64,000 nucleotides of DNA from Rhizobiaceae bacterium. GTDB taxonomy: Bacteria; Pseudomonadota; Alphaproteobacteria; Rhizobiales; Rhizobiaceae. The stretch's first letter is position 1. Each line of letters begins with the position of its first letter. The notes beneath the pieces were generated by a model, which was given only the letters and a program-made list of their open reading frames with translations, was not told the origin of the DNA and did not search any database. The position numbers and the translations under genes were made by a program. Positions 1-64,000 of this stretch are shown in pieces. The DNA is taken from NCBI GenBank assembly GCA_029212415.1, contig JARGOF010000001.1, forward strand, positions 1 to 64,000, read 5' to 3'.

Positions 1-30
1 ATCCTGACAAAAAAACAACTGGCAGAGTGA

Positions 31-438
31 ATCAATGAAAGCAAGACAGGCTCTACCGTCAACCAGTTCGGCAATGACAACAATCTGTCCTGCGCCAGCA
101 ATGAGAAAAACCACGCCGCTCATATCTTTGACTATCGCGATGCGGATGGTTGTTGCGGTGCGACAGCGTCCATCGTGGTCAACAGTTTCATCGACTATTA
201 CGAAAAAACCCACCATTGGCAGGCGATGGCCTGGTGGATCCACGATCATCTGCCGCCGACCGATCTCTACTTCTTCCCCAAACTCGCCGCTTTCAACATC
301 TCATGGCATGAGAAGCCCACCCGCAACATCAAGAGCTACGCAAAGCCGATGGGAACATTGACGAAACCGGGAATGAGCAATTTCGAAGGATCGCATGAAG
401 AGGACTATGCAGAATTCCTTGCTTCATTTTCCGGCTGA
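31..438 (+). pseudogene. C-terminal part of an unrecognised protein, broken at the window edge
   Basis: The frame is open and protein-like from base 31 to the stop at 436-438, but it has no ATG before position 175 (GTG at 172) and is closed upstream by a TGA at 28-30. The residues before 175 look coding (rich in Asn, Asp, Cys), so the true N-terminus is probably missing. Another frame is open from base 3 to a TGA at 36-38, so a frameshift around 30-36 is as likely as a nonsense codon. Aromatic-rich stretches such as WWIHDHLPPTDLYFF and an acidic tail are visible. I do not recognise the family. It could also be an intact short gene starting at 172 or 175. Confidence 0.4.
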
Positions 439-485
439 TTGGCTGATTTGGGAAAACCTTTACGATTATTTTTCGTTGAGACGCT

Positions 486-1022
486 TCACTTGGCGTCATT
501 CAATACAAACATCATCAGGCATGGCTCGGTTCCACGGTTGGACCAGGCGTGATTTGTGCCTTGCTGGATGACGACATCGCCGGCTTTGACCAGCACGTCT
601 TCTTCGTCCATCATCATGTACATCTCACCGCTCAAGACGATGGAATAGTCGATGCTGTCGGTGCGATGCATATAGGGGTGGCGGCCATTCTCCACCACAT
701 TGGCACCGGCGCCCATGGCGGCAAAGGCCGCCTTGCCGTCGATATTTGCAATCACTTCAGGATCTTCAGGATTGAACTGTACGATGCGAAACACCGAGCC
801 GTTTTTCGGTGGATGCAGGATCAACGGTCCTTCAACGGGGTCGTCATGGCGCTCCATTTGCGCCGGTGATTGATCGATTTGCCACAGATTTGTCAGCGTG
901 ATGCCCGGCCGTGTCGGTCGTTGCAATATGCAATCGGCAATGTCGTCGCGAATGACCTTTGCGACACCATTTTCATCGTGACCGGTGACAAGCCGCCTGA
1001 ATTTTTTTGCTTCGAAAGACAT
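486..1022 (-). CDS. Cupin-domain protein
   Basis: 178 residues. The C-terminal half has the small beta-barrel cupin signature: motif 1 around HRTDSIDYSIVLSGEMYMM (about residues 119-137) and motif 2 around GDVVIQQGTNHAWSN. The histidines could hold a metal. Proteins of this type act as small-molecule binding or dioxygenase/isomerase-like accessories in catabolic loci. The ATG at 1022 follows AGAGGAAACC, a good ribosome site. It lies 15 bp downstream of the fused TRAP permease on the same strand, so it is probably the last gene of a TAXI binding protein, permease, cupin operon. I infer a role in metabolism of the transported compound; its substrate is unknown. Confidence 0.8.
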   Translation of the reverse strand: MSFEAKKFRRLVTGHDENGVAKVIRDDIADCILQRPTRPGITLTNLWQIDQSPAQMERHDDPVEGPLILHPPKNGSVFRIVQFNPEDPEVIANIDGKAAFAAMGAGANVVENGRHPYMHRTDSIDYSIVLSGEMYMMMDEEDVLVKAGDVVIQQGTNHAWSNRGTEPCLMMFVLNDAK

Positions 1023-1037
1023 GTTCGGTTTCCTCTC

Positions 1038-2921
1038 TTATGGGTTAGCGGTTTTCAGGTCGGATTCCGGTCTGGTCAGGAACCAGACTGAGGCAAATGC
1101 AGCGATCCCGATGGCGTCAGTGACCAGTCCCTGATGCAGCAGTGCTATGCCTGCCGCGCCGATGACAAGGCGCGGTATGAGCGCAAGATCATTGCGCATG
1201 AAACCGATGACAAAGGAGGCGAGGCAGTAGACGCCAATTGCGCCACTGGCGATTGCCAGAATGATGCTGGGCGCGCTGCCCTGCATCAGGAGGGCGGGAC
1301 CGTAGAAAAACATGAAGGGCAGAATGTAACAGGTGATGCCATAGGTGAAAGCCGTCCAGCCAACCTTGTTGATATCGGCCTTGGCAATGCCTGCTGCCAC
1401 ATAGGAGGCAAGTGCCACCGGTGGCGTTATCGTCGACACGCAGCCATAGAAGAACACGAACATATGCGCCGTCAGAAGCGGCACGCCCATTTTGGCCAGC
1501 GCCGGCGCGACAACTGTTGCAAGGATCAGATAGGCCGCCGTCGTTGGCAGGCCCATGCCCAGAATGATGGCCGTCAGCATTGTAAAGAGCAGTGCAAAAA
1601 AGGTGATGCCGCCGGATGCCGCAATGATCAGCCCGGAGATCTTGGAGCCAAGGCCGGTTACGCCGAGTGTTCCGGCAATGATACCGGCGGCGGCGCAGGC
1701 AATGGCAATCGGGACAACCGCCTTGGTGCCTTCGGTGATGGCCCTTGCGGCTTTCTTCGCTATTTCCAGATTGATCCGCCGGGTCCAGATGATGTGGCAG
1801 ACAAGCAGGACGATGATCGAATAATAGGACGCCTTGAAGGGGGAGAAGCCGTTGAGCATCATGGCGATCAAGGTGGCGAAGGGGATGATGAACTGTCCAC
1901 CCTTGAGCAGGATCATCCAGATGGATTCACCGTCGTCATCGGGCTGGACAAGCGGCACGATCCGGCTCTTTCCCGCCTGCAGATGCACGACAAAAAACAG
2001 CGACGCAAAAAACAGCAAGGCCGGGATGAGGGCAACCTGCATGACGTTCGAATAGGGAACACCGACAATCTCGGCCATGATGAATGCTGCAGCGCCCATG
2101 ACGGGCGGCATCATCTGTCCGCCGGTTGATACCACTGCTTCAATCGCGCCTGCCTGATGCGGTGCGTAGCCTTCCTTTTTCATCATGGGAATTGTCAGCG
2201 TACCGGTTACGGCGACATTGCCGGCTGCAGAACCGGAAATCATGCCAAGCAGCGTGCTGAAGATCACCGCCGTCTTTGCCCCGGCGGCACGCATGCCGCG
2301 GGTCAGGCGGTTCGCCAGCTTGAAGAAAAAGTCACCGGCGCCGAATTCGCTCAGGAAAGCGCCATAGATGGAAAACAGCACGATATAGGTTGCCGACACG
2401 CCGAGCGGAATGCCGAAGACGCCCTGTGATGTCGTGGTCAAAAGCTCCGAGATTCGAGTCACGGAATAGCCGCGTGAACCCAGCACGCCCGGCAGATATT
2501 CGGAAAAAAACGGATAGGTGAAAAAGAACAGGCAAATGAGCGCCAGGATCGCACCAACCCCGCGGCGTGCACCTTCCAGAACAAGCACGATGAGCAACAG
2601 GCCGATCCATGCATCCAGCGGACCTGTATCGCCGCCGCTCATGGCGATGTCTTTCCAGCGGCTGAGGATATAGAGGCAACTGCCCAAAGATGCGGCGATC
2701 AGGCCCACAGAGATGATGCGGTCCAGCAGCGTGCCGGTGATGCGCCGGAAACTGGCCCGTGTCAGAAACAGGATGACCAGCATGGCCATCAGGTGGGTGA
2801 TGCGAATATCGCGGGTCGACAGAACGAGGAGGCCACCCACATTGAGCAGATGGAAAAGGCCCAATGCGAATGCAATCACATTGACTGCAACGCCAATCAG
2901 CTTGTCCGTTGAATTTTGCAT
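1038..2921 (-). CDS. TRAP transporter fused permease (4TM/12TM, TAXI type)
   Basis: About 627 residues with many hydrophobic segments. It is the small-plus-large TRAP membrane subunit fusion that partners TAXI-type binding proteins, driving ion-coupled uptake of organic acids across the inner membrane. The large-subunit region carries typical Gly-rich segments, for example GSAAGNVAVTGT and GMGLPTTAAYLIL. I chose the ATG at 2921 (MQNSTDKLIG) because GGAAAGACATC precedes it; an in-frame start at 2963 would add 14 unlikely residues. It sits 60 bp downstream of the TAXI binding protein and just upstream of the cupin gene. Divergent ALDH and ThDP-enzyme genes suggest the imported substrate is a carboxylic or 2-oxo acid (inference). 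Confidence 0.93.
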   Translation of the reverse strand: MQNSTDKLIGVAVNVIAFALGLFHLLNVGGLLVLSTRDIRITHLMAMLVILFLTRASFRRITGTLLDRIISVGLIAASLGSCLYILSRWKDIAMSGGDTGPLDAWIGLLLIVLVLEGARRGVGAILALICLFFFTYPFFSEYLPGVLGSRGYSVTRISELLTTTSQGVFGIPLGVSATYIVLFSIYGAFLSEFGAGDFFFKLANRLTRGMRAAGAKTAVIFSTLLGMISGSAAGNVAVTGTLTIPMMKKEGYAPHQAGAIEAVVSTGGQMMPPVMGAAAFIMAEIVGVPYSNVMQVALIPALLFFASLFFVVHLQAGKSRIVPLVQPDDDGESIWMILLKGGQFIIPFATLIAMMLNGFSPFKASYYSIIVLLVCHIIWTRRINLEIAKKAARAITEGTKAVVPIAIACAAAGIIAGTLGVTGLGSKISGLIIAASGGITFFALLFTMLTAIILGMGLPTTAAYLILATVVAPALAKMGVPLLTAHMFVFFYGCVSTITPPVALASYVAAGIAKADINKVGWTAFTYGITCYILPFMFFYGPALLMQGSAPSIILAIASGAIGVYCLASFVIGFMRNDLALIPRLVIGAAGIALLHQGLVTDAIGIAAFASVWFLTRPESDLKTANP

Positions 2922-2981
2922 GATGTCTTTCCAGGCGCAGGAAGCAGGCTCCCTGCGCCGCATTTTAAGGAGCGGTTTTTA

Positions 2982-3914
2982 CTATTCCTTGAAAAACATC
3001 TCGGCACCGGGGTGCAGTGGAATCTTCAGCGAAAGGGACGCTGCAGGATCAATCTGTTTTGCCAGCGCATTTTCAGCGCGGAACTCATCCATATGGCCAT
3101 AGATGGCCTTGGTGATCTCATAGGCCAGTTCATCGCTCATGCCCGCATCGACGATCAGCATGTTGCTGACACCGAGAACGTTGCCATCTACATCCGTGCC
3201 GTAGACGTCCTTTGGTACGACAACCCCGTTGTAGTTGGGATATTTTTGCAGCGCGGTGACTATCTGTTTGTCGCTCAGCGGAATGAATTTCAGCTTCTTG
3301 TTGGCCTGTGCCTGCATCACCGCACCGGCAGGGTAACCGCTGAGCGCAAAGGCTGCATCCACATTGCCATCGGCAAGCTGGCTGAAACCATCGGCATAGG
3401 ACAGGAAGCTTGGCGTGATATCATCCATCGACAGGCCTTCAAGCGCCAGCACCTGGCCGAGGAAGGGAATGGTTCCGCCGCCCGCCGGACCGACAGCGAC
3501 GCGCTTGCCTTTCAGGTCGGCGACTGAATTGATGGGCGAGCCGTCAAGGGTCATCATGTGCAAAATGCTGTAATGCAGCGAACCGATCGCCCGCAGGTTC
3601 ATCGGTCCTGCTTTCTTGTAGGGACCAACGCCCTTGTTGGCCAATACGGAAAGATTGTTGTTGGTGATGGCGATATCGACCTCGCCGGAGTTTACCAGGC
3701 GCGGGTTTTCCACCGAGCCACCTGTCACGATCGGCACCATGGTCGTGTCTTTTGCATGATTGCTGACAAGCGAGGAGATCGCCTGGCCGACTGGATAAAA
3801 TGCACCGCCCTGACTGGCTGTTCCTATGCGCAACTCCGCGGCACTGGCCAAGCCTGTGCCTATGAAAAGTGAGGCGCCCAACGCGGCCAATGCGGCCATC
3901 GATTTGAATTTCAT
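2982..3914 (-). CDS. TAXI family TRAP transporter solute-binding protein
   Basis: 310 residues with an N-terminal signal peptide (MKFKSMAALAALGASLFIG, cleavage probably after ASA-AE near residue 26). The mature part begins LRIGTASQGGAFYPVGQA, the hallmark opening of TAXI periplasmic binding proteins, and continues with GGSVENPRLVNSGEVD and KGKRVAVGPAGGGT. It captures the substrate in the periplasm and hands it to the fused permease. The ATG at 3914 follows GGGAGGATC. It is the first gene of the minus-strand operon and is transcribed away from the aldehyde dehydrogenase across a 624-bp gap. The substrate is not predictable at family level. Confidence 0.93.
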   Translation of the reverse strand: MKFKSMAALAALGASLFIGTGLASAAELRIGTASQGGAFYPVGQAISSLVSNHAKDTTMVPIVTGGSVENPRLVNSGEVDIAITNNNLSVLANKGVGPYKKAGPMNLRAIGSLHYSILHMMTLDGSPINSVADLKGKRVAVGPAGGGTIPFLGQVLALEGLSMDDITPSFLSYADGFSQLADGNVDAAFALSGYPAGAVMQAQANKKLKFIPLSDKQIVTALQKYPNYNGVVVPKDVYGTDVDGNVLGVSNMLIVDAGMSDELAYEITKAIYGHMDEFRAENALAKQIDPAASLSLKIPLHPGAEMFFKE

Positions 3915-4538
3915 GATCTGATCCTCCCGAGTTGATTGATTGTTGATCTTAAAAGATTGTTGTGGTCAGGCTAGCACAAACTGAGAAGCGCGCCAATAAA
4001 ATCGATATTTTATGATTGTATATCAAAATACCGTTTATATTGGCGTCATCAAGTGTTTTGTTGATTATGCGCGATTGCCCGCAAAGCGATCCATGCTATT
4101 GTGTCTATCAATGCAAATTCACATGCAATCCGTTGCGACGTTTTTGAGCTTGGTCCACTGTCTGGTAATCTTACAGCAGTACCAGTTCTTCGCAGGCCAA
4201 AAAATGTTCTGATACGCATAATGCGCCAGCACAGATATATCCGGACGCCTTCATTTGGTCGCCAAATTATTTTTGGCCACAAAACCGGGATCTGTGACCT
4301 GGCAGATTGCCTATGGGCCGGTCAATTCTGCGATTTTTGACGTTACAAAGTTCTTTGTACCGGACTTCATCCCATCATATCGGGCTTGACGATCATTCTT
4401 GTAATGCTGTTCATGCCCAAGAGTGTAATGAAACAACAATTCCGCGGGATCATGAAATCCTCGCGACCAAATTTGCATGCGGTGGGTCAGATGTTGGCGG
4501 AGCCGAGGCAATGAAGCGATCAGACGAAAGGAAAGACA
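3915..4538. other. Divergent intergenic region, no gene recognised
   Basis: 624 bp separates the start of the TAXI operon from the start of the aldehyde dehydrogenase gene. It is AT-rich near 4000-4045, consistent with a promoter. The open frames in it are short, lack ribosome sites and resemble nothing I know. No regulator gene is present, although this gap is large enough for regulatory sites for both operons. I found no clear palindrome or RNA element. Confidence 0.5.
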
Positions 4539-5987
4539 ATGACCGACGCACAATTGTTTATCGGCGGGCAGCACATCAAGCTGGATGAAGCCAGAACCTG
4601 CACGCGCCTGGATCCTGTCACCGGAGACGTCGCGACGCGGTTTGCGGCTGCCACGACCAGCGATGCCGAGGCTGCGGTCAACGCGGCGAAGGAGGCCTTT
4701 CCTGCCTGGTCAGCTTCGACGCCTGCGCACCGCCGTGAGGTTCTGTCGAAAGCCGCCGACATCCTGTCAGCGCGTGCCGCGGACTTCATCAATGCCATGC
4801 AGAGCGAGATTGGCAGCACGGCAGGCTGGGCCGGTTTCAATGTAATGCTGGCTTCGCAAATGTTGCGCGAGGCGGCCGCCATGACCACACAGGTCAAGGG
4901 CGAAATCATTCCATCAAACAAGCCGGGTTCCCTGTCCATGGCCGTGCGCAAGCCGGCGGGTGTTTGCCTGGCCATGGCACCGTGGAATGCGCCGGTCATT
5001 CTGGGTGTGCGCGCTGTCGCCATGCCGCTGGCGGTGGGCAACACCGTGGTGCTGAAGTCATCCGAAACCTGCCCGATGACCCATCTCTTGATTGCCGAGT
5101 GCCTGCATGAGGCCGGTTGTGCGGACGGGGTGATCAACGTCATTTCAAATGCGCCGGAGGACGCGCCGGAACTGGTTCGGACGATGATCGAACACTCGGC
5201 CGTGCGGCGCATCAATTTCACCGGATCGACCAATGTCGGGCGCGAAATCGCCAAGGTCGCGGCTGAAAATCTCAAGCCGGTATTGCTCGAGCTCGGCGGC
5301 AAGGCACCTTTGGTGGTGCTGGAAGATGCGGATATGGATGGTGCCGTCAATGCGGCTGTCTTCGGCTGTTTCATGAATCAGGGGCAGATCTGCATGTCAA
5401 CCGAACGGGTTCTGGTTTCCAGTGCCATCGCTGATGAATTTACCCGGAAATTCGTAGCCCGTGCAGCAGCGCTGGTGGCTGCCGACCCGCGTGAGAACGG
5501 ACCGCTGGGGTCCCTGGTCGGCATGGCATCGACAACCCGGCTGAACGGCCTGGTCAAGGACGCACTGGACAAGGGCGCGACCCTCTTGACCGGCGGGACC
5601 AGCGACAGCGTCATCTATCAGCCAACCGTGCTGGTTGACGTGACTGAGGACATGCGGATTTTCAGCGAAGAATCCTTTGGCCCGGTCAAGGCGATCTATC
5701 GCTTCGACACCGAGGAAGAGGCGTTGCGCATGGCCAATGATACCCAATACGGCCTTTCGGCTGCCGTGTTCAGCAAGGATGTCAGTCGTGCGCAGGCCTT
5801 TGCGGACAAGATTGAAAGCGGCATCTGTCACATCAATGGTCCTACCGTGCATGATGAGGCGCATATGCCATTCGGTGGTGTCAAAAACAGTGGCCATGGT
5901 CGCTTTGGCGGCACGGCGGCGATATATGAATTTACCGAATTGCGCTGGATCACCATTGAGGATCCGGCCCAGCATTACCCGATTTGA
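4539..5987 (+). CDS. Aldehyde dehydrogenase (NAD(P)-dependent, salicylaldehyde/vanillin dehydrogenase-like)
   Basis: 482 residues, full length for the superfamily. The catalytic features are present: the APWNAPV segment with Asn150, general base Glu251 in LELGGKAP, and nucleophile Cys285 in NQGQICMSTERV. The NAD-binding FTGSTNVGREIA loop precedes them. It oxidises an aldehyde to the carboxylate in the cytosol. The ATG at 4539 follows AGGAAAGACA. Its stop overlaps the TTG of the next open frame and the next gene is a ThDP-dependent decarboxylase-type enzyme, so the pair probably converts a 2-oxo acid to an aldehyde and then to an acid. The sequence style resembles aromatic aldehyde dehydrogenases; the exact substrate is inferred only from context. 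Confidence 0.92.
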   Translation: MTDAQLFIGGQHIKLDEARTCTRLDPVTGDVATRFAAATTSDAEAAVNAAKEAFPAWSASTPAHRREVLSKAADILSARAADFINAMQSEIGSTAGWAGFNVMLASQMLREAAAMTTQVKGEIIPSNKPGSLSMAVRKPAGVCLAMAPWNAPVILGVRAVAMPLAVGNTVVLKSSETCPMTHLLIAECLHEAGCADGVINVISNAPEDAPELVRTMIEHSAVRRINFTGSTNVGREIAKVAAENLKPVLLELGGKAPLVVLEDADMDGAVNAAVFGCFMNQGQICMSTERVLVSSAIADEFTRKFVARAAALVAADPRENGPLGSLVGMASTTRLNGLVKDALDKGATLLTGGTSDSVIYQPTVLVDVTEDMRIFSEESFGPVKAIYRFDTEEEALRMANDTQYGLSAAVFSKDVSRAQAFADKIESGICHINGPTVHDEAHMPFGGVKNSGHGRFGGTAAIYEFTELRWITIEDPAQHYPI

Positions 5988-6007
5988 CGGCCGATCAGGA
6001 GACTCAG

Positions 6008-7717
6008 TTGCTCGAGGAAAACAACACCATCACGGCAGGCGGTGCCATTTTCACCAAGCTCAAGGCGCTTGGTGTCGACTATGTCTTTGTCAATTCCGGA
6101 ACCGATTTTCCGCCAATTGTCGAGGGCCTGGTCGAGGCGTCGTACAAGAACATCGATCTGCCGACGCCCATTATCATTCCGCACGAACACGCGGCAATGG
6201 GCATGGCGATGGGGTACTACGAAATGTCAGGGCGTTGTCAGGCGGTCATGCTGCACACCAATGTCGGCCTGTCCAACGGGGCAACGGGCGCCATCAACGC
6301 GGCTTGCGAACATGTGCCCATCCTGATGATGTCCGGTCGCACCCCGGTCACTGAAGAAACCCGGTTTGGTGCGCGGACCGTTCCCATTGGCTGGGGGCAG
6401 GAAATGCGCGACCAGACGGCTCTGGTTCGCGAGGCCAGCAAGTGGGACTATGAGTTGCGCTTTCCCGAACAGATTTCCGGCGCGCTTGACCGGGCTTTTG
6501 CGATCGCCAATTCGACGCCCAAGGGCCCGGTCTATCTGTCGTTGCCGCGCGAGACATTGTGCGAGGAAATTCCGCGTGCCGGCACCAGCGATGCGACGAG
6601 CATGCAGCCAGCGAAAATAGGCATGCTGGACGTCGATATTGACGCTGCTGCAGCCATGCTGGCCAAGGCGAAGCGCCCGCTGGTGATCGCCCAGCGCGGG
6701 GCCGGTGACGCGGAAAGTTATGCGCAATTTGGCCAATGGGCGGACGAATGGGGCATACCGGTTTGCTCCTGGTGGGCGACGCATCTGGCGATTGATACGG
6801 ATCATCCCTGCCACATCGGTGAAAATCCCAGCCCCTGGCTGGAAGAGGCCGATGTGGTGCTGGTGCTCGACAGTCTTGCACCCTGGTGGCCCGACAAGCA
6901 CACATTGCCCGATGACGCCCGGGTCATCAACATGGGTCCTGATCCATTGTTCAGCCGTTATCCAATCCGTAACTTCCGCTCAAACCTGTCGATTGCCGGT
7001 GAAAACGCCGACACGATCCCGGCGCTGATCCAGGCGATGAAGCGCATCGGCGGAGATGCAGAGGTGATTGCAGCGCGCCGCGTGCATGTGGCCGAGAGGT
7101 CGCAGGAAACCCGAGACAGGCTGGCTCTTGAGGCACAGGCCTCAACGGCCAAGGGTATCACCAAACAATGGGTCAGCGCCTGTCTGGGCGCGGCGCTGCG
7201 GGGCCAAAAATCCACTGTCTATTCCGAACTTGGAGTGAAACTGGGTTCTGTGGAGCGCAAGGGGCACAACGCCTGGTTCCAGGAACCACATTCGGGTGGG
7301 CTGGGATGGAGCTTTCCTGCCGCAATGGGGGGGCAATTGGCGGACCGGGACCGTGTGGTCGTGGCGACAATGGGGGACGGGTCCTATATATTTTCCAACC
7401 CGACCGCCTGCCACCAGATTGCCGAAGCCCTGGGGCTGCCGGTTCTGATCATTGTTCTGAACAACCACGAATGGGGTGCAGTGCGGCAATCCGTTGTGGG
7501 CTCCTATCCCAATGGCTATGCGGCGCAGTCCAATGAGGTGCCGTTGACCTCGCTCGAACCATCGCCGGATTTCGTGCATGTGGCAAAGGCCAGTCGCGCC
7601 TGGACCCGCAAGGTGGACAAGCCGGAGGATGTGCCAGGTGCCATCGAAGCTGCGCTGGCAGCCATTTCAGACCGAAAACAACACGCGTTTCTGGAAATCT
7701 CTATTCTGAAGGACTGA
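6008..7717 (+). CDS. Thiamine diphosphate-dependent enzyme (acetolactate synthase/benzoylformate decarboxylase family)
   Basis: About 569 residues with the three-domain layout of the family. The N-terminal Pyr domain carries the conserved Glu in IIIPHEHAAMGMAMGY; a central domain follows; the C-terminal PP domain has the ThDP/Mg motif GDGSYIFSN ending in LNNHEWG. It would decarboxylate or carboligate a 2-oxo acid. I prefer the TTG at 6008 because AGGAG lies about seven bases before it; a TTG at 5984 overlaps the ALDH stop codon but has no better site. It is co-directional with the aldehyde dehydrogenase and divergent from a TAXI-TRAP importer. The annotation 'acetolactate synthase' would be an overcall, because this gene has no small regulatory subunit neighbour. 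Confidence 0.88.
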   Translation: MLEENNTITAGGAIFTKLKALGVDYVFVNSGTDFPPIVEGLVEASYKNIDLPTPIIIPHEHAAMGMAMGYYEMSGRCQAVMLHTNVGLSNGATGAINAACEHVPILMMSGRTPVTEETRFGARTVPIGWGQEMRDQTALVREASKWDYELRFPEQISGALDRAFAIANSTPKGPVYLSLPRETLCEEIPRAGTSDATSMQPAKIGMLDVDIDAAAAMLAKAKRPLVIAQRGAGDAESYAQFGQWADEWGIPVCSWWATHLAIDTDHPCHIGENPSPWLEEADVVLVLDSLAPWWPDKHTLPDDARVINMGPDPLFSRYPIRNFRSNLSIAGENADTIPALIQAMKRIGGDAEVIAARRVHVAERSQETRDRLALEAQASTAKGITKQWVSACLGAALRGQKSTVYSELGVKLGSVERKGHNAWFQEPHSGGLGWSFPAAMGGQLADRDRVVVATMGDGSYIFSNPTACHQIAEALGLPVLIIVLNNHEWGAVRQSVVGSYPNGYAAQSNEVPLTSLEPSPDFVHVAKASRAWTRKVDKPEDVPGAIEAALAAISDRKQHAFLEISILKD

Positions 7718-7792
7718 GCATGTCTGATGTGTTTGCTCCGGACTTGCGGCTGATCAGCTTGATAGGCTCTGTGAGGCGTTAATATACTTTGT

Positions 7793-7814
7793 GCCCGGCA
7801 CCTGAATGCCGGGC
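7793..7814. terminator. Bidirectional stem-loop terminator between convergent genes
   Basis: GCCCGGCA and TGCCGGGC form a perfect 8-bp stem around the loop CCTGAA. TTTG before and CAAA after the stem allow further pairing. It sits between the ThDP gene stop (7717) and the DUF2182 stop (7821), where a shared terminator is expected. Confidence 0.75.
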
Positions 7815-7820
7815 CAAAGG

Positions 7821-8609
7821 TCAAAAGAACATCCACAGGCCGGCCCCGACCATGAGGGCCCCGACGAATTTTGACAGTTTCTCGCTGCCCGGCAGGATTT
7901 TTTCGGCCAGGACATAGATGGTGATCGCGATGATCCAGGCCGGGTTCATGACGCCGACGACGAACAGCAGTCCCATCAAGGCCCAGCAACAGCCCACACA
8001 GAACAGGCCGTGACGCCAACCCATGGCAAGCGCCCCCCAGATGCCTTCACGCCACTGGGTCATCAAAAAGGCAATGGGCGTTCGGCATTGATGCAGGCAG
8101 GCCTGTTTCAGGGGGCTGAACTGATAGAGCCCGGCGACCACGAGAATGCCGGCGGCCAGCGGCCCCGTGGCCTTCATCATCATGGGCGACATATAGGCAA
8201 GGTTTGTCAGTCCTGCCTGCAACACGGTTGCGGCCAAGCTGAAGCCCGACCAGGCCAGGACATAACCGCCGGAGAACATGAACACCGGCAACCAGCCTGC
8301 ACCGTGCAGCCGGTCGGCTGCCTGCATGCGGGCATAGGCGTGAATCATCGGCGCGGCGGTTGGCAGCATCATAGCCGCCATCATGATGGCCCACATGAGG
8401 AACAGGCCGGTGAACTGCATGGGCGCGAACATCTGCGGTGACATCATCATTGCCGCCATGCCCGGTATGGCCGACATGTCGCCGATCATGATGACCAGAT
8501 AAATCCACGATGCCAGAGCCACGGCAACCGGAGCGCCCATCAGCAGGGCGAGACGCGCGGGGGTCAAAGATGCCCCCACGCCGCGATTTGTGTCGGCGCG
8601 CATCGTCAC
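7821..8609 (-). CDS. DUF2182 integral membrane protein (predicted metal-binding / copper-chaperone-like)
   Basis: 262 residues with six to seven hydrophobic segments and very Met-rich stretches, for example MAAMMMSPQMFAPM and MAAMMLPTAAPMIHAYARM, plus a cysteine pair CLHQC. These are the hallmarks of the DUF2182 (COG5486) predicted metal-binding membrane family; automated pipelines call some members copper chaperones. The GTG at 8609 overlaps the TGA of the upstream DUF1326 gene (GTGA), so the two are translationally coupled; an ATG at 8603 is an alternative. The pairing of these two families is common in proteobacteria but their joint function is not established. Confidence 0.85.
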   Translation of the reverse strand: MTMRADTNRGVGASLTPARLALLMGAPVAVALASWIYLVIMIGDMSAIPGMAAMMMSPQMFAPMQFTGLFLMWAIMMAAMMLPTAAPMIHAYARMQAADRLHGAGWLPVFMFSGGYVLAWSGFSLAATVLQAGLTNLAYMSPMMMKATGPLAAGILVVAGLYQFSPLKQACLHQCRTPIAFLMTQWREGIWGALAMGWRHGLFCVGCCWALMGLLFVVGVMNPAWIIAITIYVLAEKILPGSEKLSKFVGALMVGAGLWMFF

Positions 8610-9208
8610 TGCTCACTCTGATAGGCAAATTCAGAAAATATGCCGGTCTTGTCGGTCAGATCCCAGGCCATTCCATGATCGCTATAGGCCAATCTGGAGG
8701 ATTTGGCCGCTGTGGCGACAAATCCGGGGGCAATGCACAGAGGATGTCCCTCGATTGTCACCGGCCCGCCGCCCTGTCCGGCAATCTGGTCGATTTCGAC
8801 ATCGGCAATGCCGGGGATCTTCAATGCGTGTTTGCCACCGTGAACCGAAAAATCAATCGGCACGGAGCGCACACCGACGATTGCGCCGATATGGGTGGCC
8901 AGCCGTGCCGGATGGCCGCCGCCCTGGCCACCGAAGATTTTCATCAGGCTGGCATTCTGCGCCTCGTCGGCGCGTTCGTCGACATAGACGGCCACGTTCC
9001 ACTGGGTTGTGGCCATATTGCCCGGAGAATGCACGGCCAGCGCGACATTGAGACCGGAGAGCGACACGTCCTCGTCCTTGCCATCCTCAATGTGCCAGCC
9101 GACCAGAGCCGTGCATTCCTCGTTGGTCGGAGGGCTGAGGAAGAGACAGGGGCAGGCGGTATCGCAATTGCAACTTTCGAAATAGGTTCCCTTGAGTGAC
9201 CAGGTCAT
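8606..9208 (-). CDS. DUF1326 domain protein
   Basis: 200 residues. The N-terminus has the family's cysteine cluster YFESCNCDTACPCLFLS (about residues 9-25), which looks like a metal- or thiol-chemistry site; other conserved parts are the GGQGGGHPARLATHIG segment and the region around EGHPLCIAPGFVA. No signal peptide or membrane span is seen. The ATG at 9208 follows AAGGAGAAATTCA, a strong ribosome site. It is the first gene of a two-gene unit with DUF2182 and is divergent from the winged-helix/TPR regulator 126 bp away, which may control it (inference). Function unknown. Confidence 0.85.
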   Translation of the reverse strand: MTWSLKGTYFESCNCDTACPCLFLSPPTNEECTALVGWHIEDGKDEDVSLSGLNVALAVHSPGNMATTQWNVAVYVDERADEAQNASLMKIFGGQGGGHPARLATHIGAIVGVRSVPIDFSVHGGKHALKIPGIADVEIDQIAGQGGGPVTIEGHPLCIAPGFVATAAKSSRLAYSDHGMAWDLTDKTGIFSEFAYQSEQ

Positions 9209-9334
9209 TGAATTTCTCCTTGGTGGTTGTTGATTTCAAAAACCTAGGCGTCCTTCGGCGCCATTGCTTGAAGGCGGCATTGAGATTAGGTTGGGATTTC
9301 ATCGTTTTTCGATCAATGGCGGGTCTATTTGTCC

Positions 9335-10930
9335 ATGATTTACAAGTTCGGCGCCTACGATCTTGATCCCCAGATGTTTGAACTTCGCCGGCACGGCAAA
9401 CCCGTTCCCATTGAACCCCAGGTCTTCAATGTTCTGTTGCATCTGATCGAGAAGCGGGAGCAGATTGTGTCGCGGGACGCGTTGATTGATGCCGTGTGGC
9501 AGGGACGGGCCGTTTCGGACACCACGCTCAGCAGCCGAATATTTGCGCTGCGCAAGGCGGTCGGTGACACCGGTGAGGCGCAAAACGTGATCCGCACCGT
9601 GCCGCGGCGCGGCTTCCGCTTTGTCGCCGAGGTGCGCTGTGATGGTGACGAGGCTGCGTCCCGGGAGGCAGATGGGGATATGGTGGATGCAGCAGCAGCG
9701 CGTCAGGAGATCATGGCCGCAGAGCCAAGACCTGCCGCCGCAGTATCATCAGGCCCGGCCACCTTCATGCCGACACTTGTCGTCCTGCCCTTCAGGATCG
9801 CCAGCGAAGGCCTGGATGAATATTTTTGCGACGGTCTGACCGAAGACGTCATCGCCAATCTAACGCATTTCAGGGAGTTGCGGGTCATTGCCAGCGCCTC
9901 GTCCTTTCACTTCAGGCAAAGGGACGTGCCCCTGGCCGAAATCGCTGCAAAGCTGGGCGCGGGCTATATTGTCGATGGCAGTGTGCTGAGAGCCGGCGAC
10001 CGGTTGCGCGTCGCCGTCCAACTGATCGAAGCGGCTTCCGGCGTCTCCCTGTGGGCGGATCGCTATGATCGCCAACTGGAGGATATTTTCGCCGTTCAGG
10101 ACGCCATCACGCACATGATCGTCGCTTCCCTCGGGGTGCGCATGCAGGATACAGCGCTGACGCGGGCTCTACTCAAAAGCCCCTCCGAAATGGATGCCTA
10201 TGATTGTCTGCTGCGGGCCCGGCGCTATACGGCCACCCTGGACGAGAAAATGCATGAGGAGGCGCGCGAACTTCTTGAACGGGCGATCCGGCTGGATCCC
10301 AATTATGCCGAAGCCCATGCGCTTTTGGCCAATGTCTATCTGGCCGAATACCGTTTCGAGGCAAATCCGCGCCCGGACCCGATCGAGCGGGCTTTGGCTA
10401 TGGCCCTCAAGGCCACCCAGTTGGACCCGCAGAGCGCCTATGCGCATTGCTGGCTGGCGATCGTGCATTTCTTTCGAAAGGATATCGGCAAGTTCGAGGC
10501 CGAAGCGCAGCGGGCAATGGACCTCAACCCGAACGACCCGGAAATTCTTGCCGAAGTCGGCCATTACCTGTCATTCCAGGGTGCCAATGAGCGGGGCATG
10601 GAGCTGTCGGGGCGGGCGCAAAAACTCAATCCGCTGCATCCGGGCTGGTATCATTTCAGCGCAGCTCTGCTGCATTATCACCAGTGTGACTATGAAGATG
10701 TCCTGGTGGATGTGCAGCGTATCAGCATGCCTGATTTCTACTGGTCCCATATGCTCAACGCTGCTGCACTTGGGCAACTCGGACACCCGGAAGCGGCCCA
10801 ATCGCTGGCACTGATGAAGACGGTAAAGCCAAGCATCCGCGCGGCAGCCGAAATACAAAAGTGGAACACGCCACCACAGGACGCAGCCCACATCATGGAA
10901 GGCCTGCGCAAGGCCGGGCATGACGAATAG
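9335..10930 (+). CDS. Winged-helix transcriptional regulator with cyclase-associated (TolB-like) and TPR domains
   Basis: 531 residues. Residues 1-97 form an OmpR/PhoB-type winged helix (YKFGAYDLDPQMFELRRHG through VPRRGFRFVAEV) of the CadC/ToxR kind. Residues about 148-275 match the region linked to class III cyclases and TPR regulators (LVVLPFRIASEGLDEYF, FCDGLTEDVIANL). From about 280 to the end there are TPR-like helices (LDPNYAEAHALLANVYLAEY, LNPNDPEILAEVGHYL). No membrane span separates the DNA-binding and sensor parts, so it is probably cytosolic. ATG at 9335 is preferred over TTG at 9329; the ribosome site is weak. It is divergent from DUF1326/DUF2182. The ligand or partner is unknown. 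Confidence 0.85.
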   Translation: MIYKFGAYDLDPQMFELRRHGKPVPIEPQVFNVLLHLIEKREQIVSRDALIDAVWQGRAVSDTTLSSRIFALRKAVGDTGEAQNVIRTVPRRGFRFVAEVRCDGDEAASREADGDMVDAAAARQEIMAAEPRPAAAVSSGPATFMPTLVVLPFRIASEGLDEYFCDGLTEDVIANLTHFRELRVIASASSFHFRQRDVPLAEIAAKLGAGYIVDGSVLRAGDRLRVAVQLIEAASGVSLWADRYDRQLEDIFAVQDAITHMIVASLGVRMQDTALTRALLKSPSEMDAYDCLLRARRYTATLDEKMHEEARELLERAIRLDPNYAEAHALLANVYLAEYRFEANPRPDPIERALAMALKATQLDPQSAYAHCWLAIVHFFRKDIGKFEAEAQRAMDLNPNDPEILAEVGHYLSFQGANERGMELSGRAQKLNPLHPGWYHFSAALLHYHQCDYEDVLVDVQRISMPDFYWSHMLNAAALGQLGHPEAAQSLALMKTVKPSIRAAAEIQKWNTPPQDAAHIMEGLRKAGHDE

Positions 10931-11364
10931 GAAAGCGTGGGTTTGGTCAGGATGAATTAGGCGCAAGCCGATTGTGTCCGCAAAGGTGCAGGGCCGATAT
11001 CCTGCCGATATTCTGCATAAAATCGCCGGGCTGTGGTGATTTCAATGCCAACCCACCAACACCAGGAATAACCACGTCCGCCTTGATGTCTGTCGATTTT
11101 AACGTGTTCCCCACGAGTCCTGCGGATGGGACCATCAGGATCCGCCGGTCGCCTTTTTATGGCACATGAAAAGGGTGTTGATTCCTTCAGTTGCCACAGG
11201 CTGGCTGGAAATTGGAGTTTATCGGATGTCATGTCGGACAAGACCGGTGTCGAAGGATTTATGCCGTGCTTCCACCAGATCAGGATGACCTCATGTGCTC
11301 CGATGTCTTAAAGGGTTTGCGTTTCGTCTTTCGCAAAGTTCAGGTCGACCGTCTCAACGCCTCT
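10931..11364. other. Gene-poor interval, possibly decayed coding sequence
   Basis: 434 bp between the regulator and the broken CIA30-like gene. On the minus strand a short frame (about 10947-11135) reads like protein (motifs VPSAGLVGNTLKS and VVIPGVGGLAL) but has no ribosome site and changes frame upstream. Given the decay of the neighbouring genes it may be the remnant of another one. I could not assign a family. Confidence 0.3.
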
Positions 11365-11682
11365 TCAAATGAGGTCTTCGGATGTCAATATACCCTTTGC
11401 GTCTTTGGCTGGCGTCTCTGTGAGTTCCGTCCGAAACTGGATGAAGCCACCTCGGTTCTCGGTGCTGACACTTCCAGTCAGGCGTGCAAATCGGGATCCG
11501 TTTTCTTTTTCAAAGCTGACCTGTCCCGTTGATACACCGCCCATGACCGTATCCGCCAAATACTCCCAGCGGCTTTGGGGATTAATGTCGAAAGTGTCCA
11601 GCAATTTCTATTCTCCGAAAGCAGTGGTCGTAAGCAAGCCGAATGCGATGCAAATTCCGAACATGAATGTCGGTTTTCTCAT
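11365..11682 (-). pseudogene. CIA30-like protein (NADH:ubiquinone oxidoreductase intermediate-associated 30 family), nonsense-broken and truncated
   Basis: An ATG at 11682 opens a signal-peptide-like N-terminus (MRKPTFMFGICIAFGLLTTT), then the frame meets TAG at 11608-11610 after codon 24. It resumes in the same frame as KLLDTFDINPQSRWEYLADT, VMGGVSTGQVSFE and RGGFIQFRTEL, the characteristic core of CIA30-type domains. It then ends at TGA 11365-11367, well short of a normal domain (about 150-170 residues); the C-terminal half is not found in frame. The upstream part reads like a natural signal peptide joined to the domain by one stop codon. In bacteria such proteins often sit in photo-oxidative-stress clusters, as here. 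Confidence 0.7.
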
Positions 11683-11885
11683 GGAAATCTTGTCCAGTCT
11701 TGTTCGACGACATGCCCTGGACATGTGGTTCTTCTGATCTATTTCAAGAGCTTTCCTAAAGTGCGCTGTTCGATCTGGCTGGGGTCAGCGTGCGACAATG
11801 GCCTTTGGAAATCCGGTCAATGTTGGAGCAAAAAGTGGTCCAAAGGCGCTGCTGCATCGTAGTACCATGACACGTAAGCAATCCA

Positions 11886-12261
11886 ATGATACGAAAAGCG
11901 ATTTTACTGATGGCGCTGATTTTGACAGGCATTAAAGCGAAAGCTCTGGGTCTGGGCCCACACTTTGACTCCATTGATGGTGGCACCCTGACGCTTTCTC
12001 AATGGAGAGGCCAGCCAATACTTGTTGTCAACACTGCTTCAAAATGTGCCATCTCAAAACAATACAGCGGGCTTCAGGCTCCTTATGATGATTATCGTGA
12101 CCTTGGCGTTGTGGTTTTTGCTGTTCCGTCAAACGATTTCAGGCAGGAACTTCAACAAGGTGTTGATTGGACCATGCGGTGATCTGGTTGCTTCGTAAAG
12201 TTCTTCCGTCAATCCGCAATCATCGCGCATCAGACGTGATATCGAGGGGCTTTTGAAGTGA
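11886..12261 (+). pseudogene. Glutathione peroxidase, internally deleted and frameshifted
   Basis: The first 90 or so codons encode a signal-peptide-like start (MIRKAILLMALILTG) followed by glutathione-peroxidase sequence: FDSIDGGTLTLSQWRGQPIL, NTASKCAISKQYSGLQ with the peroxidatic-type Cys, and VPSNDFRQEL. That frame then ends as QQGVDWTMR and a stop. From 12148 a different frame reads NFNKVLIGPCGDLVAS, TAA (12196-12198), SSSVNPQSSRIRRDIEGLLK and TGA (12259-12261), which is the family's normal C-terminus. About 55 residues between FRQEL and NFNK are missing, so an internal deletion, a frameshift and an ochre codon are all present. The original stop overlaps the GTG start of the next gene. 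Confidence 0.85.
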
Positions 12262-12677
12262 AATCAGGCAGTCAAGATGCGCCCGCACCACTGACGCTAT
12301 TTTATGACGGATCCTGTCCGCTGTGTGCAACCGAGGTCGGGTATTACAAACGGTCCGACACCTGTCAGGCATTGATTTTGGTCGACGTGTCATCCGAACA
12401 GTTTTCGGGAGATGAAAGGATCAACCGCCGCGAGGCTATGGCCCGCTTCCATATTCGTCGGGCGGATGGGCGGCAGTTGTCCGGTGCGCCTGCATTTGTC
12501 GAGGTTTGGCGCGTCGTGTCGGGCTGGCGTTGGTTGGCGAGACTGGCAGACCTGCCGGGTGCGTTGCCCGTTCTGGAAGCGTGTTACCGTATTTTCCTGA
12601 ACCTGCGCCCCCTGATCGTGCGGGGTTTCGCCGGATATCAGCGGCTATCGGGCAAATCATCGGCGAGATGCCCATGA
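12258..12677 (+). CDS. DCC-family thiol-disulfide oxidoreductase-like protein (DUF393)
   Basis: 139 residues. LTLFYDGSCPLCATEVGYYK (about residues 11-30) holds the DxxCPxC motif that names the DCC/DUF393 family, followed by the typical ALILVDVSS and GAPAFVEVWR segments and a hydrophobic C-terminal helix. The two cysteines suggest a thioredoxin-like redox role, but no reaction is established for the family. The GTG start overlaps the TGA of the glutathione peroxidase remnant, so translation was probably coupled to that gene. It belongs to the photo-oxidative-stress cluster and appears intact. Confidence 0.87.
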   Translation: MKSGSQDAPAPLTLFYDGSCPLCATEVGYYKRSDTCQALILVDVSSEQFSGDERINRREAMARFHIRRADGRQLSGAPAFVEVWRVVSGWRWLARLADLPGALPVLEACYRIFLNLRPLIVRGFAGYQRLSGKSSARCP

Positions 12678-12711
12678 CCTTTTATCCACTCAAAGCCGAG
12701 AGCTGATCACA

Positions 12712-13164
12712 ATGAAAACCATGGGTTCGTTTCTGCTCTTCCTGACCGTTGTCCTGGGCGGAGGGATCGCGATTGGCACGCTCACAGTCCCGGGCGACTG
12801 GTACGCGAATTTGCAAAAACCGTTTTTCAATCCTCCCAACTGGATTTTCGGACCCGTGTGGACAGTGCTGTATCTGATGATTGCCTATGTTGGCTGGCGC
12901 TTGTGGCAGCATGAAAACCCTGCGTCGCTGAAACAGCTTTGGATCGTCCAGATGGTTTTGAACTTCTTGTGGTCTCCTGTGTTTTTCGCAGCACAACAGC
13001 CGGCTTTGGCGCTTGCGACCATCCTGAGCCTGCTGCTGATCATCGTCGCCTTCATAAGGGTCGCTTGGCACGCCGACCGTCTGTCCGCTCTGTTCTTTGC
13101 TCCATATGTCGCGTGGGTGGGCTTTGCATCGGCGCTGAATGCGGCGATCGTCTTTCTTAATTAG
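12712..13164 (+). CDS. tspO: TspO/MBR family protein (tryptophan-rich sensory protein)
   Basis: 150 residues with five predicted membrane helices and the TspO signature: WYANLQKPFFNPPNWIFGPV, WTVLYLMIAYVGWRLW, and VLNFLWSPVFFA in the third to fourth helices. TspO proteins are inner/outer membrane tetrapyrrole-binding proteins that, in Rhodobacter, modulate pigment genes in response to oxygen. The gene starts at ATG 12712, 35 bp after the DCC gene, in the same direction as the SDR and photolyase genes, consistent with a light/oxidative-stress operon. It looks complete. Confidence 0.93.
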   Translation: MKTMGSFLLFLTVVLGGGIAIGTLTVPGDWYANLQKPFFNPPNWIFGPVWTVLYLMIAYVGWRLWQHENPASLKQLWIVQMVLNFLWSPVFFAAQQPALALATILSLLLIIVAFIRVAWHADRLSALFFAPYVAWVGFASALNAAIVFLN

Positions 13165-13177
13165 TCGGGGTTTTACC

Positions 13178-13840
13178 ATGGAAAAACATGCACTGGTCAT
13201 TGGTGCTTCGGGTGGCATCGGTCACGCCTTGGCGAATGAACTGGCGGCGAGGGGAAGCCGCATCACGCGTCTTTCCCGATCACGGGATGGCTTGGACATC
13301 ACCAATGAAGGCGATGTGTCGCTACACTTGGGGCGTCTTGAAACACAGTTCGACTTGATTATCGTTGCAACCGGTATCCTGTCGGGCGGACGGGGGCCTG
13401 AAAAGTCGCTTCTGGCCTTGTCCGCCGATGAGATGGCAAATCTGTTTGCGGTCAACACGATAGGGCCCGCTATGGTGCTAAAGCATGCCAAACGCTTGTT
13501 GCCCAAGGACAGAAAAGCCGTTTTTGCATCACTGTCAGCGCGCGTTGGATCAATCGGCGACAATGGATTCGGCGGCTGGTATTCCTATCGCGCGTCAAAA
13601 GCCGCTCTCAATCAAGTGGTTAAAACTGCGTCGATTGAACTGAAGCGGACGCACAAGCACCTGGTTTGCGCGGCGTTGCATCCGGGCACCGTGGCAACCG
13701 AGTTCACGCAGAACTACCCGCAACATAAGACAGTTGCGCCGCAAGAGGCTGCGCGCGATCTGCTGAATGTCATAGATACCCTCACGCCTGACGACAGTGG
13801 ACAGTTTTTCGACTGGGCCGGAAAAAGGGTGCCATGGTGA
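13178..13840 (+). CDS. Short-chain dehydrogenase/reductase
   Basis: 220 residues. The Rossmann cofactor motif is VIGASGGIGHALANELAARG near the N-terminus, NTIG follows at about residue 95, and the YRASKAALN active site (Tyr-x-x-x-Lys) is at about residue 138. It is a short variant of classical SDRs with a reduced C-terminus, similar to the C-factor type often found with photolyases. ATG 13178 gives MEKHALVIGASG; the frame's earlier start at 13139 would overlap TspO. Its last codons overlap the photolyase start by 7 bp. Substrate unknown. Confidence 0.88.
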   Translation: MEKHALVIGASGGIGHALANELAARGSRITRLSRSRDGLDITNEGDVSLHLGRLETQFDLIIVATGILSGGRGPEKSLLALSADEMANLFAVNTIGPAMVLKHAKRLLPKDRKAVFASLSARVGSIGDNGFGGWYSYRASKAALNQVVKTASIELKRTHKHLVCAALHPGTVATEFTQNYPQHKTVAPQEAARDLLNVIDTLTPDDSGQFFDWAGKRVPW

Positions 13841-15393
13841 GCGCACCTTTACAACAGGGAACTGATAGGGAAGGCGCCCGCATCGTTTTGGTTTTGGGGG
13901 ATCAGCTTTCGCCTGACTTGAACGCGCTGAAGAATGCCGATCGGGACAAAGACATTGTGCTGATGGCAGAGGTTCTCGACGAGGCCACCTATGTGCCGCA
14001 TCACAAAAAGAAAATCGCATTCATATTCTCTGCCATGCGTCATTTTGCCGAGGAACTTGCGGCGGCCGGTTGGCGGGTCAGCTACACGCGACTGACAGAT
14101 ACCGACAACGCGGGGTCGTTGGGTGGTGAAGTCAAACGCGCCCTCTGCCACTACGGTGCCCTGGGTGTCATCGTAACCGAACCTGGCGAGTATCGCTTGA
14201 AGGAGGAGATACAAACCTGGCCTGAAAAACTGGACGTGGATGTTCAGTGTGTCGAAGATACACGGTTTCTGGCAAGTCATGCGGAGTTTCAAAACTGGGC
14301 GCAGGGGCGCAAGCAACTGCGGATGGAGTACTTTTATCGGGACATGCGGCGCAAGACCGGATTGCTGATGCAGGGTGAGCGGCCCGAGGGCGGCAAGTGG
14401 AACCTTGACGCGGAAAACCGCAAGCCTGCCAGGCAAGACCTGTTCATGCCCCGGCCATTGCGGGTCAAGCCGGACGCCATTACAGGTGGGGTGCTCGATC
14501 TGGTCGAGGCCGAATTCGCCGACAACTTCGGGACACTTCACCCCTTCTGGTATGCTGTCACACGCAAGGATGCGCATCTGGCTCTGGACCGCTTTGTGGA
14601 ACATTCTCTGCCGCATTTTGGGGATTATCAGGATGCGATGCTGGAGGGGGAAGCGTTCCTCTATCACTCGGTTCTAGCACACTACATGAATGCCGGCCTT
14701 TTGGACCCAATGGAGGTTTGTCATAAGGTTGAGCAGGCCTATTACGACGGGCACGCTCCGCTGAACGCCGCAGAGGGCTATATCCGCCAGATCATCGGAT
14801 GGCGAGAATACATGCGCGGAATCTACTGGTTAAAAATGCCGGGTTATACTGAGCAGAATTTCTTTGAGGCGACGCGCAACCTGCCTGAATTCTACTGGAC
14901 TGCTGACACGGATATGGCTTGCTTGGCCGCAGCCATAGGCTAGACACGGGATGAGGCCTATGCCCACCACATCCAACGCTTAATGGTTACCGGAAACTTC
15001 GCGATGTTGGCGGGTATTGACCCGCATCAGGTGCATGAATGGTATCTCGCGGTTTATGCCGATGCCTATGAATGGGTAGAGGCGCCGAATGTAATCGGGA
15101 TGAGCCAGTTTGCCGATGGTGGATTTTTAGGTTCCAAACCCTATGCGGCCAGCGGCAATTACATCAACAAAATGTCCGATCACTGTGCCGGGTGTCGTTA
15201 CGACGTGAAGCAGAAAACCGGGTCACAGGCCTGTCCGTTCAACCCGCTTTATTGGGATTTCTTGATCCGCAACGAAGACAAACTACGAGGCAACCCACGT
15301 CTTGGACAGATTTACCGAACATGGGACAGGATGGACGATCAAAAGAAGGCCGCTTACCGCGAGACCGCACAAGCTGTGTTGGACATGATTTAG
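13834..15393 (+). pseudogene. phrB: (6-4) photolyase, iron-sulfur bacterial cryptochrome/photolyase (PhrB type), interrupted by one amber codon
   Basis: A 520-codon frame is intact apart from a TAG at 14941-14943 (codon 370). Reading through it gives a full FeS-BCP protein: Rossmann-like N-domain (RIVLVLGDQLSPDLNALK), HHKKKIAFIFSAMRHF, and an all-helical FAD domain ending with the cluster region. Cysteines lie at positions 363, 451, 454 and 467, with spacings 88, 3 and 13. These equal the spacings of the four cluster ligands I recall for Agrobacterium PhrB (350, 438, 441, 454). The TAG replaces a position followed by TRDEAYAHHIQRLMVTGNF, so it most likely was CAG (Gln). A truncated product would lose three of four cluster ligands. 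It could be a true mutation or a sequencing error. Confidence 0.85.
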
Positions 15394-16610
15394 ACTGCGA
15401 AACCAAGCTGGCGACAAATCTGCGGAATTGCCTTTTTCAACCCAAAGAAACCTCTCGTGCAATGCGGCCACGCCAAATTGTCGTAGTCACGGCGAATTTG
15501 ATGCACCGTGATGCCGCTGTCGCCAAGAGTGGCAAGTTGCGTCGCAGCGGGGCCAACCGGCGCATATCCCGTGACAACAGTTTTTGCACCAACGGCCTCA
15601 GCGGCAGCGATGACCTGATCCGTCCAATCTGTCTCCGACGGGGCGGCTCCACTTGCTTCTTCAACCGCACCAGTTGCGAAGGCCTGTGCCACATCCCCGA
15701 CTGCCAGCGGCGAGCGCCGCTGTGTCGCGACCAACCCAAGACGCCCCGCAGGCGCGTGAGGCAGCAATGTTTCGATCTGGCAATCCTCTTCTGTAACAAG
15801 CAAAAGGATGTCTTCGTCTGGTACAGGCTCAACAATTGGTATCGGAACACGGGGGTGCAACATTGGCTCGCTCAAAGGCTCTGCCGAAGCTGAGAGTTGC
15901 CCGTGAGGATTGAAACGTCCGTCCGTGTACTTGGCGATATTGGACGCGCGGGCGAGATAGGTTTTGCCTTTGGTGTGCAGGCCACCGACCCATCGCCAGC
16001 TTAGCGTGTTGGACGCCGGGTCGCCGTCAATGAGATGACGCAGGAAGAAATCTGCGCCCAATTCCCAGGGCAAACGTAGCGTGAAAATCCAGATTGAGGC
16101 AAACCACATCCTCGCGTGGTTGTGCAAATACCCGGTTTCAACCAATTCGCGCGCCCAATGGTCGAAACAGTCTATGCCGGTGCGCCCCGATATCGCGTCA
16201 GCGTAGTCTGCTTGTTGGATGCCGGTGTTCAGTGTCTGCCTCAATCCGTCCTGGTAGGCCGTCCAAACGCTGGGATGCTGTTCCATCCAGCCTTTGAAAT
16301 AGGTGCGCCAGAACACCTCCAGCACGAATTTTTCCGCACCGGACGACGAATGGCGTGCAAGTATAGCGTGCAGCACCTCCTCCTCCGTGATCATGCGATG
16401 GCGAATCCATGGTGACAGGGCCGAAACATTGCCGCGCTTCTCGGTCCCAAAATCAAAATTACGCTGTCGCGCATAATGCTGGCCTGTACGCGCAGAAAAC
16501 TGATCCAATCGTGCCAAACCAGCCTGCCGCGAAGGCGTGAAACTTATGGCCTCAGCCTGCGTTTCCAACTCCGGGAACATGTCTTGACTGCTCATGAACC
16601 GCGCCTGCAT
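15390..16610 (-). CDS. Photolyase/cryptochrome FAD-binding-domain protein with the alpha/beta domain at the C-terminus
   Basis: 406 residues. Residues about 25-240 match the helical FAD-binding domain of photolyases: LSPWIRHRMITEEEVLHAIL, FVLEVFWRTYFKGWM, GYLHNHARMWFASIWIF, and WRWVGGLHTKGKTYLAR. Usually an alpha/beta antenna-binding domain precedes this; here there is none. Instead residues about 265-400 look like an alpha/beta domain (ILLLVTEEDCQIETLL, AKTVVTGYAPVGP, GITVHQIRRDYDNLAWP). The stop TAA overlaps the TAG of the (6-4) photolyase gene on the other strand, tail to tail. Start alternatives are ATG at 16595 and 16580. It may be the only functional photolyase-family gene left in this cluster. 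Confidence 0.83.
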   Translation of the reverse strand: MQARFMSSQDMFPELETQAEAISFTPSRQAGLARLDQFSARTGQHYARQRNFDFGTEKRGNVSALSPWIRHRMITEEEVLHAILARHSSSGAEKFVLEVFWRTYFKGWMEQHPSVWTAYQDGLRQTLNTGIQQADYADAISGRTGIDCFDHWARELVETGYLHNHARMWFASIWIFTLRLPWELGADFFLRHLIDGDPASNTLSWRWVGGLHTKGKTYLARASNIAKYTDGRFNPHGQLSASAEPLSEPMLHPRVPIPIVEPVPDEDILLLVTEEDCQIETLLPHAPAGRLGLVATQRRSPLAVGDVAQAFATGAVEEASGAAPSETDWTDQVIAAAEAVGAKTVVTGYAPVGPAATQLATLGDSGITVHQIRRDYDNLAWPHCTRGFFGLKKAIPQICRQLGFAV

Positions 16611-17223
16611 CCGCCAAAATCCAACCCGATTGTTGTTCTGTTGGTCATGGACGTGTCCTCTGCTGATTTGCTTTGATACAACCCAATATGGCTTATTTTA
16701 AAGTCGGTGGGGGTGTCCAAATCAGCGAGGGTAGTCAAACGGGACAGTTTTCCAAAGCGTTTTGCTGAATTGCGAGACCGGCTACGGTTTCAATTGGATA
16801 TCTCGTCCTGGCTGGTGATCGCACTCACGCGACCATTTCCGATGTTCAGCGCCGTTGTCACATCAGGTGCACGCCGGGGTGCGCCAGGCCCGACATATTG
16901 GCTCGCTTAAGTGCGGTTTATCCGTCACCGGCCACCTGCGCCGGGCGCGTTTTCATGGCAAAAATGGGGGTGAAGGTTGGTAAAAGGATGTGCGTGAACT
17001 ATTGCCGCAATCACTGCGGCTTTGCCGCCGTGGCGCTTTGGGCGTGTTGTGGGTTCGCGGTTTGCTCATAGAAATCTCTTGCATAAAGTTTGTATAATTT
17101 GCAGTATCGGGGTTATGGGAGGCCATGAAGCAATGGTTTTGCCAGCAGTGTTTGCCTCTCGCAACGAAGGGCCTGGCCTCGGCAAATGCCATGGGCGCAC
17201 ACACATTCAGGGAGCGGAATTCA
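16611..17223. other. Intergenic region without recognised genes
   Basis: 613 bp between divergent genes (the photolyase-like gene on minus, the oxidoreductase on plus). The open frames here have no ribosome sites or recognisable motifs. It must contain promoters for both flanking genes, but I see no convincing box or palindrome. Confidence 0.5.
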
Positions 17224-18231
17224 ATGTCAAAAGCCAATCGCGAATGGGTCATCACTGAATATTCCGGACTGTCGGGACTTCAATTGAGGGAATATACGCC
17301 CGAGAATCCAGGTCCCGGTGAGGTGCGCTTGAAGGTTGAAGCCTTTGCTCTCAACTGGGGCGACATGGACCTGATGCAGGGCCGCTACTCCTTCAATTTC
17401 AGCCAGTTGCCGGCGCGTATCGGCTGCGAGGCCGTGGGCGTCGTTGATCAGATCGGTGAAGGCGTTACGGGTATCGAATTGGGCGAGCGCTACTGCACAC
17501 TTCCGTATTTTTACGACATGAAGGGCGTCAGTGGCGATACGGTGATCATCGATGCCCGATATCTGACGAAGGCGCCGGACGGCATCAGCGCAATCGAGGC
17601 CGGGTCAATCTGGATGCAATTCATGACCGCCTACTATCCGATTGCCGAACTGGCCAAGGCCGCCCCGGGTGTCAATATCCTGGTGACCGCAGCAACCAGC
17701 ACCGCCGGTTATTCAGCGCTGCAAATCGGCCGGATCAAGGGCGCAAACATGATCGGAACCTCGCGGTTTGAACATAACCGCGATTATCTCATGCAGGGTG
17801 GCGCAAGCCACGTTTATATAGGTGAAGGTGAAAATCTGCCGGAAGCGTTGAAAGAATTTACCGATGGGGTGGGCGTACACGCCGTCTTCGATTCCATCGG
17901 CGCCGGGATGATCGCGCAATATGCCAGGGCCCTTGCCAAGGATGCGCAATTGTTCACCTATGGGACGCTGGACGAAAAACTGCCCGAACTGCCGATGATG
18001 GAGCTTTATCAGGCGAACGCGACCTTCAAGCCCTATTCATTGTTCAATTACATTGAAAACGCCGCGTGGAAAAAGAAGGGGCTCGATTTTGTCTATGGCG
18101 CTCTGGCTTCAGGCCAAATTCAACCGAATGTCGACAGGGTCTTTGAAATGGAGGACTTCCAGGAGGCGTGGACCTATCTGCGGGCTCCGCGCAAGAGCCA
18201 TGGCAAGGTGATGATCAGGGTTACGGACTAG
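17224..18231 (+). CDS. Zinc-type/quinone-reductase-like medium-chain dehydrogenase (MDR superfamily)
   Basis: 335 residues. The N-terminal GroES-like fold shows PGPGEVRLKVEAFALNWGD and PARIGCEAVGVVDQIGEGV; the Rossmann part has NILVTAATSTAGYSALQIG (about residues 143-161), with the cofactor loop replaced by TAATSTAG. There is no structural zinc Cys cluster, which fits the NADPH:quinone-reductase subgroup rather than zinc alcohol dehydrogenases. The ATG at 17224 follows GGGAG; an in-frame ATG at 17125 would add an unlikely tail. The gene is convergent with the GntR regulator. Substrate unknown. Confidence 0.87.
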   Translation: MSKANREWVITEYSGLSGLQLREYTPENPGPGEVRLKVEAFALNWGDMDLMQGRYSFNFSQLPARIGCEAVGVVDQIGEGVTGIELGERYCTLPYFYDMKGVSGDTVIIDARYLTKAPDGISAIEAGSIWMQFMTAYYPIAELAKAAPGVNILVTAATSTAGYSALQIGRIKGANMIGTSRFEHNRDYLMQGGASHVYIGEGENLPEALKEFTDGVGVHAVFDSIGAGMIAQYARALAKDAQLFTYGTLDEKLPELPMMELYQANATFKPYSLFNYIENAAWKKKGLDFVYGALASGQIQPNVDRVFEMEDFQEAWTYLRAPRKSHGKVMIRVTD

Positions 18232-18255
18232 GTATTGTTCCTCGGTTGTTCCCGG

Positions 18256-19032
18256 TCAGCTGCTTTCATCGATGAAGCGATGTTCCAGGGTGGCTTCCAG
18301 GGTGAGCATCTGTTGTTCGGCATGGATCATGTGCTCGCTTATGATGCTACGAACGGCTTCGGCGTCACCGGCTTTCATGGCCTTGATCAGCTCGCGCTGG
18401 TAGGCGATGCCGCGTTGGCGCAGGATCGGTTGTGGCTGCAGGTAGATGTCGCGGCAGACCGCCAGATCTTTCAATAGCCGCTGCAGGAAGCGGCACTGGA
18501 ATGACAGCAGGGCATTGTCGGAATATTCGGCAACGACCGTGTGAAAATCCAGCTCGGCCATGCGCTGCTGCCAGCGCTCGCCGGCATCTCTTGCTTCGTG
18601 ATCGTAGACGGCGATGATGTCTTCCAGCCGCCGGAAGCCGGATTCGTCCATATTGTCCATGGCGCTGACGGCAACCAGCGGTTCAAGCGCCTTTCGCAGT
18701 TCGTAAATGTCGGCAATCGTCACATCCTTGGCAAACAGATAATTGCCAAGCAGGCTCATGGCGCGCCCTTCGGACATGCGCTCGACGAAGGCGCCGCCGC
18801 CCGGGCCCGTGCGTATCCGCACCAGGCCCTGCACTTCCAGTGATTTCAAGGCCTCGCGCACAGTGCCCTTGCTGGCGGCATATTGGGCGATCAGATCCTT
18901 TTCCTGCGGCAGGCGATCACCGGGTTCCAGCCCGTGTTCCATGATCGTGCGCTTGATCGCCTCGGCAATCTCGTCGGTGCGCTTGCGCGCCTTGCGTGCG
19001 GGTTCTTTTGTTCCTGGAGCGGAAACCCTCAT
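18256..19032 (-). CDS. GntR-family regulator, FadR subfamily (FCD ligand domain)
   Basis: 258 residues. Residues about 18-90 form the GntR winged helix (IAEAIKRTIMEHGLEPGDRL, AASKGTVREALKSLEVQGLV). The remaining 160 residues form a helical FCD-type effector domain; RKALEP at about residue 113 and later His residues could bind a metal or small acid. It lies just downstream of the peptide ABC genes on the same strand, 25 bp after the ATPase stop. FadR-type GntR proteins bind AT-rich palindromes, and two such palindromes lie in the promoter region of the same transport locus at 24328-24378. I therefore infer it represses this importer and DUF1028. Confidence 0.9.
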   Translation of the reverse strand: MRVSAPGTKEPARKARKRTDEIAEAIKRTIMEHGLEPGDRLPQEKDLIAQYAASKGTVREALKSLEVQGLVRIRTGPGGGAFVERMSEGRAMSLLGNYLFAKDVTIADIYELRKALEPLVAVSAMDNMDESGFRRLEDIIAVYDHEARDAGERWQQRMAELDFHTVVAEYSDNALLSFQCRFLQRLLKDLAVCRDIYLQPQPILRQRGIAYQRELIKAMKAGDAEAVRSIISEHMIHAEQQMLTLEATLEHRFIDESS

Positions 19033-19057
19033 GACACTGATCAGTCCTTATCCGGTT

Positions 19058-19885
19058 TCAAGGCATATTCTGTTTTGAGGCACGCCCCGTTTCGAGGAGA
19101 GGCGCGCTCGATATCAGACGCTTGGTATAGTCATGGTGGGGTGACTTGAAAAGCGCCTCAACCGGACCTTCTTCGACGACTTCGCCAAAATACATGACCG
19201 CCACCCGGTCACAGACGCTCTCCACAACGGCAAGATCGTGGCTGATGAACAGATAGGACAGATCGAATTCGGCCTTCAGGTCTTCCAGCAGCAGGAGCAC
19301 CTGCGCCTGTACAGATACGTCGAGGGCGCTTACCGGTTCATCAAGGACCATGATACGCGGCGCGGCGGCCAGCGCCCGGGCAATGGCGATGCGCTGCGCC
19401 TGGCCACCGGAAAACTCGTGCGGATAGCGCTCCAGCGTATCGGCCGGCATTTGCACGGCATCCAGCAGTTCTTTCATCCGCGTCTTGCGGCGGGCGGGAT
19501 CGAATCCTTTCAGCAACCGCAGCGGGGCTTCCAGGGTCGCGCCTATGGTCTTGCGCGGATTGAGCGAGGAGGTTGGGTCCTGGAACACGTATTGGATCAT
19601 CTGTCCGAAGGCGCGCGGACCCTCTTTTGCCAGTGTTCCTGCATCCTTTCCGGCAATCTTCATTTGCCCGCTGGTGGGTGTTTCAAGTCCGACCACCATG
19701 CGCGCCAGTGTCGACTTGCCCGACCCGCTTTCGCCAACGATGGCCAGGGTTTCGCCCTGTCTGAGCGCCAGCGTTACATTTTTGACCGCATGAACGACGT
19801 GTGATGTTCCGCCGAACAGGCGGCGTTTTCCGCCGAATGTCTTGGTCAGGCCGGTGACAGCAATGGCATTGGGTTCGTCCATCAT
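19058..19885 (-). CDS. Peptide-type ABC transporter ATP-binding protein (DppF/OppF-like)
   Basis: 275 residues. All ABC ATPase motifs are present: Walker A GESGSGKST, Q-loop FQDPTSSLNPR, signature FSGGQAQRIAIARAL, Walker B IMVLDEPVSALD, and H-loop FISHDLAVVE. The C-terminal extension (SPHHDYTKRLISSAPLLE) is typical of the oligopeptide/dipeptide/nickel group. The ATG at 19885 overlaps the stop of the preceding fused gene (TGATG), so the two ATPase domains are coupled and probably assemble as a heterodimer. It is the last transport gene of the operon that begins at 24253. Confidence 0.93.
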   Translation of the reverse strand: MMDEPNAIAVTGLTKTFGGKRRLFGGTSHVVHAVKNVTLALRQGETLAIVGESGSGKSTLARMVVGLETPTSGQMKIAGKDAGTLAKEGPRAFGQMIQYVFQDPTSSLNPRKTIGATLEAPLRLLKGFDPARRKTRMKELLDAVQMPADTLERYPHEFSGGQAQRIAIARALAAAPRIMVLDEPVSALDVSVQAQVLLLLEDLKAEFDLSYLFISHDLAVVESVCDRVAVMYFGEVVEEGPVEALFKSPHHDYTKRLISSAPLLETGRASKQNMP

Positions 19886-21672
19886 CAAACCCCTTCGACC
19901 TTGGGCAATTGGCGCAAGGCCTCAAGGAAAGCCTTGCCCTGGCCAAGCCTTGGCACACAGGCGATGAGCCGCTGCGTATAGGGATGCTGGGGATTGCCCA
20001 GAATGTCGGCTGTGTTTCCGGTTTCGACAATTTCGCCATGACGCATCACGGCGACCCGGTCGCAGATTTCCGCGACAACGCCAAAATCATGGGTGATGAA
20101 CAGCAAGGCCAGACCACGCTCCTGACGCAGGGCCTGCAGCAGGCGCAGAATTTCAGCCTGTACAGTCACATCCAGGGCGGTCGTCGGCTCATCGGCAATG
20201 ATGATGTCGGGGTCGTTGGCCAGCGCCATGGCAATGCCGACGCGCTGCCTCTGGCCGCCTGACAATTCATGCGGATAGGCCGCGGCGCGCTTTGCCGGAT
20301 CGGGAATGCGCACGGTGTCCAGCAAGGCCACGGCCTTTGCATGGGCCTCGTTGCGGCTGACCGGCTGATGGGTGCGCACGGCCTCGGCAACCTGCTCGCC
20401 GATGGTGAATAGCGGGTGCAATGTTGTCAGCGGGTCCTGGAAAACATAGGCGACCTTGCTCCCACGGTAGGATGCGATTTCGGTCTCATGCATGGAAAAG
20501 ATGTCGCGGCCATCAATGGCGACGGATCCGCCTGTAATGACGCCGGGAGGGGATGCGACAAGTCCGAGCAGGGAAAGCGCCGTAACGCTCTTTCCCGATC
20601 CGCTTTCACCGATCAGACCAAGGCATTCCCCCTTCTGGACGGCAAAGCTGATGCCTTTGACAGCGGGCACGATGCCCTGGGTGCTCTCAAAGCCTGTCTG
20701 GAGGTTTTCGACGGACAGGGCAGCTCCTTTGCCCGAAGCGCTGGTCTCGCTTCTATCAGAGCGATCGATCCGGGTCACCGGCAAGGGGCGGTTGAGCGCG
20801 CCGGCCCGCAGGCGCGGATCGAGCGCATCGCGCACGCCGTCGCCGAGCAGGTTGATGCTCATGACGATGATGAATACCATCACACCGGGTATGATGGAGA
20901 CGGAGGGTGCGGTGAACAACAATGAGCGGCCTTCGCCCAGCATGGAGCCGAGATCGGCCTGCGGTGGCTGCGCGCCCAGTCCCAGAAAGCTCAGTCCGGC
21001 TGTCTCAAGGATCATCCAGCCGACCGTGGTCGACATGGTGATGACGATGATCGGCAGGACATTGGGCAGGATTTCCGTCAACACGATGGATGTATGGCTT
21101 TTGCCCGATAGTCGCGCCGCATCGACAAATTCCCGATGCGCCAGACCCACGGTGATGCCGCGGATATTGCGGGCAAAAAACGGGATATTGACCACCGCGA
21201 TGGCATAGAGCGCATTCATCAGTCCGGGCCCGAGCACCGCGACGATGGCCAGCGCCAGCAGGATGTAGGGAAAGGCCATCAGCATATCGATGCCGCGCAT
21301 CATGATGTTATCGATGCGCCCGCCCGCATAACCGGCCACCAGGCCGATCAACGAGCCGAAGAATGCGGCGATGATGGATGCCGACAGGCCGACGGCCAGC
21401 GAGACCCGCGATCCCCAGATCAGCCGAGCGAGAATGTCGCGCCCCAGATGATCAGTCCCCAGCAGGTGACCGTCGGAAAGGGCCGGCTGCAGGCGTCCGA
21501 CCAGATCAATTGTGTCGGGGTTGTCAATCGGCAGGATCGGCGCGGCCAGAACCAGCACCACAAGCGCGGCAATGATGTAGAATCCTGCCGCTGCAAGTCT
21601 GTTGTTCATCAGCAATTGCCAGGCGGTCTTGCGGCGTGATTTCTGACGTGCCAATTTCGTCGTGGCGCTCAT
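19885..21672 (-). CDS. Fused peptide ABC permease (DppC-like) and ATP-binding protein (DppD-like)
   Basis: 595 residues. Residues 1-305 form a DppC-type permease: an N-terminal helix, LGTDHLGRDILARLIWGSRV, and the EAA loop around GLAHREFVDAARLSGKSHTS. Residues about 328-595 form an ABC ATPase with Walker A GESGSGKSVTA, signature LSGGQRQRVGIAMALA, Walker B IIADEPTTALD and H-loop FITHDFGVV. Fusions of this order occur in rhizobial peptide/nickel importers. The ATG at 21672 overlaps the DppB stop (ATGA). Together with the DppB-like permease and the second ATPase it makes a complete importer core. Confidence 0.93.
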   Translation of the reverse strand: MSATTKLARQKSRRKTAWQLLMNNRLAAAGFYIIAALVVLVLAAPILPIDNPDTIDLVGRLQPALSDGHLLGTDHLGRDILARLIWGSRVSLAVGLSASIIAAFFGSLIGLVAGYAGGRIDNIMMRGIDMLMAFPYILLALAIVAVLGPGLMNALYAIAVVNIPFFARNIRGITVGLAHREFVDAARLSGKSHTSIVLTEILPNVLPIIVITMSTTVGWMILETAGLSFLGLGAQPPQADLGSMLGEGRSLLFTAPSVSIIPGVMVFIIVMSINLLGDGVRDALDPRLRAGALNRPLPVTRIDRSDRSETSASGKGAALSVENLQTGFESTQGIVPAVKGISFAVQKGECLGLIGESGSGKSVTALSLLGLVASPPGVITGGSVAIDGRDIFSMHETEIASYRGSKVAYVFQDPLTTLHPLFTIGEQVAEAVRTHQPVSRNEAHAKAVALLDTVRIPDPAKRAAAYPHELSGGQRQRVGIAMALANDPDIIIADEPTTALDVTVQAEILRLLQALRQERGLALLFITHDFGVVAEICDRVAVMRHGEIVETGNTADILGNPQHPYTQRLIACVPRLGQGKAFLEALRQLPKVEGV

Positions 21673-22616
21673 GACTTCAATCTCGGATCAAGCAGCGACT
21701 GCACCACATCGGCCAGCAGATTGAACAGGACATAGCTGGCCGCAACAACCAATACACCGCCCTGGACCAGCAGGATGTCGCGGGTCGAAATGGCCTTGAC
21801 CAGCATTGCGCCGATACCCGGCCACTGGAAAACCGTCTCGATATAGACAGCACCGCCGAGAACGAAACCGGCCTGGATGCCGATCACCGGGACGACGCTG
21901 ACAAGCGCTGCCTTGAAGGCGTGTTTGTATATGACAGTGCGTTCATTCAGTCCCTTGGCCCGCGCGGTGCGCACATAGTCCTGGCGCAGCACTTCCAGCA
22001 TGGAAGCCCGGGTCAGCCGGGCGATGACGCCGGTGGCAACCACCGACAATGTGGCCGCCGGCAGGATCAAATGGCGCAGCAGGTCGGGCAAGTCGCCGCC
22101 GCCATAGGCGGCGTACATGCCCGAGGCCGGAAGCAGGCGCCATTGTACCGCAAAAAAAAGGATAAGCAGCAGCCCGAGGAAGAAAGACGGGATGGAAATG
22201 CCGATCAGGACGACAAATGTCACCGCCCGGTCGACCCAGCCGAATTGCCGCACGGCGGAAACGATGCCCGCCAGCAGTCCGAGGATCGAGCACAGGACCA
22301 GCGCTGTGCCGGAAAGGATGAGCGTGGCGCCGAAGCGGTCAAGAATTTCGTCGAGGACCGGGCGATTGAGGATATAGGAGCGTCCGAAATCGCCCTGCAG
22401 CAGATTGCTGATCCATATGCCGTATTGTTCCAGCAGGGTCTTGTCGAGGCCGAGTTGACGGTTGATGCGATCGACATTTTCCGGCGTGGCATAGGACCCC
22501 AGAATAGCGGTTGCCGGATCGCCGGGAATCAGCGCCATGATCAGGAAGACGATGACGGAAAGTCCGAAAAGAACGGGAATGGCAGAAACAAGCCGCTTAA
22601 GAATATAGCCGGTCAA
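21669..22616 (-). CDS. Peptide-type ABC transporter permease (DppB-like)
   Basis: 315 residues with six membrane segments. The start MTGYILKRLVSAIPVLFGLS and the segment ALIPGDPATAILG are the signature of DppB/OppB permeases; the EAA-type coupling loop reads RQDYVRTARAKGLNERTVIY. The start is TTG at 22616, supported by GGGGAGA about eight bases upstream; no ATG fits better. It lies between the substrate-binding protein (62 bp upstream) and the fused permease/ATPase. It forms the transmembrane channel with the DppC part of that fusion. Confidence 0.93.
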   Translation of the reverse strand: MTGYILKRLVSAIPVLFGLSVIVFLIMALIPGDPATAILGSYATPENVDRINRQLGLDKTLLEQYGIWISNLLQGDFGRSYILNRPVLDEILDRFGATLILSGTALVLCSILGLLAGIVSAVRQFGWVDRAVTFVVLIGISIPSFFLGLLLILFFAVQWRLLPASGMYAAYGGGDLPDLLRHLILPAATLSVVATGVIARLTRASMLEVLRQDYVRTARAKGLNERTVIYKHAFKAALVSVVPVIGIQAGFVLGGAVYIETVFQWPGIGAMLVKAISTRDILLVQGGVLVVAASYVLFNLLADVVQSLLDPRLKS

Positions 22617-22678
22617 TGCACTGTCTCCCCGGTGGTTTCGGGCAGCGCCGGGACGGATGGTCGCCCCGGCGCAGCGTT

Positions 22679-24253
22679 TTAGTTCGGCTTGGAAACCTTG
22701 CCCAGCATAAGCAGGAATGAGGGCTGCAGGGCAAAATTTTCAACAGTGGCCGAAGCGACGGCATTCTGTTTCCAGTTTGCCACGAAAAGCCAGGGCGCAT
22801 CATCCTGCACGATGGTCTGCATTTCCTTGTAAAGCCTGGCGCGTTCTGCCTGGTCGGTGGATTGGCGTGCACCTTCCAGCAGGGCGTCGACCTCAGGGTT
22901 GGAATAGTAACCCGAATTGAAACCACCCTTGTCCGGCCAGGCGGCTGTGCGCAGCGCAAGGAAGGGCAAAGTGTCCGGATCATTGGTCATCCAGGCCATT
23001 TCAGCCATATCCGCCTTGCCTTCGAGGCCGGGATTGACCTTTCCGAGGAACGTGTTCCATTCGTAGGTTTCGATCTTGACGTCCAGTCCGACCGCTTTCA
23101 GATCTGCCTGGATGGCTGTGCCCATCGGCACTGGATCCAGCATGCCGGAACCGCCCTCCGTGACATAGAAGGTGACTTCGGCGCCATCCATGCCGGCTTC
23201 CGCAATCAGCGCCTTGGCCTTCTGCGGATCATAGGGATAGGGATCAAGCGCCTCATTATAAGCCCAGCTGAAGGCGGGCGGTGTCGGGCCGGCTGCAACG
23301 GTTGCCGTTCCCTGTAGCACATTGTTGACCAGGGCCTCCTTGTTGACCGCATAATTGACGGCCTGGCGCATCCGCTTGTCGGCAAATGGACCTTCCTTGG
23401 CATTGAGGATCAGGAACCAGAGATGGGGACCGGCCTGGTCGTATACATTGTAGTTGGGGTCCGAGGCGAAGGTGGCGATATTGTCCGGCGGGACTTCAAC
23501 CATCATGTCGATGCCGCCAGACAGCATCTCTGCAACACGCGTATTGGCATCGGTGATGGGACGGAAAATCACCGCTTCCAGTGAGGGGGCGCCGTCCCAG
23601 TAGTCATCATTGCGTTCGACAACAACGCGGGCATTGGACTGCCACTCGACGAATTTGAACGGGCCGGTGCCGACAGGATTGCGGCCGAAATCCTTGCCAT
23701 GTTTGACAATGCCGGCAGGCGAGGCGATCAGGCCAGTCGGATAGGCAAGGTTGGACAGGAACGGCGCGAAGGGCTCGGAAAGCCTGAATGCAACCGTTGT
23801 GGGGTTTATTGCCGTTACCTCGGCAATCGAGGAAAAGAAAAACGACAGGGGAAACGGTCCCGTATCATGTTGCGGATGGTCGTCCTTGAGCATCCGATCG
23901 AAATTGAATTTCACCGCTTCGGCGTTGAAATCCGTTCCGTCATGGAACTTGACGCCTTCGCGCAGGGTGAAAGTATAGGTCAGCCCGTCATCTGATATGG
24001 TCCAGCCGGTCGCCAGGGCGGGCTCAACCTCGAGTTTGCCGTTTTTGTAGCGCACCAGACCGTCATAGACGTTCATCAGGATACGAAAATCATTGACGGC
24101 GGTTACGGTATGCGGATCGAGCGCCAGCGGCTCGGCAATCTGCCCGACGATCAGGACATTGGGCGGGGTTTGTGCAGAAGCGGAGCCTGCGGCACCCAAA
24201 ACCGACACGGCGGCAAGGGCAAGGGCGACTATTCCTCTTTTGATTATATGCAT
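22679..24253 (-). CDS. Peptide-type ABC transporter substrate-binding protein (SBP family 5)
   Basis: 524 residues with a signal peptide (MHIIKRGIVALALAAVSVLG, cleavage after SASA). The mature protein shows family 5 landmarks: LALDPHTVTAVNDFRIL, WTISDDGLTYTFTLREGVKF HDG, NPVGTGPFKFVEW, and KRMRQAVNYAVNKEALV. It delivers a peptide-like or other large solute to the DppB/DppC channel. The ATG follows AAGGAGAACGTC. It is the first gene of the operon and its promoter region holds the two palindromes at 24328-24378. The divergent gene is a DUF1028 protein, a common neighbour of peptide importers. Confidence 0.93.
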   Translation of the reverse strand: MHIIKRGIVALALAAVSVLGAAGSASAQTPPNVLIVGQIAEPLALDPHTVTAVNDFRILMNVYDGLVRYKNGKLEVEPALATGWTISDDGLTYTFTLREGVKFHDGTDFNAEAVKFNFDRMLKDDHPQHDTGPFPLSFFFSSIAEVTAINPTTVAFRLSEPFAPFLSNLAYPTGLIASPAGIVKHGKDFGRNPVGTGPFKFVEWQSNARVVVERNDDYWDGAPSLEAVIFRPITDANTRVAEMLSGGIDMMVEVPPDNIATFASDPNYNVYDQAGPHLWFLILNAKEGPFADKRMRQAVNYAVNKEALVNNVLQGTATVAAGPTPPAFSWAYNEALDPYPYDPQKAKALIAEAGMDGAEVTFYVTEGGSGMLDPVPMGTAIQADLKAVGLDVKIETYEWNTFLGKVNPGLEGKADMAEMAWMTNDPDTLPFLALRTAAWPDKGGFNSGYYSNPEVDALLEGARQSTDQAERARLYKEMQTIVQDDAPWLFVANWKQNAVASATVENFALQPSFLLMLGKVSKPN

Positions 24254-24327
24254 GACGTTCTCCTTGGCGGCATAGCAAATGGCAGTCGCCCCGGATTATG
24301 GGACCGGTATTGGCGACCGATCAAATC

Positions 24328-24378
24328 TAATTTATCAGCATAAATTGATGACGCAACTAATTTATGCGTATAAATTGA
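24328..24378. promoter_or_regulatory. Paired palindromic operator, candidate GntR (FadR-type) binding sites
   Basis: Two near-identical palindromes, AATTTATCAGCATAAATT (from 24329) and AATTTATGCGTATAAATT (from 24359), have perfect 7-bp arms AATTTAT/ATAAATT around 4-base centres. Both are flanked by the same T and GA and their starts are 30 bp apart, near three helical turns, so two dimers could bind one face of the DNA. They lie in the 156-bp gap between the divergent binding-protein and DUF1028 genes. The GntR regulator of the locus (18256-19032) is the obvious candidate protein. AT-rich arms around a short centre fit FadR-type operators. Confidence 0.75.
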
Positions 24379-24409
24379 CATCTGTGGAAATCGGAGGCAT
24401 CAAGGACCC

Positions 24410-25072
24410 ATGACATTCTCGATCGTTGCAAAGGATCTGCGCACAGGGGCATTCGGTGTTGCCACCGCGACCGGTGGCCCCGTTGTCGGCTCACTGGTAC
24501 CTCATGCGCGTGCCGGAGTTGGCGCCATTGCAACGCAGGGTTATACCACAAATCCCCTCTACGGGTTTGAAGGTCTGGACCTGTTGGCGTCAGGCAAAAC
24601 GGCCAAGGCCACTGTCGAACAGCTGGTTGCAGCCGATGCGGGGCGTGAACGACGCCAATGCATCGCCGTCGGGCGTGATGGCGAGGTTTATGCCTGGACC
24701 GGCGCTGAAATTCTGGCCTATTGCGGCTCGCTTGTGCGGCAGAGCTTTGGTGTTTGCGGCAATCTGCTGACCGGCGCACAGGTGCTCGAAGCCATGGTTG
24801 ACACTTATGAAAGCAAAGCCGGCCAGGCGCTCGAAGACAGGCTGATTGCAGCCCTGGCAGCCGGTCAGAATGCCGGTGGTGACCAGCGCGGCACAACCTC
24901 CGCGGCGCTCAAGGTCTACGGGAGCGAGATATATCCTCTCGTTGATATCCGTTCAGACTGGTCCGACTGTCCGGTCGACCATCTTGCGCAAATTCTCGAA
25001 GCCACACGCGGCGAAAAATATGCCACCTTCTTCAAGCGACTGCCAACAAGGGCAAACCCCGGCTCGGCGTGA
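24410..25072 (+). CDS. DUF1028 family protein (predicted Ntn-hydrolase fold)
   Basis: 220 residues. The family opens MTFSIVAKDLRTGAFGVATA, where the Ser/Thr near the N-terminus has been proposed as an Ntn-type nucleophile, and continues VVGSLVPHARAGVGAIATQG. The segment QRGTTSAALKVYG near residue 163 is also typical. No signal peptide. ATG follows AAGGACCC. It is divergent from the peptide importer and probably shares its operator. DUF1028 genes are found with peptide transporters and peptidases, so peptide or amide hydrolysis in the cytosol is a reasonable guess, but the reaction is unproven. Confidence 0.88.
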   Translation: MTFSIVAKDLRTGAFGVATATGGPVVGSLVPHARAGVGAIATQGYTTNPLYGFEGLDLLASGKTAKATVEQLVAADAGRERRQCIAVGRDGEVYAWTGAEILAYCGSLVRQSFGVCGNLLTGAQVLEAMVDTYESKAGQALEDRLIAALAAGQNAGGDQRGTTSAALKVYGSEIYPLVDIRSDWSDCPVDHLAQILEATRGEKYATFFKRLPTRANPGSA

Positions 25073-25199
25073 GCGGAGGGGTAACGATTTCATTTTTTTC
25101 GCGGGCGCGGAAAGCCGGTCTGGCAAACAAGCGGGCTCGCACGAAACGGTTTTCCACCAAGAGTTGATTGCATTTGATCTTGATGTCGGATGCCGGAGT

Positions 25200-27203
25200 T
25201 TATAGAGAAACCAACGCGTTTGGGGGTGTCTTCGGGGCAGCATTCTGGCTGTCATCCATTGTTGTATGACGTTCTTTTGCAAGTGATTTCAAGATCACGC
25301 CTGCGCGTTGATCAAAACTGTGATACTGTCGTACATGAGACGCTGCAGCCTGGCGTTTCTCAGACGTATTGGTTTCTTTTGCCAATCTCAGTGCATCGTT
25401 CAATGGAAATTCATTATCAAAGAACGTGCAGAAACGGGCAATTTCCCGAGGCATACCCTCAACCCGATCCGTTACCAGATTTCCACCGCAAGCAAGCACG
25501 TCGAAAACGCGATTGGAAACAAAACCGCCGATTCTCATCCATTCCCAGTGATCGTTCAACACAACGTCAGCACTGACATAATAGGCTGGTAGGTCGATAT
25601 TAGCGATCTTATCCGCCCTGACCCATTCGCTCGGTGCCAAACCCTCCCACAAACCTCCATAGATCTGTATTTCCATATCCTGGCTGAGGGCGTGTTTGAC
25701 CACGCTTCGCTCAATGCCGCGAGAATTTGCAACAAACAGATGCTGTTCGCTGACTGCATTCATCTCATTTTCGGGATAAAACCGGCAAATGTCTGTCGCC
25801 TGTAACAGTCTTTCAAACGGCACCTCCTGATTTTCATCGTTCAGTGTCCAGATGTTTGAGGCGACAAAAACATGGTCGTAGACCAAAGCCTCACGGGCCG
25901 GAGTTTTTTCGGGGTGGCTGATGATCCACAGCAGGTTGGTATCCAAAGGGTTGGGCTCATAGCGGACCTTACCACGTATGACCAGATTGATGTCGCCGGG
26001 TGTACGGGCGGCATACCAATCCTGCAGGAGGTCGACACGTGCACGGACCCCCTTGCGCAGAAATGCCGCTGCAAGCGAGACCGCAAAATGATAATCGCCA
26101 CAAATGTCCAGAAACATTCTCTCCCGGCAGGCAATCTTGATGGCAATTGTGGTGCCGGCAGCCAGTCGATTGAACAATGGCGGCTGTTCATTTTCAGCGC
26201 GGACTTGCCTTGGACGCCACACAGCGTAACCGGCTTCCACCCAATCAGGATTGTCAGGCTCGTAGGAGGTGGCAGATATGCCGGCATTGGCATAATGTTG
26301 AGCATCATCGCATCGAACTGAATCTGCCCACCGACCATGAAATACCCGTCGATTGTGTTCGATATTATCACGACGCCCGGGGGTGCTGCCTTCATGATGA
26401 ATGATCACCGAATCCGGCGCATAGGCAAATACTTTTTCGCCTCCTCCCAGACGCAGACATAAATCAACATCCTCCTGGCCATTGATGAACGCAGGGTCAT
26501 AGCCGTCTACACTGGCAAAATCCCTTGCCATCAGCCCCATGCATGCAGCCGTAATGGCCTTGAATCTCATCGGTGACTGAGTCGGTTCAAAGTCACCGGG
26601 TTTGCCCGCATATATATGATAGCCCATCGGTGAATAGTCGGAAAACACTGTGCCGACGGCCTGAATGGTGCCGTCCGGAAAAACGAGCTTGGGTTGAACG
26701 CCGATAATTCCGGGCATTTTCAATGGGTGCAATAGAGAGCGGAGCCATTCAGGAGATAGTTCCGTGTCGTTGTTGAGAAAGACAACCCGCGCACCGCGAG
26801 AGGCCGCAAATCCGATATTGCATCCGCGCGCAAAACCAAGATTTTCCTCATTGCGTATCAATGTGATGGTTGCGTATCGCGCGGCGTATTCCTGCAGCAA
26901 TTGCCGGGTTTGGCCATCACTGGAATTGTCCACGATGATCAATTCGAATTCTTCGCCTGCTTCGTGCCGATACAGCGATTTCAAACAGGCTTTCGTTACT
27001 TCGATGGCCCCATGGACGCACATGATGATCGATACCAGACGATCATCACGTCCCGGTATATTCTTGCGCACCGTATTCCAGCAAATCATCCACGATATCC
27101 CGATTCCGCGTGACCGCGGGTTACAGTAAAGACATCCTCCCTGACCTGATAGCCATGTCTCCGCCGGGTTCAGGAGAACCTTTGGGTTTGCTATTGACCT
27201 CAT
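25200..27203 (-). CDS. Two-domain glycosyltransferase (GT2 plus C-terminal CgeB-like GT), 5' end uncertain
   Basis: Residues about 56-310 are a GT2 (GT-A fold) domain: VSIIMCVHGAIEVTKACLKS, FELIIVDNSSDG, metal site FLNNDTELSP, and NGQEDVDLCLRLG. Residues about 350-640 resemble a CgeB/GT4-like second glycosyltransferase (VANSRGIERSVVKHA, VLNDHWEWMRIGGFVSNR, VFDVLACGGNLVT). The first 55 residues look non-native. On the same strand a neighbouring frame (about 27062-27120) reads TRNRDIVDDLLEYGAQEYTG, which resembles the normal sequence just before such a GT2 domain. A one-base shift near 27060 has therefore probably separated the real N-terminus. It would act on cell-surface polysaccharide; acceptor unknown. 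Confidence 0.8.
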   Translation of the reverse strand: MRSIANPKVLLNPAETWLSGQGGCLYCNPRSRGIGISWMICWNTVRKNIPGRDDRLVSIIMCVHGAIEVTKACLKSLYRHEAGEEFELIIVDNSSDGQTRQLLQEYAARYATITLIRNEENLGFARGCNIGFAASRGARVVFLNNDTELSPEWLRSLLHPLKMPGIIGVQPKLVFPDGTIQAVGTVFSDYSPMGYHIYAGKPGDFEPTQSPMRFKAITAACMGLMARDFASVDGYDPAFINGQEDVDLCLRLGGGEKVFAYAPDSVIIHHEGSTPGRRDNIEHNRRVFHGRWADSVRCDDAQHYANAGISATSYEPDNPDWVEAGYAVWRPRQVRAENEQPPLFNRLAAGTTIAIKIACRERMFLDICGDYHFAVSLAAAFLRKGVRARVDLLQDWYAARTPGDINLVIRGKVRYEPNPLDTNLLWIISHPEKTPAREALVYDHVFVASNIWTLNDENQEVPFERLLQATDICRFYPENEMNAVSEQHLFVANSRGIERSVVKHALSQDMEIQIYGGLWEGLAPSEWVRADKIANIDLPAYYVSADVVLNDHWEWMRIGGFVSNRVFDVLACGGNLVTDRVEGMPREIARFCTFFDNEFPLNDALRLAKETNTSEKRQAAASHVRQYHSFDQRAGVILKSLAKERHTTMDDSQNAAPKTPPNALVSL

Positions 27204-27433
27204 GCGGCCAGTTTTTGCAACGCATTGTCATTGTCTATCCACCGAGAAGCAGAGTGGGCCTATCCACTGGGAAACAGAATGGGCCAGTGATGGATGTTGG
27301 CTGCTTCCATTGGACAAGACGTGTTATTTTCGCCATAGCGGTTCCATTCATTCCCCGGGGATTTTGAAAAGCGTTGCGTAATTGGAAAGAGGGGCGGGGC
27401 GGAACTAACCTTATCCTTGATGGACCGAATTTG

Positions 27434-28696
27434 ATGAGCAAAACGATACTCCTTTTGACCTACGGTACGCGCGGCGATGTAGAACCCTATCTGGCGCTTG
27501 CCCTGGGCCTGCAGAAGGCTGGGTTTCGCCCCGTTCTGGCCACGTCGGAGCGTTTTCAATCTTGGATTGCAACCTTTGGTATCGAGGTCTACCCACTGAC
27601 GGATGCCGTGCTGGCCTTGATTGAAACCGACGCTGGCAAAGCGATGATCGAAGGCACACAGGGGCGATGGACACGACTGAAATCGGGGTTTGAGCTGACG
27701 CGAAAGTCAGGTCCGCTGAATGGGCAATTGATGCGTGACTGTTGGCAGGCAGCCCAGCATATCCAACCGGATCTGATCGTCTTTCACCCGAAAGCCTTTG
27801 CGGCGTCGCATATCGCCGCCCATCTGGACATTCCTGTGGCAATGGGTGTGTTTCAGTCCGTCTTTGTGCCGACTGCGGAATTTCCCCTGATGGGCATGGA
27901 ATTCCTGCCCAGGGCGCTGAACAGGTTCAGCTACAAGGCATCTACAGCCGCCTATCGGATGTTTCGAAAACCAGTGAATGAATTGCGTAAAGGTTTTGGC
28001 CTGCCGGCCATTTCCAAAGGCCAAGATGTTCTTTTCCCGCCGGAAAGGGCAACCTATCCCCTGTTGTATGCGATCAGTCCGGCCTTGCTGCGGCGCCCAT
28101 CTGACTGGCCGGCACAGGCAGAGATGACGGGTTTTTGGCAAATGCCAGAGACGAAAATACCTCTGCCGCCCGAAGTGGAAGCCTTCATCGGAGCAGGCGA
28201 CAAACCCGTTTTTATTGGTTTTGGCAGTATGGTCAGCAGCAATCCGCAGGCGCTGGGCCGGATTGTTACCGATGCGCTGGCTCAAACCAATCTGCGTGCA
28301 GTTGTCGCCAAGGGGTGGGCGCAGCTCGAGATGGGTGATGAAAAGCAAATCCTGAGTATTGATCCCATGCCCTATGCTGCGCTGTTCCCGCATATGGCAG
28401 CTGTCGTGCATCATGGCGGGCTTGGAACAACGATCACGGGATTGCGTGCAGGCGTGCCCAGCATCATTGTTCCTTTTTTCGGAGATCAGCCGTTTTGGGG
28501 GCGGCGGGTTGCAGCGCTCGGCCTTGGCCCGGAACCGCTGCCACGCAATGGGCTGACCTCTGGTGCCCTGGCCCTTGCGCTGATGCGCGCCACCACTGAT
28601 CGTCCGATGCAGGAGGCAGCGCGTGCCATGGCGGTGAGCTTGCAATCGGAAAACGGGGTAGAAAATGCCATCAAAAGGCTTGCAGCTATGATGTGA
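27434..28696 (+). CDS. Glycosyltransferase, UGT-like (GT1 family)
   Basis: 420 residues from the ATG at 27434. The N-terminus MSKTILLLTYGTRGDVEPYL is the classic opening of GT1/GT28-type enzymes that glycosylate sterols, lipids or natural products. The C-terminal nucleotide-sugar site reads VFIGFGSMVSSNP and VVHHGGLGTTITGLRAGVPS with FFGDQPFWG. Length and motifs match bacterial sterol/flavonoid glucosyltransferase homologues. It lies alone, divergent from the two-domain glycosyltransferase, with a terminator at 28816-28847. No strong ribosome site is visible. Acceptor unknown. Confidence 0.9.
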   Translation: MSKTILLLTYGTRGDVEPYLALALGLQKAGFRPVLATSERFQSWIATFGIEVYPLTDAVLALIETDAGKAMIEGTQGRWTRLKSGFELTRKSGPLNGQLMRDCWQAAQHIQPDLIVFHPKAFAASHIAAHLDIPVAMGVFQSVFVPTAEFPLMGMEFLPRALNRFSYKASTAAYRMFRKPVNELRKGFGLPAISKGQDVLFPPERATYPLLYAISPALLRRPSDWPAQAEMTGFWQMPETKIPLPPEVEAFIGAGDKPVFIGFGSMVSSNPQALGRIVTDALAQTNLRAVVAKGWAQLEMGDEKQILSIDPMPYAALFPHMAAVVHHGGLGTTITGLRAGVPSIIVPFFGDQPFWGRRVAALGLGPEPLPRNGLTSGALALALMRATTDRPMQEAARAMAVSLQSENGVENAIKRLAAMM

Positions 28697-28815
28697 GCGA
28701 AAGGGCGGTGTGGCGCTCAAGCTGATGGATTAAGCAAAGCATCAACAGGCTTTGATCATTTCCAATGGTTGGGGATTTGGCAGGCCGACATCGCAATTGC
28801 ATTGTCATGAAATGC

Positions 28816-28847
28816 AAAAGCCGCCCCGGAACGCTGGAGCGGCTTTT
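28816..28847. terminator. Rho-independent terminator, bidirectional
   Basis: AAAAGCCGC and GCGGCTTTT form a 9-bp stem with an inner near-match (GCCGCCCC against GGAGCGGC), followed by TTTTGTTTT on the plus strand and with AAAA before it for the minus strand. It lies between the stops of the GT1 gene (28696) and the convergent membrane protein gene (28870). Confidence 0.8.
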
Positions 28848-28869
28848 GTTTTCGAAACACACTGAGGTG

Positions 28870-29523
28870 CTATTTCCTTCTGAGCGGGGAGGGCACAACA
28901 ACGTGGTGTGACGTTCCATCGTTGCGATGTTTACCGCCTGTTACCGAGGCAAACCATGCTGCTGCTGCGCCAAGGGCTGAACCGGCTGCGGTCGCAAAGC
29001 CCATGATGACGGTCTGGTTTGCTGCCCAGTTCTGCATCTCGCCAGAGAGTTCCGGCCCAGTGCTGACATCTGCCGCCGTCAGTGAAGATGCAACGGCAGC
29101 TGTCAATGCTGTTGCCATGGCGACGATCACTGTGGCGAGACCCCAGCTTGTTACACCATGGATCCCATCGCGAAATTCCACTTCGTCTGGCGCCGCATCA
29201 TTCAACTTCATCCGCATGCGGCCGGAAATATAACCGGCTGCCGCAGAGGCCGAGACCGACACCAGCAAGATCCACAGGCCTGCAACAATGAAGTTGTAGG
29301 ACAGCGTGTTGTCCGGTCTGATGGCATCACCCACAGCCAGGCCCGTTGAAGCGCCGAATTGCAGCAATATGGTTGAAATCGCCACTGCAACAATTGCCCC
29401 GGCCCATACCGGGCCCCACTCCAGGTATGAAGAATTGGCAAGATATGAAGGATTGGCCAAATGGGGCGGATTGGGTGAAGCCGCGCTTTGGCCGGTGATG
29501 TTGGGGTTAAGGTTTTCAGCCAT
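28870..29523 (-). CDS. Conserved four-helix membrane protein of unknown function
   Basis: 217 residues from the ATG at 29523. A 32-residue hydrophilic start precedes YLEWGPVWAGAIVAVAIST, a sequence style common in alphaproteobacterial 'WGP-V-AGA' membrane proteins. Three further hydrophobic segments follow (near residues 77-97, 125-148 and 170-190), and the tail is basic. Some rhizobial homologues are loosely named PhnA-like, which has no functional support here. The frame extends to 29793 without a plausible start. A 24-residue membrane microprotein gene lies immediately upstream, and a DUF892 gene follows upstream on the same strand, suggesting a general stress setting. Confidence 0.75.
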   Translation of the reverse strand: MAENLNPNITGQSAASPNPPHLANPSYLANSSYLEWGPVWAGAIVAVAISTILLQFGASTGLAVGDAIRPDNTLSYNFIVAGLWILLVSVSASAAAGYISGRMRMKLNDAAPDEVEFRDGIHGVTSWGLATVIVAMATALTAAVASSLTAADVSTGPELSGEMQNWAANQTVIMGFATAAGSALGAAAAWFASVTGGKHRNDGTSHHVVVPSPLRRK

Positions 29524-29525
29524 GA

Positions 29526-29600
29526 TCAACGCAGTCCAAGTGCTGACAGGATAAACAATACGACAACGACGAGGCCGACCAGATAAATAATGGAGTTCAT
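29526..29600 (-). CDS. 24-residue single-helix membrane microprotein
   Basis: The frame ATG (29600-29598) to TGA (29528-29526) encodes a 24-residue peptide: MNSIIYLVG, then a run of Val/Leu/Ile/Phe, ending SALGLR. It is one membrane helix with a short basic end. AAAGG lies about seven bases before the ATG, so translation is plausible. Very similar tiny helices (ending in LGLR or FGLR) occur beside small membrane stress genes in other alphaproteobacteria, as far as I recall. It ends 2 bp before the start of the membrane protein gene at 29523, so the two are probably one operon. Function unknown; it is too short for ordinary gene finders. Confidence 0.6.
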   Translation of the reverse strand: MNSIIYLVGLVVVVLFILSALGLR

Positions 29601-29830
29601 GATTTTGCCTTTCACATTTGGGACGCAGGAATTCCAATAACCAACGTTGTGCCGGTAGATTGGTTCCAAATTTGTTTTGAACGTTGCGGTGAAATCGGCT
29701 TGAGCGCTGATGATAAAGGGCCTGCAGGAATGAAGGTTCGGGGCAGGATAGTTGGAACACCGCCAGCGCAGACAATGGCCTCATTGATGACATGCCTATC
29801 GCTGGCGGCTTAGAGACGAACGGCTGTGAC

Positions 29831-29872
29831 GCCTTATGCCTACGCTTCGTTGCCTTATGCCTACGCTTCGTT
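29831..29872. repeat. Perfect tandem 21-bp duplication
   Basis: GCCTTATGCCTACGCTTCGTT occurs twice head to tail at 29831-29851 and 29852-29872. The second copy covers the stop codon and last residues of the DUF892 gene, the first lies just downstream, so the 3' end of the gene has been duplicated. No effect on the protein. Confidence 0.9.
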
Positions 29873-30334
29873 GATGGAGGAAACAGCCAGATTTGTCAGC
29901 TTGCTATTGGTGGCTTTTTCCTGATCGAGGATGCTCGTCAGCAAATCGTGGGCTTCGTCGTGACCGAGGACCTTCGCCCACTCCCGCAGCGTGCCGTAGC
30001 GTGCAATCTCGTAGTGTTCCACGGCCTGACATGCTGCAATCAAAGCGGCATTTTTGGCAACACCGCTTGCTTCCTCGATGATCGATTCAGTTTCCTTGAT
30101 CAGGCCTTCAATCGCGTCACATTTTTCACCGGAGGCGGTTTTACCGATCGACTTGAATACTTTTTCCAGAACCTTGATTTGGTCCGTTGTCTCCTCAAGA
30201 TGATCGGCAACGGCCTTCTTCAGTTTTGTTCCGTTTGCTGCCTCGTGAACCTTTGGCAAAGCCTTGGTCAAAGCATTTTCGGCATAATAGATATCCTGGA
30301 GTGTGTGTTCAAATGCGTCTGAAAGAGTTTTCAT
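29861..30334 (-). CDS. DUF892 ferritin-like protein (YciE/YciF family)
   Basis: 157 residues, all alpha-helical. It opens MKTLSDAFEHTLQDIYYAEN, the typical YciE/YciF start, and has ferritin-like Glu/His positions: HLEETTDQIKVLEKVF, CQAVEHYEIARYGTL, and a final helix DLLTSILDQEKATNSKL. These proteins form dimers of four-helix bundles with a di-metal-like site and are made in stationary phase or osmotic/oxidative stress. ATG 30334 follows AAAGGAAAACACC; the frame runs 47 codons further upstream without a credible start. Confidence 0.9.
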   Translation of the reverse strand: MKTLSDAFEHTLQDIYYAENALTKALPKVHEAANGTKLKKAVADHLEETTDQIKVLEKVFKSIGKTASGEKCDAIEGLIKETESIIEEASGVAKNAALIAACQAVEHYEIARYGTLREWAKVLGHDEAHDLLTSILDQEKATNSKLTNLAVSSINEA

Positions 30335-30802
30335 GGTGTTTTCCTTTGGCTGATAACGCGCTTTGGAAAACGCCCTCATGACGACTTGGTTCCGCATTGA
30401 TGACCGCAAAATGCAAGGCGCGCGCAACACCCAAAAACAGCAAACGGTATAATCGAAGGCGCTTGACTGCCGCATGCCCGGACAATCTCATTGGAGGCGC
30501 GTCTCCAAGGGGAGCCGCGTCTCAAGGGGAAAGCGCGTTTCATGGGCGCTGGATCAGCTTCGAAATTCAAAACCTTGCCTGCGGGGTGAAATTGCGTCTA
30601 TACAGAGGAACCATATGTCATCTTGTGCGTTGGCAATCAGAACATCGTATATTCTATCAATTCGGTTCTCCACATCGAATGCAATCGAGCATGCATCATT
30701 GGCGCTGGTCGCAATTTTGCTATCCAACGCTCGGATGCTGATGCCTCGTGGCTTTGTGGACGCCTGAAGTTTGAAATACGACAACAGAATCGGAATACCA
30801 CC
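30335..30802. other. Intergenic region with one doubtful small frame
   Basis: 468 bp. On the minus strand a frame at 30554-30784 encodes up to 76 residues (SYFKLQASTKPRGIS, ACSIAFDVENRIDRI) and is not a shadow of another gene, but it starts only with TTG and lacks a ribosome site; I cannot say whether it is real. A short imperfect direct repeat (GCGTCTC-AAGGGGA twice) occurs at about 30496-30535. Otherwise nothing recognised. Confidence 0.35.
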
Positions 30803-31117
30803 GTGACAAAGCAGAATGATTTAATGACGATGTGGACGCTTGCATTTGCCACCGGCAAGATGGTGGCAGAGGCACAGGCGGTGATCGGATACAGAATGAT
30901 GGGCATGGCTGGCCTCTGGTCGGTGACCCCCGGAGAAAACGCCCGCATGATGGATGAAAAAACAGACGCCTTCACGCAGAGTGCAAATGCTGCAACGGCA
31001 GCGATCCTTCAGGGTAAATCACCCGTTGGTGTGCTTACTCAGGCTTTGGCGCCCATCGGGAAAAAGACAGCATCAAACGTCAAACGATTGAGCCAGCGTG
31101 GTTTTACCAAAAGCTGA
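30803..31117 (+). CDS. Small helical protein of the type annotated 'antifreeze protein' in alphaproteobacteria; function unknown
   Basis: About 104 residues from a GTG at 30803 (an ATG at 30824 is the alternative). The sequence MVAEAQAVIGYRMMGMAGLW, ENARMMDEKTDAFTQSANAA and APIGKKTASNVKRLSQRG is amphipathic, alanine-rich helix with a basic tail. Proteins like this are common near stress or granule genes and are sometimes automatically called antifreeze proteins; a phasin-like granule-coating role is also possible. Neither is shown here. It lies 35 bp upstream of the nitrilase gene on the same strand. Confidence 0.7.
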   Translation: MTKQNDLMTMWTLAFATGKMVAEAQAVIGYRMMGMAGLWSVTPGENARMMDEKTDAFTQSANAATAAILQGKSPVGVLTQALAPIGKKTASNVKRLSQRGFTKS

Positions 31118-31152
31118 TTTCGGGCGTCGGCCTCGCGGCAAGGAAAGAACAG

Positions 31153-32073
31153 ATGGAAACCGTATCTCTCGACCTGTGGGCCGTTAATCTTGAGCCTGTC
31201 CTGCCTGATCTGACGTCCTGGCTGGCGCGTGTGGACGAACGGATGGCGGCGGCAGCCGCCAGGGGCGCACATATGCTGGTCATGCCGGAATTTGCCTGCG
31301 CGCAATGGCTTTCCTTCGCACCTGCTGATCTGCCGGCCAACCAGTCGCTGCAATGGCTGTCCGAAGTGGGCACGGTTGCACTTGACGCGATATCGGCCAT
31401 GAGCGTGCATTACGGGGTTTCCGTGCTTGCAGGGACAATTCCGTTTCCGGCAGCCCTGCCTGACGGTGTCCCCGGTTTCCTCAACCGCGCCTGGCTTCTG
31501 ACACCCGATGGTGGACGGTTCCATCAGGACAAGCTCAGCCTGACACCCCTGGAAGCGGGTGGTGCCGGCGGGATTACAATCGCCGGCGGTTCCATCAATG
31601 TCATCAATTGGAACGGCCTGCGGATGGCCATTATCATTTGTCTCGACTCGGAATTCACTTCACTTTGGTCGCGCTTGGGAAAGCTCGACCTGGACCTGAT
31701 CATCATCCCGGCAAAAACCGACATGATCACGGGTTATAATCGTGTGTTCGGCTGTGCCCGATCACGGGCTGTGGAATTGCAGACTGCGGTTTGCGCCATA
31801 GGCGCCGTTGGCGTTCCTGTCGGCGTGCCGCATTCGGACACGGGTGTTGGCGGCGCTGGCGCTTTCATTCCATGCGATGTTTCTGTGTCGTTGGACGGCG
31901 TGTTTGCTGCATTGCTTCCGCAAACGGCTGCCATGATGAGTGACCATGTCTTGTGTGTGACAGACCTGCCGGTCGGTGCCTGTCGCCGACTGCGCAATGG
32001 GCATGCAGAGGCGGAAGTCTGTCCTGCCATCTGGGATGCATCGCACCTGCTGGTCACTGATATCGCGACCTGA
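31153..32073 (+). CDS. Carbon-nitrogen hydrolase (nitrilase superfamily)
   Basis: 306 residues. The Glu-Lys-Cys catalytic triad is visible: Glu46 in LVMPEFACAQW, Lys127 in FHQDKLSLTPLE, and Cys163 in AIIICLDSEFTS. It hydrolyses an amide or nitrile in the cytosol; the branch cannot be assigned from these motifs. Cys-Leu-Asp after the nucleophile differs from the Cys-Tyr-Asp of many amidases. The ATG follows AAGGAAAGAACAG. It follows the small helical protein. No neighbouring pathway gene indicates a substrate. Confidence 0.88.
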   Translation: METVSLDLWAVNLEPVLPDLTSWLARVDERMAAAAARGAHMLVMPEFACAQWLSFAPADLPANQSLQWLSEVGTVALDAISAMSVHYGVSVLAGTIPFPAALPDGVPGFLNRAWLLTPDGGRFHQDKLSLTPLEAGGAGGITIAGGSINVINWNGLRMAIIICLDSEFTSLWSRLGKLDLDLIIIPAKTDMITGYNRVFGCARSRAVELQTAVCAIGAVGVPVGVPHSDTGVGGAGAFIPCDVSVSLDGVFAALLPQTAAMMSDHVLCVTDLPVGACRRLRNGHAEAEVCPAIWDASHLLVTDIAT

Positions 32074-32156
32074 GGGTTTGCAGCTGTTCGAGAAGACAGA
32101 TGCCAATTCCTGCAATCAATGCAGCCACCCCTTTTTTTCCAAATAACCATCTGAAA

Positions 32157-32180
32157 CGGGGCTGGGGGGGGGGTGGGGGG
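32157..32180 (+). other. Guanine-rich tract, possible G-quadruplex
   Basis: GGGGCT, ten G, T and six G run just before the stop codon of the EEP-family gene on the opposite strand. Such a tract can form a quadruplex, slip during replication or be a sequencing weak point. It falls outside the reading frame (the gene ends at 32182). Confidence 0.6.
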
Positions 32181-32181
32181 T

Positions 32182-33264
32182 TCATTTCTCCCAGTCTGAA
32201 CCTGCCGGCTCTTCATCGCGCGTCTCTTCTTCCGCGATTACGTCGTCGGCCTCTTCAAGATCTTCCCGGGTTGCCTTGCTGTTTGACCCGTTGTCAGACT
32301 GTTGGCCCACCAATGCCAGATCGAACAGCATCGGAAAATGGTCCGAGTAAACAAAGGGCATGCGCTGCATCCTGACAAGCTGGAAGTGAGATGAGTGAAA
32401 TATGTGATCCAGCGGCCAGCGGATGAAGAAAAAACGCGCATCGAATGTGTTGAACATGCCGCGCCCCTCTCGCGGATCGAGCAGTCGGGAGATGCGTTTG
32501 AAACGCTGCGTGGTGGGCGACCAGGCAACGTCGTTAAGGTCTCCGGTGACGATAAGGGGGGCGCTAAAGTCGCGCACCTTTTTGCCCACAAGTGCAATTT
32601 CCGCATCCCGCCCCACGGTGTCCCTGTTCACCAACGGGGGTTCCGGATGGATCGCGAAAAGCCGGAAGCTGCCTGATTTCGGGTGTTGGACTGTCACGTC
32701 AATGGACGGTACGTGGTCATTCAGCAGATAATTGATGCGGCTTTCGGTGAATGGAAAACGTGATACCAGAAGCATTCCGTAACTGTTGTTCTGAGGGCAT
32801 GCCACCACGTGATCGTAACCACGCGTCACGGTTTCCAATGCGCTTGTCCATTGCTCATCAACTTCCATGAACACAGCAATGTCGGGCGACTGCTCCACCA
32901 CAAGGTCGATCAGCGGCTGGTATTTTCTGTTGCTCATTTTGACATTGCTGACCAGCAAACGAATGGTCGCAACGTCATCTGGGTCGCCGTCGAAGGAGGT
33001 CGTCTTGACGGGCCACAAAGGGGTAAAACGCACGATATAGGTCAGGTGAATCACGGTTGACGCGGCCAGAAGGGCCATGGTCACCCAAGCTATGCCGGTT
33101 TGTTCAAAACCCAGCGGCATTGCGACGAGCAAGACCACAGCGAGCAGCGCGTATTGGATACGCGGAAAATCAAGCGTGCGGACAAGGCCATGGGCAATAT
33201 GCAAAAACGGCAATACGCTTGCGGCGAAGAGGATGACAGCCAGCCCCAAGAAAATCCAGATCAC
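32182..33264 (-). CDS. Membrane-anchored endonuclease/exonuclease/phosphatase (EEP) family protein
   Basis: 360 residues. Three hydrophobic segments occupy residues 1-78; the EEP catalytic fold follows: IRLLVSNVKMSNRKYQPLID, Glu in AVFMEVDEQWTS, Asp/Asn in LIVTGDLNDVAWSPTT, and the terminal SDHFPMLF. The C-terminus is a 35-residue acidic, disordered tail (REDLEEADDVIAEEETRDEE). The architecture matches inner-membrane EEP phosphodiesterases seen in alphaproteobacteria; the active site probably faces the periplasm. The start is GTG at 33264. Substrate unknown. A 12-bp stem-loop lies just upstream (33306-33336). Confidence 0.87.
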   Translation of the reverse strand: MIWIFLGLAVILFAASVLPFLHIAHGLVRTLDFPRIQYALLAVVLLVAMPLGFEQTGIAWVTMALLAASTVIHLTYIVRFTPLWPVKTTSFDGDPDDVATIRLLVSNVKMSNRKYQPLIDLVVEQSPDIAVFMEVDEQWTSALETVTRGYDHVVACPQNNSYGMLLVSRFPFTESRINYLLNDHVPSIDVTVQHPKSGSFRLFAIHPEPPLVNRDTVGRDAEIALVGKKVRDFSAPLIVTGDLNDVAWSPTTQRFKRISRLLDPREGRGMFNTFDARFFFIRWPLDHIFHSSHFQLVRMQRMPFVYSDHFPMLFDLALVGQQSDNGSNSKATREDLEEADDVIAEEETRDEEPAGSDWEK

Positions 33265-33305
33265 TGCGCCGGCTCCTGTCCCGTTTTATCCCGTTCAAAT
33301 GAATT

Positions 33306-33336
33306 TGGGATCTGCTCCGCGGGAGGAGCATGATCC
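33306..33336. other. Stem-loop upstream of the EEP gene
   Basis: GGGATC-TGCTCC pairs with GGAGCA-T-GATCCC around GCGGGA, giving a 12-bp stem with one bulged T. It lies between the EEP gene start (33264) and the small hydrophilic protein gene; a second stem-loop at 33355-33376 is the better terminator for the latter. Confidence 0.5.
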
Positions 33337-33354
33337 CATCACTGCACAAGCCAA

Positions 33355-33376
33355 CCGGCCGACGCAGGTCGGCCGG
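33355..33376 (-). terminator. Stem-loop terminator of the small hydrophilic protein gene
   Basis: CCGGCCGAC and GTCGGCCGG form a perfect 9-bp stem around GCAG, ten bases after the gene's stop at 33387 on the minus strand. The following bases are not a clear U-run, so it may be only partly efficient. Confidence 0.6.
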
Positions 33377-33386
33377 AATGTCCGCA

Positions 33387-33623
33387 TCAGTCAGATGTTT
33401 CGCCGCTGCGATTGCCTTTGCCCAGATCTTCCTCGGCGCGGTAGTCCTTGTCCAGTTTTTTGAAGGACTCGATGATGCCGTCCGTCTCCAGCTTCACGTC
33501 CGGGACGGCCTGGCGTTGATTGCGCATATTGCTCTGGTCATTGCCCTGCAAGGCATTGTTGCCCATTTTGTCCTGCGCCAGGTCCGTTTCTGTCAGATTC
33601 ATATTCTTGTCTTTGGTCGCCAT
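33387..33623 (-). CDS. Small hydrophilic, probably disordered stress protein
   Basis: 78 residues from the ATG at 33623, which follows AAGGAGACCATC. The sequence is rich in Asp, Asn, Lys, Gln and Glu (MATKDKNMNLTETDLAQDKM, IIESFKKLDKDYRAEEDLGK) with no hydrophobic core, typical of disordered stress-induced or spacer-like proteins in rhizobia. I do not recognise a named family. It stands alone between divergent genes. Confidence 0.65.
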   Translation of the reverse strand: MATKDKNMNLTETDLAQDKMGNNALQGNDQSNMRNQRQAVPDVKLETDGIIESFKKLDKDYRAEEDLGKGNRSGETSD

Positions 33624-33803
33624 GATGGTCTCCTTTGCTGTATGCAGGGAACCAACGCGCAGAGGCACCGGCTGGTTCCAAAAAGACCTGTTTTTGAAAA
33701 TACACGGTAAACAGCACGCTTGCGGATGTACGAACGGTCAGCAATTGGGCATTGTCAGTCAAATGGAGCATCCCGCCAAGCCCTGTGAATACAAGTGGAT
33801 CTG

Positions 33804-35453
33804 ATGAGCAAGACGACACGAGTCCTTTCCAGGGTCTTCAGTGGTGAGCGCGACACATCACGCCTGATTTTTTTCGTGACGGCAATGGTTTGCCTGTTGA
33901 TTTTCCTGACTCAGAATCAAGCCAATCTGCGGGCCTTCGGTTGTGATTCCTTCGGCTATGCCAGACAGGCGGAGCTTATACGGGACAAGGGCCCCATTGG
34001 CGGCCTTGATACAAAGTTCGATAATCAGGAGGCCCGACAGCTTGTGCGGGTCGCACGTTCAGTCCATGCGGATTCCAGCAACTGGTCAGAGGCGATTGCG
34101 CCGCATTGCCATCATTACGAGAAGGCAACCGGGCAGGTTATTCTTCAGTATCCGCCCGGGACGGGAATGGTGCTTGCTCTTTTTCCTGAGAGTCTTGCCC
34201 TGGCCTATGTTTTCATCATCGGCATGACACTCGTTGCAGCCGCCTATGCAATGCATTTCGCGCGCCACAGGGCGGCATGGCCTGCAACTGTGCTTGCCGT
34301 GGTCGCATTATGTCTTCTCGCCTGGACAATGGCGCAAAACATGGCCCTGGCCAGCGCATCGATACCGGTGACTGTGTCAATTGTTCCACTCGCGGCCGCC
34401 ATGTCATTTGTCGCATTTCCGGGCTCCCATGTAGCGGCCAGACCGGTTCCTGCATTGGCTTTTGGTCTTCTGTGTGGGCTGTTGTTGTCCGTCAGACTGC
34501 CAAATGTCTTTCTGCTGATCGGTTTTGCCACTCAGATTGTCTTGACAATGCGATTATGGCGGTTGTCGGCAATTGCAAATTGCCTGCCGCCTCTGTTGCT
34601 TGCATTCGCTGGGTTCTGCGCAACAGGGTTATTGCCGGTATTGGCGGCAAACCTTATCAATGCCGGCGGTATTTTCTCGACGACCTACAGTCCCATTGAC
34701 GCCAGTCCACCCGTTCTTCAATGGTCTCTCATTCTGGAGAACCTGGGTTATTATTTCAAAACGGGCTTTGCTGCACCAGCATTGATCGGCGCCTGCGCAA
34801 TACTTGTCTTTCGACTGGCCACAGGCAAGCATTGTCCTGCCGGGGACGGAGTATTCGGCGCGTCCATTGGTGCATTGGTCGCGCTGACCGTCTCATTGGC
34901 GTTTTTCGCCACCCACTCAATCCGCATTCCCTATTACCTGCTGCCAGCAAGCGTATTGGTTCTTTGCATGGTTGCCTTTGAATTCATGGGCAGCGGAAAA
35001 CCCGATGGCATTGGGTCAGGACTCCGGTCCAGGTGGCTGGTTCTTTTTCTACCAATACTATTTGTCGCCCTTGTGCGCCTCGGTCAGGTCACGCCCTACA
35101 CGCCCAAGGTGCTTCTGCCGCAGGAGGTGAAGTCGGAAAATGCTATCGTGTGGGCCGATCTCAACAGCGGAACAGTGATCTACTATCAGAACAAATATGC
35201 GGCGAAATTGAATTTCGCAGGTGATGAGATCCAGGACAAGTTGATCGATGCGTTCTCTGATCTGGGATGGACGCAGTATTTCATCGTGGATAGTCCGAGC
35301 ATGCAGGCGATCCACAGCCGATTGTCAGGCACCAGAAAGCTTGCGCAAAGCGGCGTGTTCAATGCGCAATCCGCGTACCCCATCTGGAAACTTGAGCCTG
35401 AAAAGGCACCTGGAAAAAATACGGAATCATTGCCGTTACCAGGTGCTGACTGA
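33804..35453 (+). CDS. Polytopic membrane protein, possibly GT-C glycosyltransferase-like
   Basis: 549 residues from ATG 33804 (GTG 33795 possible). About eleven hydrophobic segments span residues 20-430, then a soluble C-terminal part. The first non-membrane loop contains FGCDSFGYARQAELIRDKG, an acidic region where GT-C enzymes carry their catalytic Asp, and YPPGTGMVLALFPESLA is also reminiscent of that class. This is suggestive only; it could be another membrane-bound enzyme of cell-surface assembly. It stands alone. Confidence 0.6.
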   Translation: MSKTTRVLSRVFSGERDTSRLIFFVTAMVCLLIFLTQNQANLRAFGCDSFGYARQAELIRDKGPIGGLDTKFDNQEARQLVRVARSVHADSSNWSEAIAPHCHHYEKATGQVILQYPPGTGMVLALFPESLALAYVFIIGMTLVAAAYAMHFARHRAAWPATVLAVVALCLLAWTMAQNMALASASIPVTVSIVPLAAAMSFVAFPGSHVAARPVPALAFGLLCGLLLSVRLPNVFLLIGFATQIVLTMRLWRLSAIANCLPPLLLAFAGFCATGLLPVLAANLINAGGIFSTTYSPIDASPPVLQWSLILENLGYYFKTGFAAPALIGACAILVFRLATGKHCPAGDGVFGASIGALVALTVSLAFFATHSIRIPYYLLPASVLVLCMVAFEFMGSGKPDGIGSGLRSRWLVLFLPILFVALVRLGQVTPYTPKVLLPQEVKSENAIVWADLNSGTVIYYQNKYAAKLNFAGDEIQDKLIDAFSDLGWTQYFIVDSPSMQAIHSRLSGTRKLAQSGVFNAQSAYPIWKLEPEKAPGKNTESLPLPGAD

Positions 35454-35550
35454 CCAAATACGCAAGGTGTCGGGTTCTTGAGAGGCGACTTTTCAGTGTG
35501 ATCATGTGTTAATCAGAACAGTTCTGCCGCGGCGCATTGCGATCGCCCCA

Positions 35551-37917
35551 TCACCTGCGCAGCGTATTATCGCTCCAAATCGCGCTGATATGATTGAGCG
35601 CCAGCGGCTCATCCCGCCCGTCCAACAATGCGAGGACCCGGGGCGGCGTCAGGGGCAGTTGCGAGACCTGTTTGCCGGTCGCATTCGCAATGGCGCAGCC
35701 GATGGTGGCGCCGACGTTGAGAATGGGCACTTCACCGGCACCTTTCGTGCCCAATGGGCCGCAGGACGGTGCGCCCTCAAAGAGATCGAATTCGATCGGT
35801 ACAACATCCTGCGCCAGAGGCAGGCGATAGGCCTCGAAGCCCGTTTGATCGAAACAGCCCTGATCGTTGATGGTGATTTCTTCATGCAACGCATAGCCCA
35901 TGCCCTGTACGACACCGCCTTGAATTTGCCCGTGGATGGCCCTGTGGTTCAGCGCCCGGCCAACATCCTGTACGACGCGATAGGCCAGAATTTCAACCTG
36001 CCCGGTGTCCGGATCAATGGCCAGTTCGCAATCGTGCACGGCGAAAACCGGAATATCGATCGCATCAATGAAATGTCCTGCCGCGCAGCCTGGCATGGCT
36101 TCGATGCCCGGGCCGGTGAAGGCGCCACTGCCGGAAATCGGGCCGGTGCGGGTTTCCGCCTCGGCCACCACCTTCTGGATTGTGGTGCCGGAACCGGGTC
36201 TGCCCCGTATCTCGACGCGTCCATCAGCGAGCACCAGCTGTTCGGGGGCGGTTTGCAGCATTTCGCTGGCAACAGCCAGCAGCTTGTCCCGGACTTCATC
36301 ACAGGCCGCTGCGCTGGCCGCGCCTATCGATACGGTGGTGCGACCGCCGCCGACGCCCAGGTCGCGACCGGCAGCGTCGGTGTCAGCAGTCTTGACGATC
36401 ACCTGCTCAGGCGCAATGCCAAGGCCTGCTGCAACGATCTGTGGCAGCGCATGCATCATGCTGCCCGAACCGATTTCGACGCCGGATGTGACCAGAGTGG
36501 CGCTGCCATCAACATTGAGATTGACTGTTGCTGCCGATGGGCCGACGAAGATGAACCATGTGCCGACGGTCATGGCCCGACCGTAGATCCGCCCATCGTC
36601 AAGCCGCTGGCCATTTTCCCGGCCGTTGGGATGTTTGGCGCACAGGGCCTGCATGCGGTCGATCATCGGGCGCAACACATCACCTTCAAAGACCTGCCCG
36701 GTCGCGCCGATATCCTGATCGCCCACGACGTTGTGGCGGCGAAATTCCATCCGGTCCATGCCAATGGCATCGCAGATTTCATCGGTGTGGCGTTCCAGCG
36801 CAAATGTATTGTAGACACCGTTGCAGGCGCGAAATGCACCATTGGGCGGCGTATTGGTATAGATTGCCCGGCTTGATAAGCGCACGGACCCGAGCCGGTA
36901 ATTGCCGCCCAGCGTATGCGCGGTCATGGTGGTCAAAAACACCTGTTCACCGCCGTAGGCGCCACAATCCATCAGAACTGTTGCCTCGCGTCCGACAATT
37001 TCTCCGTCTGCCGTGACAGCCGAGCGGATGCGGATTTCGGCATTTTCCCGGCACAGGCAGGTCATTTGCTCCTCACGGCGTGAATTGACCAGAGAAACAA
37101 CCCGTCCGGATTTTTTTGCCAGAATGGCGGCATAGGGCTCCAGTGAGCAATCGAATTTGAGGCCAAAGCCGCCACCGACAGCCGGGACCGTCACCCGCAC
37201 CTGCGATTCGGGAATATTCAACACTCTGGCGGTGACGTGGCGGACGGTCCAGGGCACCTGGGTAGAGGTCTGGATATGGTGCCTGCCGTCTTCAAAAGCG
37301 GCAACAACAGCGCGCGGTTCAAACGGCACATGGCTTTGTCGGCCAACGCGGTAAACCCCGTCAACAATCGTCACATCCGTGCGGTCAAAAGCTGCATCCG
37401 TGTCACCGCGTGCCACAGTGGCTTCCCAGGCGACATTGCCGCCGCGGGCTGCGCCCTCAAACAGGATGTCGTAATCTTTCCAGTCAGGGTGGACCAGCGG
37501 TGCGTCTTTTTCCAGCGCCTGCGCCATGGTCAGAACGGCGGGCAGGGGCGCCAGTTCCAATGTGATGGCCTGCGCCGCAGCATGGGCCTGTTCGAGCGTT
37601 TCGGCTGCAATGGCGGCAATCGGTTCGCCATGATAGCGGATGACATCCCTGGCAAAAATCGGATGGTCGGCAATGCCGATGCCGTGCGCGCCGGGGGCAT
37701 CTTCCCAGGTGGCTATGGCGCGCACACCGGGCATGGAACGGGCGGCTTCAACATCCAGCCGAAGCACTTGCGCGGAGGCGACGTCTGCGCGCAACAAAAC
37801 CGCATGAATGACCTCCGAGCCGCCCACGTCGATGGTGTATTTCGTGCGGCCGAGCAATTTGTCCCGCGCGTCCCGGCGCGGGAAATTCATCACGGCAGCG
37901 TCTGCAGTGTTCTGCAT
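35551..37917 (-). CDS. Molybdenum hydroxylase large subunit (xanthine dehydrogenase/CoxL family)
   Basis: 788 residues. The N-terminal domain (RDARDKLLGRTKYTIDV) is followed by the molybdopterin-binding domains: VPAVGGGFGLKFDCSLEPYA, GAFRACNGVYNTFALERHTD, and QGGVVQGMGYALHEE. Near the C-terminus GTKGAGEVPILN holds the catalytic Glu. The sequence lacks the AYRCAFR and CSMR-type CO-dehydrogenase signature, so CO oxidation is unlikely; aldehyde or N-heterocycle hydroxylation is the general activity. It is the last gene of a medium-small-large subunit operon, with the small-subunit stop overlapping its ATG by one base (TGATG). Confidence 0.93.
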   Translation of the reverse strand: MQNTADAAVMNFPRRDARDKLLGRTKYTIDVGGSEVIHAVLLRADVASAQVLRLDVEAARSMPGVRAIATWEDAPGAHGIGIADHPIFARDVIRYHGEPIAAIAAETLEQAHAAAQAITLELAPLPAVLTMAQALEKDAPLVHPDWKDYDILFEGAARGGNVAWEATVARGDTDAAFDRTDVTIVDGVYRVGRQSHVPFEPRAVVAAFEDGRHHIQTSTQVPWTVRHVTARVLNIPESQVRVTVPAVGGGFGLKFDCSLEPYAAILAKKSGRVVSLVNSRREEQMTCLCRENAEIRIRSAVTADGEIVGREATVLMDCGAYGGEQVFLTTMTAHTLGGNYRLGSVRLSSRAIYTNTPPNGAFRACNGVYNTFALERHTDEICDAIGMDRMEFRRHNVVGDQDIGATGQVFEGDVLRPMIDRMQALCAKHPNGRENGQRLDDGRIYGRAMTVGTWFIFVGPSAATVNLNVDGSATLVTSGVEIGSGSMMHALPQIVAAGLGIAPEQVIVKTADTDAAGRDLGVGGGRTTVSIGAASAAACDEVRDKLLAVASEMLQTAPEQLVLADGRVEIRGRPGSGTTIQKVVAEAETRTGPISGSGAFTGPGIEAMPGCAAGHFIDAIDIPVFAVHDCELAIDPDTGQVEILAYRVVQDVGRALNHRAIHGQIQGGVVQGMGYALHEEITINDQGCFDQTGFEAYRLPLAQDVVPIEFDLFEGAPSCGPLGTKGAGEVPILNVGATIGCAIANATGKQVSQLPLTPPRVLALLDGRDEPLALNHISAIWSDNTLRR

Positions 37918-38384
37918 CAGGACGTGACCTCGTTTGTGCGGATCGACATGAGTGCGTCAATAATGCGCTCATAGCCGGTGCAGCGGCAGATATTACCGGT
38001 CATTGCGGCCTTGATTTCGTCACGGTCGGGCGATGTATTCGTCTGAAATAAGCGGCTCATGGTCATGACCATGCCCGGAAAACACATGCCGCATTGCACC
38101 ACATCATGGTCTTCGAATGCCTGTTGCACAGCATTGAGATGCTCCATTGTGGCGACGCCTTCAATGGTGGTCACCGCGGCGCCGTCCAGCGATCCGACGG
38201 GCAGCAGGCAAGATGCCATCGGCGCCCCATCCACATGCACCATGCAGGCACCGCAAAAGCCTTCGCGACACACGGCCTTGGTGCCGGTCATGCGCAGATG
38301 GTCGCGCAAGACGTCGACCAGCGGGGTTCTCGGATCACCGCTGAAGATGCGCTCTTCCCTGTTGACTGTCAGTGTGATGGTCAC
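37917..38384 (-). CDS. Molybdenum hydroxylase small (2Fe-2S) subunit
   Basis: 155 residues. It holds two [2Fe-2S] sites: the plant-ferredoxin-like site CREGFCGACMVHVDGAPMASC in the N-terminal half and the helical domain site CGMCFPGMVM with CRCTGYERI in the C-terminal half. It carries electrons from the molybdenum site to FAD. The ATG at 38384 overlaps the medium-subunit stop (ATGA); its own stop overlaps the next gene. A length of 155 is normal for CoxS/XdhA-type small subunits. Confidence 0.94.
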   Translation of the reverse strand: MTITLTVNREERIFSGDPRTPLVDVLRDHLRMTGTKAVCREGFCGACMVHVDGAPMASCLLPVGSLDGAAVTTIEGVATMEHLNAVQQAFEDHDVVQCGMCFPGMVMTMSRLFQTNTSPDRDEIKAAMTGNICRCTGYERIIDALMSIRTNEVTS

Positions 38385-39256
38385 ATGGCCCTCCCCAGGG
38401 TTGTTTCCTGCAGGGTTGAAAACGCGTTGGCAACAAGGCCGGTCAGGACCCGCAGCCGATACCAGCCTGGTGCGTCCATTGCGTCCCGTCCGTCAAATTC
38501 TTCCAGACAGGTTTTGGCGATCATTTGCATTTTTTCGGGCGATGGCGCATGGCCAATGATGGCCTCTTCAAAGCCTGTCCAGCGTTTTGCAACGGCTTCG
38601 ACCGCACCGACCGCGACCGTTGCCGCAGATATTTTTCCGCCGGCACCCAGAGCAATCGACACACTGAGATTGGCAACGGGATAGTCGCCCGCCTTGCGCA
38701 GGGTCAACCGGGCATGCGTGCTTGTACGCTGCGTGCGGGGGATGATCAGGCGTGTTACCAGATCGGTGTGGGCGCGGGTGGCGCGCGCCTCAAGGAAGGC
38801 CGCCATGGTCTGGGTTCTGCTGCCATCAAGGCCTTCGATTTCCAGTCTGGCATCCAGGGCGAGAAGCGCCGGCACCAGATCAGCCGCCGCAAATTCCGCT
38901 GTGCAAATGTTGCCGCCAATGGTTGCCATGCGTCGAATGGCCGGATTGGCCGAATGGCCAGCCGCCTGTGCCAAGGCTGCCAGATCATTGTATCCGTTTA
39001 GAGCATTGGCGATTTGTTCATGGGTCGCCAGAGCGCCGATCACTGCCTCTTGCTGGTCAATGTTTATGGTGCGCAGCGCTTCGATGCGTGACAGGTCGAT
39101 CAGGGTCCGATCAGCTGTTTCGCAGCGCAGCGGGGCACGCATAACCCAGGTTGCGCCGGCCAGAGGAATGGCACTGTCTGCCAATTCACGCAGAGCACGC
39201 AGTGCCTCGTTCAGATCATTTGCCAGGAAAAGTTTGGGGTAGGGCGTAATGTCCAC
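38381..39256 (-). CDS. Molybdenum hydroxylase medium (FAD-binding) subunit
   Basis: About 291 residues. FAD-binding motifs IPLAGATWVMR and MATIGGNICTAEFAA (AGGT and TIGGN-type) are present, followed by the CutM/CoxM C-terminal domain. I prefer GTG 39256 (VDITPYPKLFL) because GGCAGG precedes it and the upstream 23 residues look non-native; the frame runs to a TTG at 39325. It is the first gene of the operon, 182 bp from the convergently oriented LacI gene on the same strand. Electron flow is Mo site, 2Fe-2S, FAD, then NAD or a quinone. Confidence 0.9.
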   Translation of the reverse strand: MDITPYPKLFLANDLNEALRALRELADSAIPLAGATWVMRAPLRCETADRTLIDLSRIEALRTINIDQQEAVIGALATHEQIANALNGYNDLAALAQAAGHSANPAIRRMATIGGNICTAEFAAADLVPALLALDARLEIEGLDGSRTQTMAAFLEARATRAHTDLVTRLIIPRTQRTSTHARLTLRKAGDYPVANLSVSIALGAGGKISAATVAVGAVEAVAKRWTGFEEAIIGHAPSPEKMQMIAKTCLEEFDGRDAMDAPGWYRLRVLTGLVANAFSTLQETTLGRAM

Positions 39257-39438
39257 TGCTGCCTGCCGGTTTGATGTGCGTATCCTGCACCGAAGCCGGC
39301 AAAAGGCGCCAGCCCGGACAGACAAGGGGTGAATGGTCGCAGCCTAACATCCGCGCCGAACCATGAAAAATTCAATTTCCGCAGGGCAGCTATCTGAATT
39401 GTTGATAATGCCCCTTTTCAGGCGCGCTTCATCCAGCG

Positions 39439-40446
39439 TTAGCGGGATGGGATATTTTCGTGAAACAACACCTGCAACCGTGGCAGATATTCCGGTTCCT
39501 TTGTTCCCCGGACCGCGGCGGCGAGCAGCTTGATGATTTCGCGCGCCTCGACCCGAGAATTCTGATCGATCACGGCATCCACTGTTCTGTCCAACAGAAG
39601 ACCTCTGGTGGCGTCGGTCAGGTCATGGGCGATGAAGACAATGTCATGCTGCGCATTGGCCTCCTTCAGGGCCTGCGCAATGCCCTGTGTGCCGGACCCG
39701 ATATTGTAAATCGCCGACGGTCGATCTGTCTTGAGAATGGCGTGCATCTCCTCATAGGCGCGGTCCCGGTCCTCTTCGACTTCAATCAGCGCCGATATGC
39801 GCAGATTGTTGAAGTCGCGCCCCGTCACCGCGCGAAACCCCATTTCCCGTTCTTCGTGCCCGCGATAGGAGGGCGAACCGATGAACACCACGATGTTGTG
39901 CTGGTTGTCGGGATGCAGGAAGCGCCCGGTCAAGAGGCCTGCAAGCCTTCCGGCGGCCCGGTTGTCTATCCCGATATAGCCGACCTTTGTCACCGAGCGT
40001 ATGTCCGAGACCAGCGTGGCGACACGCACGCCGGAGGTGGCGAGCCGGTTGATGGCCTCGCGTACAGCCGGATGGTCGGGTGCGACCACACCGACCGCAT
40101 CGGTTTTTCCAACCATCTCGTGCAGCCGGGCGGCTACCCGATAGGGATCAAAGCCGTCAATGACGTGCAGATTCGGAAGAACGTTGCCATAGCTGGTGGC
40201 TTCTTCAAGCAGGTCCTTGCGCAGATTGGCAATGAAGCTGTTGCTGCCACCCGGCAGTATGAAATCGATGTGGACATCGGCAGCAGGTTGAATTTCCGCC
40301 GGTCCGAAATAGCCCATGCGCCGCGCTGCCGCGAGCACGATCTCACGGGTGCGTTGTTTGACCCCGCCGCGATCATTAAGGGCCCTATCCACGGTTGCAA
40401 CCGAGAAACCGACTTCCTGTGCAATCTGGCTGACTGTTGTTTTCAA
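39439..40446 (-). CDS. LacI-family regulator with sugar-binding-protein-like sensor domain
   Basis: 335 residues from TTG 40446, supported by GGAG six bases upstream; the frame extends to 40491. Residues 1-55 form the LacI helix-turn-helix and hinge (TTVSQIAQEVGFSVATVDRA LNDRG). The rest is the type 1 periplasmic-binding-fold effector domain (VHIDFILPGGSNSFIANL, LVSDIRSVTKVGYIGIDNR, GSPSYRGHEEREMGF). It is divergent from the ABC importer operon starting at 40666 and is the natural candidate for its control. An imperfect palindrome at 40576-40609 lies in the shared promoter gap. Confidence 0.92.
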   Translation of the reverse strand: MKTTVSQIAQEVGFSVATVDRALNDRGGVKQRTREIVLAAARRMGYFGPAEIQPAADVHIDFILPGGSNSFIANLRKDLLEEATSYGNVLPNLHVIDGFDPYRVAARLHEMVGKTDAVGVVAPDHPAVREAINRLATSGVRVATLVSDIRSVTKVGYIGIDNRAAGRLAGLLTGRFLHPDNQHNIVVFIGSPSYRGHEEREMGFRAVTGRDFNNLRISALIEVEEDRDRAYEEMHAILKTDRPSAIYNIGSGTQGIAQALKEANAQHDIVFIAHDLTDATRGLLLDRTVDAVIDQNSRVEAREIIKLLAAAVRGTKEPEYLPRLQVLFHENIPSR

Positions 40447-40575
40447 TGCCTGCTCCGAGTCTTTGCGATGTCTGCACAAACCGCGCAACAATCATAATCC
40501 ATCATTTCCAGAATTCGTTCTATTTACAAGTCAATTCAAGGTTCAAGACTGTGCATATGAATGATAATGATGTTA

Positions 40576-40609
40576 AATGATTGGTTATGACGCTTGTGCT
40601 GCAATCATT
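40576..40609. promoter_or_regulatory. Candidate LacI operator (inverted repeat)
   Basis: AATGATTG (40576-40583) and CAATCATT (40602-40609) are perfect 8-bp inverted arms 18 bp apart in the gap between the LacI gene and the ABC operon. A related CAATCATA occurs at about 40489. The wide centre makes this a weaker candidate than a classical LacI palindrome. Confidence 0.35.
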
Positions 40610-40665
40610 ATACATCAATATTTCCTCGCAATGGTGGTGCCAAATCACCAATTTGGGAGGATATT

Positions 40666-42267
40666 ATGGTTTTGAAATCTGCATTTTCGCGCAGGAAATT
40701 CCTGTCTACCACAACGGCTGCTGGCGTTCTGGCCATCGGTACACCGCTTTATCTGCGTCCTGACAGGGCCAGAGCTGCCGACGGTCTTGCCGAGGGCATG
40801 GTTGGCGGTCCGACCGGCTTTGACGGCGCTGAGCGCTATCAGTACGGTCCGGACACCCCGGAAGGTCGTGCCGTGGAAGGTGCACGCTCCTTGAAGGCTT
40901 CGGGAAAAGCGCCCGAACGTATTGTCCTGGGCCTTTCCGACGGCTCGATTGGACAGATTACCCAGCCATTCCCTGCTGGAGCGCCCTCGATCAAGGATCT
41001 GTGGGAGCAGGAAACCGGCATCAAGCTTGATATTATTGGCGTTCCAAGCGGCCAGGAGTTCACCAAGGTCATGCAGGATATCAGCACCAGCGGCGGGGCA
41101 TTTGATGTCTATGCGGTTGAGTGGAACCGTCTTGGTGATCTGGCAGAGACCGGCGGTATCGTCAATCTGGATGAATATGTCGCCACGCATCGGCCCGAAT
41201 GGGATGATGTGGATCGCGGCTATGTCGGCGGCGCCAAAGGCGTTTCATTGCTCAACAATTATCGTGGTTCGACCTATGGGGTGTCGCTGGATGGGGACTT
41301 CCAGACCTGGAACCATCGTACCGACCTGTTCTCTGATCCAAAGGAACAGAAGGCCTTTGCCGACAAGCATGGATATGCCCTGGCGCCACCGAAGACCTGG
41401 AAAGAACACGACGAGATCGCAGCGTTTTTCCATCGCCCGGATGATGGCCTGTTCGGCAGCACCGACCTGCGCAACCAGGGTTGGGGGTACACCAACTGGT
41501 ATCAGCGCTACGTTTCCATGGCATCGCCAAACCAGTTTCTGTTTGCCGATGACGGTACGTCCTTGATCAACTCCGACCAGGGTGTTGCGGCCACAGAGGA
41601 ATACGTCAAATCGCTGGCACATCACTCACCGGATGCAATTTCCTGGGGCTGGCCGGAACAGTATGGCAATTTCGCCAGTGGCGGCGCTGCGATGACCTGT
41701 GCTTTCTCCAATCTGCCGAAATTCCTCGACAATGCAGCCAATGAAGGCTCCAAGGTTACCGGCAAGATCGGGTCCCACATTCCACCAGGGCGCGTTCACG
41801 ACGATGGAATGGTCAGTCGTTCAGTGCTCTGGCTGAATCTCAGTGCCAGTGTCTCCTCGCAATCAGCCCATCCGGAAACGGCCTATCTGTTGCTTCAGTG
41901 GTTGGGTTCATCGCGCATCTATTCCTGGATGACGGCCAATCCGGGTGGCTATTTCGATCCGTTCCAACTGTCCAATTTTGCGGATCCGCTGGTGCGTGAA
42001 ACCTACCATGATTATCACATGGATGTGGTGCGCGAGACTGTGCGTCGCACGGTTCCGACGATCAATTATCCAGGCGCAACTGCTTTCCACAATGCACTGG
42101 ATGAAAATCTGGTGGGTGCCCTGACCGGTTCGATGACATCTGAACAGGCGATGCAAAACACCGAACGCAGCTGGAAGCGCATTGCCCGCCGTGTTGGTGA
42201 GGAGAAATTGATCGAGGCCATCACGGCAAACAAGGCGGCCTGGCCGGATCTTGTAGACCCTGTCTGA
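40666..42267 (+). CDS. ABC importer substrate-binding protein (CUT1 sugar type, Tat-like signal)
   Basis: 533 residues. The start SRRKFLSTTTAAGVLAIG is a twin-arginine-like signal with cleavage near ARAADG (about residue 37). The mature part is a family 1 extracellular solute-binding protein (IKDLWEQETGIKLDIIGVPS, YGVSLDGDFQTWNHRTDL, GRVHDDGMVSRSVLWLNLS). ATG 40666 follows GGGAGGATATT. It opens a run of twelve co-directional genes with the rest of the transporter directly downstream, after a strong stem-loop. The transported solute is probably a sugar, polyol or similar compound; the sequence does not say which. Confidence 0.92.
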   Translation: MVLKSAFSRRKFLSTTTAAGVLAIGTPLYLRPDRARAADGLAEGMVGGPTGFDGAERYQYGPDTPEGRAVEGARSLKASGKAPERIVLGLSDGSIGQITQPFPAGAPSIKDLWEQETGIKLDIIGVPSGQEFTKVMQDISTSGGAFDVYAVEWNRLGDLAETGGIVNLDEYVATHRPEWDDVDRGYVGGAKGVSLLNNYRGSTYGVSLDGDFQTWNHRTDLFSDPKEQKAFADKHGYALAPPKTWKEHDEIAAFFHRPDDGLFGSTDLRNQGWGYTNWYQRYVSMASPNQFLFADDGTSLINSDQGVAATEEYVKSLAHHSPDAISWGWPEQYGNFASGGAAMTCAFSNLPKFLDNAANEGSKVTGKIGSHIPPGRVHDDGMVSRSVLWLNLSASVSSQSAHPETAYLLLQWLGSSRIYSWMTANPGGYFDPFQLSNFADPLVRETYHDYHMDVVRETVRRTVPTINYPGATAFHNALDENLVGALTGSMTSEQAMQNTERSWKRIARRVGEEKLIEAITANKAAWPDLVDPV

Positions 42268-42292
42268 TAGGACTCCCGAACTCCCGGTAAGC

Positions 42293-42319
42293 CCGGGGGC
42301 CAGCGAGTCTGGCCCCCGG
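42293..42319 (+). other. Intercistronic stem-loop after the binding-protein gene
   Basis: CCGGGGGCCA and TGGCCCCCGG form a perfect 10-bp GC-rich stem around GCGAGTC. It lies between the binding-protein stop and the first permease. There is no U-run, so it probably stabilises the upstream mRNA end or reduces readthrough, as expected where binding protein is needed in excess over permease. Confidence 0.75.
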
Positions 42320-42345
42320 AGGTTGTCAATTTGCAGGTGTAGTAC

Positions 42346-43206
42346 ATGCGTCGATCTCTCCCCTTTGAATTTTTGCGCTATGCAATGATCTTGCTGATTA
42401 TCGCGATATCACTGGTTCCGACGCTGTGGATGTTGTCGATGGCTTTCAAGCCAATCGCCGAATGGTCGGCGTCCGGTGCTGCTTTGACCTGGTGGCCAGA
42501 GAACCCGACGCTGGACAATTTCCGTTTTATTTTTGGTCAATCATCCTCCGAACTCATCGTATCTCTTGAGCGGACCGCTGCGCGTCCCATTGTGGCATCC
42601 TTGCTCGCGGCGATCGTTGGTACATTGATCGCCATGACTGCGGGCACGGCTGCAGCCTATGGCCTGTCGCGGTTTGGCAAAGGCAACAATCTGCCTCTGG
42701 CCCTCATTCAATTGCGCCTGTTTCCACCCATGGCCGTGATGATACCGCTGATGATCATGTGGTCGTTTCTGGGTCTGATAGACAATTGGTTTGGTCTGGC
42801 GGTTGTTTACGGAATTGTCACGCTGCCCTTTGCCTTCTGGCTGATGAAGACATTTTTTGACGACATGCCACGCGAGATTGAAGATGCGGCGCTGGTCGAA
42901 GGCTGCACGCGGCTGCGGGTATTTGCCGTGATCACCCTGCCGATGATGCGCCCGGCGCTGGCATCCTCTGCGCTTTTCGTCTTCATCATGAACTGGTCGG
43001 ATTATCTCATCGCACTGCTGCTGACGACGCGGGACTGGGTGACCATTCCCGTTTACATGACGTCACTGTCCTCCTCCATGACAGGGCAGCTCTATGGTGC
43101 GAAGGCTGCACTGGGACTGATTGCGGCGATACCGCCGGTCATATTGGGTATTGCCATCCAGAAACATCTGGTGCGCGGTCTGACATTTGGAGCCTTGAAG
43201 GAATGA
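42346..43206 (+). CDS. ABC permease, MalG-like (CUT1 type)
   Basis: 286 residues with six membrane helices. The inner-membrane coupling loop reads [20 protein letters not shown], the EAA motif of MalG-type permeases. It forms the channel with the next permease. Its start at 42346 is an ATG about 79 bp after the binding protein. The ATGA overlap with the following gene shows translational coupling. MalG-type before MalF-type is a less common order. Confidence 0.92.
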
Positions 43207-44150
43207 ACGGGGTGTCTGTGAAAGAGGCGGATATTGCGGTGCTTCCGCAGGATAATGCCGGCAGTGAAGAAAAGCGCCTTGGTTTCTGGCTGACGTTGCC
43301 GGCACAATGTCTCGTGCTGTTCATCGCCGTTTTCCCCATCCTGATGCAATTGTACATCTCGATGACGGACTGGTCACCGCTGGATGGTATTCCCTGGTAC
43401 AGGGCGTACGAGTTGTGGATCGGCTTCATCAACTATACGGATCTGGCCTCGGACAGCCGCTTCTGGGCCGCCATGTGGCGTACCTTTCTGGTGATGATCG
43501 TCTGCGTGCCGATCCAGTTTCTTCTGGGGTTGGGGCTTGCCGTGCTTTTCGTCGACGAGTTCCCGGGCAAGCGCTGGTTCTATTCGACGCTGTTGATACC
43601 AATGATGGTGGTGCCTGCCGTCGCCGGATACATGTTTTTCCTGCTTTTCCAGTCGGGCGGGCCGGTCAATGATCTTCTCTCGCTGTTTTCCGCATCTCCG
43701 GTCAAGATTGCCTGGCTGTCGGATCCCAGTCTTGCCTTGGTGGCCGTCATGGCGGCTGACATCTGGCAATGGACGCCATTGATGTTCCTCATCCTGCTGG
43801 CGGGCATGATTTCCGTTCCCCAGGACCAGCAAATGGCTGCCGTTTTGCTTGGCGCATCATGGGGACGTCGCTTTTTCACCATTGTGCTGCCCCGGATGAA
43901 GACCATCATCATCATCGCACTGGCGATCCGCACAATCGAAATCTTCAAGATATTCGATACGCTCTACATCATGACCGGTGGCGGGCCGGGTGTCGCCACG
44001 GAAACCATCTCCGTCTATATCTACAAGGTCACCCAGCAGGATCTGATCTGGGGTTATGTGGCAGCGATTGCGCTGGCCATCCTGATTGTGCTGTCTGTCA
44101 TATCGGCGATTGCCATCAGCAGAATGTCAAAAGGGGCGAATGCCAGATGA
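43203..44150 (+). CDS. ABC permease, MalF-like (CUT1 type)
   Basis: 315 residues; ATG overlaps the preceding stop (ATGA). A short cytosolic start is followed by six membrane helices, with the coupling loop [20 protein letters not shown] near residue 210. Pairs with the MalG-like protein. The next gene's ATG again overlaps its stop, so the four transporter genes are tightly coupled. Confidence 0.92.
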
Positions 44151-45241
44151 CGCAAATTGCCCTTTCCAATCTCGGCAAGAAGTTTGGTTCCTTCACGGCG
44201 CTGGCGCAGATGAACCTGACCATTGGTGATGGCGAGTTCGTGGCACTTCTCGGGCCGTCAGGCTGCGGGAAATCCACAACGATGAACATGATTGCCGGTA
44301 TGGTGGACCCCACCGAAGGCGATATTCGCTTTGATGACCGCAGCATTCTGGATGTTCCGATGAGCCGCCGGGGTGTGGGTTTCGTTTTTCAGAATTATGC
44401 GATTTTCACCCATATGTCTGTTCGCGAAAACCTGGCCTACGGTTTGCGGGCGCAGGGCGTCAGTGCGTCCGAGCGCAACCGCCGGGTCAATGCCATGGCC
44501 GACCTGTTGCAATTGACCCCGATGCTGGACAGACGGGCCGCAGGCCTGTCGGTCAATATTTTGCAGCGCCTGGCGATCGGGCGCTCAGCCGTGGTCGAGC
44601 CGGCCATATTTTTGCTGGATGAACCGCTGTCGAATGTTGATGCAGCGTTTCGCTCTGTCATGCGCAGTGAACTCAAGGCTCTGCAAAGGCAATTCTCACA
44701 GACCCTGGTCTATGTCACCCACGACCAGCTGGAAGCCATGACCATGGCGGATCGCATTGCGGTGATGGATCACGGCAAGCTGCTGCAGGTTGGCACGCCA
44801 TTGGAAATTTACAACAACCCGCAGGACGTCTTTGTCGCGCGCTTCATCGGCTCTCCGGGCATGAATATTCTTGAAGGCACCATTGCTTCATCGGATGAAG
44901 GCAAACTGGTTGATCTGGCATCGGCCGGCCGGTCGGCACCACTTGCTCTTTCGGACCGCGCTGCTTCTCAAGGGTTGCCGGAAAAAGTTCTTTTCGGGTT
45001 TCGTCCGGAACAGGTCAATCCCGATCCCAATGGCACCATGGCCCTGCCGGTGAATTTCGTCGAACGTATCGGTGCGCGCACGATCCTGCATCTGGGAGGC
45101 GACGGCTTGGAGGCCAAGGCTGTTCTGGATAATCAGATCGCGATGCCGAGCATTGGTGATATTTTGCGGTTTTCCATCGACCCGAAAATGGTACGGCTGT
45201 TCGATCCCGTTTCAGGAATTGCCATTGGAGGAGATATCTGA
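44147..45241 (+). CDS. ABC ATP-binding protein with degenerate signature (UgpC/GlpS-like)
   Basis: 364 residues. Walker A GPSGCGKST (36-44), Q-loop FQNYAIF (Gln82), Walker B IFLLDEPLSNVD with catalytic Glu159, and H-loop YVTHDQLEAM are normal. The signature that should read LSGGQ is instead LSVNI (134-138). The C-terminal beta-rich regulatory domain (TOBE-like) follows. The partner ATPase just downstream has a normal signature but Asp in place of its catalytic Glu, so they look like an asymmetric heterodimer. The same division is seen in glycerol-type importers of rhizobia (GlpS/GlpT). ATG overlaps the permease stop; its own stop overlaps the partner's ATG. Confidence 0.92.
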   Translation: MTQIALSNLGKKFGSFTALAQMNLTIGDGEFVALLGPSGCGKSTTMNMIAGMVDPTEGDIRFDDRSILDVPMSRRGVGFVFQNYAIFTHMSVRENLAYGLRAQGVSASERNRRVNAMADLLQLTPMLDRRAAGLSVNILQRLAIGRSAVVEPAIFLLDEPLSNVDAAFRSVMRSELKALQRQFSQTLVYVTHDQLEAMTMADRIAVMDHGKLLQVGTPLEIYNNPQDVFVARFIGSPGMNILEGTIASSDEGKLVDLASAGRSAPLALSDRAASQGLPEKVLFGFRPEQVNPDPNGTMALPVNFVERIGARTILHLGGDGLEAKAVLDNQIAMPSIGDILRFSIDPKMVRLFDPVSGIAIGGDI

Positions 45242-46260
45242 TGGCATCCATTCGCCTTGAAAACATTTGCAAGCACTATGGCGATGTGGTGGCTCTGGAC
45301 GATGTGAGCATCGAGGTCGAGGACAATGCATTCTTCTGCCTGTTCGGCCCACCCCTGAGCGGAAAATCGACGATCCTGAAGATCATTCTGGGTCTTGAAA
45401 CACCCGACAGCGGCTCTGTCTTCATTGATGATCGCCCGATGAACGGTGTAAGCCCGGCACAGCGCAATGTGGCGATGGTCTTTCAGAATCTGGCGCTGTT
45501 TCCCCATATGACGGCCTTGCAGAATGTACGCTTTCCGCTGGTCGAGCGCAAAATAGCAGAAGATGTGATTGCTGCGCGTGTCGACGAAGTGACCAAAAAG
45601 CTGCACATGCAGCACATCCTCCACAAGCCGCCATCACAACTTTCAGGCGGTGAGCGTCAGCGCGTTGCCATTGCGCGGGCACTGGTGCGCGATCCGGTGG
45701 CATATCTGATGGATGATCCCATATCAGCCCTGGATGCACGGTTGCGGGAGGAAACCCGGGTGGAGTTGCGACGCATTCAGCGCGAGATGAACCAGACCGT
45801 CATTTATGTGACCCATGACCAGGAGGAGGCCATGTCCGTATCGGATCAAATGGCCATTTTCGAACATGGTCGCGTACGGCAGGTCGGCGCCCCGCATGAT
45901 CTTTATGATGCACCGGCAAGCACCTATGTCGCCGAAATGCTTGGAGCGCCTGCCATCAATCTGATGGCAGCAGGCGGCACCGCACTGAACGCCGGCAGAC
46001 CGGTTCCGCAACAGGCCGTACAGCTGGGCGTGCGGCCGGAACATTTGCGGGTTTTGAAGGATGGCGGCAATACGCAGGTCAGTGCGATCGAGCCAATGGG
46101 CGCCACGACAATTCTGACGCTGAAGGCCGGCGCGGAAACAATGAAGGCCGCCTTGCACGGGCAACCGGAATTCCAGGTGGGTGAATCCGTCAGCCTGTCG
46201 GTCGACCCGGCGCAGATACATTTTTTCGACAAGAACGGCGACACGCTGGTTGCCGTATAG
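45241..46260 (+). CDS. ABC ATP-binding protein with canonical signature but Asp at the catalytic Glu position
   Basis: 339 residues. Walker A is GPPLSGKST (37-45), the Q-loop is FQNLALF, the signature LSGGERQRVAIARAL (134-148) is canonical, and Walker B reads YLMDDPISALD with Asp159 where a catalytic Glu is usual. H-loop YVTHDQEEAM is intact, and a TOBE-like C-terminal domain follows. In the sandwich dimer, the partner's Walker A/B with this protein's signature make one intact ATP site, while this protein's Walker A/B with the partner's LSVNI make a weak one. The ATG shares one base with the previous stop (TGATG). Confidence 0.92.
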   Translation: MASIRLENICKHYGDVVALDDVSIEVEDNAFFCLFGPPLSGKSTILKIILGLETPDSGSVFIDDRPMNGVSPAQRNVAMVFQNLALFPHMTALQNVRFPLVERKIAEDVIAARVDEVTKKLHMQHILHKPPSQLSGGERQRVAIARALVRDPVAYLMDDPISALDARLREETRVELRRIQREMNQTVIYVTHDQEEAMSVSDQMAIFEHGRVRQVGAPHDLYDAPASTYVAEMLGAPAINLMAAGGTALNAGRPVPQQAVQLGVRPEHLRVLKDGGNTQVSAIEPMGATTILTLKAGAETMKAALHGQPEFQVGESVSLSVDPAQIHFFDKNGDTLVAV

Positions 46261-46273
46261 AAGGGAGGGATAC

Positions 46274-47356
46274 ATGACAGATTTCAAGCCGGATCCGGAC
46301 ATTCGCAATCGCGATTCTCGCATCGGCTGCATTGGTGCAGGCATGATCATGGCCGAATGTCACCTGGCCGCCTATGCGCAGGCGGGTTTTCCCGTCGTCG
46401 CAATTGCCTCGCGCACGCCCGAAAGAGCTGCGACTGTGGCCGAACGCTACAATATTCCCAAGGTGCACAATACGCCTGAGGAATTGATCGCCGACCCGTC
46501 GGTCGATATTCTCGACATTGCCTATCCGCCCGATCAGCAGCCTGCATTGATCCGCGCCGCCTTGCAGCAACCGCACATCAAGGCCATTCTTGTGCAAAAG
46601 CCGCTGGCACTGACCTTGGGAGAAGCCATTGCCCTGCGCGATGAAGCCAAGGCTGCCGGCAAGATCATCAGCGTCAATCAGAACATGCGATACGACCAGT
46701 CTATGCGGGTCCTGAAGCAGATTCTGGAGCGCGGTGATCTGGGGCAGGTCGTCTTTGCGCAAATCGACATGCATGCCATTCCGCACTGGCAGGGGTTTCT
46801 GGAAGACTATGACCGGCTCACCCTGGCCAATATGAGCGTGCATCATCTGGATGTGCTGCGTTTTCTGTTTGGTGATCCGGACGAGATCACCACACAGGCG
46901 CGCAAGGATCCGCGCACGACCTTCGATCATCAGGACGGGATCACGGTTTCAACCCTGCGGTTTCCGTCAGGCGTTCTCGCCCTGTCCCTGGAAGATGTCT
47001 GGTCGGGTCCGCGGCAGGACGGCTACAAGGACGATCAGCACATCACGTTCCGGGTGGAGGGTACGGAGGGCGTCGTCAAGGGCTCGATAGGCTGGCCGAC
47101 AGGTTCGGCCTCGACGCTGAGCTATGCATCCACCAAAACCACGGGCGGAGAATGGGTGACGCCGACCTGGGAAAGCATGTGGTTTCCCCATGCCTTCATC
47201 GGCGTCATGGAGCAATTGCAATATGCCGTTGCCACAAATAGCGAACCGGTGCTGACCGTTGCGGACAACGTGAAAACGGTGGCGCTGATCGAAGCCGGAT
47301 ATCGTTCAATTGCCGAGGGGCGCACGGTGCGCCTTTCGGAAATCAACACCAAATAG
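46274..47356 (+). CDS. Gfo/Idh/MocA-family oxidoreductase
   Basis: 360 residues. The NAD(P) Rossmann motif is IGCIGAGMIMAECHLAAYAQ (about residues 17-36); the catalytic Lys is in ILVQKPLALTLGEA (the usual E-K-P is Q-K-P here) and the C-terminal alpha/beta domain has MSVHHLDVLRFLFGDPDE, where His residues take part in sugar binding. It oxidises a hydroxyl of a sugar or inositol-like substrate. ATG 46274 follows AGGGAGGG; the frame's earlier start would overlap the ATPase. Followed directly by a sugar-isomerase-like gene. Confidence 0.9.
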   Translation: MTDFKPDPDIRNRDSRIGCIGAGMIMAECHLAAYAQAGFPVVAIASRTPERAATVAERYNIPKVHNTPEELIADPSVDILDIAYPPDQQPALIRAALQQPHIKAILVQKPLALTLGEAIALRDEAKAAGKIISVNQNMRYDQSMRVLKQILERGDLGQVVFAQIDMHAIPHWQGFLEDYDRLTLANMSVHHLDVLRFLFGDPDEITTQARKDPRTTFDHQDGITVSTLRFPSGVLALSLEDVWSGPRQDGYKDDQHITFRVEGTEGVVKGSIGWPTGSASTLSYASTKTTGGEWVTPTWESMWFPHAFIGVMEQLQYAVATNSEPVLTVADNVKTVALIEAGYRSIAEGRTVRLSEINTK

Positions 47357-47378
47357 ACACCAAACGGAGGAAAAGATC

Positions 47379-48293
47379 ATGATGCAAGCGGGAATTTTCA
47401 CGGGGTATTTCCCCTATGGGCTTGAAGAAACGGCCAAGAAAATCAGGAGCCACGGCTTCAACACGGCGCAGCTGGATCTGCATTTCAAGGATATCGACCT
47501 GAGCTATGGCAATCTGAATGCTGCCAATTGCAAAAAGGTGCGTGACACGTTCCGTGCCAACGACTTGCCGATTTGTGCCGTATCGGCCTATACCAACATC
47601 ATCCATCCCGACCTGGACCAGCGCAAAGCCAATGTCGACCGGCTGAAGGAAATCCTGCGCAATGCACGGGCATTGGGTTCGCGTTACGTGATCTCCGAAA
47701 CGGGCACCTACAATGAGGAAAGCGAGTGGATGTCGCACCCCAAGAACAAATCCGAAGAAGGATTTGAGGCGTGCCGCAAGATCATCGCCGAACTGTCGCA
47801 GGAAGCCTATGATCATGGCTCGATGTTCCTGCTGGAAACCTATGTGAACAATGTCGTGGGATCGGTTGAGGAAACCGTGAAAATGTTTGCTCAGGTCGAT
47901 CATCCGGGACTGGGTTTGCTGATGGACCCGACCAACTACTTCGAAGATCATAATATCGACCAGATGGACCAGGTGCTGAATCAGGTCTTCGATACATTGT
48001 CGGACAAGATCAAGATCGCCCATGCGAAGGATGTCGCACGCGCCGATGACGACAAATCGGAAAAACACGCTGATATCGGTGATGATGATGCGCTGGCGTC
48101 TCACACTTTCCGCGGGGTCGGCGAGATTGTGCTGAATGCTCCGGGTACCGGGGTGTTGAACTATGATCTATACCTGCAGCGTCTGGCAGAAAAACATCCG
48201 AACATCGAGATGATCATCGAGCATCTGGATGAGGCTGATGTGCCGCGTTCCAAAGCCTTTATCGACGAGAAATTCGTCGCCAACGGCGTATAA
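47379..48293 (+). CDS. TIM-barrel sugar phosphate isomerase/epimerase-like protein (AP endonuclease family 2 fold)
   Basis: 304 residues. The fold is suggested by alternating strands and helices: AGIFTGYFPYGLEETAKKIR, FNTAQLDLHF, LGSRYVISETGTYNEESEW, MFLLETYVNN, GLLMDPTNYFE, and a final IIEHLDEADVPRSK. Glu, Asp and His residues in the last strands are typical metal ligands of xylose-isomerase-like barrels. It probably isomerises or epimerises the product of the preceding dehydrogenase. ATG 47379 follows GGAGG. Confidence 0.87.
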   Translation: MMQAGIFTGYFPYGLEETAKKIRSHGFNTAQLDLHFKDIDLSYGNLNAANCKKVRDTFRANDLPICAVSAYTNIIHPDLDQRKANVDRLKEILRNARALGSRYVISETGTYNEESEWMSHPKNKSEEGFEACRKIIAELSQEAYDHGSMFLLETYVNNVVGSVEETVKMFAQVDHPGLGLLMDPTNYFEDHNIDQMDQVLNQVFDTLSDKIKIAHAKDVARADDDKSEKHADIGDDDALASHTFRGVGEIVLNAPGTGVLNYDLYLQRLAEKHPNIEMIIEHLDEADVPRSKAFIDEKFVANGV

Positions 48294-48298
48294 TCAAC

Positions 48299-48326
48299 GC
48301 GGCGGCGGGAATTGTTCCGCCGCCGC
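48299..48326 (+). other. Intercistronic GC-rich stem-loop
   Basis: GCGGCGGC-GGGAA pairs with TTCCGCCGCCGC around a short loop (12 pairs, one bulged G). It lies between the isomerase stop and the DUF4432 gene, without a U-run; likely an mRNA-stability or processing point rather than a terminator. Confidence 0.6.
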
Positions 48327-48371
48327 TCTCCACCTGGACCGTGTCCAGCGCATTTTTGACGAGGCCAGCAC

Positions 48372-49583
48372 ATGGTAGATATCTATGGCACAACGCATTC
48401 CCGGCGCGATCTCGCAGCCAGGTCCGGTGCGTTGAGTCAGTTCGCCGGTGTGCGGTTGATGACATTGGACAATGGCGTCGAGCGCAATGTGCGGATGCTG
48501 GAATTTCGCACGGGCAGCGGATTGCGCTTTACCGTGCTGGTCGACCGGGCGATGGATATTGCCGAGCTGGAATATAATGGCAAGGCCATTGGCTGGCATT
48601 CGCCGACCGGTTTTCGAAATCCCGGACTTCACGAAGTCGAAGGCGAGAAAGGGATTGGCTGGACCCGCAGTTTTTCCGGTTTTCTGGTGACCTGTGGACT
48701 GGACCATACATTGGGTCCCGAAGAGGTGCCGGCAGACAATTACAATTATCCCGGCCGTCCGACCGCTCGACATACCCTGCACGGACGTGTCAGCACGATA
48801 CCTGCGCGTCTGACCGGTTACGGTGAACAATGGCGGGGCGATCAATGCATTCTGTGGGCAGAGGGTATCGTGCAGCAATCAACCGTTTTCGGAGAGGATC
48901 TGCATCTGCTTCGACGCATTGAAGCCGATGTGGGCGGGCGCGAGATCCGGCTCAGCGACCGGGTTATCAATCATGGTTTCCTGCGTACGCCGCACATGTT
49001 CTTCTATCATGTCAATCTGGGCTATCCCCTGCTCGACGAGGGCGCCCGCTATCTGGCACCGATCAGCGATGTCGTCTGGGCATCCCATGCGGGGCCCGAC
49101 TACCGTTCCCAGGGCATCGGCTATGCAAAGGCTGCAGCACCGGTTGAAGGTTTTACCGAGCAGGTCTGGCAGCATGAAATGCGCGGCGATGAAAACGGCG
49201 AGGTCCCCGTGGCGCTGATCAATGACCGGCTCAACCTCGGCCTTGAGGTTGTGACAAACAAGAACCAATTGCCCTGCGCCTTTCAGTGGCAGAACTTTCA
49301 GGCCGGCAATTACACGATGGGCATAGAACCTTCCAGCCATCATGTTCTTGGAGACCTGGCAGCGCGTGAACGCGGAGAAATGATCTGGCTCGAGCATGAT
49401 GAAGCGCGGGCCTATGACGCGCGTTTCACTGTTCTGGACGGCGCAGACGAAACAGCAGCCTGCGAGGCGCGCATAGCGGCGATCGCCAAGCAGCCGAAAG
49501 ATGATTTTCCGACACCATCGGGACAATTCCCATCACTGGCATCCGGGCGACATGACCGAACGCCGACAGCAACCAGACGATAG
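48372..49583 (+). CDS. DUF4432 aldose-epimerase-like protein
   Basis: 403 residues, mostly beta-strand. Landmarks are TVLVDRAMDIAELEYNGKAIG, SGFLVTCGLDHTLGPEEV, LHGRVSTIPARLTGYGEQW, and HVNLGYPLLDEGARYL, all as in the DUF4432/galactose-mutarotase-like sugar-binding fold. Such proteins are commonly encoded with sugar importers and dehydrogenases and may open, epimerise or remodel sugar rings. It probably works on the substrate of this operon. Likely catalytic residues (His, Glu) are present but I cannot define them. Confidence 0.85.
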   Translation: MVDIYGTTHSRRDLAARSGALSQFAGVRLMTLDNGVERNVRMLEFRTGSGLRFTVLVDRAMDIAELEYNGKAIGWHSPTGFRNPGLHEVEGEKGIGWTRSFSGFLVTCGLDHTLGPEEVPADNYNYPGRPTARHTLHGRVSTIPARLTGYGEQWRGDQCILWAEGIVQQSTVFGEDLHLLRRIEADVGGREIRLSDRVINHGFLRTPHMFFYHVNLGYPLLDEGARYLAPISDVVWASHAGPDYRSQGIGYAKAAAPVEGFTEQVWQHEMRGDENGEVPVALINDRLNLGLEVVTNKNQLPCAFQWQNFQAGNYTMGIEPSSHHVLGDLAARERGEMIWLEHDEARAYDARFTVLDGADETAACEARIAAIAKQPKDDFPTPSGQFPSLASGRHDRTPTATRR

Positions 49584-49601
49584 CATTGAGGAGACTTTGC
49601 G

Positions 49602-50711
49602 TTGACGATGTCTGATATCCAAAACCACACACGCGACTACAGTCTGGTCGGCGAGAGCACGCGCCGGGCTGTCGAGACGGGGTTGGCCAGTGCGCAATGG
49701 TATCATTCAGAGGTGCCGCGCAAGGTGATGAAGGAACTGATGCAGCGGCGTGACGGACCGGCGATCCGTGACACGATCATCTGGCTGGGGCTGCTGGTGG
49801 CCAGTGGTGCCGGCGGGGTCTATTTCTGGGGCAGCTGGACCTGTGTTCCCTTCTTCTTTGTCTATGGCGTTCTGTATGGTTCGGCCTGCGACAGCCGCTG
49901 GCATGAATGCGGGCACGGGACCGCATTTCGCACACGCTGGATGAATGATGTCGTCTATCAGATCGCCAGCTTCATGGTGTTTCGCAACCCGGTGTCCTGG
50001 CGCTGGAGCCATGCGCGCCACCACACTGATACGGTGATTGTCGGACGCGACCCGGAAATCGCCTTCATGCGTCCGCCAAATCTGTTCGTAGGCATCCTGC
50101 ACTATATCGGCCTGCTGGACGTCGTCGCATCCTTCAAGGTCATGGCACGCAATGCATTTGGCATCCTGACGCCTTCGGAAAAAAGCTACATACCGGAATC
50201 GGAATGGCCGAAGGCCATTTTTGCCGCGCGCATCCATATGGCTATTTACCTGGCGGCGGCCATTGCTTCCTTGCTGATGTGGTCGATCCTGCCACTCATG
50301 TTGATCGGACTTCCGCGCTTCTACGGTTGCTGGCACATGTTCCTGACGGGCCTGCTGCAACATGGCGGGCTTGCCGAGGACGTTATTGATCATCGACTGA
50401 ATTCCCGCACCGTCTATATGAACCCGATCAGCCGGTGGATTTACTGGAACATGAATTATCACGTGGAGCACCACATGTTCCCGATGGTTCCCTATCACGC
50501 GCTGCCGCGACTGCATGAATTGATCAAGGACGATCTGCCGGAACCAAACCCTTCCATGTGGCATGCCTATGTGGAGATGGTGAAGGTGCTGTTACGCCAG
50601 CGGCGCGATCCCGAATATTATCTGCGCAGAACCTTGCCCGCGACCGCCAGGCCGTACCGTGAGGAATTCCATGCTGACGATGCGGTGCCTGCCGCCAGCA
50701 GCATTGCATGA
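49602..50711 (+). CDS. Membrane di-iron fatty acid desaturase-family protein (hydroxylase/desaturase)
   Basis: 369 residues with the three histidine boxes: HECGH (101-105), HARHH (137-141), and HVEHH (287-291), plus an extra LQHGG. Four or more hydrophobic segments place the non-heme di-iron site on the cytosolic face of the membrane. In this fold O2 and two electrons desaturate or hydroxylate an unactivated C-H. Here the electrons can come from the Rieske ferredoxin and reductase encoded next. It is embedded in a sugar-type uptake operon, so the substrate may not be a fatty acid. Start TTG 49602 fits GAGGAG eight bases upstream; ATG 49608 is the alternative. Confidence 0.88.
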   Translation: MTMSDIQNHTRDYSLVGESTRRAVETGLASAQWYHSEVPRKVMKELMQRRDGPAIRDTIIWLGLLVASGAGGVYFWGSWTCVPFFFVYGVLYGSACDSRWHECGHGTAFRTRWMNDVVYQIASFMVFRNPVSWRWSHARHHTDTVIVGRDPEIAFMRPPNLFVGILHYIGLLDVVASFKVMARNAFGILTPSEKSYIPESEWPKAIFAARIHMAIYLAAAIASLLMWSILPLMLIGLPRFYGCWHMFLTGLLQHGGLAEDVIDHRLNSRTVYMNPISRWIYWNMNYHVEHHMFPMVPYHALPRLHELIKDDLPEPNPSMWHAYVEMVKVLLRQRRDPEYYLRRTLPATARPYREEFHADDAVPAASSIA

Positions 50712-50736
50712 ACACCCCTTTCAAGGAGACAAGGCC

Positions 50737-51555
50737 ATGAGCCGCAAGAGACCGACCGTTGCAGATTTGCGCGCGCTGAAGGGCAAGCGACAGTTGACGA
50801 TGCTGCGCGTTTTTACCATTGAAGAGGCCGAGGCTGCCGAAACTGCGGGTATCGACATTGTATCGATTCCGCCGGAACTGCTTTTGAATCCGCGCTACCG
50901 GGAGGTCGCGCCATCGCTTTTCTCGATGACCGGCATGACCCATCTGGAGGCCGGCACCCGCGATGATTATCTCAGATTTGCCGGCGAGATGCTGCAGGCC
51001 GATGGCGATGCACTCTATTGCAGCGGTGGTTTTGGAACCGTGAAGTTTCTGGCGGACGAATTCATTCCAGTTGTGGCTCATGTCGGTCTTGTGCCGTCAC
51101 GCGCGACATGGACCGGTGGCTTCAAGGCTGTCGGAAAAACCGCAGATGCCGCCTTGGCGCTTTACGAGGAATGCAAGGCCTTCGAAGAGGCCGGCGCCTT
51201 TGCCGTCGAGATTGAAGTGGTGCCTGTCGAGGTGGCCAGCGAGATCAGCAAGAGGCTGGATATGTTGTTGTGGTCGATGGGCTCAGGCGCGGGCTGTGAT
51301 GTGCAATATCTTTTTGCCGAGGATATTCTGGGCGAAAATCGCGGGCACATGCCCCGCCATTCCAAGGTCTACCGCAATTTCGCCGCCGAGTATGACCGGC
51401 TGCAGACCGAGCGTATAGCAGCTTTTCGTGAATATATTGAGGATGTGAACAATGGTTCCTATCCGCAGGATGGCCATATCGTGCATATGGCTCCAGACGA
51501 GTTCTCGCGCTTCTGCAACCAGCTAGACAAAGATTGCCAGCTAGACAAAGATTGA
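50737..51555 (+). CDS. PanB-like (ketopantoate hydroxymethyltransferase) homologue lacking catalytic residues
   Basis: 272 residues. It matches the PanB fold over its length: TVADLRALKGKRQLTMLRV, HVGLVPSRATWTGGFKAVGK with the His at 115, EAGAFAVEIEVVPVEVASEI with Glu160, and GSGAGCDVQYLFAEDILGEN. But compared with E. coli PanB the Mg-binding aspartates (VGDS and LADLPF) and the Lys/Glu of VKIEGG are absent; the equivalents read IVSIPPELL and LYCSGG. It therefore is unlikely to be the pantothenate enzyme and probably does related C-C bond chemistry. ATG 50737 follows AAGGAG. An 18-bp tandem duplication gives the C-terminus QLDKDCQLDKD. Confidence 0.85.
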   Translation: MSRKRPTVADLRALKGKRQLTMLRVFTIEEAEAAETAGIDIVSIPPELLLNPRYREVAPSLFSMTGMTHLEAGTRDDYLRFAGEMLQADGDALYCSGGFGTVKFLADEFIPVVAHVGLVPSRATWTGGFKAVGKTADAALALYEECKAFEEAGAFAVEIEVVPVEVASEISKRLDMLLWSMGSGAGCDVQYLFAEDILGENRGHMPRHSKVYRNFAAEYDRLQTERIAAFREYIEDVNNGSYPQDGHIVHMAPDEFSRFCNQLDKDCQLDKD

Positions 51556-51556
51556 A
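51521..51556 (+). repeat. Tandem 18-bp duplication at the 3' end of the PanB-like gene
   Basis: CAGCTAGACAAAGATTG(C/A) occurs twice head to tail (51521-51538 and 51539-51556), ending at the stop codon. It repeats Q-L-D-K-D and probably arose by slippage. No functional effect is expected. Confidence 0.85.
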
Positions 51557-51566
51557 GGAGAGACCC

Positions 51567-51878
51567 ATGCCGTGGATCAGCGCCTGTGAGGCGGATGAAA
51601 TCGATGCTGAAGATGTCATGCGGTTTGACCATGACGGGCACACCTATGCGCTCTATCGCAGCCCGGATGACAAATATTACGCAACGGACGGGTTGTGCAC
51701 CCATGAGCAGGTGCATCTATGTGATGGCCTGGTGATGGACAACATCATCGAATGCCCCAAACACAATGGTCGTTTTGACTATACGACGGGTGCGCCCAAG
51801 GGCGCTCCCGTCTGCGTTGCTCTCAAGACCTATAATGTGAAGGTTGAAGCCGGCATGGTGATGATCGAGATCGCTTGA
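51567..51878 (+). CDS. Rieske-type ferredoxin
   Basis: 103 residues. The Rieske [2Fe-2S] ligands are Cys44-x-His46 (CTHEQVHL) and Cys63-x-x-His66 (CPKHNGRF). The short length, lack of a membrane anchor and position beside a reductase match the soluble ferredoxins of multicomponent oxygenases. ATG 51567 follows AAGGAGAG. It probably carries electrons from the next gene's reductase to the di-iron protein encoded two genes upstream. Confidence 0.93.
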   Translation: MPWISACEADEIDAEDVMRFDHDGHTYALYRSPDDKYYATDGLCTHEQVHLCDGLVMDNIIECPKHNGRFDYTTGAPKGAPVCVALKTYNVKVEAGMVMIEIA

Positions 51879-53122
51879 TGGCAAGACCGCATGGCATGGT
51901 TATTATCGGCGGCGGCATTGCCGCCTCGCGTGCAGCCAATGCGCTGCGCGACGGGGGCTGGAATGGGCCCATCACTCTGGTCAGCGATGAAATGCATGTG
52001 CCCTATGACCGTCCGCCGCTGTCCAAATCTTTTGTGACCGATGCGCCGGCACGCGCGCCCTATCTGACGGACATCGCCGCTCTTGCCGCCATTGATGTCA
52101 ATTTCATCAGCGCCAATGCTGCGACACGGATTGACCCGAAGGCATCGACAGTTTGGCTGAGTGACGGGCAGTCTCTGCCCTATGAAAAGTTGCTGATTGC
52201 AACCGGCGCGCAGCCGCGGCGTTTGACTTTGCCCGGATCGGAAAGTGCCCGTGTCCATTATCTGCGCACGATCGAGGATTCTCTTGCCATTTCAGGGCAG
52301 TTGAAAGCCGGTGCGCATATGATTGTCATAGGCGGCGGGTTTATTGGCCTGGAAATCGCCTGCAGCGCCAGAAATCTAGGTGCGCGCGTCACCGTGATCG
52401 AGGGGTTGCCGCGCATCCTGTCGCGCGGCGTACCGCATGAGATTGCACAGGTCGTTGCCAGCCGTCACCGCCAGGAGGGGGTGGCGCTTCATTGCAACGC
52501 AAAGATCACCCATCTTGTTGAGAGTGATGACGCGATCAACGTGACACTGGCCGATGGTCAGACGATCACAGGTGATCTTGTCGTCGCGGGCATTGGGGCG
52601 CAGCCAGCGACGGATCTGGCGTCAAACGCAGGTCTTGCGATTGAAAACGGCATTCGTGTGGACAGCTATCTACAGACCAGTGATCCCGATATTTTTGCAG
52701 CCGGAGACTGTGTGTCCTTTCCGCTTGCCGCCTATGAAAATACCAGGGTGCGGCTTGAATCCTGGCGCAATGCGCAGGACCAGGGCGTGGTCGCGGCGGC
52801 CAATATGTTGGGCAAGCAACAGGCCTATGAGGCGATCCCGTGGTTCTGGTCGGATCAATATGATTTGTCACTCCAGATCGTGGGGCTGCGCGGTGCACAG
52901 GACCGTTCCATCCGACGTGATCTTGGCAACGATGCCTTCATCCTGTTTCATCTGGATCCAGCGGGGCGCTTGACGGGCGCCAGCGGCATCGGTGTCGGCA
53001 ATGCCGTTGCGCGCGACATCCGCCTCACGGAAATGCTGATCGCCAAAGGCGCCAAGCCGCCGGATGAGGTGTTGGCTGATGGCAAGGCATCACTCAAGGC
53101 TTTGTTGCGCCAACCGGGATAA
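51878..53122 (+). CDS. FAD-dependent ferredoxin reductase
   Basis: 414 residues of the BphA4/rhodocoxin reductase type. FAD site GMVIIGGGIAASRAANALR, NAD site MIVIGGGFIGLEIACSARNL, and the second FAD motif TSDPDIFAAGDCVSFP are all present, as is the C-terminal dimer-like domain (WFWSDQYDLSLQIVGL). It transfers electrons from NAD(P)H to the Rieske ferredoxin. The ATG shares a base with the ferredoxin stop (TGATG), so the two are translated together. It is the last gene of the operon; the next gene is convergent. Confidence 0.93.
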   Translation: MARPHGMVIIGGGIAASRAANALRDGGWNGPITLVSDEMHVPYDRPPLSKSFVTDAPARAPYLTDIAALAAIDVNFISANAATRIDPKASTVWLSDGQSLPYEKLLIATGAQPRRLTLPGSESARVHYLRTIEDSLAISGQLKAGAHMIVIGGGFIGLEIACSARNLGARVTVIEGLPRILSRGVPHEIAQVVASRHRQEGVALHCNAKITHLVESDDAINVTLADGQTITGDLVVAGIGAQPATDLASNAGLAIENGIRVDSYLQTSDPDIFAAGDCVSFPLAAYENTRVRLESWRNAQDQGVVAAANMLGKQQAYEAIPWFWSDQYDLSLQIVGLRGAQDRSIRRDLGNDAFILFHLDPAGRLTGASGIGVGNAVARDIRLTEMLIAKGAKPPDEVLADGKASLKALLRQPG

Positions 53123-53161
53123 CATCACTGCAAATTCAATGCACCGCGGAGGAATGGTTCA

Positions 53162-54142
53162 TCACGGCGCTGCAGCGACAGTCTGTGCGGGGGCGATTCC
53201 GCCAGCGAGAATATCGCGGACCATCGTGTAGGAGACGCGGGCATTGGAGATGGCCCGATAGAAATTGATCAGCTGGTCGGAAGGGTCGGACAGCTTCTGA
53301 AAACCCGTGATGAATACGAGAAGCGTACCCACATCAGTTTGGCCATGGATGACCAGATATCCACCGACCATCAAGACGATAATGGGGCCCAGGGCATTGA
53401 GGAAGTTTCCGAGGAATGTCAGGAAGTATTTGTGGCGATAGATACGCATACGGGTTGTAAACAGTTTTTCGATCAATTTGTGCGACCTGCTGAAATGGCT
53501 TGTCGGGTCCTGTTCATCGGCATGAACATGATGGATGATTTCGTGATTCAGCTTGCGCACCAGTCCGGTTCTTCTGCGGGCAAGCAAATTGATCGTACGT
53601 TGTACCTTAGGAACCAATATCATTTGCGGCAGATAGACGATCAGGGCGAGACCGGCGATCAGCGGCTGTACCCAGATCAGATAGGTGACAACCCAGATCA
53701 TCGTGCCGGCCTGAAGCAGCGGCAGCGCAAGGCTGTCGCTTGCAAACCCTCCGATATCTTCGGCTTCTGCGGCCACGATTGATGCTGCTGTGGCATCATC
53801 AAACCCATCGGGCAAAGCGTCTTCCCTTGCCCAGACGTGTTTTTGCTCTTCCACAAGGATGCGATTGCGAAGATCGCGCGTCACCTCCTCCAGCACCAGT
53901 CCCTTTGTCAGGTTCAGCACATATTTGAGACCGCCTTGTATCAAGATAACCAGGAGGTAGGCCGCACCAAGCATGTAAAGAAGCTTCAGATCCGGTTTGC
54001 CGATTGCCTGATCAACAACACGGCGCTGGATTTCCAGTGGAATGATTGAGAGCGGTACGATCGCAGCCGTCAGAAAACAAATCCGTATCTGGTTCTTGCG
54101 GCTGGTCATCCAGATATAGGCGTATATCGATTCTGAGATCAT
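53162..54142 (-). CDS. Stand-alone ABC transporter transmembrane domain (six-helix, no ATPase domain)
   Basis: About 326 residues with five to six membrane helices and a type 1 exporter layout (IRICFLTAAIVPLSIIPLEI, VVTYLIWVQPLIAGLAL, DVGTLLVFITGFQKLSDP). Normally a 250-residue ATPase follows; here the protein ends at GGIAPAQTVAAAP and no Walker A gene is next to it. A Pfam family of such six-helix proteins (ABC_membrane_3) exists, so it may be a legitimate type rather than a truncation. Long cytosolic segments hold charged residues. Start chosen at ATG 54142 after AGGACACCC; ATG 54157 and 54178 are alternatives. Function unknown. Confidence 0.75.
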   Translation of the reverse strand: MISESIYAYIWMTSRKNQIRICFLTAAIVPLSIIPLEIQRRVVDQAIGKPDLKLLYMLGAAYLLVILIQGGLKYVLNLTKGLVLEEVTRDLRNRILVEEQKHVWAREDALPDGFDDATAASIVAAEAEDIGGFASDSLALPLLQAGTMIWVVTYLIWVQPLIAGLALIVYLPQMILVPKVQRTINLLARRRTGLVRKLNHEIIHHVHADEQDPTSHFSRSHKLIEKLFTTRMRIYRHKYFLTFLGNFLNALGPIIVLMVGGYLVIHGQTDVGTLLVFITGFQKLSDPSDQLINFYRAISNARVSYTMVRDILAGGIAPAQTVAAAP

Positions 54143-54264
54143 GGGTGTCCTGCGCATTGCCTTGCAATGACATTTCACCCTTTGGGAGAATTAAGCAATC
54201 GCCTAAAACATGGCTTTGCGGACAAATAGCGCCGCCATCATCGATCTTTGGTATTATGCTTTGG

Positions 54265-55218
54265 TCATCTGGATATGTTGTTCATGATCTGCGGGGTCAT
54301 GGAATATCCTGGATCCACAATGAACCTGCCAAAATTCTCGCAAAGCGCGTCGACGGCCAATTTCACCCGGGGGTTGCGGTGTCGTGCCTGTGGATAGAGG
54401 ACCCAGATGTTCAGTTCTTCCGATTCATGATCGGCAAGCACCGGAACCAGAGCGCCTTGCTCCACCTCGTAACGCACAAAGAAATCCGGCAGGTAGCCGA
54501 CGGCTTCACCGGCGACGACATAATATTTTGCCATCCAGTAGTCGTCGACATCAAAGCGGAACCGGGCCTCGGCTGATACGGCTTCACCACTTCGGTTCAG
54601 CTGCCAGGTTTCGGGAATGCCGGTGCGATTGTAGCGCACACCGGTCAATCCGCTCAGATCATCCACGTGGCGCGGCGTGCCATTGACCCGCAGGAATTTC
54701 GGGCTGGCATAGAGCCGATAAACGACGGACCCCAGTTTGCGGCAAAGCAGGTCAGAATCCGGCGGCTGTCCAACACAGACAAAACAATCAAAATCGTGTT
54801 GACCGGTCAGCAATGTTTCCTGGGGGTAGACGCGCGTCTCAAACAGCATATCGGGATGTTTGCGCGACAGGAACAGGGTCGCAACGCCCAAAATGAGTGT
54901 TCCAAATTCGGTGCCGCCGGCAAGATGCACCCGGCCTGCATAGGACGAATGGGCATTCATTGCCGCACTGGTGGCAGTCTCACACATGTCCAGGATCTTC
55001 TGCGAATATTCCAGATAGGCTTTGCCAGCATCTGTCAGCGCCAAACCGCGTGCCGAGCGAATGAACAATTCCACGCCAAGCGTATCTTCCAGACGTCTGA
55101 GGGCATGGCTGAGTGTGGATTTGGAAATATGCGATTCCACCGCCGCCTGGGTGAGGCTTCCCGTCCGGGCGATTTGCACGAAGCAGTAAATGTCTTTGGT
55201 TTCGGCCAATTCAGCCAT
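54265..55218 (-). CDS. LysR-family transcriptional regulator
   Basis: 317 residues. The N-terminal HTH is CFVQIARTGSLTQAAVESHI (about residues 12-31), followed by ALRRLEDTLGVELFIRSARG, then a two-lobed effector-binding domain. It is divergent from the nucleoside phosphorylase operon and faces a 357-bp gap with two palindromes. LysR proteins usually regulate the divergent genes, so it likely controls nucleoside salvage (inference). The ATG at 55218 gives MAELAETKDIY. Confidence 0.9.
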   Translation of the reverse strand: MAELAETKDIYCFVQIARTGSLTQAAVESHISKSTLSHALRRLEDTLGVELFIRSARGLALTDAGKAYLEYSQKILDMCETATSAAMNAHSSYAGRVHLAGGTEFGTLILGVATLFLSRKHPDMLFETRVYPQETLLTGQHDFDCFVCVGQPPDSDLLCRKLGSVVYRLYASPKFLRVNGTPRHVDDLSGLTGVRYNRTGIPETWQLNRSGEAVSAEARFRFDVDDYWMAKYYVVAGEAVGYLPDFFVRYEVEQGALVPVLADHESEELNIWVLYPQARHRNPRVKLAVDALCENFGRFIVDPGYSMTPQIMNNISR

Positions 55219-55296
55219 GCGTCGGGCTTCCCTGTCTATAAGTCATGCGTCCGATCCTGCCAGCAGAGGCGTTATCCACCTGATTTCGGCTCGGTC

Positions 55297-55327
55297 GCCA
55301 CCTAGTGGCATCATCCAATATATTGGA
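55297..55327. promoter_or_regulatory. Two adjacent palindromes upstream of the nucleoside operon and LysR gene
   Basis: GCCACCTAGTGGC (55297-55309, 5-bp arms) and TCCAATATATTGGA (55314-55327, a perfect 14-bp palindrome) sit side by side, 79 bp upstream of the LysR start and about 250 bp before the phosphorylase. They are good candidates for binding by the LysR protein or another dimer. The second contains an AT-rich centre and could also overlap a promoter. Confidence 0.6.
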
Positions 55328-55575
55328 CGCATCTCTCCGAATTCGGAACAGTCTTTTTTGGATTATTCACATTAACCTGTTGATATAAAATAATTAAATT
55401 GTTTTCAGTCAATTCACCCCTTTTGCGTCTCGGTCATTGATGATGAAGCCGGGCTGAAACATACTTCATCGACCGACGCATTTCATTCGCCGAAACCAAA
55501 GATCACTTTGCCGTCACCGGGAACGGTTTTTTGTTCGCGAAGAATGGTCATGACAAGCAAAACAGGGTGCACTGA

Positions 55576-56352
55576 ATGTCAATCACGAACAAGAGCGAAC
55601 TGACGCTCGGCATTGCAAAGCAGTATCATATCGATCTTTCGAAAGATGACGTCGGTGGCTATGCCTTGCTGCCTGGCGATCCGGCGCGCAGCGATATCGT
55701 CGCCAAATATCTTGATGATGCGGTTCTGGTCGGCCACAAGCGCGAACACAAAAGTTTTTCCGGATTTTACAAGGGCATCAAGGTTACCGTGTGCTCCACC
55801 GGCATGGGGTGTCCTTCGGCGGCCATTGCCATGGAAGAACTGGCCAATATCGGTGTGCACACATTCATTCGCATCGGATCCAGCGCCGCCCTCAAACCGG
55901 ATATCAAAATTGGCGATCTGGTCATCAATACGGCTTCCATGAAAAACGAAGGCACGTCGAAATTCTATGTCCCGGACAATTTCCCCGCCGTAGCGGATCT
56001 GGACGTGACCCATGCGCTGATCCAGACCGCCAGGGAAATGCTGGCCGACACCGACATTGGCGTTCACTGGGGTATCGGTGCGACCGATGACGCGTTCTAT
56101 GGTGAAACGCCGGAGTGGTTTGATGATCTGGTCAAACTGGGTGTGATGAATGTCGAGATGGAGGCCTCGGCACTCTATACGATCGGCCACAAGCGCAACC
56201 TGCGTGCGGCCTGTATTTGCGCCGCTTCGATGAACCATGTGAACCAGGAGTTCATCGAAGGCGAGAACGTCAGACTGAAGCAGGGCTGGGAGGAAGAAAT
56301 CAAGGTGGTTCTGGAAACCATCTACCGCCTTGAGCAGCAGGCGAAAAACTAA
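55576..56352 (+). CDS. Nucleoside phosphorylase (uridine phosphorylase type)
   Basis: 258 residues. The trimer/hexamer NP-I fold is visible: LLPGDPARSDIVAKYLDD with the phosphate-binding GDPxR, IRIGSSAALKPDIKIGDLVI, and NVEMEASALYTIGHKRNL with the ribose-binding Met-Glu. It cleaves a nucleoside with phosphate to base and ribose-1-phosphate. It is the first gene of an operon with a BMP-type nucleoside importer and a nucleoside hydrolase. Its 3' end has been tandemly repeated (see 56332-56402). Confidence 0.92.
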   Translation: MSITNKSELTLGIAKQYHIDLSKDDVGGYALLPGDPARSDIVAKYLDDAVLVGHKREHKSFSGFYKGIKVTVCSTGMGCPSAAIAMEELANIGVHTFIRIGSSAALKPDIKIGDLVINTASMKNEGTSKFYVPDNFPAVADLDVTHALIQTAREMLADTDIGVHWGIGATDDAFYGETPEWFDDLVKLGVMNVEMEASALYTIGHKRNLRAACICAASMNHVNQEFIEGENVRLKQGWEEEIKVVLETIYRLEQQAKN

Positions 56353-56402
56353 CAGAGAGCAGCAGGCGAAAAACTGAGCAGAGAGCAGCAGGCGAAAAAC
56401 TG
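56332..56402 (+). repeat. Three-copy tandem repeat at the 3' end of the phosphorylase gene
   Basis: GAGCAGCAGGCGAAAAACT starts at 56332, 56357 and 56383 (25-26 bp units). The first copy encodes the last residues EQQAKN and the stop; the others lie in the gap before the binding-protein gene. It probably arose by slippage; no hairpin results. Confidence 0.85.
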
Positions 56403-56468
56403 GACAAACGGGCGGCAGGTCTGCCTTCCGCCGAACCAAATATCAGGACAGAAACAGACAGGGAGCAT

Positions 56469-57578
56469 ATGATGAGATTTAACCGAAGAGTATTTTCCAC
56501 CATGGTATTGGCGGGTCTATCGGGCGGCCTTTTGGCGGCGACATTGCCGAGTTCGGCGCAGGCAGCCGATGCCAAGCGTGCCATATTCCTGGCCAATGGC
56601 ACTTTGGGCGACAAATCGTTTTTCGATTCTGCCGCAAGGGGGATGCAGGACGCCAAGGCAAAATACGGTGATGATCTGGAAATCCGTATCGTTGAAATGG
56701 GCGTAGACAAGAGCAAATGGCGCTCGTTCCTGCAGGATGCTTCCGAAGAGGACTACGACCTTGTTTTCACGATCACATTCGAAATCGGCGAGTTGTTGGC
56801 AGAAATTGCGCAGGAATATCCCGATCAGAACTATGTGCTGATTGACGGGTTTCTGCCGGAAGGTGCCGGTGATCTGCAAAATATCTATTCGGTTGTCTAC
56901 AAGGCCAATGAAGCATCCTATCTGGCCGGTGTCATGGCCGCCGGCATGCTGGCTGAAGGGACCAATGTCAAAGGCACGCATCTGGGCATGCTGGGGGCAT
57001 TCGATATTCCCGTCATCAATGATTTTTTCCTCGGTTACGTTACCGGCGCGCAGTCGGTGAAACCGGACGTGAAGGTTGCCGTGAGTTTTGCCGGCTCCTT
57101 TGAAGATGCGGCGCGCGGCAAGGAATTGTCGCTGGCTCAATATCGAACGGGGACAGCCATCGGTTTCAATGTGGCGGGACTGACCGGTCTTGGCCAGTTG
57201 GACGCCGCCAAGGAAACCGGGCAATGGGCCATCGGGGTGAATTCGGACCAGGAGCTCATTTTCCGGGAAAGCGATCCGGCACTGGCTGATCGCGTGGTGA
57301 CCTCCGTCATGAAGAATATTGACGTCACGGTTGCACGCACAATCGACCTGTTGTTTGAGGATGCGGTACCACTCGGCCAGTTCGAGGCACTGGGGCTAAA
57401 GGAAGGCGGCGTTGGCATCGTCAAGGACGGGGTCATGGCCAGCGTCGTATCGGATGACGTCAAGGCGAAGATCGATGCGGCGGAAACGGCCATTATCAAC
57501 GGTGATATCGTGGTTGAATCGGCATTCGGCAAGGATACCGCCGAAATCGAAGCCATTCGAACGGCTGTACGACCCTAG
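56469..57578 (+). CDS. BMP-family ABC importer substrate-binding protein (nucleoside type)
   Basis: 369 residues with a signal peptide (FNRRVFSTMVLAGLSGGLLA, cleavage after AQA). The mature part AIFLANGTLGDKSFFDSAAR, YPDQNYVLIDGFLPEGAGD, and ASYLAGVMAAGM is typical of the basic membrane protein (BMP/PnrA) family that binds purine and pyrimidine nucleosides. Start ATG 56469 (or 56472) follows GGGAG. It works with the ATPase and two permeases that follow. Confidence 0.92.
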   Translation: MMRFNRRVFSTMVLAGLSGGLLAATLPSSAQAADAKRAIFLANGTLGDKSFFDSAARGMQDAKAKYGDDLEIRIVEMGVDKSKWRSFLQDASEEDYDLVFTITFEIGELLAEIAQEYPDQNYVLIDGFLPEGAGDLQNIYSVVYKANEASYLAGVMAAGMLAEGTNVKGTHLGMLGAFDIPVINDFFLGYVTGAQSVKPDVKVAVSFAGSFEDAARGKELSLAQYRTGTAIGFNVAGLTGLGQLDAAKETGQWAIGVNSDQELIFRESDPALADRVVTSVMKNIDVTVARTIDLLFEDAVPLGQFEALGLKEGGVGIVKDGVMASVVSDDVKAKIDAAETAIINGDIVVESAFGKDTAEIEAIRTAVRP

Positions 57579-57607
57579 AAATGAACCCGGGCGACATAAC
57601 AAGGCTT

Positions 57608-57630
57608 GTCCCGGCGCATTGCGCCGGGGC
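57608..57630 (+). other. Intercistronic stem-loop after the nucleoside binding-protein gene
   Basis: CCCGGCGC and GCGCCGGG form an 8-bp stem with a 3-base loop ATT, extended by flanking GT/GC pairs, between the binding-protein stop and the ATPase gene. It mirrors the stem-loop at 42293 in the sugar operon and probably raises binding-protein mRNA over the rest. Confidence 0.65.
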
Positions 57631-57690
57631 ATTCTCAACCGGAATTTTCCGCGTGGGCATTCAGCGCGTCTCGGCCCCTGAAGCGCGGCA

Positions 57691-59256
57691 ATGTCGAAGG
57701 CAGGTATGCAGATGACAGGAGATGAAACCGCGCCACAAAAGGCATTGGTGGAATTCCGGGAGATTGGCAAGACCTATCCAAATGGCACCGTTGCTCTTCG
57801 CAATGTGAGCTTCCAGGTCATCGAAGGTGATATTCTTGCTGTCTGCGGTGAGAATGGTGCTGGAAAATCCACCCTGATGAAAATTCTGGCTGGTATCGAG
57901 CAGCCGACACAGGGCACAATCCATTATGAGGGACGCCAAAGGCGCATCGCCGATCCCAATGTCGCCGGAGACATGGGTATCGGCATGGTGCATCAGCATT
58001 TTTCGCTGATCCGGTCCTTGAGCGTTGCGGAAAATCTGGCGCTTGGCCAGGAGCCGAGGCGCGGCTTGCTGATTGACAGGCGCGCGGCCGCTGACCGGGT
58101 CCGGGAACTGGCGCAAAAATTTTCTCTGGACGTTGACCCGAATACCAAAGTGGGTTCGCTGTCCGTCGCGGCGCAGCAGAAAGTGGAAATTCTGAAGGCG
58201 CTTTCGCGCAACACGCGGCTGTTGATCCTGGACGAACCATCGGCTGTTCTGACACCCCAGGAGACGCAGGAACTGTTTGTACAGTTGCGCTCCTTGCGGG
58301 CGCGCGGCGTGACCATCATCTTCATATCGCACAAGCTGCACGAGGTGCGTGCTCTTGCCAATCGGATCACGGTGATCCGTTCAGGTGAAGTGGTCGAGGA
58401 TGGTGTGCTTTCGGAAATGTCGGATGCGGCCATCTCCAAACTTGTCATGGGGGTTGATGTCACAAGGGCCAGCCGGAACCAGCGTGACCTGAGCGCTGCG
58501 ACACCTGTCGTTGTCGTAAAGAAGGCCACCGTGGCAACGGGTGATGCCGATCGGCGCATTGACGCGATAGACCTGACCATAAGGGCGGGCGAAATTCTCG
58601 GCATTGCCGGGGTGGATGGCAGCGGCCAGGAGGGTGTGGTCGATCTGCTGTGTGGCAACGTCCAGCCGGATGAAGGCGATATCGCGTTGCTTGGCAAGCC
58701 GATGGCACTGGCAACGACACTTGACTGGCGGCGTGCCGGCATGGCGCATCTGCCGGGGGATCGATTTCAGATTGGCGGCGCGCCCCATATGAGCCTTGTC
58801 GATAATGTCATGGCCGGATCTCACCGCGACAAGCAATTTACCCGGGGGCCCTTTCTGCGGGTTGGCGCCATGGTTGCGCGCACCAATGAACTGATCAAGA
58901 CATTCAATGTGCGCTGTCTGGGTCCGCGTGAGCCGTTGAATTCGCTGTCTGGAGGCAACGCCCAGAAACTTGTTGCGGCGCGTGAATTTTCATCGAACCC
59001 GAAATTCCTCATCGTCAATCAGCCGACCCGTGGCATTGATGTGGCGGCAGCAGCGATGATTCACGGCGAATTGCTGCGTCTGTCGCAAAACGGCACTGCC
59101 ATCTTGCTGGTCACCTCCGACCTGGATGAATTGTTGCAGCTCTCGGATCGTGTCGCCGTGATGTTTGATGGTCGGATCGCCGTTGTTCTGGAGAATGATG
59201 GTCTGACACCTGAGCGTCTGGGACCTTTCATGCTCGGCCTGGAGAAAACATCATGA
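57691..59256 (+). CDS. Double ABC ATP-binding protein (nucleoside importer, YufO/NupA-like)
   Basis: 521 residues with two ABC domains in one chain. The N-half has Walker A GENGAGKST, signature LSVAAQQKVEIL, and Walker B LLILDEPSAVLT; the C-half lacks a true Walker A (GVDGSGQEG) but has LSGGNAQKLVAAREF and FLIVNQPTRGID. This pattern is normal for BMP/ribose-type importers, where one site is inactive. It drives uptake through the two permeases encoded next. Its stop overlaps the first permease gene's start. Confidence 0.93.
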   Translation: MSKAGMQMTGDETAPQKALVEFREIGKTYPNGTVALRNVSFQVIEGDILAVCGENGAGKSTLMKILAGIEQPTQGTIHYEGRQRRIADPNVAGDMGIGMVHQHFSLIRSLSVAENLALGQEPRRGLLIDRRAAADRVRELAQKFSLDVDPNTKVGSLSVAAQQKVEILKALSRNTRLLILDEPSAVLTPQETQELFVQLRSLRARGVTIIFISHKLHEVRALANRITVIRSGEVVEDGVLSEMSDAAISKLVMGVDVTRASRNQRDLSAATPVVVVKKATVATGDADRRIDAIDLTIRAGEILGIAGVDGSGQEGVVDLLCGNVQPDEGDIALLGKPMALATTLDWRRAGMAHLPGDRFQIGGAPHMSLVDNVMAGSHRDKQFTRGPFLRVGAMVARTNELIKTFNVRCLGPREPLNSLSGGNAQKLVAAREFSSNPKFLIVNQPTRGIDVAAAAMIHGELLRLSQNGTAILLVTSDLDELLQLSDRVAVMFDGRIAVVLENDGLTPERLGPFMLGLEKTS

Positions 59257-60308
59257 TCAGAGCGGCCTTTGCATCGACAGCAATTACCGCCGGCTTCTGC
59301 CTGTTTGTCCTGCTGGTCGTCCTGGTGCCGGTGGCTTTGCTCTATCCGGAACCCGGTGAGGTGCTCAGCCGCTTCCTGCTCGGCCCTTTCGAAAAAACCC
59401 GATATATGGGCAATATTGTCGAACTGGCGACCCCATCCATGCTGACAGCCCTTGCGGTTGTGCTGATGTTCCGTTGCGGTGCGTTCAATCTGGGTGTTGA
59501 AGGATCGTTCTTCCTTGGCGGCCTGACCACCGCTGCCATGGTGCTGTGGATGCCGCTTCCACCGCTGGTGGGCATTCCACTTGCCCTGTTGGCCGGTGCG
59601 ATTGTCGGCAGTGTGGTGTGCGGGATTCCGGGCATTGTGAAGGCGACGACAGGGGCATCCGAACTGGTGTCGTCGCTGATGCTGAACTATGCAGCCGTTT
59701 TCATTGGCCTGTTTGTCCTCAATTATTACCTGCGTGATCCCACCGCAGCGATGCTGTCCTCCGACCGGTTCCCGGCAGAATATCGTTTTGAATCGCTGAT
59801 TCCGCGTACCCGCATACACATCGGATCCATCGTCGCGGTTGTCGCCTGCATCATTGGCGCCATTTACCTGAACCGCACGTCACAGGGCCTTGAAGTGCGG
59901 ATTTCCGGCACCGGCAATGATTTTTCCAGACATCTGGGTTTGAATTCGGTTGCGCTGAATATCAGGATCCAGGTGATCGGCGGGATGATCGCCGCCTTTG
60001 CCGGAGGCATAGAGATGCTTGGGCTCTATTCGCGGTTCACATGGCAAAATACCACAGGAAACGGCTGGACCGGGGTGATTGTCGCCATTATCGCGCGTGA
60101 CAATCCGATCCTGATCATTCCGGCCGCGCTGTTCATCGGATACCTTCAGGTCGGGGGCGATCTCGTTTCGCGGGCGTTTGGCGTTCCAACGGAAATCGTG
60201 TCGCTGATACAGGCGCTGGTGATGATCTGCGTCACATCGGTGGCCATATTTCAACACCCGGCGCTGCGCAAATTTGTGCAGGGTGACAGGGGCGGGGCGG
60301 CACAATGA
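59253..60308 (+). CDS. ABC permease (nucleoside importer, first subunit)
   Basis: 351 residues with eight to nine hydrophobic segments. The conserved FNLGVEGSFFLGGLTTAAM and GIVKATTGASELVSSLMLNY are typical of the BMP-associated branched-chain-like permeases. ATG overlaps the ATPase stop (ATGA) and its stop overlaps the next permease start. It pairs with that protein. Confidence 0.92.
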   Translation: MIRAAFASTAITAGFCLFVLLVVLVPVALLYPEPGEVLSRFLLGPFEKTRYMGNIVELATPSMLTALAVVLMFRCGAFNLGVEGSFFLGGLTTAAMVLWMPLPPLVGIPLALLAGAIVGSVVCGIPGIVKATTGASELVSSLMLNYAAVFIGLFVLNYYLRDPTAAMLSSDRFPAEYRFESLIPRTRIHIGSIVAVVACIIGAIYLNRTSQGLEVRISGTGNDFSRHLGLNSVALNIRIQVIGGMIAAFAGGIEMLGLYSRFTWQNTTGNGWTGVIVAIIARDNPILIIPAALFIGYLQVGGDLVSRAFGVPTEIVSLIQALVMICVTSVAIFQHPALRKFVQGDRGGAAQ

Positions 60309-61231
60309 TGGATCTGGCTGCAAGTCTTTTGAGCCCGGAATTTTTCGCGGCCATCCTGCGCGTGTCGACGCCGATCATTCTGGTGGCGATGGGTGTGTTG
60401 ATTTCCGAACGCGCCGGTGTGGTCAATATTGGCGCCGAGGGGATGATGCTCAGTGGGGCCTTTTGCGGGGTGGTCTTCAGCGCCTATACGGGAAGCGCGA
60501 CCGTGGGGCTGGTCGCCGCGATCGTGGCGGGCATGGTCGGCGGGCTGTTCATGTCCTTTGCCGTCCATGTGCTCAGGGCGAACCTGTTTCTGTCTGGTAT
60601 AGCGCTCAACCTTGCCGCCTCGGCGGGCACGATCCTGGCGCTGTTTGCCCTGACGGGCGAGAAAGGAATCTCCGGAACGCTGGACAGTGAAGTCCTGCCG
60701 TCGGTGCACATACCCTGGATACAGGACCTTCCGGTTCTTGGCACTATCCTGTCGGGGCATCATATCCTGACCTATGTGGCATTTCTGTCCGTTCCGGCGG
60801 TTGCCATCTTCATGATGCGCACCCCCACGGGTCTGCGGATGCGTGCGGTCGGTGAAAATCCCGAGGCTGCCAAAGCGACCGGTCTTTCGGTTATTCGATT
60901 GCAATTGCAGGCGTTCCTGCTGTGCGGGGTTTTTGCCGGGGCGGGCGGTGCCTTCCTTTCCATGGGCTATGTCAGCTGGTTCTCCCAGAACATGACGGCA
61001 GGCCGGGGTTTTATCGCGCTTGCCGCTGAGGTGATGGGTGCGGGTGGTGCCTATGGCACGCTTGCCGCATCCCTGTTGCTGGGCAGCGTCGATGTGCTGG
61101 CCATTGCTTTGGCCGGAGAGGGGCTTCCCAGCGAATTGCTGCAGGCCGCGCCCTATGTGGTGACCGTTCTGGCGCTCGCTCTTTACGGGCTGCGGCAGGC
61201 GAAACAGAAAACGATAGGAACAGTTCATTGA
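60305..61231 (+). CDS. ABC permease (nucleoside importer, second subunit)
   Basis: 308 residues with about eight hydrophobic segments. Typical sequence: ERAGVVNIGAEGMMLSGAFC, LFLSGIALNLAASAGTILAL, and RAVGENPEAAKATGLSVIRL. It completes the importer channel. ATG 60305 overlaps the previous stop and its own TGA overlaps the TTG start of the nucleoside hydrolase. Confidence 0.92.
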   Translation: MMDLAASLLSPEFFAAILRVSTPIILVAMGVLISERAGVVNIGAEGMMLSGAFCGVVFSAYTGSATVGLVAAIVAGMVGGLFMSFAVHVLRANLFLSGIALNLAASAGTILALFALTGEKGISGTLDSEVLPSVHIPWIQDLPVLGTILSGHHILTYVAFLSVPAVAIFMMRTPTGLRMRAVGENPEAAKATGLSVIRLQLQAFLLCGVFAGAGGAFLSMGYVSWFSQNMTAGRGFIALAAEVMGAGGAYGTLAASLLLGSVDVLAIALAGEGLPSELLQAAPYVVTVLALALYGLRQAKQKTIGTVH

Positions 61232-62193
61232 CAAAGATGAAGGTACTTTTTGACACCGATCCCGGCGTGGACGACGCCATGGCCCTGCTGTTGCTGGCGC
61301 GCCATCCGCGCATCGCGCTTCTCGGGGTGACTACTGTCTTCGGCAACGCATCGCTCGATCAGGTGGTTCACAATGCCCTCTATCTGAAAGACCTGTACGG
61401 ATTTTCAGCGCCGGTGGCGCGCGGAGCGGGGAGGCCTCTCGAGGTGGCGCCTGGTGAGCCACCGGCTTTCGTGCATGGTGACAATGGATTGGGAGACATT
61501 CCGCTTCCGGCGCGCAATGAGGCGCGGGCCGACATGATTCCTGCACACCAGTTGATCATCAAACTTGTGCGCGCGCATCCGCATGAAATCACCATTATTG
61601 CGGTGGGCCGGATGACCAACCTTGCCCAGGCGCTTGCCGAGGATCCGGGAATTGCGCCTCTGGTCAAACAGGTGGTGATCATGGGTGGGGCCTTTGGTTA
61701 CAACGGCCATTGCGGCAATGTCACTGCAGTGGCGGAGGCCAATATCATCGGTGATCCGCATGCCGCTGATCGTGTATTGGCAGCACATTGGCCCATTGCC
61801 ATGGTTGGCCTGGATGTCACCATGGAAACGGTGATGAGCGACCAGTATCTGGCCGAACTGGCGACCACGGGCGATGACGGCGCCTTTGTGCGCAAGATTT
61901 CCCACGGCTATCAGGACTTTCACAGGAAAACCATCAATCTGGATGGTTTCCCCGTTCATGATTCAAGCGCGGTTGCCTATGCGCTGCATCCCGAGTTCTT
62001 TGATACGATCAATTGCCCGGTGCGCGTCGTCGACCATGGTGATTGCATCGGACAAACCCTTGCAAAGGACGAAGGCGACGCGGCGGATTCCTTCAATTGG
62101 GAAGGTCGAGCGAAGATCAGGGTCTGTACCGGTGTTGAAAGCCAGGCTCTCCTGAACTTCTATCGCCAGACATTGGTTGGCCGCGCGACCTGA
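61228..62193 (+). CDS. Nucleoside hydrolase (inosine-uridine preferring family)
   Basis: 321 residues. The calcium-binding N-terminal motif is VLFDTDPGVDDAMALLLLAR; further conserved parts are HGDNGLGDIPLP and VGLDVTMETVMSD with the His/Asp active-site region DSSAVAYALHPEFFDTINCP. It hydrolyses imported nucleosides to base and ribose in the cytosol. It is the last gene of the salvage operon, redundant in outcome with the phosphorylase at its head. TTG 61228 has AGGAA upstream and overlaps the permease stop; ATG 61237 is an alternative. Confidence 0.93.
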   Translation: MTKMKVLFDTDPGVDDAMALLLLARHPRIALLGVTTVFGNASLDQVVHNALYLKDLYGFSAPVARGAGRPLEVAPGEPPAFVHGDNGLGDIPLPARNEARADMIPAHQLIIKLVRAHPHEITIIAVGRMTNLAQALAEDPGIAPLVKQVVIMGGAFGYNGHCGNVTAVAEANIIGDPHAADRVLAAHWPIAMVGLDVTMETVMSDQYLAELATTGDDGAFVRKISHGYQDFHRKTINLDGFPVHDSSAVAYALHPEFFDTINCPVRVVDHGDCIGQTLAKDEGDAADSFNWEGRAKIRVCTGVESQALLNFYRQTLVGRAT

Positions 62194-62251
62194 AGACATA
62201 TGGCCGCGACTGGTTTTCATTTTTATAGAGGGTTTGTAAACAACGGGCTGG

Positions 62252-62282
62252 ATCATCGACCGAGATCGCCTCGGTCGATGAT
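62252..62282. terminator. Strong bidirectional stem-loop terminator
   Basis: ATCATCGACCGAG and CTCGGTCGATGAT form a perfect 13-bp stem around ATCGC. It lies between the nucleoside hydrolase stop (62193) and the convergent TonB receptor stop (62303). The plus-strand sequence after it is moderately T-rich. Confidence 0.85.
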
Positions 62283-62302
62283 TCCGGTTTGCTTGAATAT
62301 CT

Positions 62303-64000
62303 TTAAAATTTGACCTTGGCGGACAGCAGGAATGAACGCCCGGGTTCATAGAGTTCCCGTACCGACGTCACGCTGTCATAATCTGCGCCATAGGTCGCAC
62401 GATCGGAATATTCCTCATCGAATATATTGTTGGCCTCCAGCCGGAGGGTCAGGTTGGGTAGCTGAGCCGGCTTGTATTCGGCAAAGGCATTGACGACTGT
62501 GTATCCGGGAAGCGGCAATCCGCCGGCCTTTTGCGTGCCGTCATAGTCCAGTGCGGCGTCAAGACTGGTGCCCAGCGTCAATCCGTGCTGGTTGAATGTG
62601 TGAACGACTTGCGCAGAGATCACCTGACCGACAGGCATTCCCATATCTCCGGCCGTATAGGAACTGACATGGCCGTCTTCGACCTTGAGTTCGCTGTTTG
62701 AATAGGAAACCCGGACATAGCCGTCTTCCCAATTGTAGCCGAGACCCAGATTGAAGCCCTGCGTGGTGAAGTCCTTATTGCTGACGTTCTCACGGAAATT
62801 CTTGAATTCCGTCTGGAAGATACCACCGGTCAGCTGCAGTCCCTCATAGTTGAATTCGACTCCGGCGGTGAGGTTTTGCGCGCGGACGGGTTCAAGTCCC
62901 GAATAATCCCAACTGCCGTTGAAGACGAAGTTTTCTTCCAGGTCTATGCCACCGAAAACATTGGAGTAACCGGCATTGACGGTGATGAAGTCATTGATAT
63001 CGTAGGCTGCGTAAACATTGCCGCTGAGGCCAAAATTGTCGATTTTTGTGCCATCCAGCCCTTCGAACCACTGATTGTCACCACGCGCGCCAAAGGACAG
63101 CCGCAATTTGTCCAACGGCTCCAACCGCGCCTGCCCATAGAACCCGGCATTCGTCGCGCTCTCGGAAAGGCCATCAACCGTGTTGACGTCCGTATATTCG
63201 CTGTCCGTGGTGTAGAAATCCACACCGGCGGTTATGGTGTTTTTGTCATCCAGGTGAAAGGTATTTTCGGCCTTTCCCGACCAGGTTTTGGCGACGCCCT
63301 TGCTGTCACTGAAGACGTTCGTTGAGGTGCCCTTGTTGAAGTAGGTTGGAACGGAGGTCGTCGCATCGCTGTAACCGATCACGATATTGGGGTCGAAAAG
63401 ACCTTCGGCGCCTTCGATGCCATAGCTTGCGGAGAAATTGCGTTGGGTGAGATCGTAGCGGCGGGTTTCCGGCTCGGTCGATGAAAGGCCACCGAAATTG
63501 GCCCGATAGGGCCGCAGGGCATCGTCCTCGATCTGTTGCGCCTTCAACTCGATGCGGTGGCCGTCCAGCGATTGCCAGGCACCCTTGGCAAGATAGCTGA
63601 GGACATCCGGTGCCGTGCCGGGAATGGTCCAGCCATTGCCGGCCGTGAAGTCGTCACCAGCAGCATATTTGATATACCCCAGAAGTTCAAAACCGTTCTT
63701 GCGACCATAAAGCGATCCTGATTCGGTGAATGTGCTGCTGTTGGTATCGAAGCTCAACTGCGCAAATCCGCCGAAATCCTTGCCTTCTTCCAGCACATCG
63801 GCCACGTCAATCGTTTCGTAGATAATCGAGCCACCGAGCGCACCGGGACCAGCATCGGCAGGCGCCACGCCGGGGTCAACCCGGACAGATTTCAACAATG
63901 TGGGGTCGACATAGTTGGTCGTGTGGTGGTGGAAAACGCGGTTGTTCTGCTGAACACCATCTACGGATACTGCAAGGTTCAATTCGTCAATGCTGTTGAC
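62303..64000 (-). CDS. TonB-dependent outer membrane receptor, N-terminus beyond the window
   Basis: Only the C-terminal about 566 codons are in the window; the gene continues past base 64000. A plug-domain end (SVDGVQQNNRVFHHHTTNY, VRVDPGVAPADAGPGALGG) is followed by the 22-strand barrel pattern of alternating aromatic and polar residues (TFTESGSLYGRKNGFELLGY, ASYGIEGAEGLFDPNIVIGY, LRLEANNIFDEEYSDRATYG). The final residue is Phe (SAKVKF), as expected for barrel insertion. It takes up an iron-siderophore or other large ligand; the ligand is not predictable. Confidence 0.92.
   Translation of the reverse strand, partial: VNSIDELNLAVSVDGVQQNNRVFHHHTTNYVDPTLLKSVRVDPGVAPADAGPGALGGSIIYETIDVADVLEEGKDFGGFAQLSFDTNSSTFTESGSLYGRKNGFELLGYIKYAAGDDFTAGNGWTIPGTAPDVLSYLAKGAWQSLDGHRIELKAQQIEDDALRPYRANFGGLSSTEPETRRYDLTQRNFSASYGIEGAEGLFDPNIVIGYSDATTSVPTYFNKGTSTNVFSDSKGVAKTWSGKAENTFHLDDKNTITAGVDFYTTDSEYTDVNTVDGLSESATNAGFYGQARLEPLDKLRLSFGARGDNQWFEGLDGTKIDNFGLSGNVYAAYDINDFITVNAGYSNVFGGIDLEENFVFNGSWDYSGLEPVRAQNLTAGVEFNYEGLQLTGGIFQTEFKNFRENVSNKDFTTQGFNLGLGYNWEDGYVRVSYSNSELKVEDGHVSSYTAGDMGMPVGQVISAQVVHTFNQHGLTLGTSLDAALDYDGTQKAGGLPLPGYTVVNAFAEYKPAQLPNLTLRLEANNIFDEEYSDRATYGADYDSVTSVRELYEPGRSFLLSAKVKF

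Follow-up and report, generated by a model that had tools for sequence, protein, structure and literature searches.

A likely operon combining a MocDEF-type oxygenase system with a PanB-like protein and its possible role in O-demethylation of an imported cyclitol or sugar

The window analyzed here, a 64,000-nucleotide stretch of a Rhizobiaceae bacterium (GenBank assembly GCA_029212415.1, contig JARGOF010000001.1, positions 1 to 64,000), contains a gene cluster in which a MocD-type oxygenase system with a PanB-like gene inside it lies downstream of a sugar importer. We propose, with a probability of roughly 0.55, that the cluster takes up a methylated cyclitol or sugar and removes its methyl group by O-demethylation, and that the PanB-like protein captures the formaldehyde. 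Gene content, conservation, the loss of residues and co-occurrence are observed; the substrate, the demethylation and the PanB-like reaction are what we infer from the comparison of genomes.

Twelve co-directional genes encode a solute-binding protein (SBP), two permeases, two ATPases, a Gfo/Idh dehydrogenase, a TIM barrel, a DUF4432 protein, the desaturase, the PanB-like protein, the Rieske protein and the reductase (Table 1). They are likely to form a single operon, because the intergenic gaps from the second ATPase gene onward are -4 to 78 bp, with the reductase gene overlapping the Rieske gene by 4 bp, and because terminator-like sites are not enriched (12 observed, 12.0 expected from shuffles). 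Mesorhizobium, Aquibium, Tabrizicola and Cypionkella, among others, share this arrangement, which argues that it is more than chance. Many relatives have a lacI gene at the position of the window's, and the repeats next to that gene could possibly act as an operator. The initial annotation had described a LacI regulator facing the operon, CUT1 importer, Gfo/Idh, TIM-barrel and epimerase-like genes upstream, and a contiguous group of a desaturase with three histidine boxes, a Rieske protein and a reductase; the reading frames are open where it had placed them.

Table 1. Features of the PanB-like/MocD operon and its surroundings in the window.
Feature	Position	Strand	Basis or remark
LacI-family regulator with Peripla_BP_4 sensor domain	39439-40491	-	PF00356 and PF13407; divergent from the operon
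Repeats CAATCATAATCCATCA / CAATCATTATACATCA and inverted copies	40489-40617	.	between lacI and SBP genes; candidate operator
Extracellular solute-binding protein (SBP_bac_1), CUT1-type importer	40666-42267	+	PF01547, E 6.1e-23
ABC sugar permease 1	42346-43206	+	ORF
ABC sugar permease 2	43203-44150	+	ORF, conserved among relatives
ABC ATPase 1	44147-45241	+	ORF, conserved among relatives
ABC ATPase 2	45241-46260	+	ORF, conserved among relatives
Gfo/Idh/MocA dehydrogenase	46274-47356	+	PF01408, PF02894
AP_endonuc_2 TIM-barrel isomerase/epimerase/lyase	47379-48293	+	PF01261
DUF4432 protein, aldose-1-epimerase-like	48372-49583	+	PF14486, E 1.3e-93
MocD-type membrane di-iron oxygenase	49608-50711	+	PF00487, E 2.3e-39
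PanB-like protein	50737-51555	+	PF02548; between desaturase and Rieske genes
MocE-family Rieske ferredoxin	51567-51878	+	TIGR02377, 169.7 bits (curated cut-off 136.15)
MocF-type NAD(P)H:ferredoxin reductase	51875-53122	+	PF07992 and PF14759

Permease 1 is 76-94% identical to the same gene at the same place in relatives. A search of solved structures for a clue to the substrate gave no relative for the TIM-barrel protein. For the importer and the Gfo/Idh protein the matches were weak or general: the SBP weakly resembles 5iai, which is a chain of a sugar ABC transporter (E 2.5e-4), and the best solved relative of the Gfo/Idh protein is 5uhw. The DUF4432 protein matches 3ty1, a "hypothetical aldose 1-epimerase" (E 2.1e-35). 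The Gfo/Idh and TIM-barrel proteins were also tried as IolG and IolE and rejected at 88.7 bits (NCBIfam cut-off 355) and 19.3 bits (cut-off 290), respectively. The Gfo-TIM-DUF4432 module accompanies MocD in 54 of 68 relatives within the window's MocD clade, as against 1 of 38 outside it. The module is separable from MocD, since a Sinorhizobium locus (L119) has the module but no MocD.

The desaturase carries the boxes HECGH, HARHH and HVEHH, whose histidines are invariant in 107/107 MocD-type sequences, and its structure model has a pLDDT of 85. The reductase is 49-57% identical to genes at the MocF place in relatives (71% in the closest), and relatives of the trio are annotated mocD, mocEa and mocFa, the rhizopine oxygenase complex. 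By protein family, the trio has a precedent in the MocDEF kind of rhizopine catabolism. MocDEF demethylates rhizopine (3-O-methyl-scyllo-inosamine); the paper searched for this reaction has no word beginning with "demethyl". The window's trio is probably a demethylase of a methyl ether. The initial annotation had read the genes as an O2-dependent step on an imported polar compound, with demethylation among the options, and that part is supported; its remark that it knew of no characterised pathway with such genes is not, as the trio is of the MocDEF kind and Gfo/Idh and TIM-barrel proteins are also parts of the rhizopine pathway, present here as other subfamilies.

The window MocD is 70% identical to the pRL11 MocD and 64% to that of a Rhizobium indicum plasmid (L124), whose locus contains iolE, Gfo, SBP and PLP-dependent aminotransferase family protein genes, MocD-E-F, the PanB-like gene and purU. 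The aminotransferase family protein is MocR by our reading. The window and L124 proteins fall in separate clades (support 0.98), where L124 stands for the rhizopine type by its layout and all MocD proteins compared come from strains other than tested rhizopine strains. Inositol genes lie near MocD in two further loci (L122, L123). When the R. pisi genome was searched for a further MocD, a single strong match came up.

The most unusual part of the cluster is the PanB-like gene, which interrupts the mocD-mocE-mocF order. The initial annotation mentioned it solely in a proposed neighbourhood check, with little weight. Database records label it 3-methyl-2-oxobutanoate hydroxymethyltransferase, and PF02548 (Pantoate_transf) is its sole Pfam match at E <= 0.001. 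It scores below both PanB cut-offs (equivalog/subfamily; 99.9 vs 207.55 and 122.8 vs 272 bits). The best 28 PDB matches of its model (pLDDT 84) are all PanB, with TM 0.74-0.76 and E 3.7e-19 to 3vav, indicating the PanB TIM-barrel fold. This fold and residues H136, P141, E181 and D209, retained in 88/88 PanB-like sequences, are common to true PanB (ketopantoate hydroxymethyltransferase); H136 and E181 correspond to H115 and E160 of the window's protein. In contrast, D45, S46, D84, K112 and E114, which we take to be the Mg2+ and keto-acid ligands of true PanB, are replaced in all 88, and the genomic context is an oxygenase rather than pan genes. Alignment to 1m3u confirms the loss at 84, 112 and 114; the 45-46 region aligns poorly. 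A search for panC in the bacterium's own genome found none (control search positive in 9/14).

Among the matches listed from 398 genomes, 17 of 23 PanB-like places have a MocD-type gene no more than 4 kb away, the 23 being near-full-length matches of at least 40% identity taken in E-value order, with short matches left out (e.g. a 120-residue fragment of 53% identity in genome G059). The gene is not obligatory, because it is absent from 11 of 80 MocD loci (the best 80 of 282 encoding matches, a Mesorhizobium-rich set), and beyond the MocD clade of the window 19 of 38 loci lack it. Two of the 11 are cut by contig ends, and five are of a Mesorhizobium type with MocD-E-F (L075, L084, L085, L097 and L105). 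The gene follows F in L113, L114, L120, L121 and L124. It is followed by purU in some loci and by an intact folD once; the order in M. huakuii L121 is MocD-E-F, PanB-like, purU, folD, with PurU and FolD scoring as such in their models. Within the same 80 MocD loci, purU is near MocD in 9, and neither purU nor folD was seen adjoining the window's operon. PanB-like paralogues also occur near unrelated oxygenases, namely FA_hydroxylase, PhyH, TauD and ring-hydroxylating Rieske proteins. By a rough estimate, PhyH is near PanB-like genes at 5 of 13 sites in 12 genomes, with about 0.7 expected by chance (genomes G499, G004 and G471 left out of the count); one of the five also has MocD. At 9 of 28 PanB-like places in 385 genomes of the class, tblastn probes and reading of the ORF lists found no oxygenase nearby.

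In the proposed pathway, the LacI-controlled operon would import an O-methylated cyclitol or sugar, perhaps a glycoside, and the Gfo/Idh, TIM-barrel and DUF4432 proteins would oxidize and rearrange the sugar part. Electrons would pass from NAD(P)H through the reductase and the Rieske protein to MocD, which would hydroxylate the methoxy carbon to a hemiacetal that falls apart into alcohol and formaldehyde. On balance, the PanB-like protein may well handle the C1 unit released by demethylation, turning formaldehyde into methylene-tetrahydrofolate. Condensation with tetrahydrofolate is the most likely route for that step, and catalysis of this condensation by the PanB-like protein is a tentative assignment with the odds against it. 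FolD and PurU could convert methylene-tetrahydrofolate to formate. The freed cyclitol could enter the iol pathway, of which at least iolD is above its model cut-off in the bacterium's own genome.

Alternatively, the cluster might be a plain rhizopine (3-O-methyl-scyllo-inosamine) catabolic operon, as it has the MocDEF-type trio, Gfo/Idh and TIM barrel and shares three protein families with MocD-MocE-MocF of Sinorhizobium meliloti L5-30 and Rhizobium leguminosarum. However, LacI replaces MocR and a CUT1-type importer replaces MocB, the Gfo/Idh and TIM-barrel proteins fail the IolG and IolE cut-offs, a DUF4432 gene is added, MocD lies outside the L124 clade and the PanB-like gene sits inside the trio. 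The set MocR, MocB, MocA and MocC by which a rhizopine moc operon is recognised is not found near the trio. We regard this identity as very unlikely and, by gene content, the operon is a conserved type distinct from the rhizopine moc operon. It is scarcely credible that the desaturase is a lipid enzyme in the operon by accident: it has an FA_desaturase domain, but the DesA and DesB models score weakly (21.8 and 32.8 bits, cut-offs 500) and MocD co-travels with MocE and importer genes. No lipid-synthesis gene is visible in eight annotated MocD regions, several of which have sugar-importer or inositol genes. The initial annotation would have taken separate transcription of the desaturase group, with lipid genes as its sole company in other genomes, as refuting its interpretation; such exclusive company is not what these regions display.

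Other alternatives concern the PanB-like protein. That it makes ketopantoate for pantothenate as a mere passenger agrees with its name in the records, yet the scores below the PanB cut-offs, the lost ligands, the negative panC search and its retention beside MocD make this highly improbable. MocD might instead hydroxylate or desaturate the sugar without demethylation, and the PanB-like protein might be a retro-aldolase that takes a hydroxymethyl group off an intermediate further along the pathway and passes it to tetrahydrofolate. PanB chemistry is reversible in principle, the fold is that of PanB, and purU beside the gene suits any source of C1-tetrahydrofolate; on the other hand, the Mg2+ and keto-acid residues are gone from all 88 sequences and the gene keeps company with the oxygenase, not with any single sugar module. 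We consider this unlikely. A non-catalytic protein that binds formaldehyde or tetrahydrofolate as a buffer, sensor or channel would account for lost ligands in a kept fold. This is rather improbable, because the invariance of H136, P141, E181 and D209 argues for a chemical role.

Returning to formaldehyde capture, a wider reading can be put forward with due hesitation: this widespread, unrecognised PanB-fold branch with a lost keto-acid site might be the missing formaldehyde-activating enzyme that works with tetrahydrofolate. Its partners would be oxidative demethylases belonging to three or more unrelated folds and, in some clusters, including rhizopine-type moc clusters, FolD and PurU. The fold groups would be the MocD-type desaturase or FA_hydroxylase, the PhyH/TauD dioxygenases and the Rieske hydroxylase; FolD and PurU would be a built-in formaldehyde-to-formate line. 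In the open-access literature, no enzyme for the condensation and no PanB-like gene with moc genes was found described. Extracts of a review (PMC8879981) call the condensation spontaneous. Those of He and colleagues (PMC7073904) hold the spontaneous reaction too slow in vivo for growth, consider PanB as the condensing enzyme, report that deletion of true panB and ltaE in E. coli left formaldehyde-dependent growth unchanged, and allow that a tetrahydrofolate-using Fae variant might have evolved. By analogy, the proposed job resembles that of Fae (tetrahydromethanopterin) and Gfa (glutathione), which accelerate the reaction by which formaldehyde condenses with a C1 carrier, whereas the PanB-like protein is not a sequence member of either and its proposed carrier is tetrahydrofolate. 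If it condenses formaldehyde with tetrahydrofolate, a step deemed spontaneous would have an enzyme, useful for synthetic methylotrophy, and the rhizopine pathway would gain genes.

Related gene sets are described in excerpts of published reports. Pseudomonas syringae on woody hosts, known here from the paper alone, has MocDEF without mocCABR like the window, but there mocDEF adjoins xylA2 (PMC5132102). In Filomicrobium sp. Y, a panB-annotated gene, known by its annotation, and gcvT share a 20.3-kb segment with genes of methanesulfonate monooxygenase, which releases formaldehyde; unlike the window's oxygenase, it is a Rieske hydroxylase whose substrate is a C1 sulfonate (PMC4433239). The operon suggests that methylated cyclitols or sugars feed rhizobia and Rhodobacterales beyond the rhizopine users. 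In R. mesoamericanum, according to the portions available, mocDEF is up 1.5-2.1x in root exudate, which the authors attribute to rhizopine use, and pinitol, an O-methyl inositol, is the most concentrated component of that exudate (PMC5789663).

An initial annotation had placed a di-iron oxygenase with its own Rieske protein and reductase in a catabolic operon faced by a LacI regulator, and the gene cluster itself is sound. Based on open reading frames and Pfam matches in the window, twelve genes all lie on the plus strand, with lacI divergent from them. They encode, in order, a solute-binding protein, two permeases, two ATPases, a Gfo/Idh dehydrogenase, an AP_endonuc_2 TIM barrel, a DUF4432 protein, an FA_desaturase-family oxygenase (MocD type), a PanB-like protein, a Rieske ferredoxin (MocE) and a ferredoxin reductase (MocF). 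The intergenic gaps from the second ATPase onward are -4 to 78 bp and terminator-like sites in this region are no more frequent than chance, so that the twelve genes likely form one operon. The genome that includes the window is 5.84 Mb in size and 99% complete.

Coordinates of the probable operon and of associated features in the window, the own genome (G000) and other loci
Feature	Location	Coordinates (strand)	Observation
Probable twelve-gene operon	Window	40666-53122 (+)	
PanB-like gene	Window	50737-51555 (+)	Between MocD-type and Rieske genes
lacI-SBP intergenic region	Window	40489-40617	16-nt direct repeat pair plus inverted copies; possible LacI operator
Molybdenum hydroxylase genes	Window	35551-39325 (-)	Just past lacI, same strand as lacI; CO-dehydrogenase/aldehyde-oxidase type; MoCoBD_1/2, FAD_binding_5, CO_deh_flav_C
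ABC-transporter-like membrane protein	Window	53162-54178 (-)	Points at operon end; PHROG 2392 'ABC transporter'; no Pfam match at 1e-6
Second ligand-less PanB-like gene	Own genome, L174 (G000:C25)	7748-8575	In a same-strand stretch that includes CUT2-like, PfkB, RbsD and PhyH genes
Second PhyH gene	Own genome, G000:C81	103668-106188	Starts ~70 bp after iolD
K112-keeping PanB gene	L212	7801-8658	Apparent TRAP-transporter operon; PhyH-like gene 3-4 kb off
K112-keeping PanB gene	L214	7779-8639	As L212
folD-like stretch	L124	14539-14964	Behind purU; frame not open across full gene length
Gfo-TIM-DUF4432 module	L119, Sinorhizobium sp. C101	8887-18083	MocD absent; linked with SDR, CoA-transferase and enoyl-CoA hydratase genes
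Single oxygenase cluster	L216, small genome	7360-12857	Two MocD-type genes, MocF, MocE, PanB-like, FA_hydroxylase-type oxygenase

The oxygenase trio is of an already known kind, while the operon type around it is new. The window Rieske protein scores above the curated MocE-family cut-off, the sole match in the own genome to do so, and a close relative in Rhizobium etli CIAT 652 is annotated mocD, mocEa and mocFa. Bahar and colleagues reportedly found in 1998 that MocDEF takes off the O-methyl group of rhizopine, and a demethylation by the window trio is what we infer. The histidine boxes of MocD are invariant in 107/107 sequences. Matches of its predicted model (pLDDT 85) to solved structures are weak, the best being two algal FtsHi motor complex subunits (E 4e-5 and 5e-5), followed by the alkane monooxygenase AlkB (8f6t, E 0.017). 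A passage of PMC10107442 includes MocDEF in rhizopine catabolism.

Among the best 80 of 282 encoding hits, the neighbors on the MocD strand within 6 kb are PanB-like (69 loci), MocE (70), MocF (25), TIM barrel (49) and DUF4432 (47) genes. In the MocD tree, the window clade (support 0.98) holds 68 loci besides the window. At least one of the Gfo, TIM and DUF4432 genes is found in 54 of these versus 1 of the 38 loci outside, in locus and genome samples that are uneven and partly chosen for MocD presence. Outside the clade, inositol genes lie by MocD in loci L122 and L123, and L124 has a rhizopine-type layout. Judged by gene content, the window operon is conserved yet distinct from that layout. 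Many Mesorhizobium loci carry an additional second importer, read as CUT2 from sequence. Distant four-gene sets are still together in L171 (MocD 36%, PanB-like 46%) and L172 (33% and 42%). The PanB-like gene is missing from 8/68 loci inside the clade and 19/38 outside, some of them truncated by contig ends; where it is absent, other formaldehyde routes must serve.

The PanB-like gene is of main interest, turning the open formaldehyde-tetrahydrofolate (THF) question into a directly testable one. Its product matches PF02548 with a score under both PanB cut-offs, and the 28 best PDB matches of its predicted model (pLDDT 84) are PanB entries. Positions 45, 46, 84, 112 and 114 are presumably the metal and keto-acid residues of true PanB. 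With three references, 88 distinct but not mutually independent sequences were compared, each at least 40% identical to one of them. Position 84 is G in 87 and C in one, position 112 is Y in all, and position 114 is always occupied by S, A, N or C; the tool alignment to 1m3u concurs for these three. Position 45 is a gap in 86/88, otherwise Y or W, and position 46 a gap in 88/88, in a region that is poorly aligned and shifted in a second alignment. H136, P141, E181 and D209 are retained in all 88. A further set of 30 sequences shares one member (L192) with the 88; in 25 of these K112 is replaced, five retain it, and all retain H136 and E181. No panC match was found in the own genome, with a control search finding panC in 9/14 genomes, and the only two PF02548 matches there both lack the ligand residues; the PanB-like gene therefore does not act in the usual pantothenate route.

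Among the matches listed for 398 phylum genomes are 23 near-full-length PanB-like places with at least 40% identity; 17 of these have a MocD-type gene no more than 4 kb away. The remaining six comprise one at a contig end (G004), two adjoining an FA_hydroxylase-type membrane oxygenase (L194, L196), two in a Gfo-TIM-MocE operon with no visible oxygenase (L193, L195), and L192, which has a MocE gene 7 kb off and, at 3.2 kb on the opposite strand, a ring-hydroxylating Rieske oxygenase. A survey of 385 class genomes at E <= 1e-30 gave 28 places: nine near MocD, five (four sites) near PhyH, one (L201) adjoining a ring-hydroxylating Rieske oxygenase, two near a contig end, two (L212, L214) with K112 retained, whose PhyH-like match comes from tblastn alone, and nine with no oxygenase found nearby. 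The own genome has just two PhyH genes in its 5.84 Mb, and its second PanB-like copy, one of the five, lies 5 kb from one of them. Common to the settings with a visible partner is an oxygenase that might release formaldehyde.

The proposed reaction of the PanB-like protein is formaldehyde capture on THF. A PanB without its keto-acid and metal site, but with the rest of the pocket kept, may still bind THF and catalyze the formaldehyde-THF half-reaction. The gene purU follows the PanB-like gene in L121, where an intact folD follows as well, and in L124; it is near MocD in 9/80 loci. L207 combines PanB-like, iolG and purU without MocD, and L122 has purU and no PanB-like gene. PanB-like, FolD and PurU together would form a line from formaldehyde to formate via THF. 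In a passage of their E. coli study, He and colleagues judged the spontaneous reaction of formaldehyde with THF too slow in vivo for growth and named PanB as a possible formaldehyde-THF condenser; removal of panB and ltaE had no effect as described there, which counts against true PanB in this role (PMC7073904). One published parallel appears in part of PMC4433239, where a panB-annotated gene and gcvT share a segment with methanesulfonate monooxygenase, which yields formaldehyde.

The CUT1 importer suggests that an imported glycoside or polyol is used. An O-methyl cyclitol is the candidate substrate favored by the moc ancestry, the inositol neighbors of relatives, iolD in the own genome and the induction of mocDEF in R. 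mesoamericanum. The own-genome iolD scores above cut-off, and an iolE-like gene near it reaches 170.6 bits, below the cut-off of 290. The R. mesoamericanum mocDEF genes rose 1.5-2.1-fold in root exudate, where pinitol exceeds every other component in concentration; in the same passage, the authors' own reading of this rise is rhizopine (PMC5789663).
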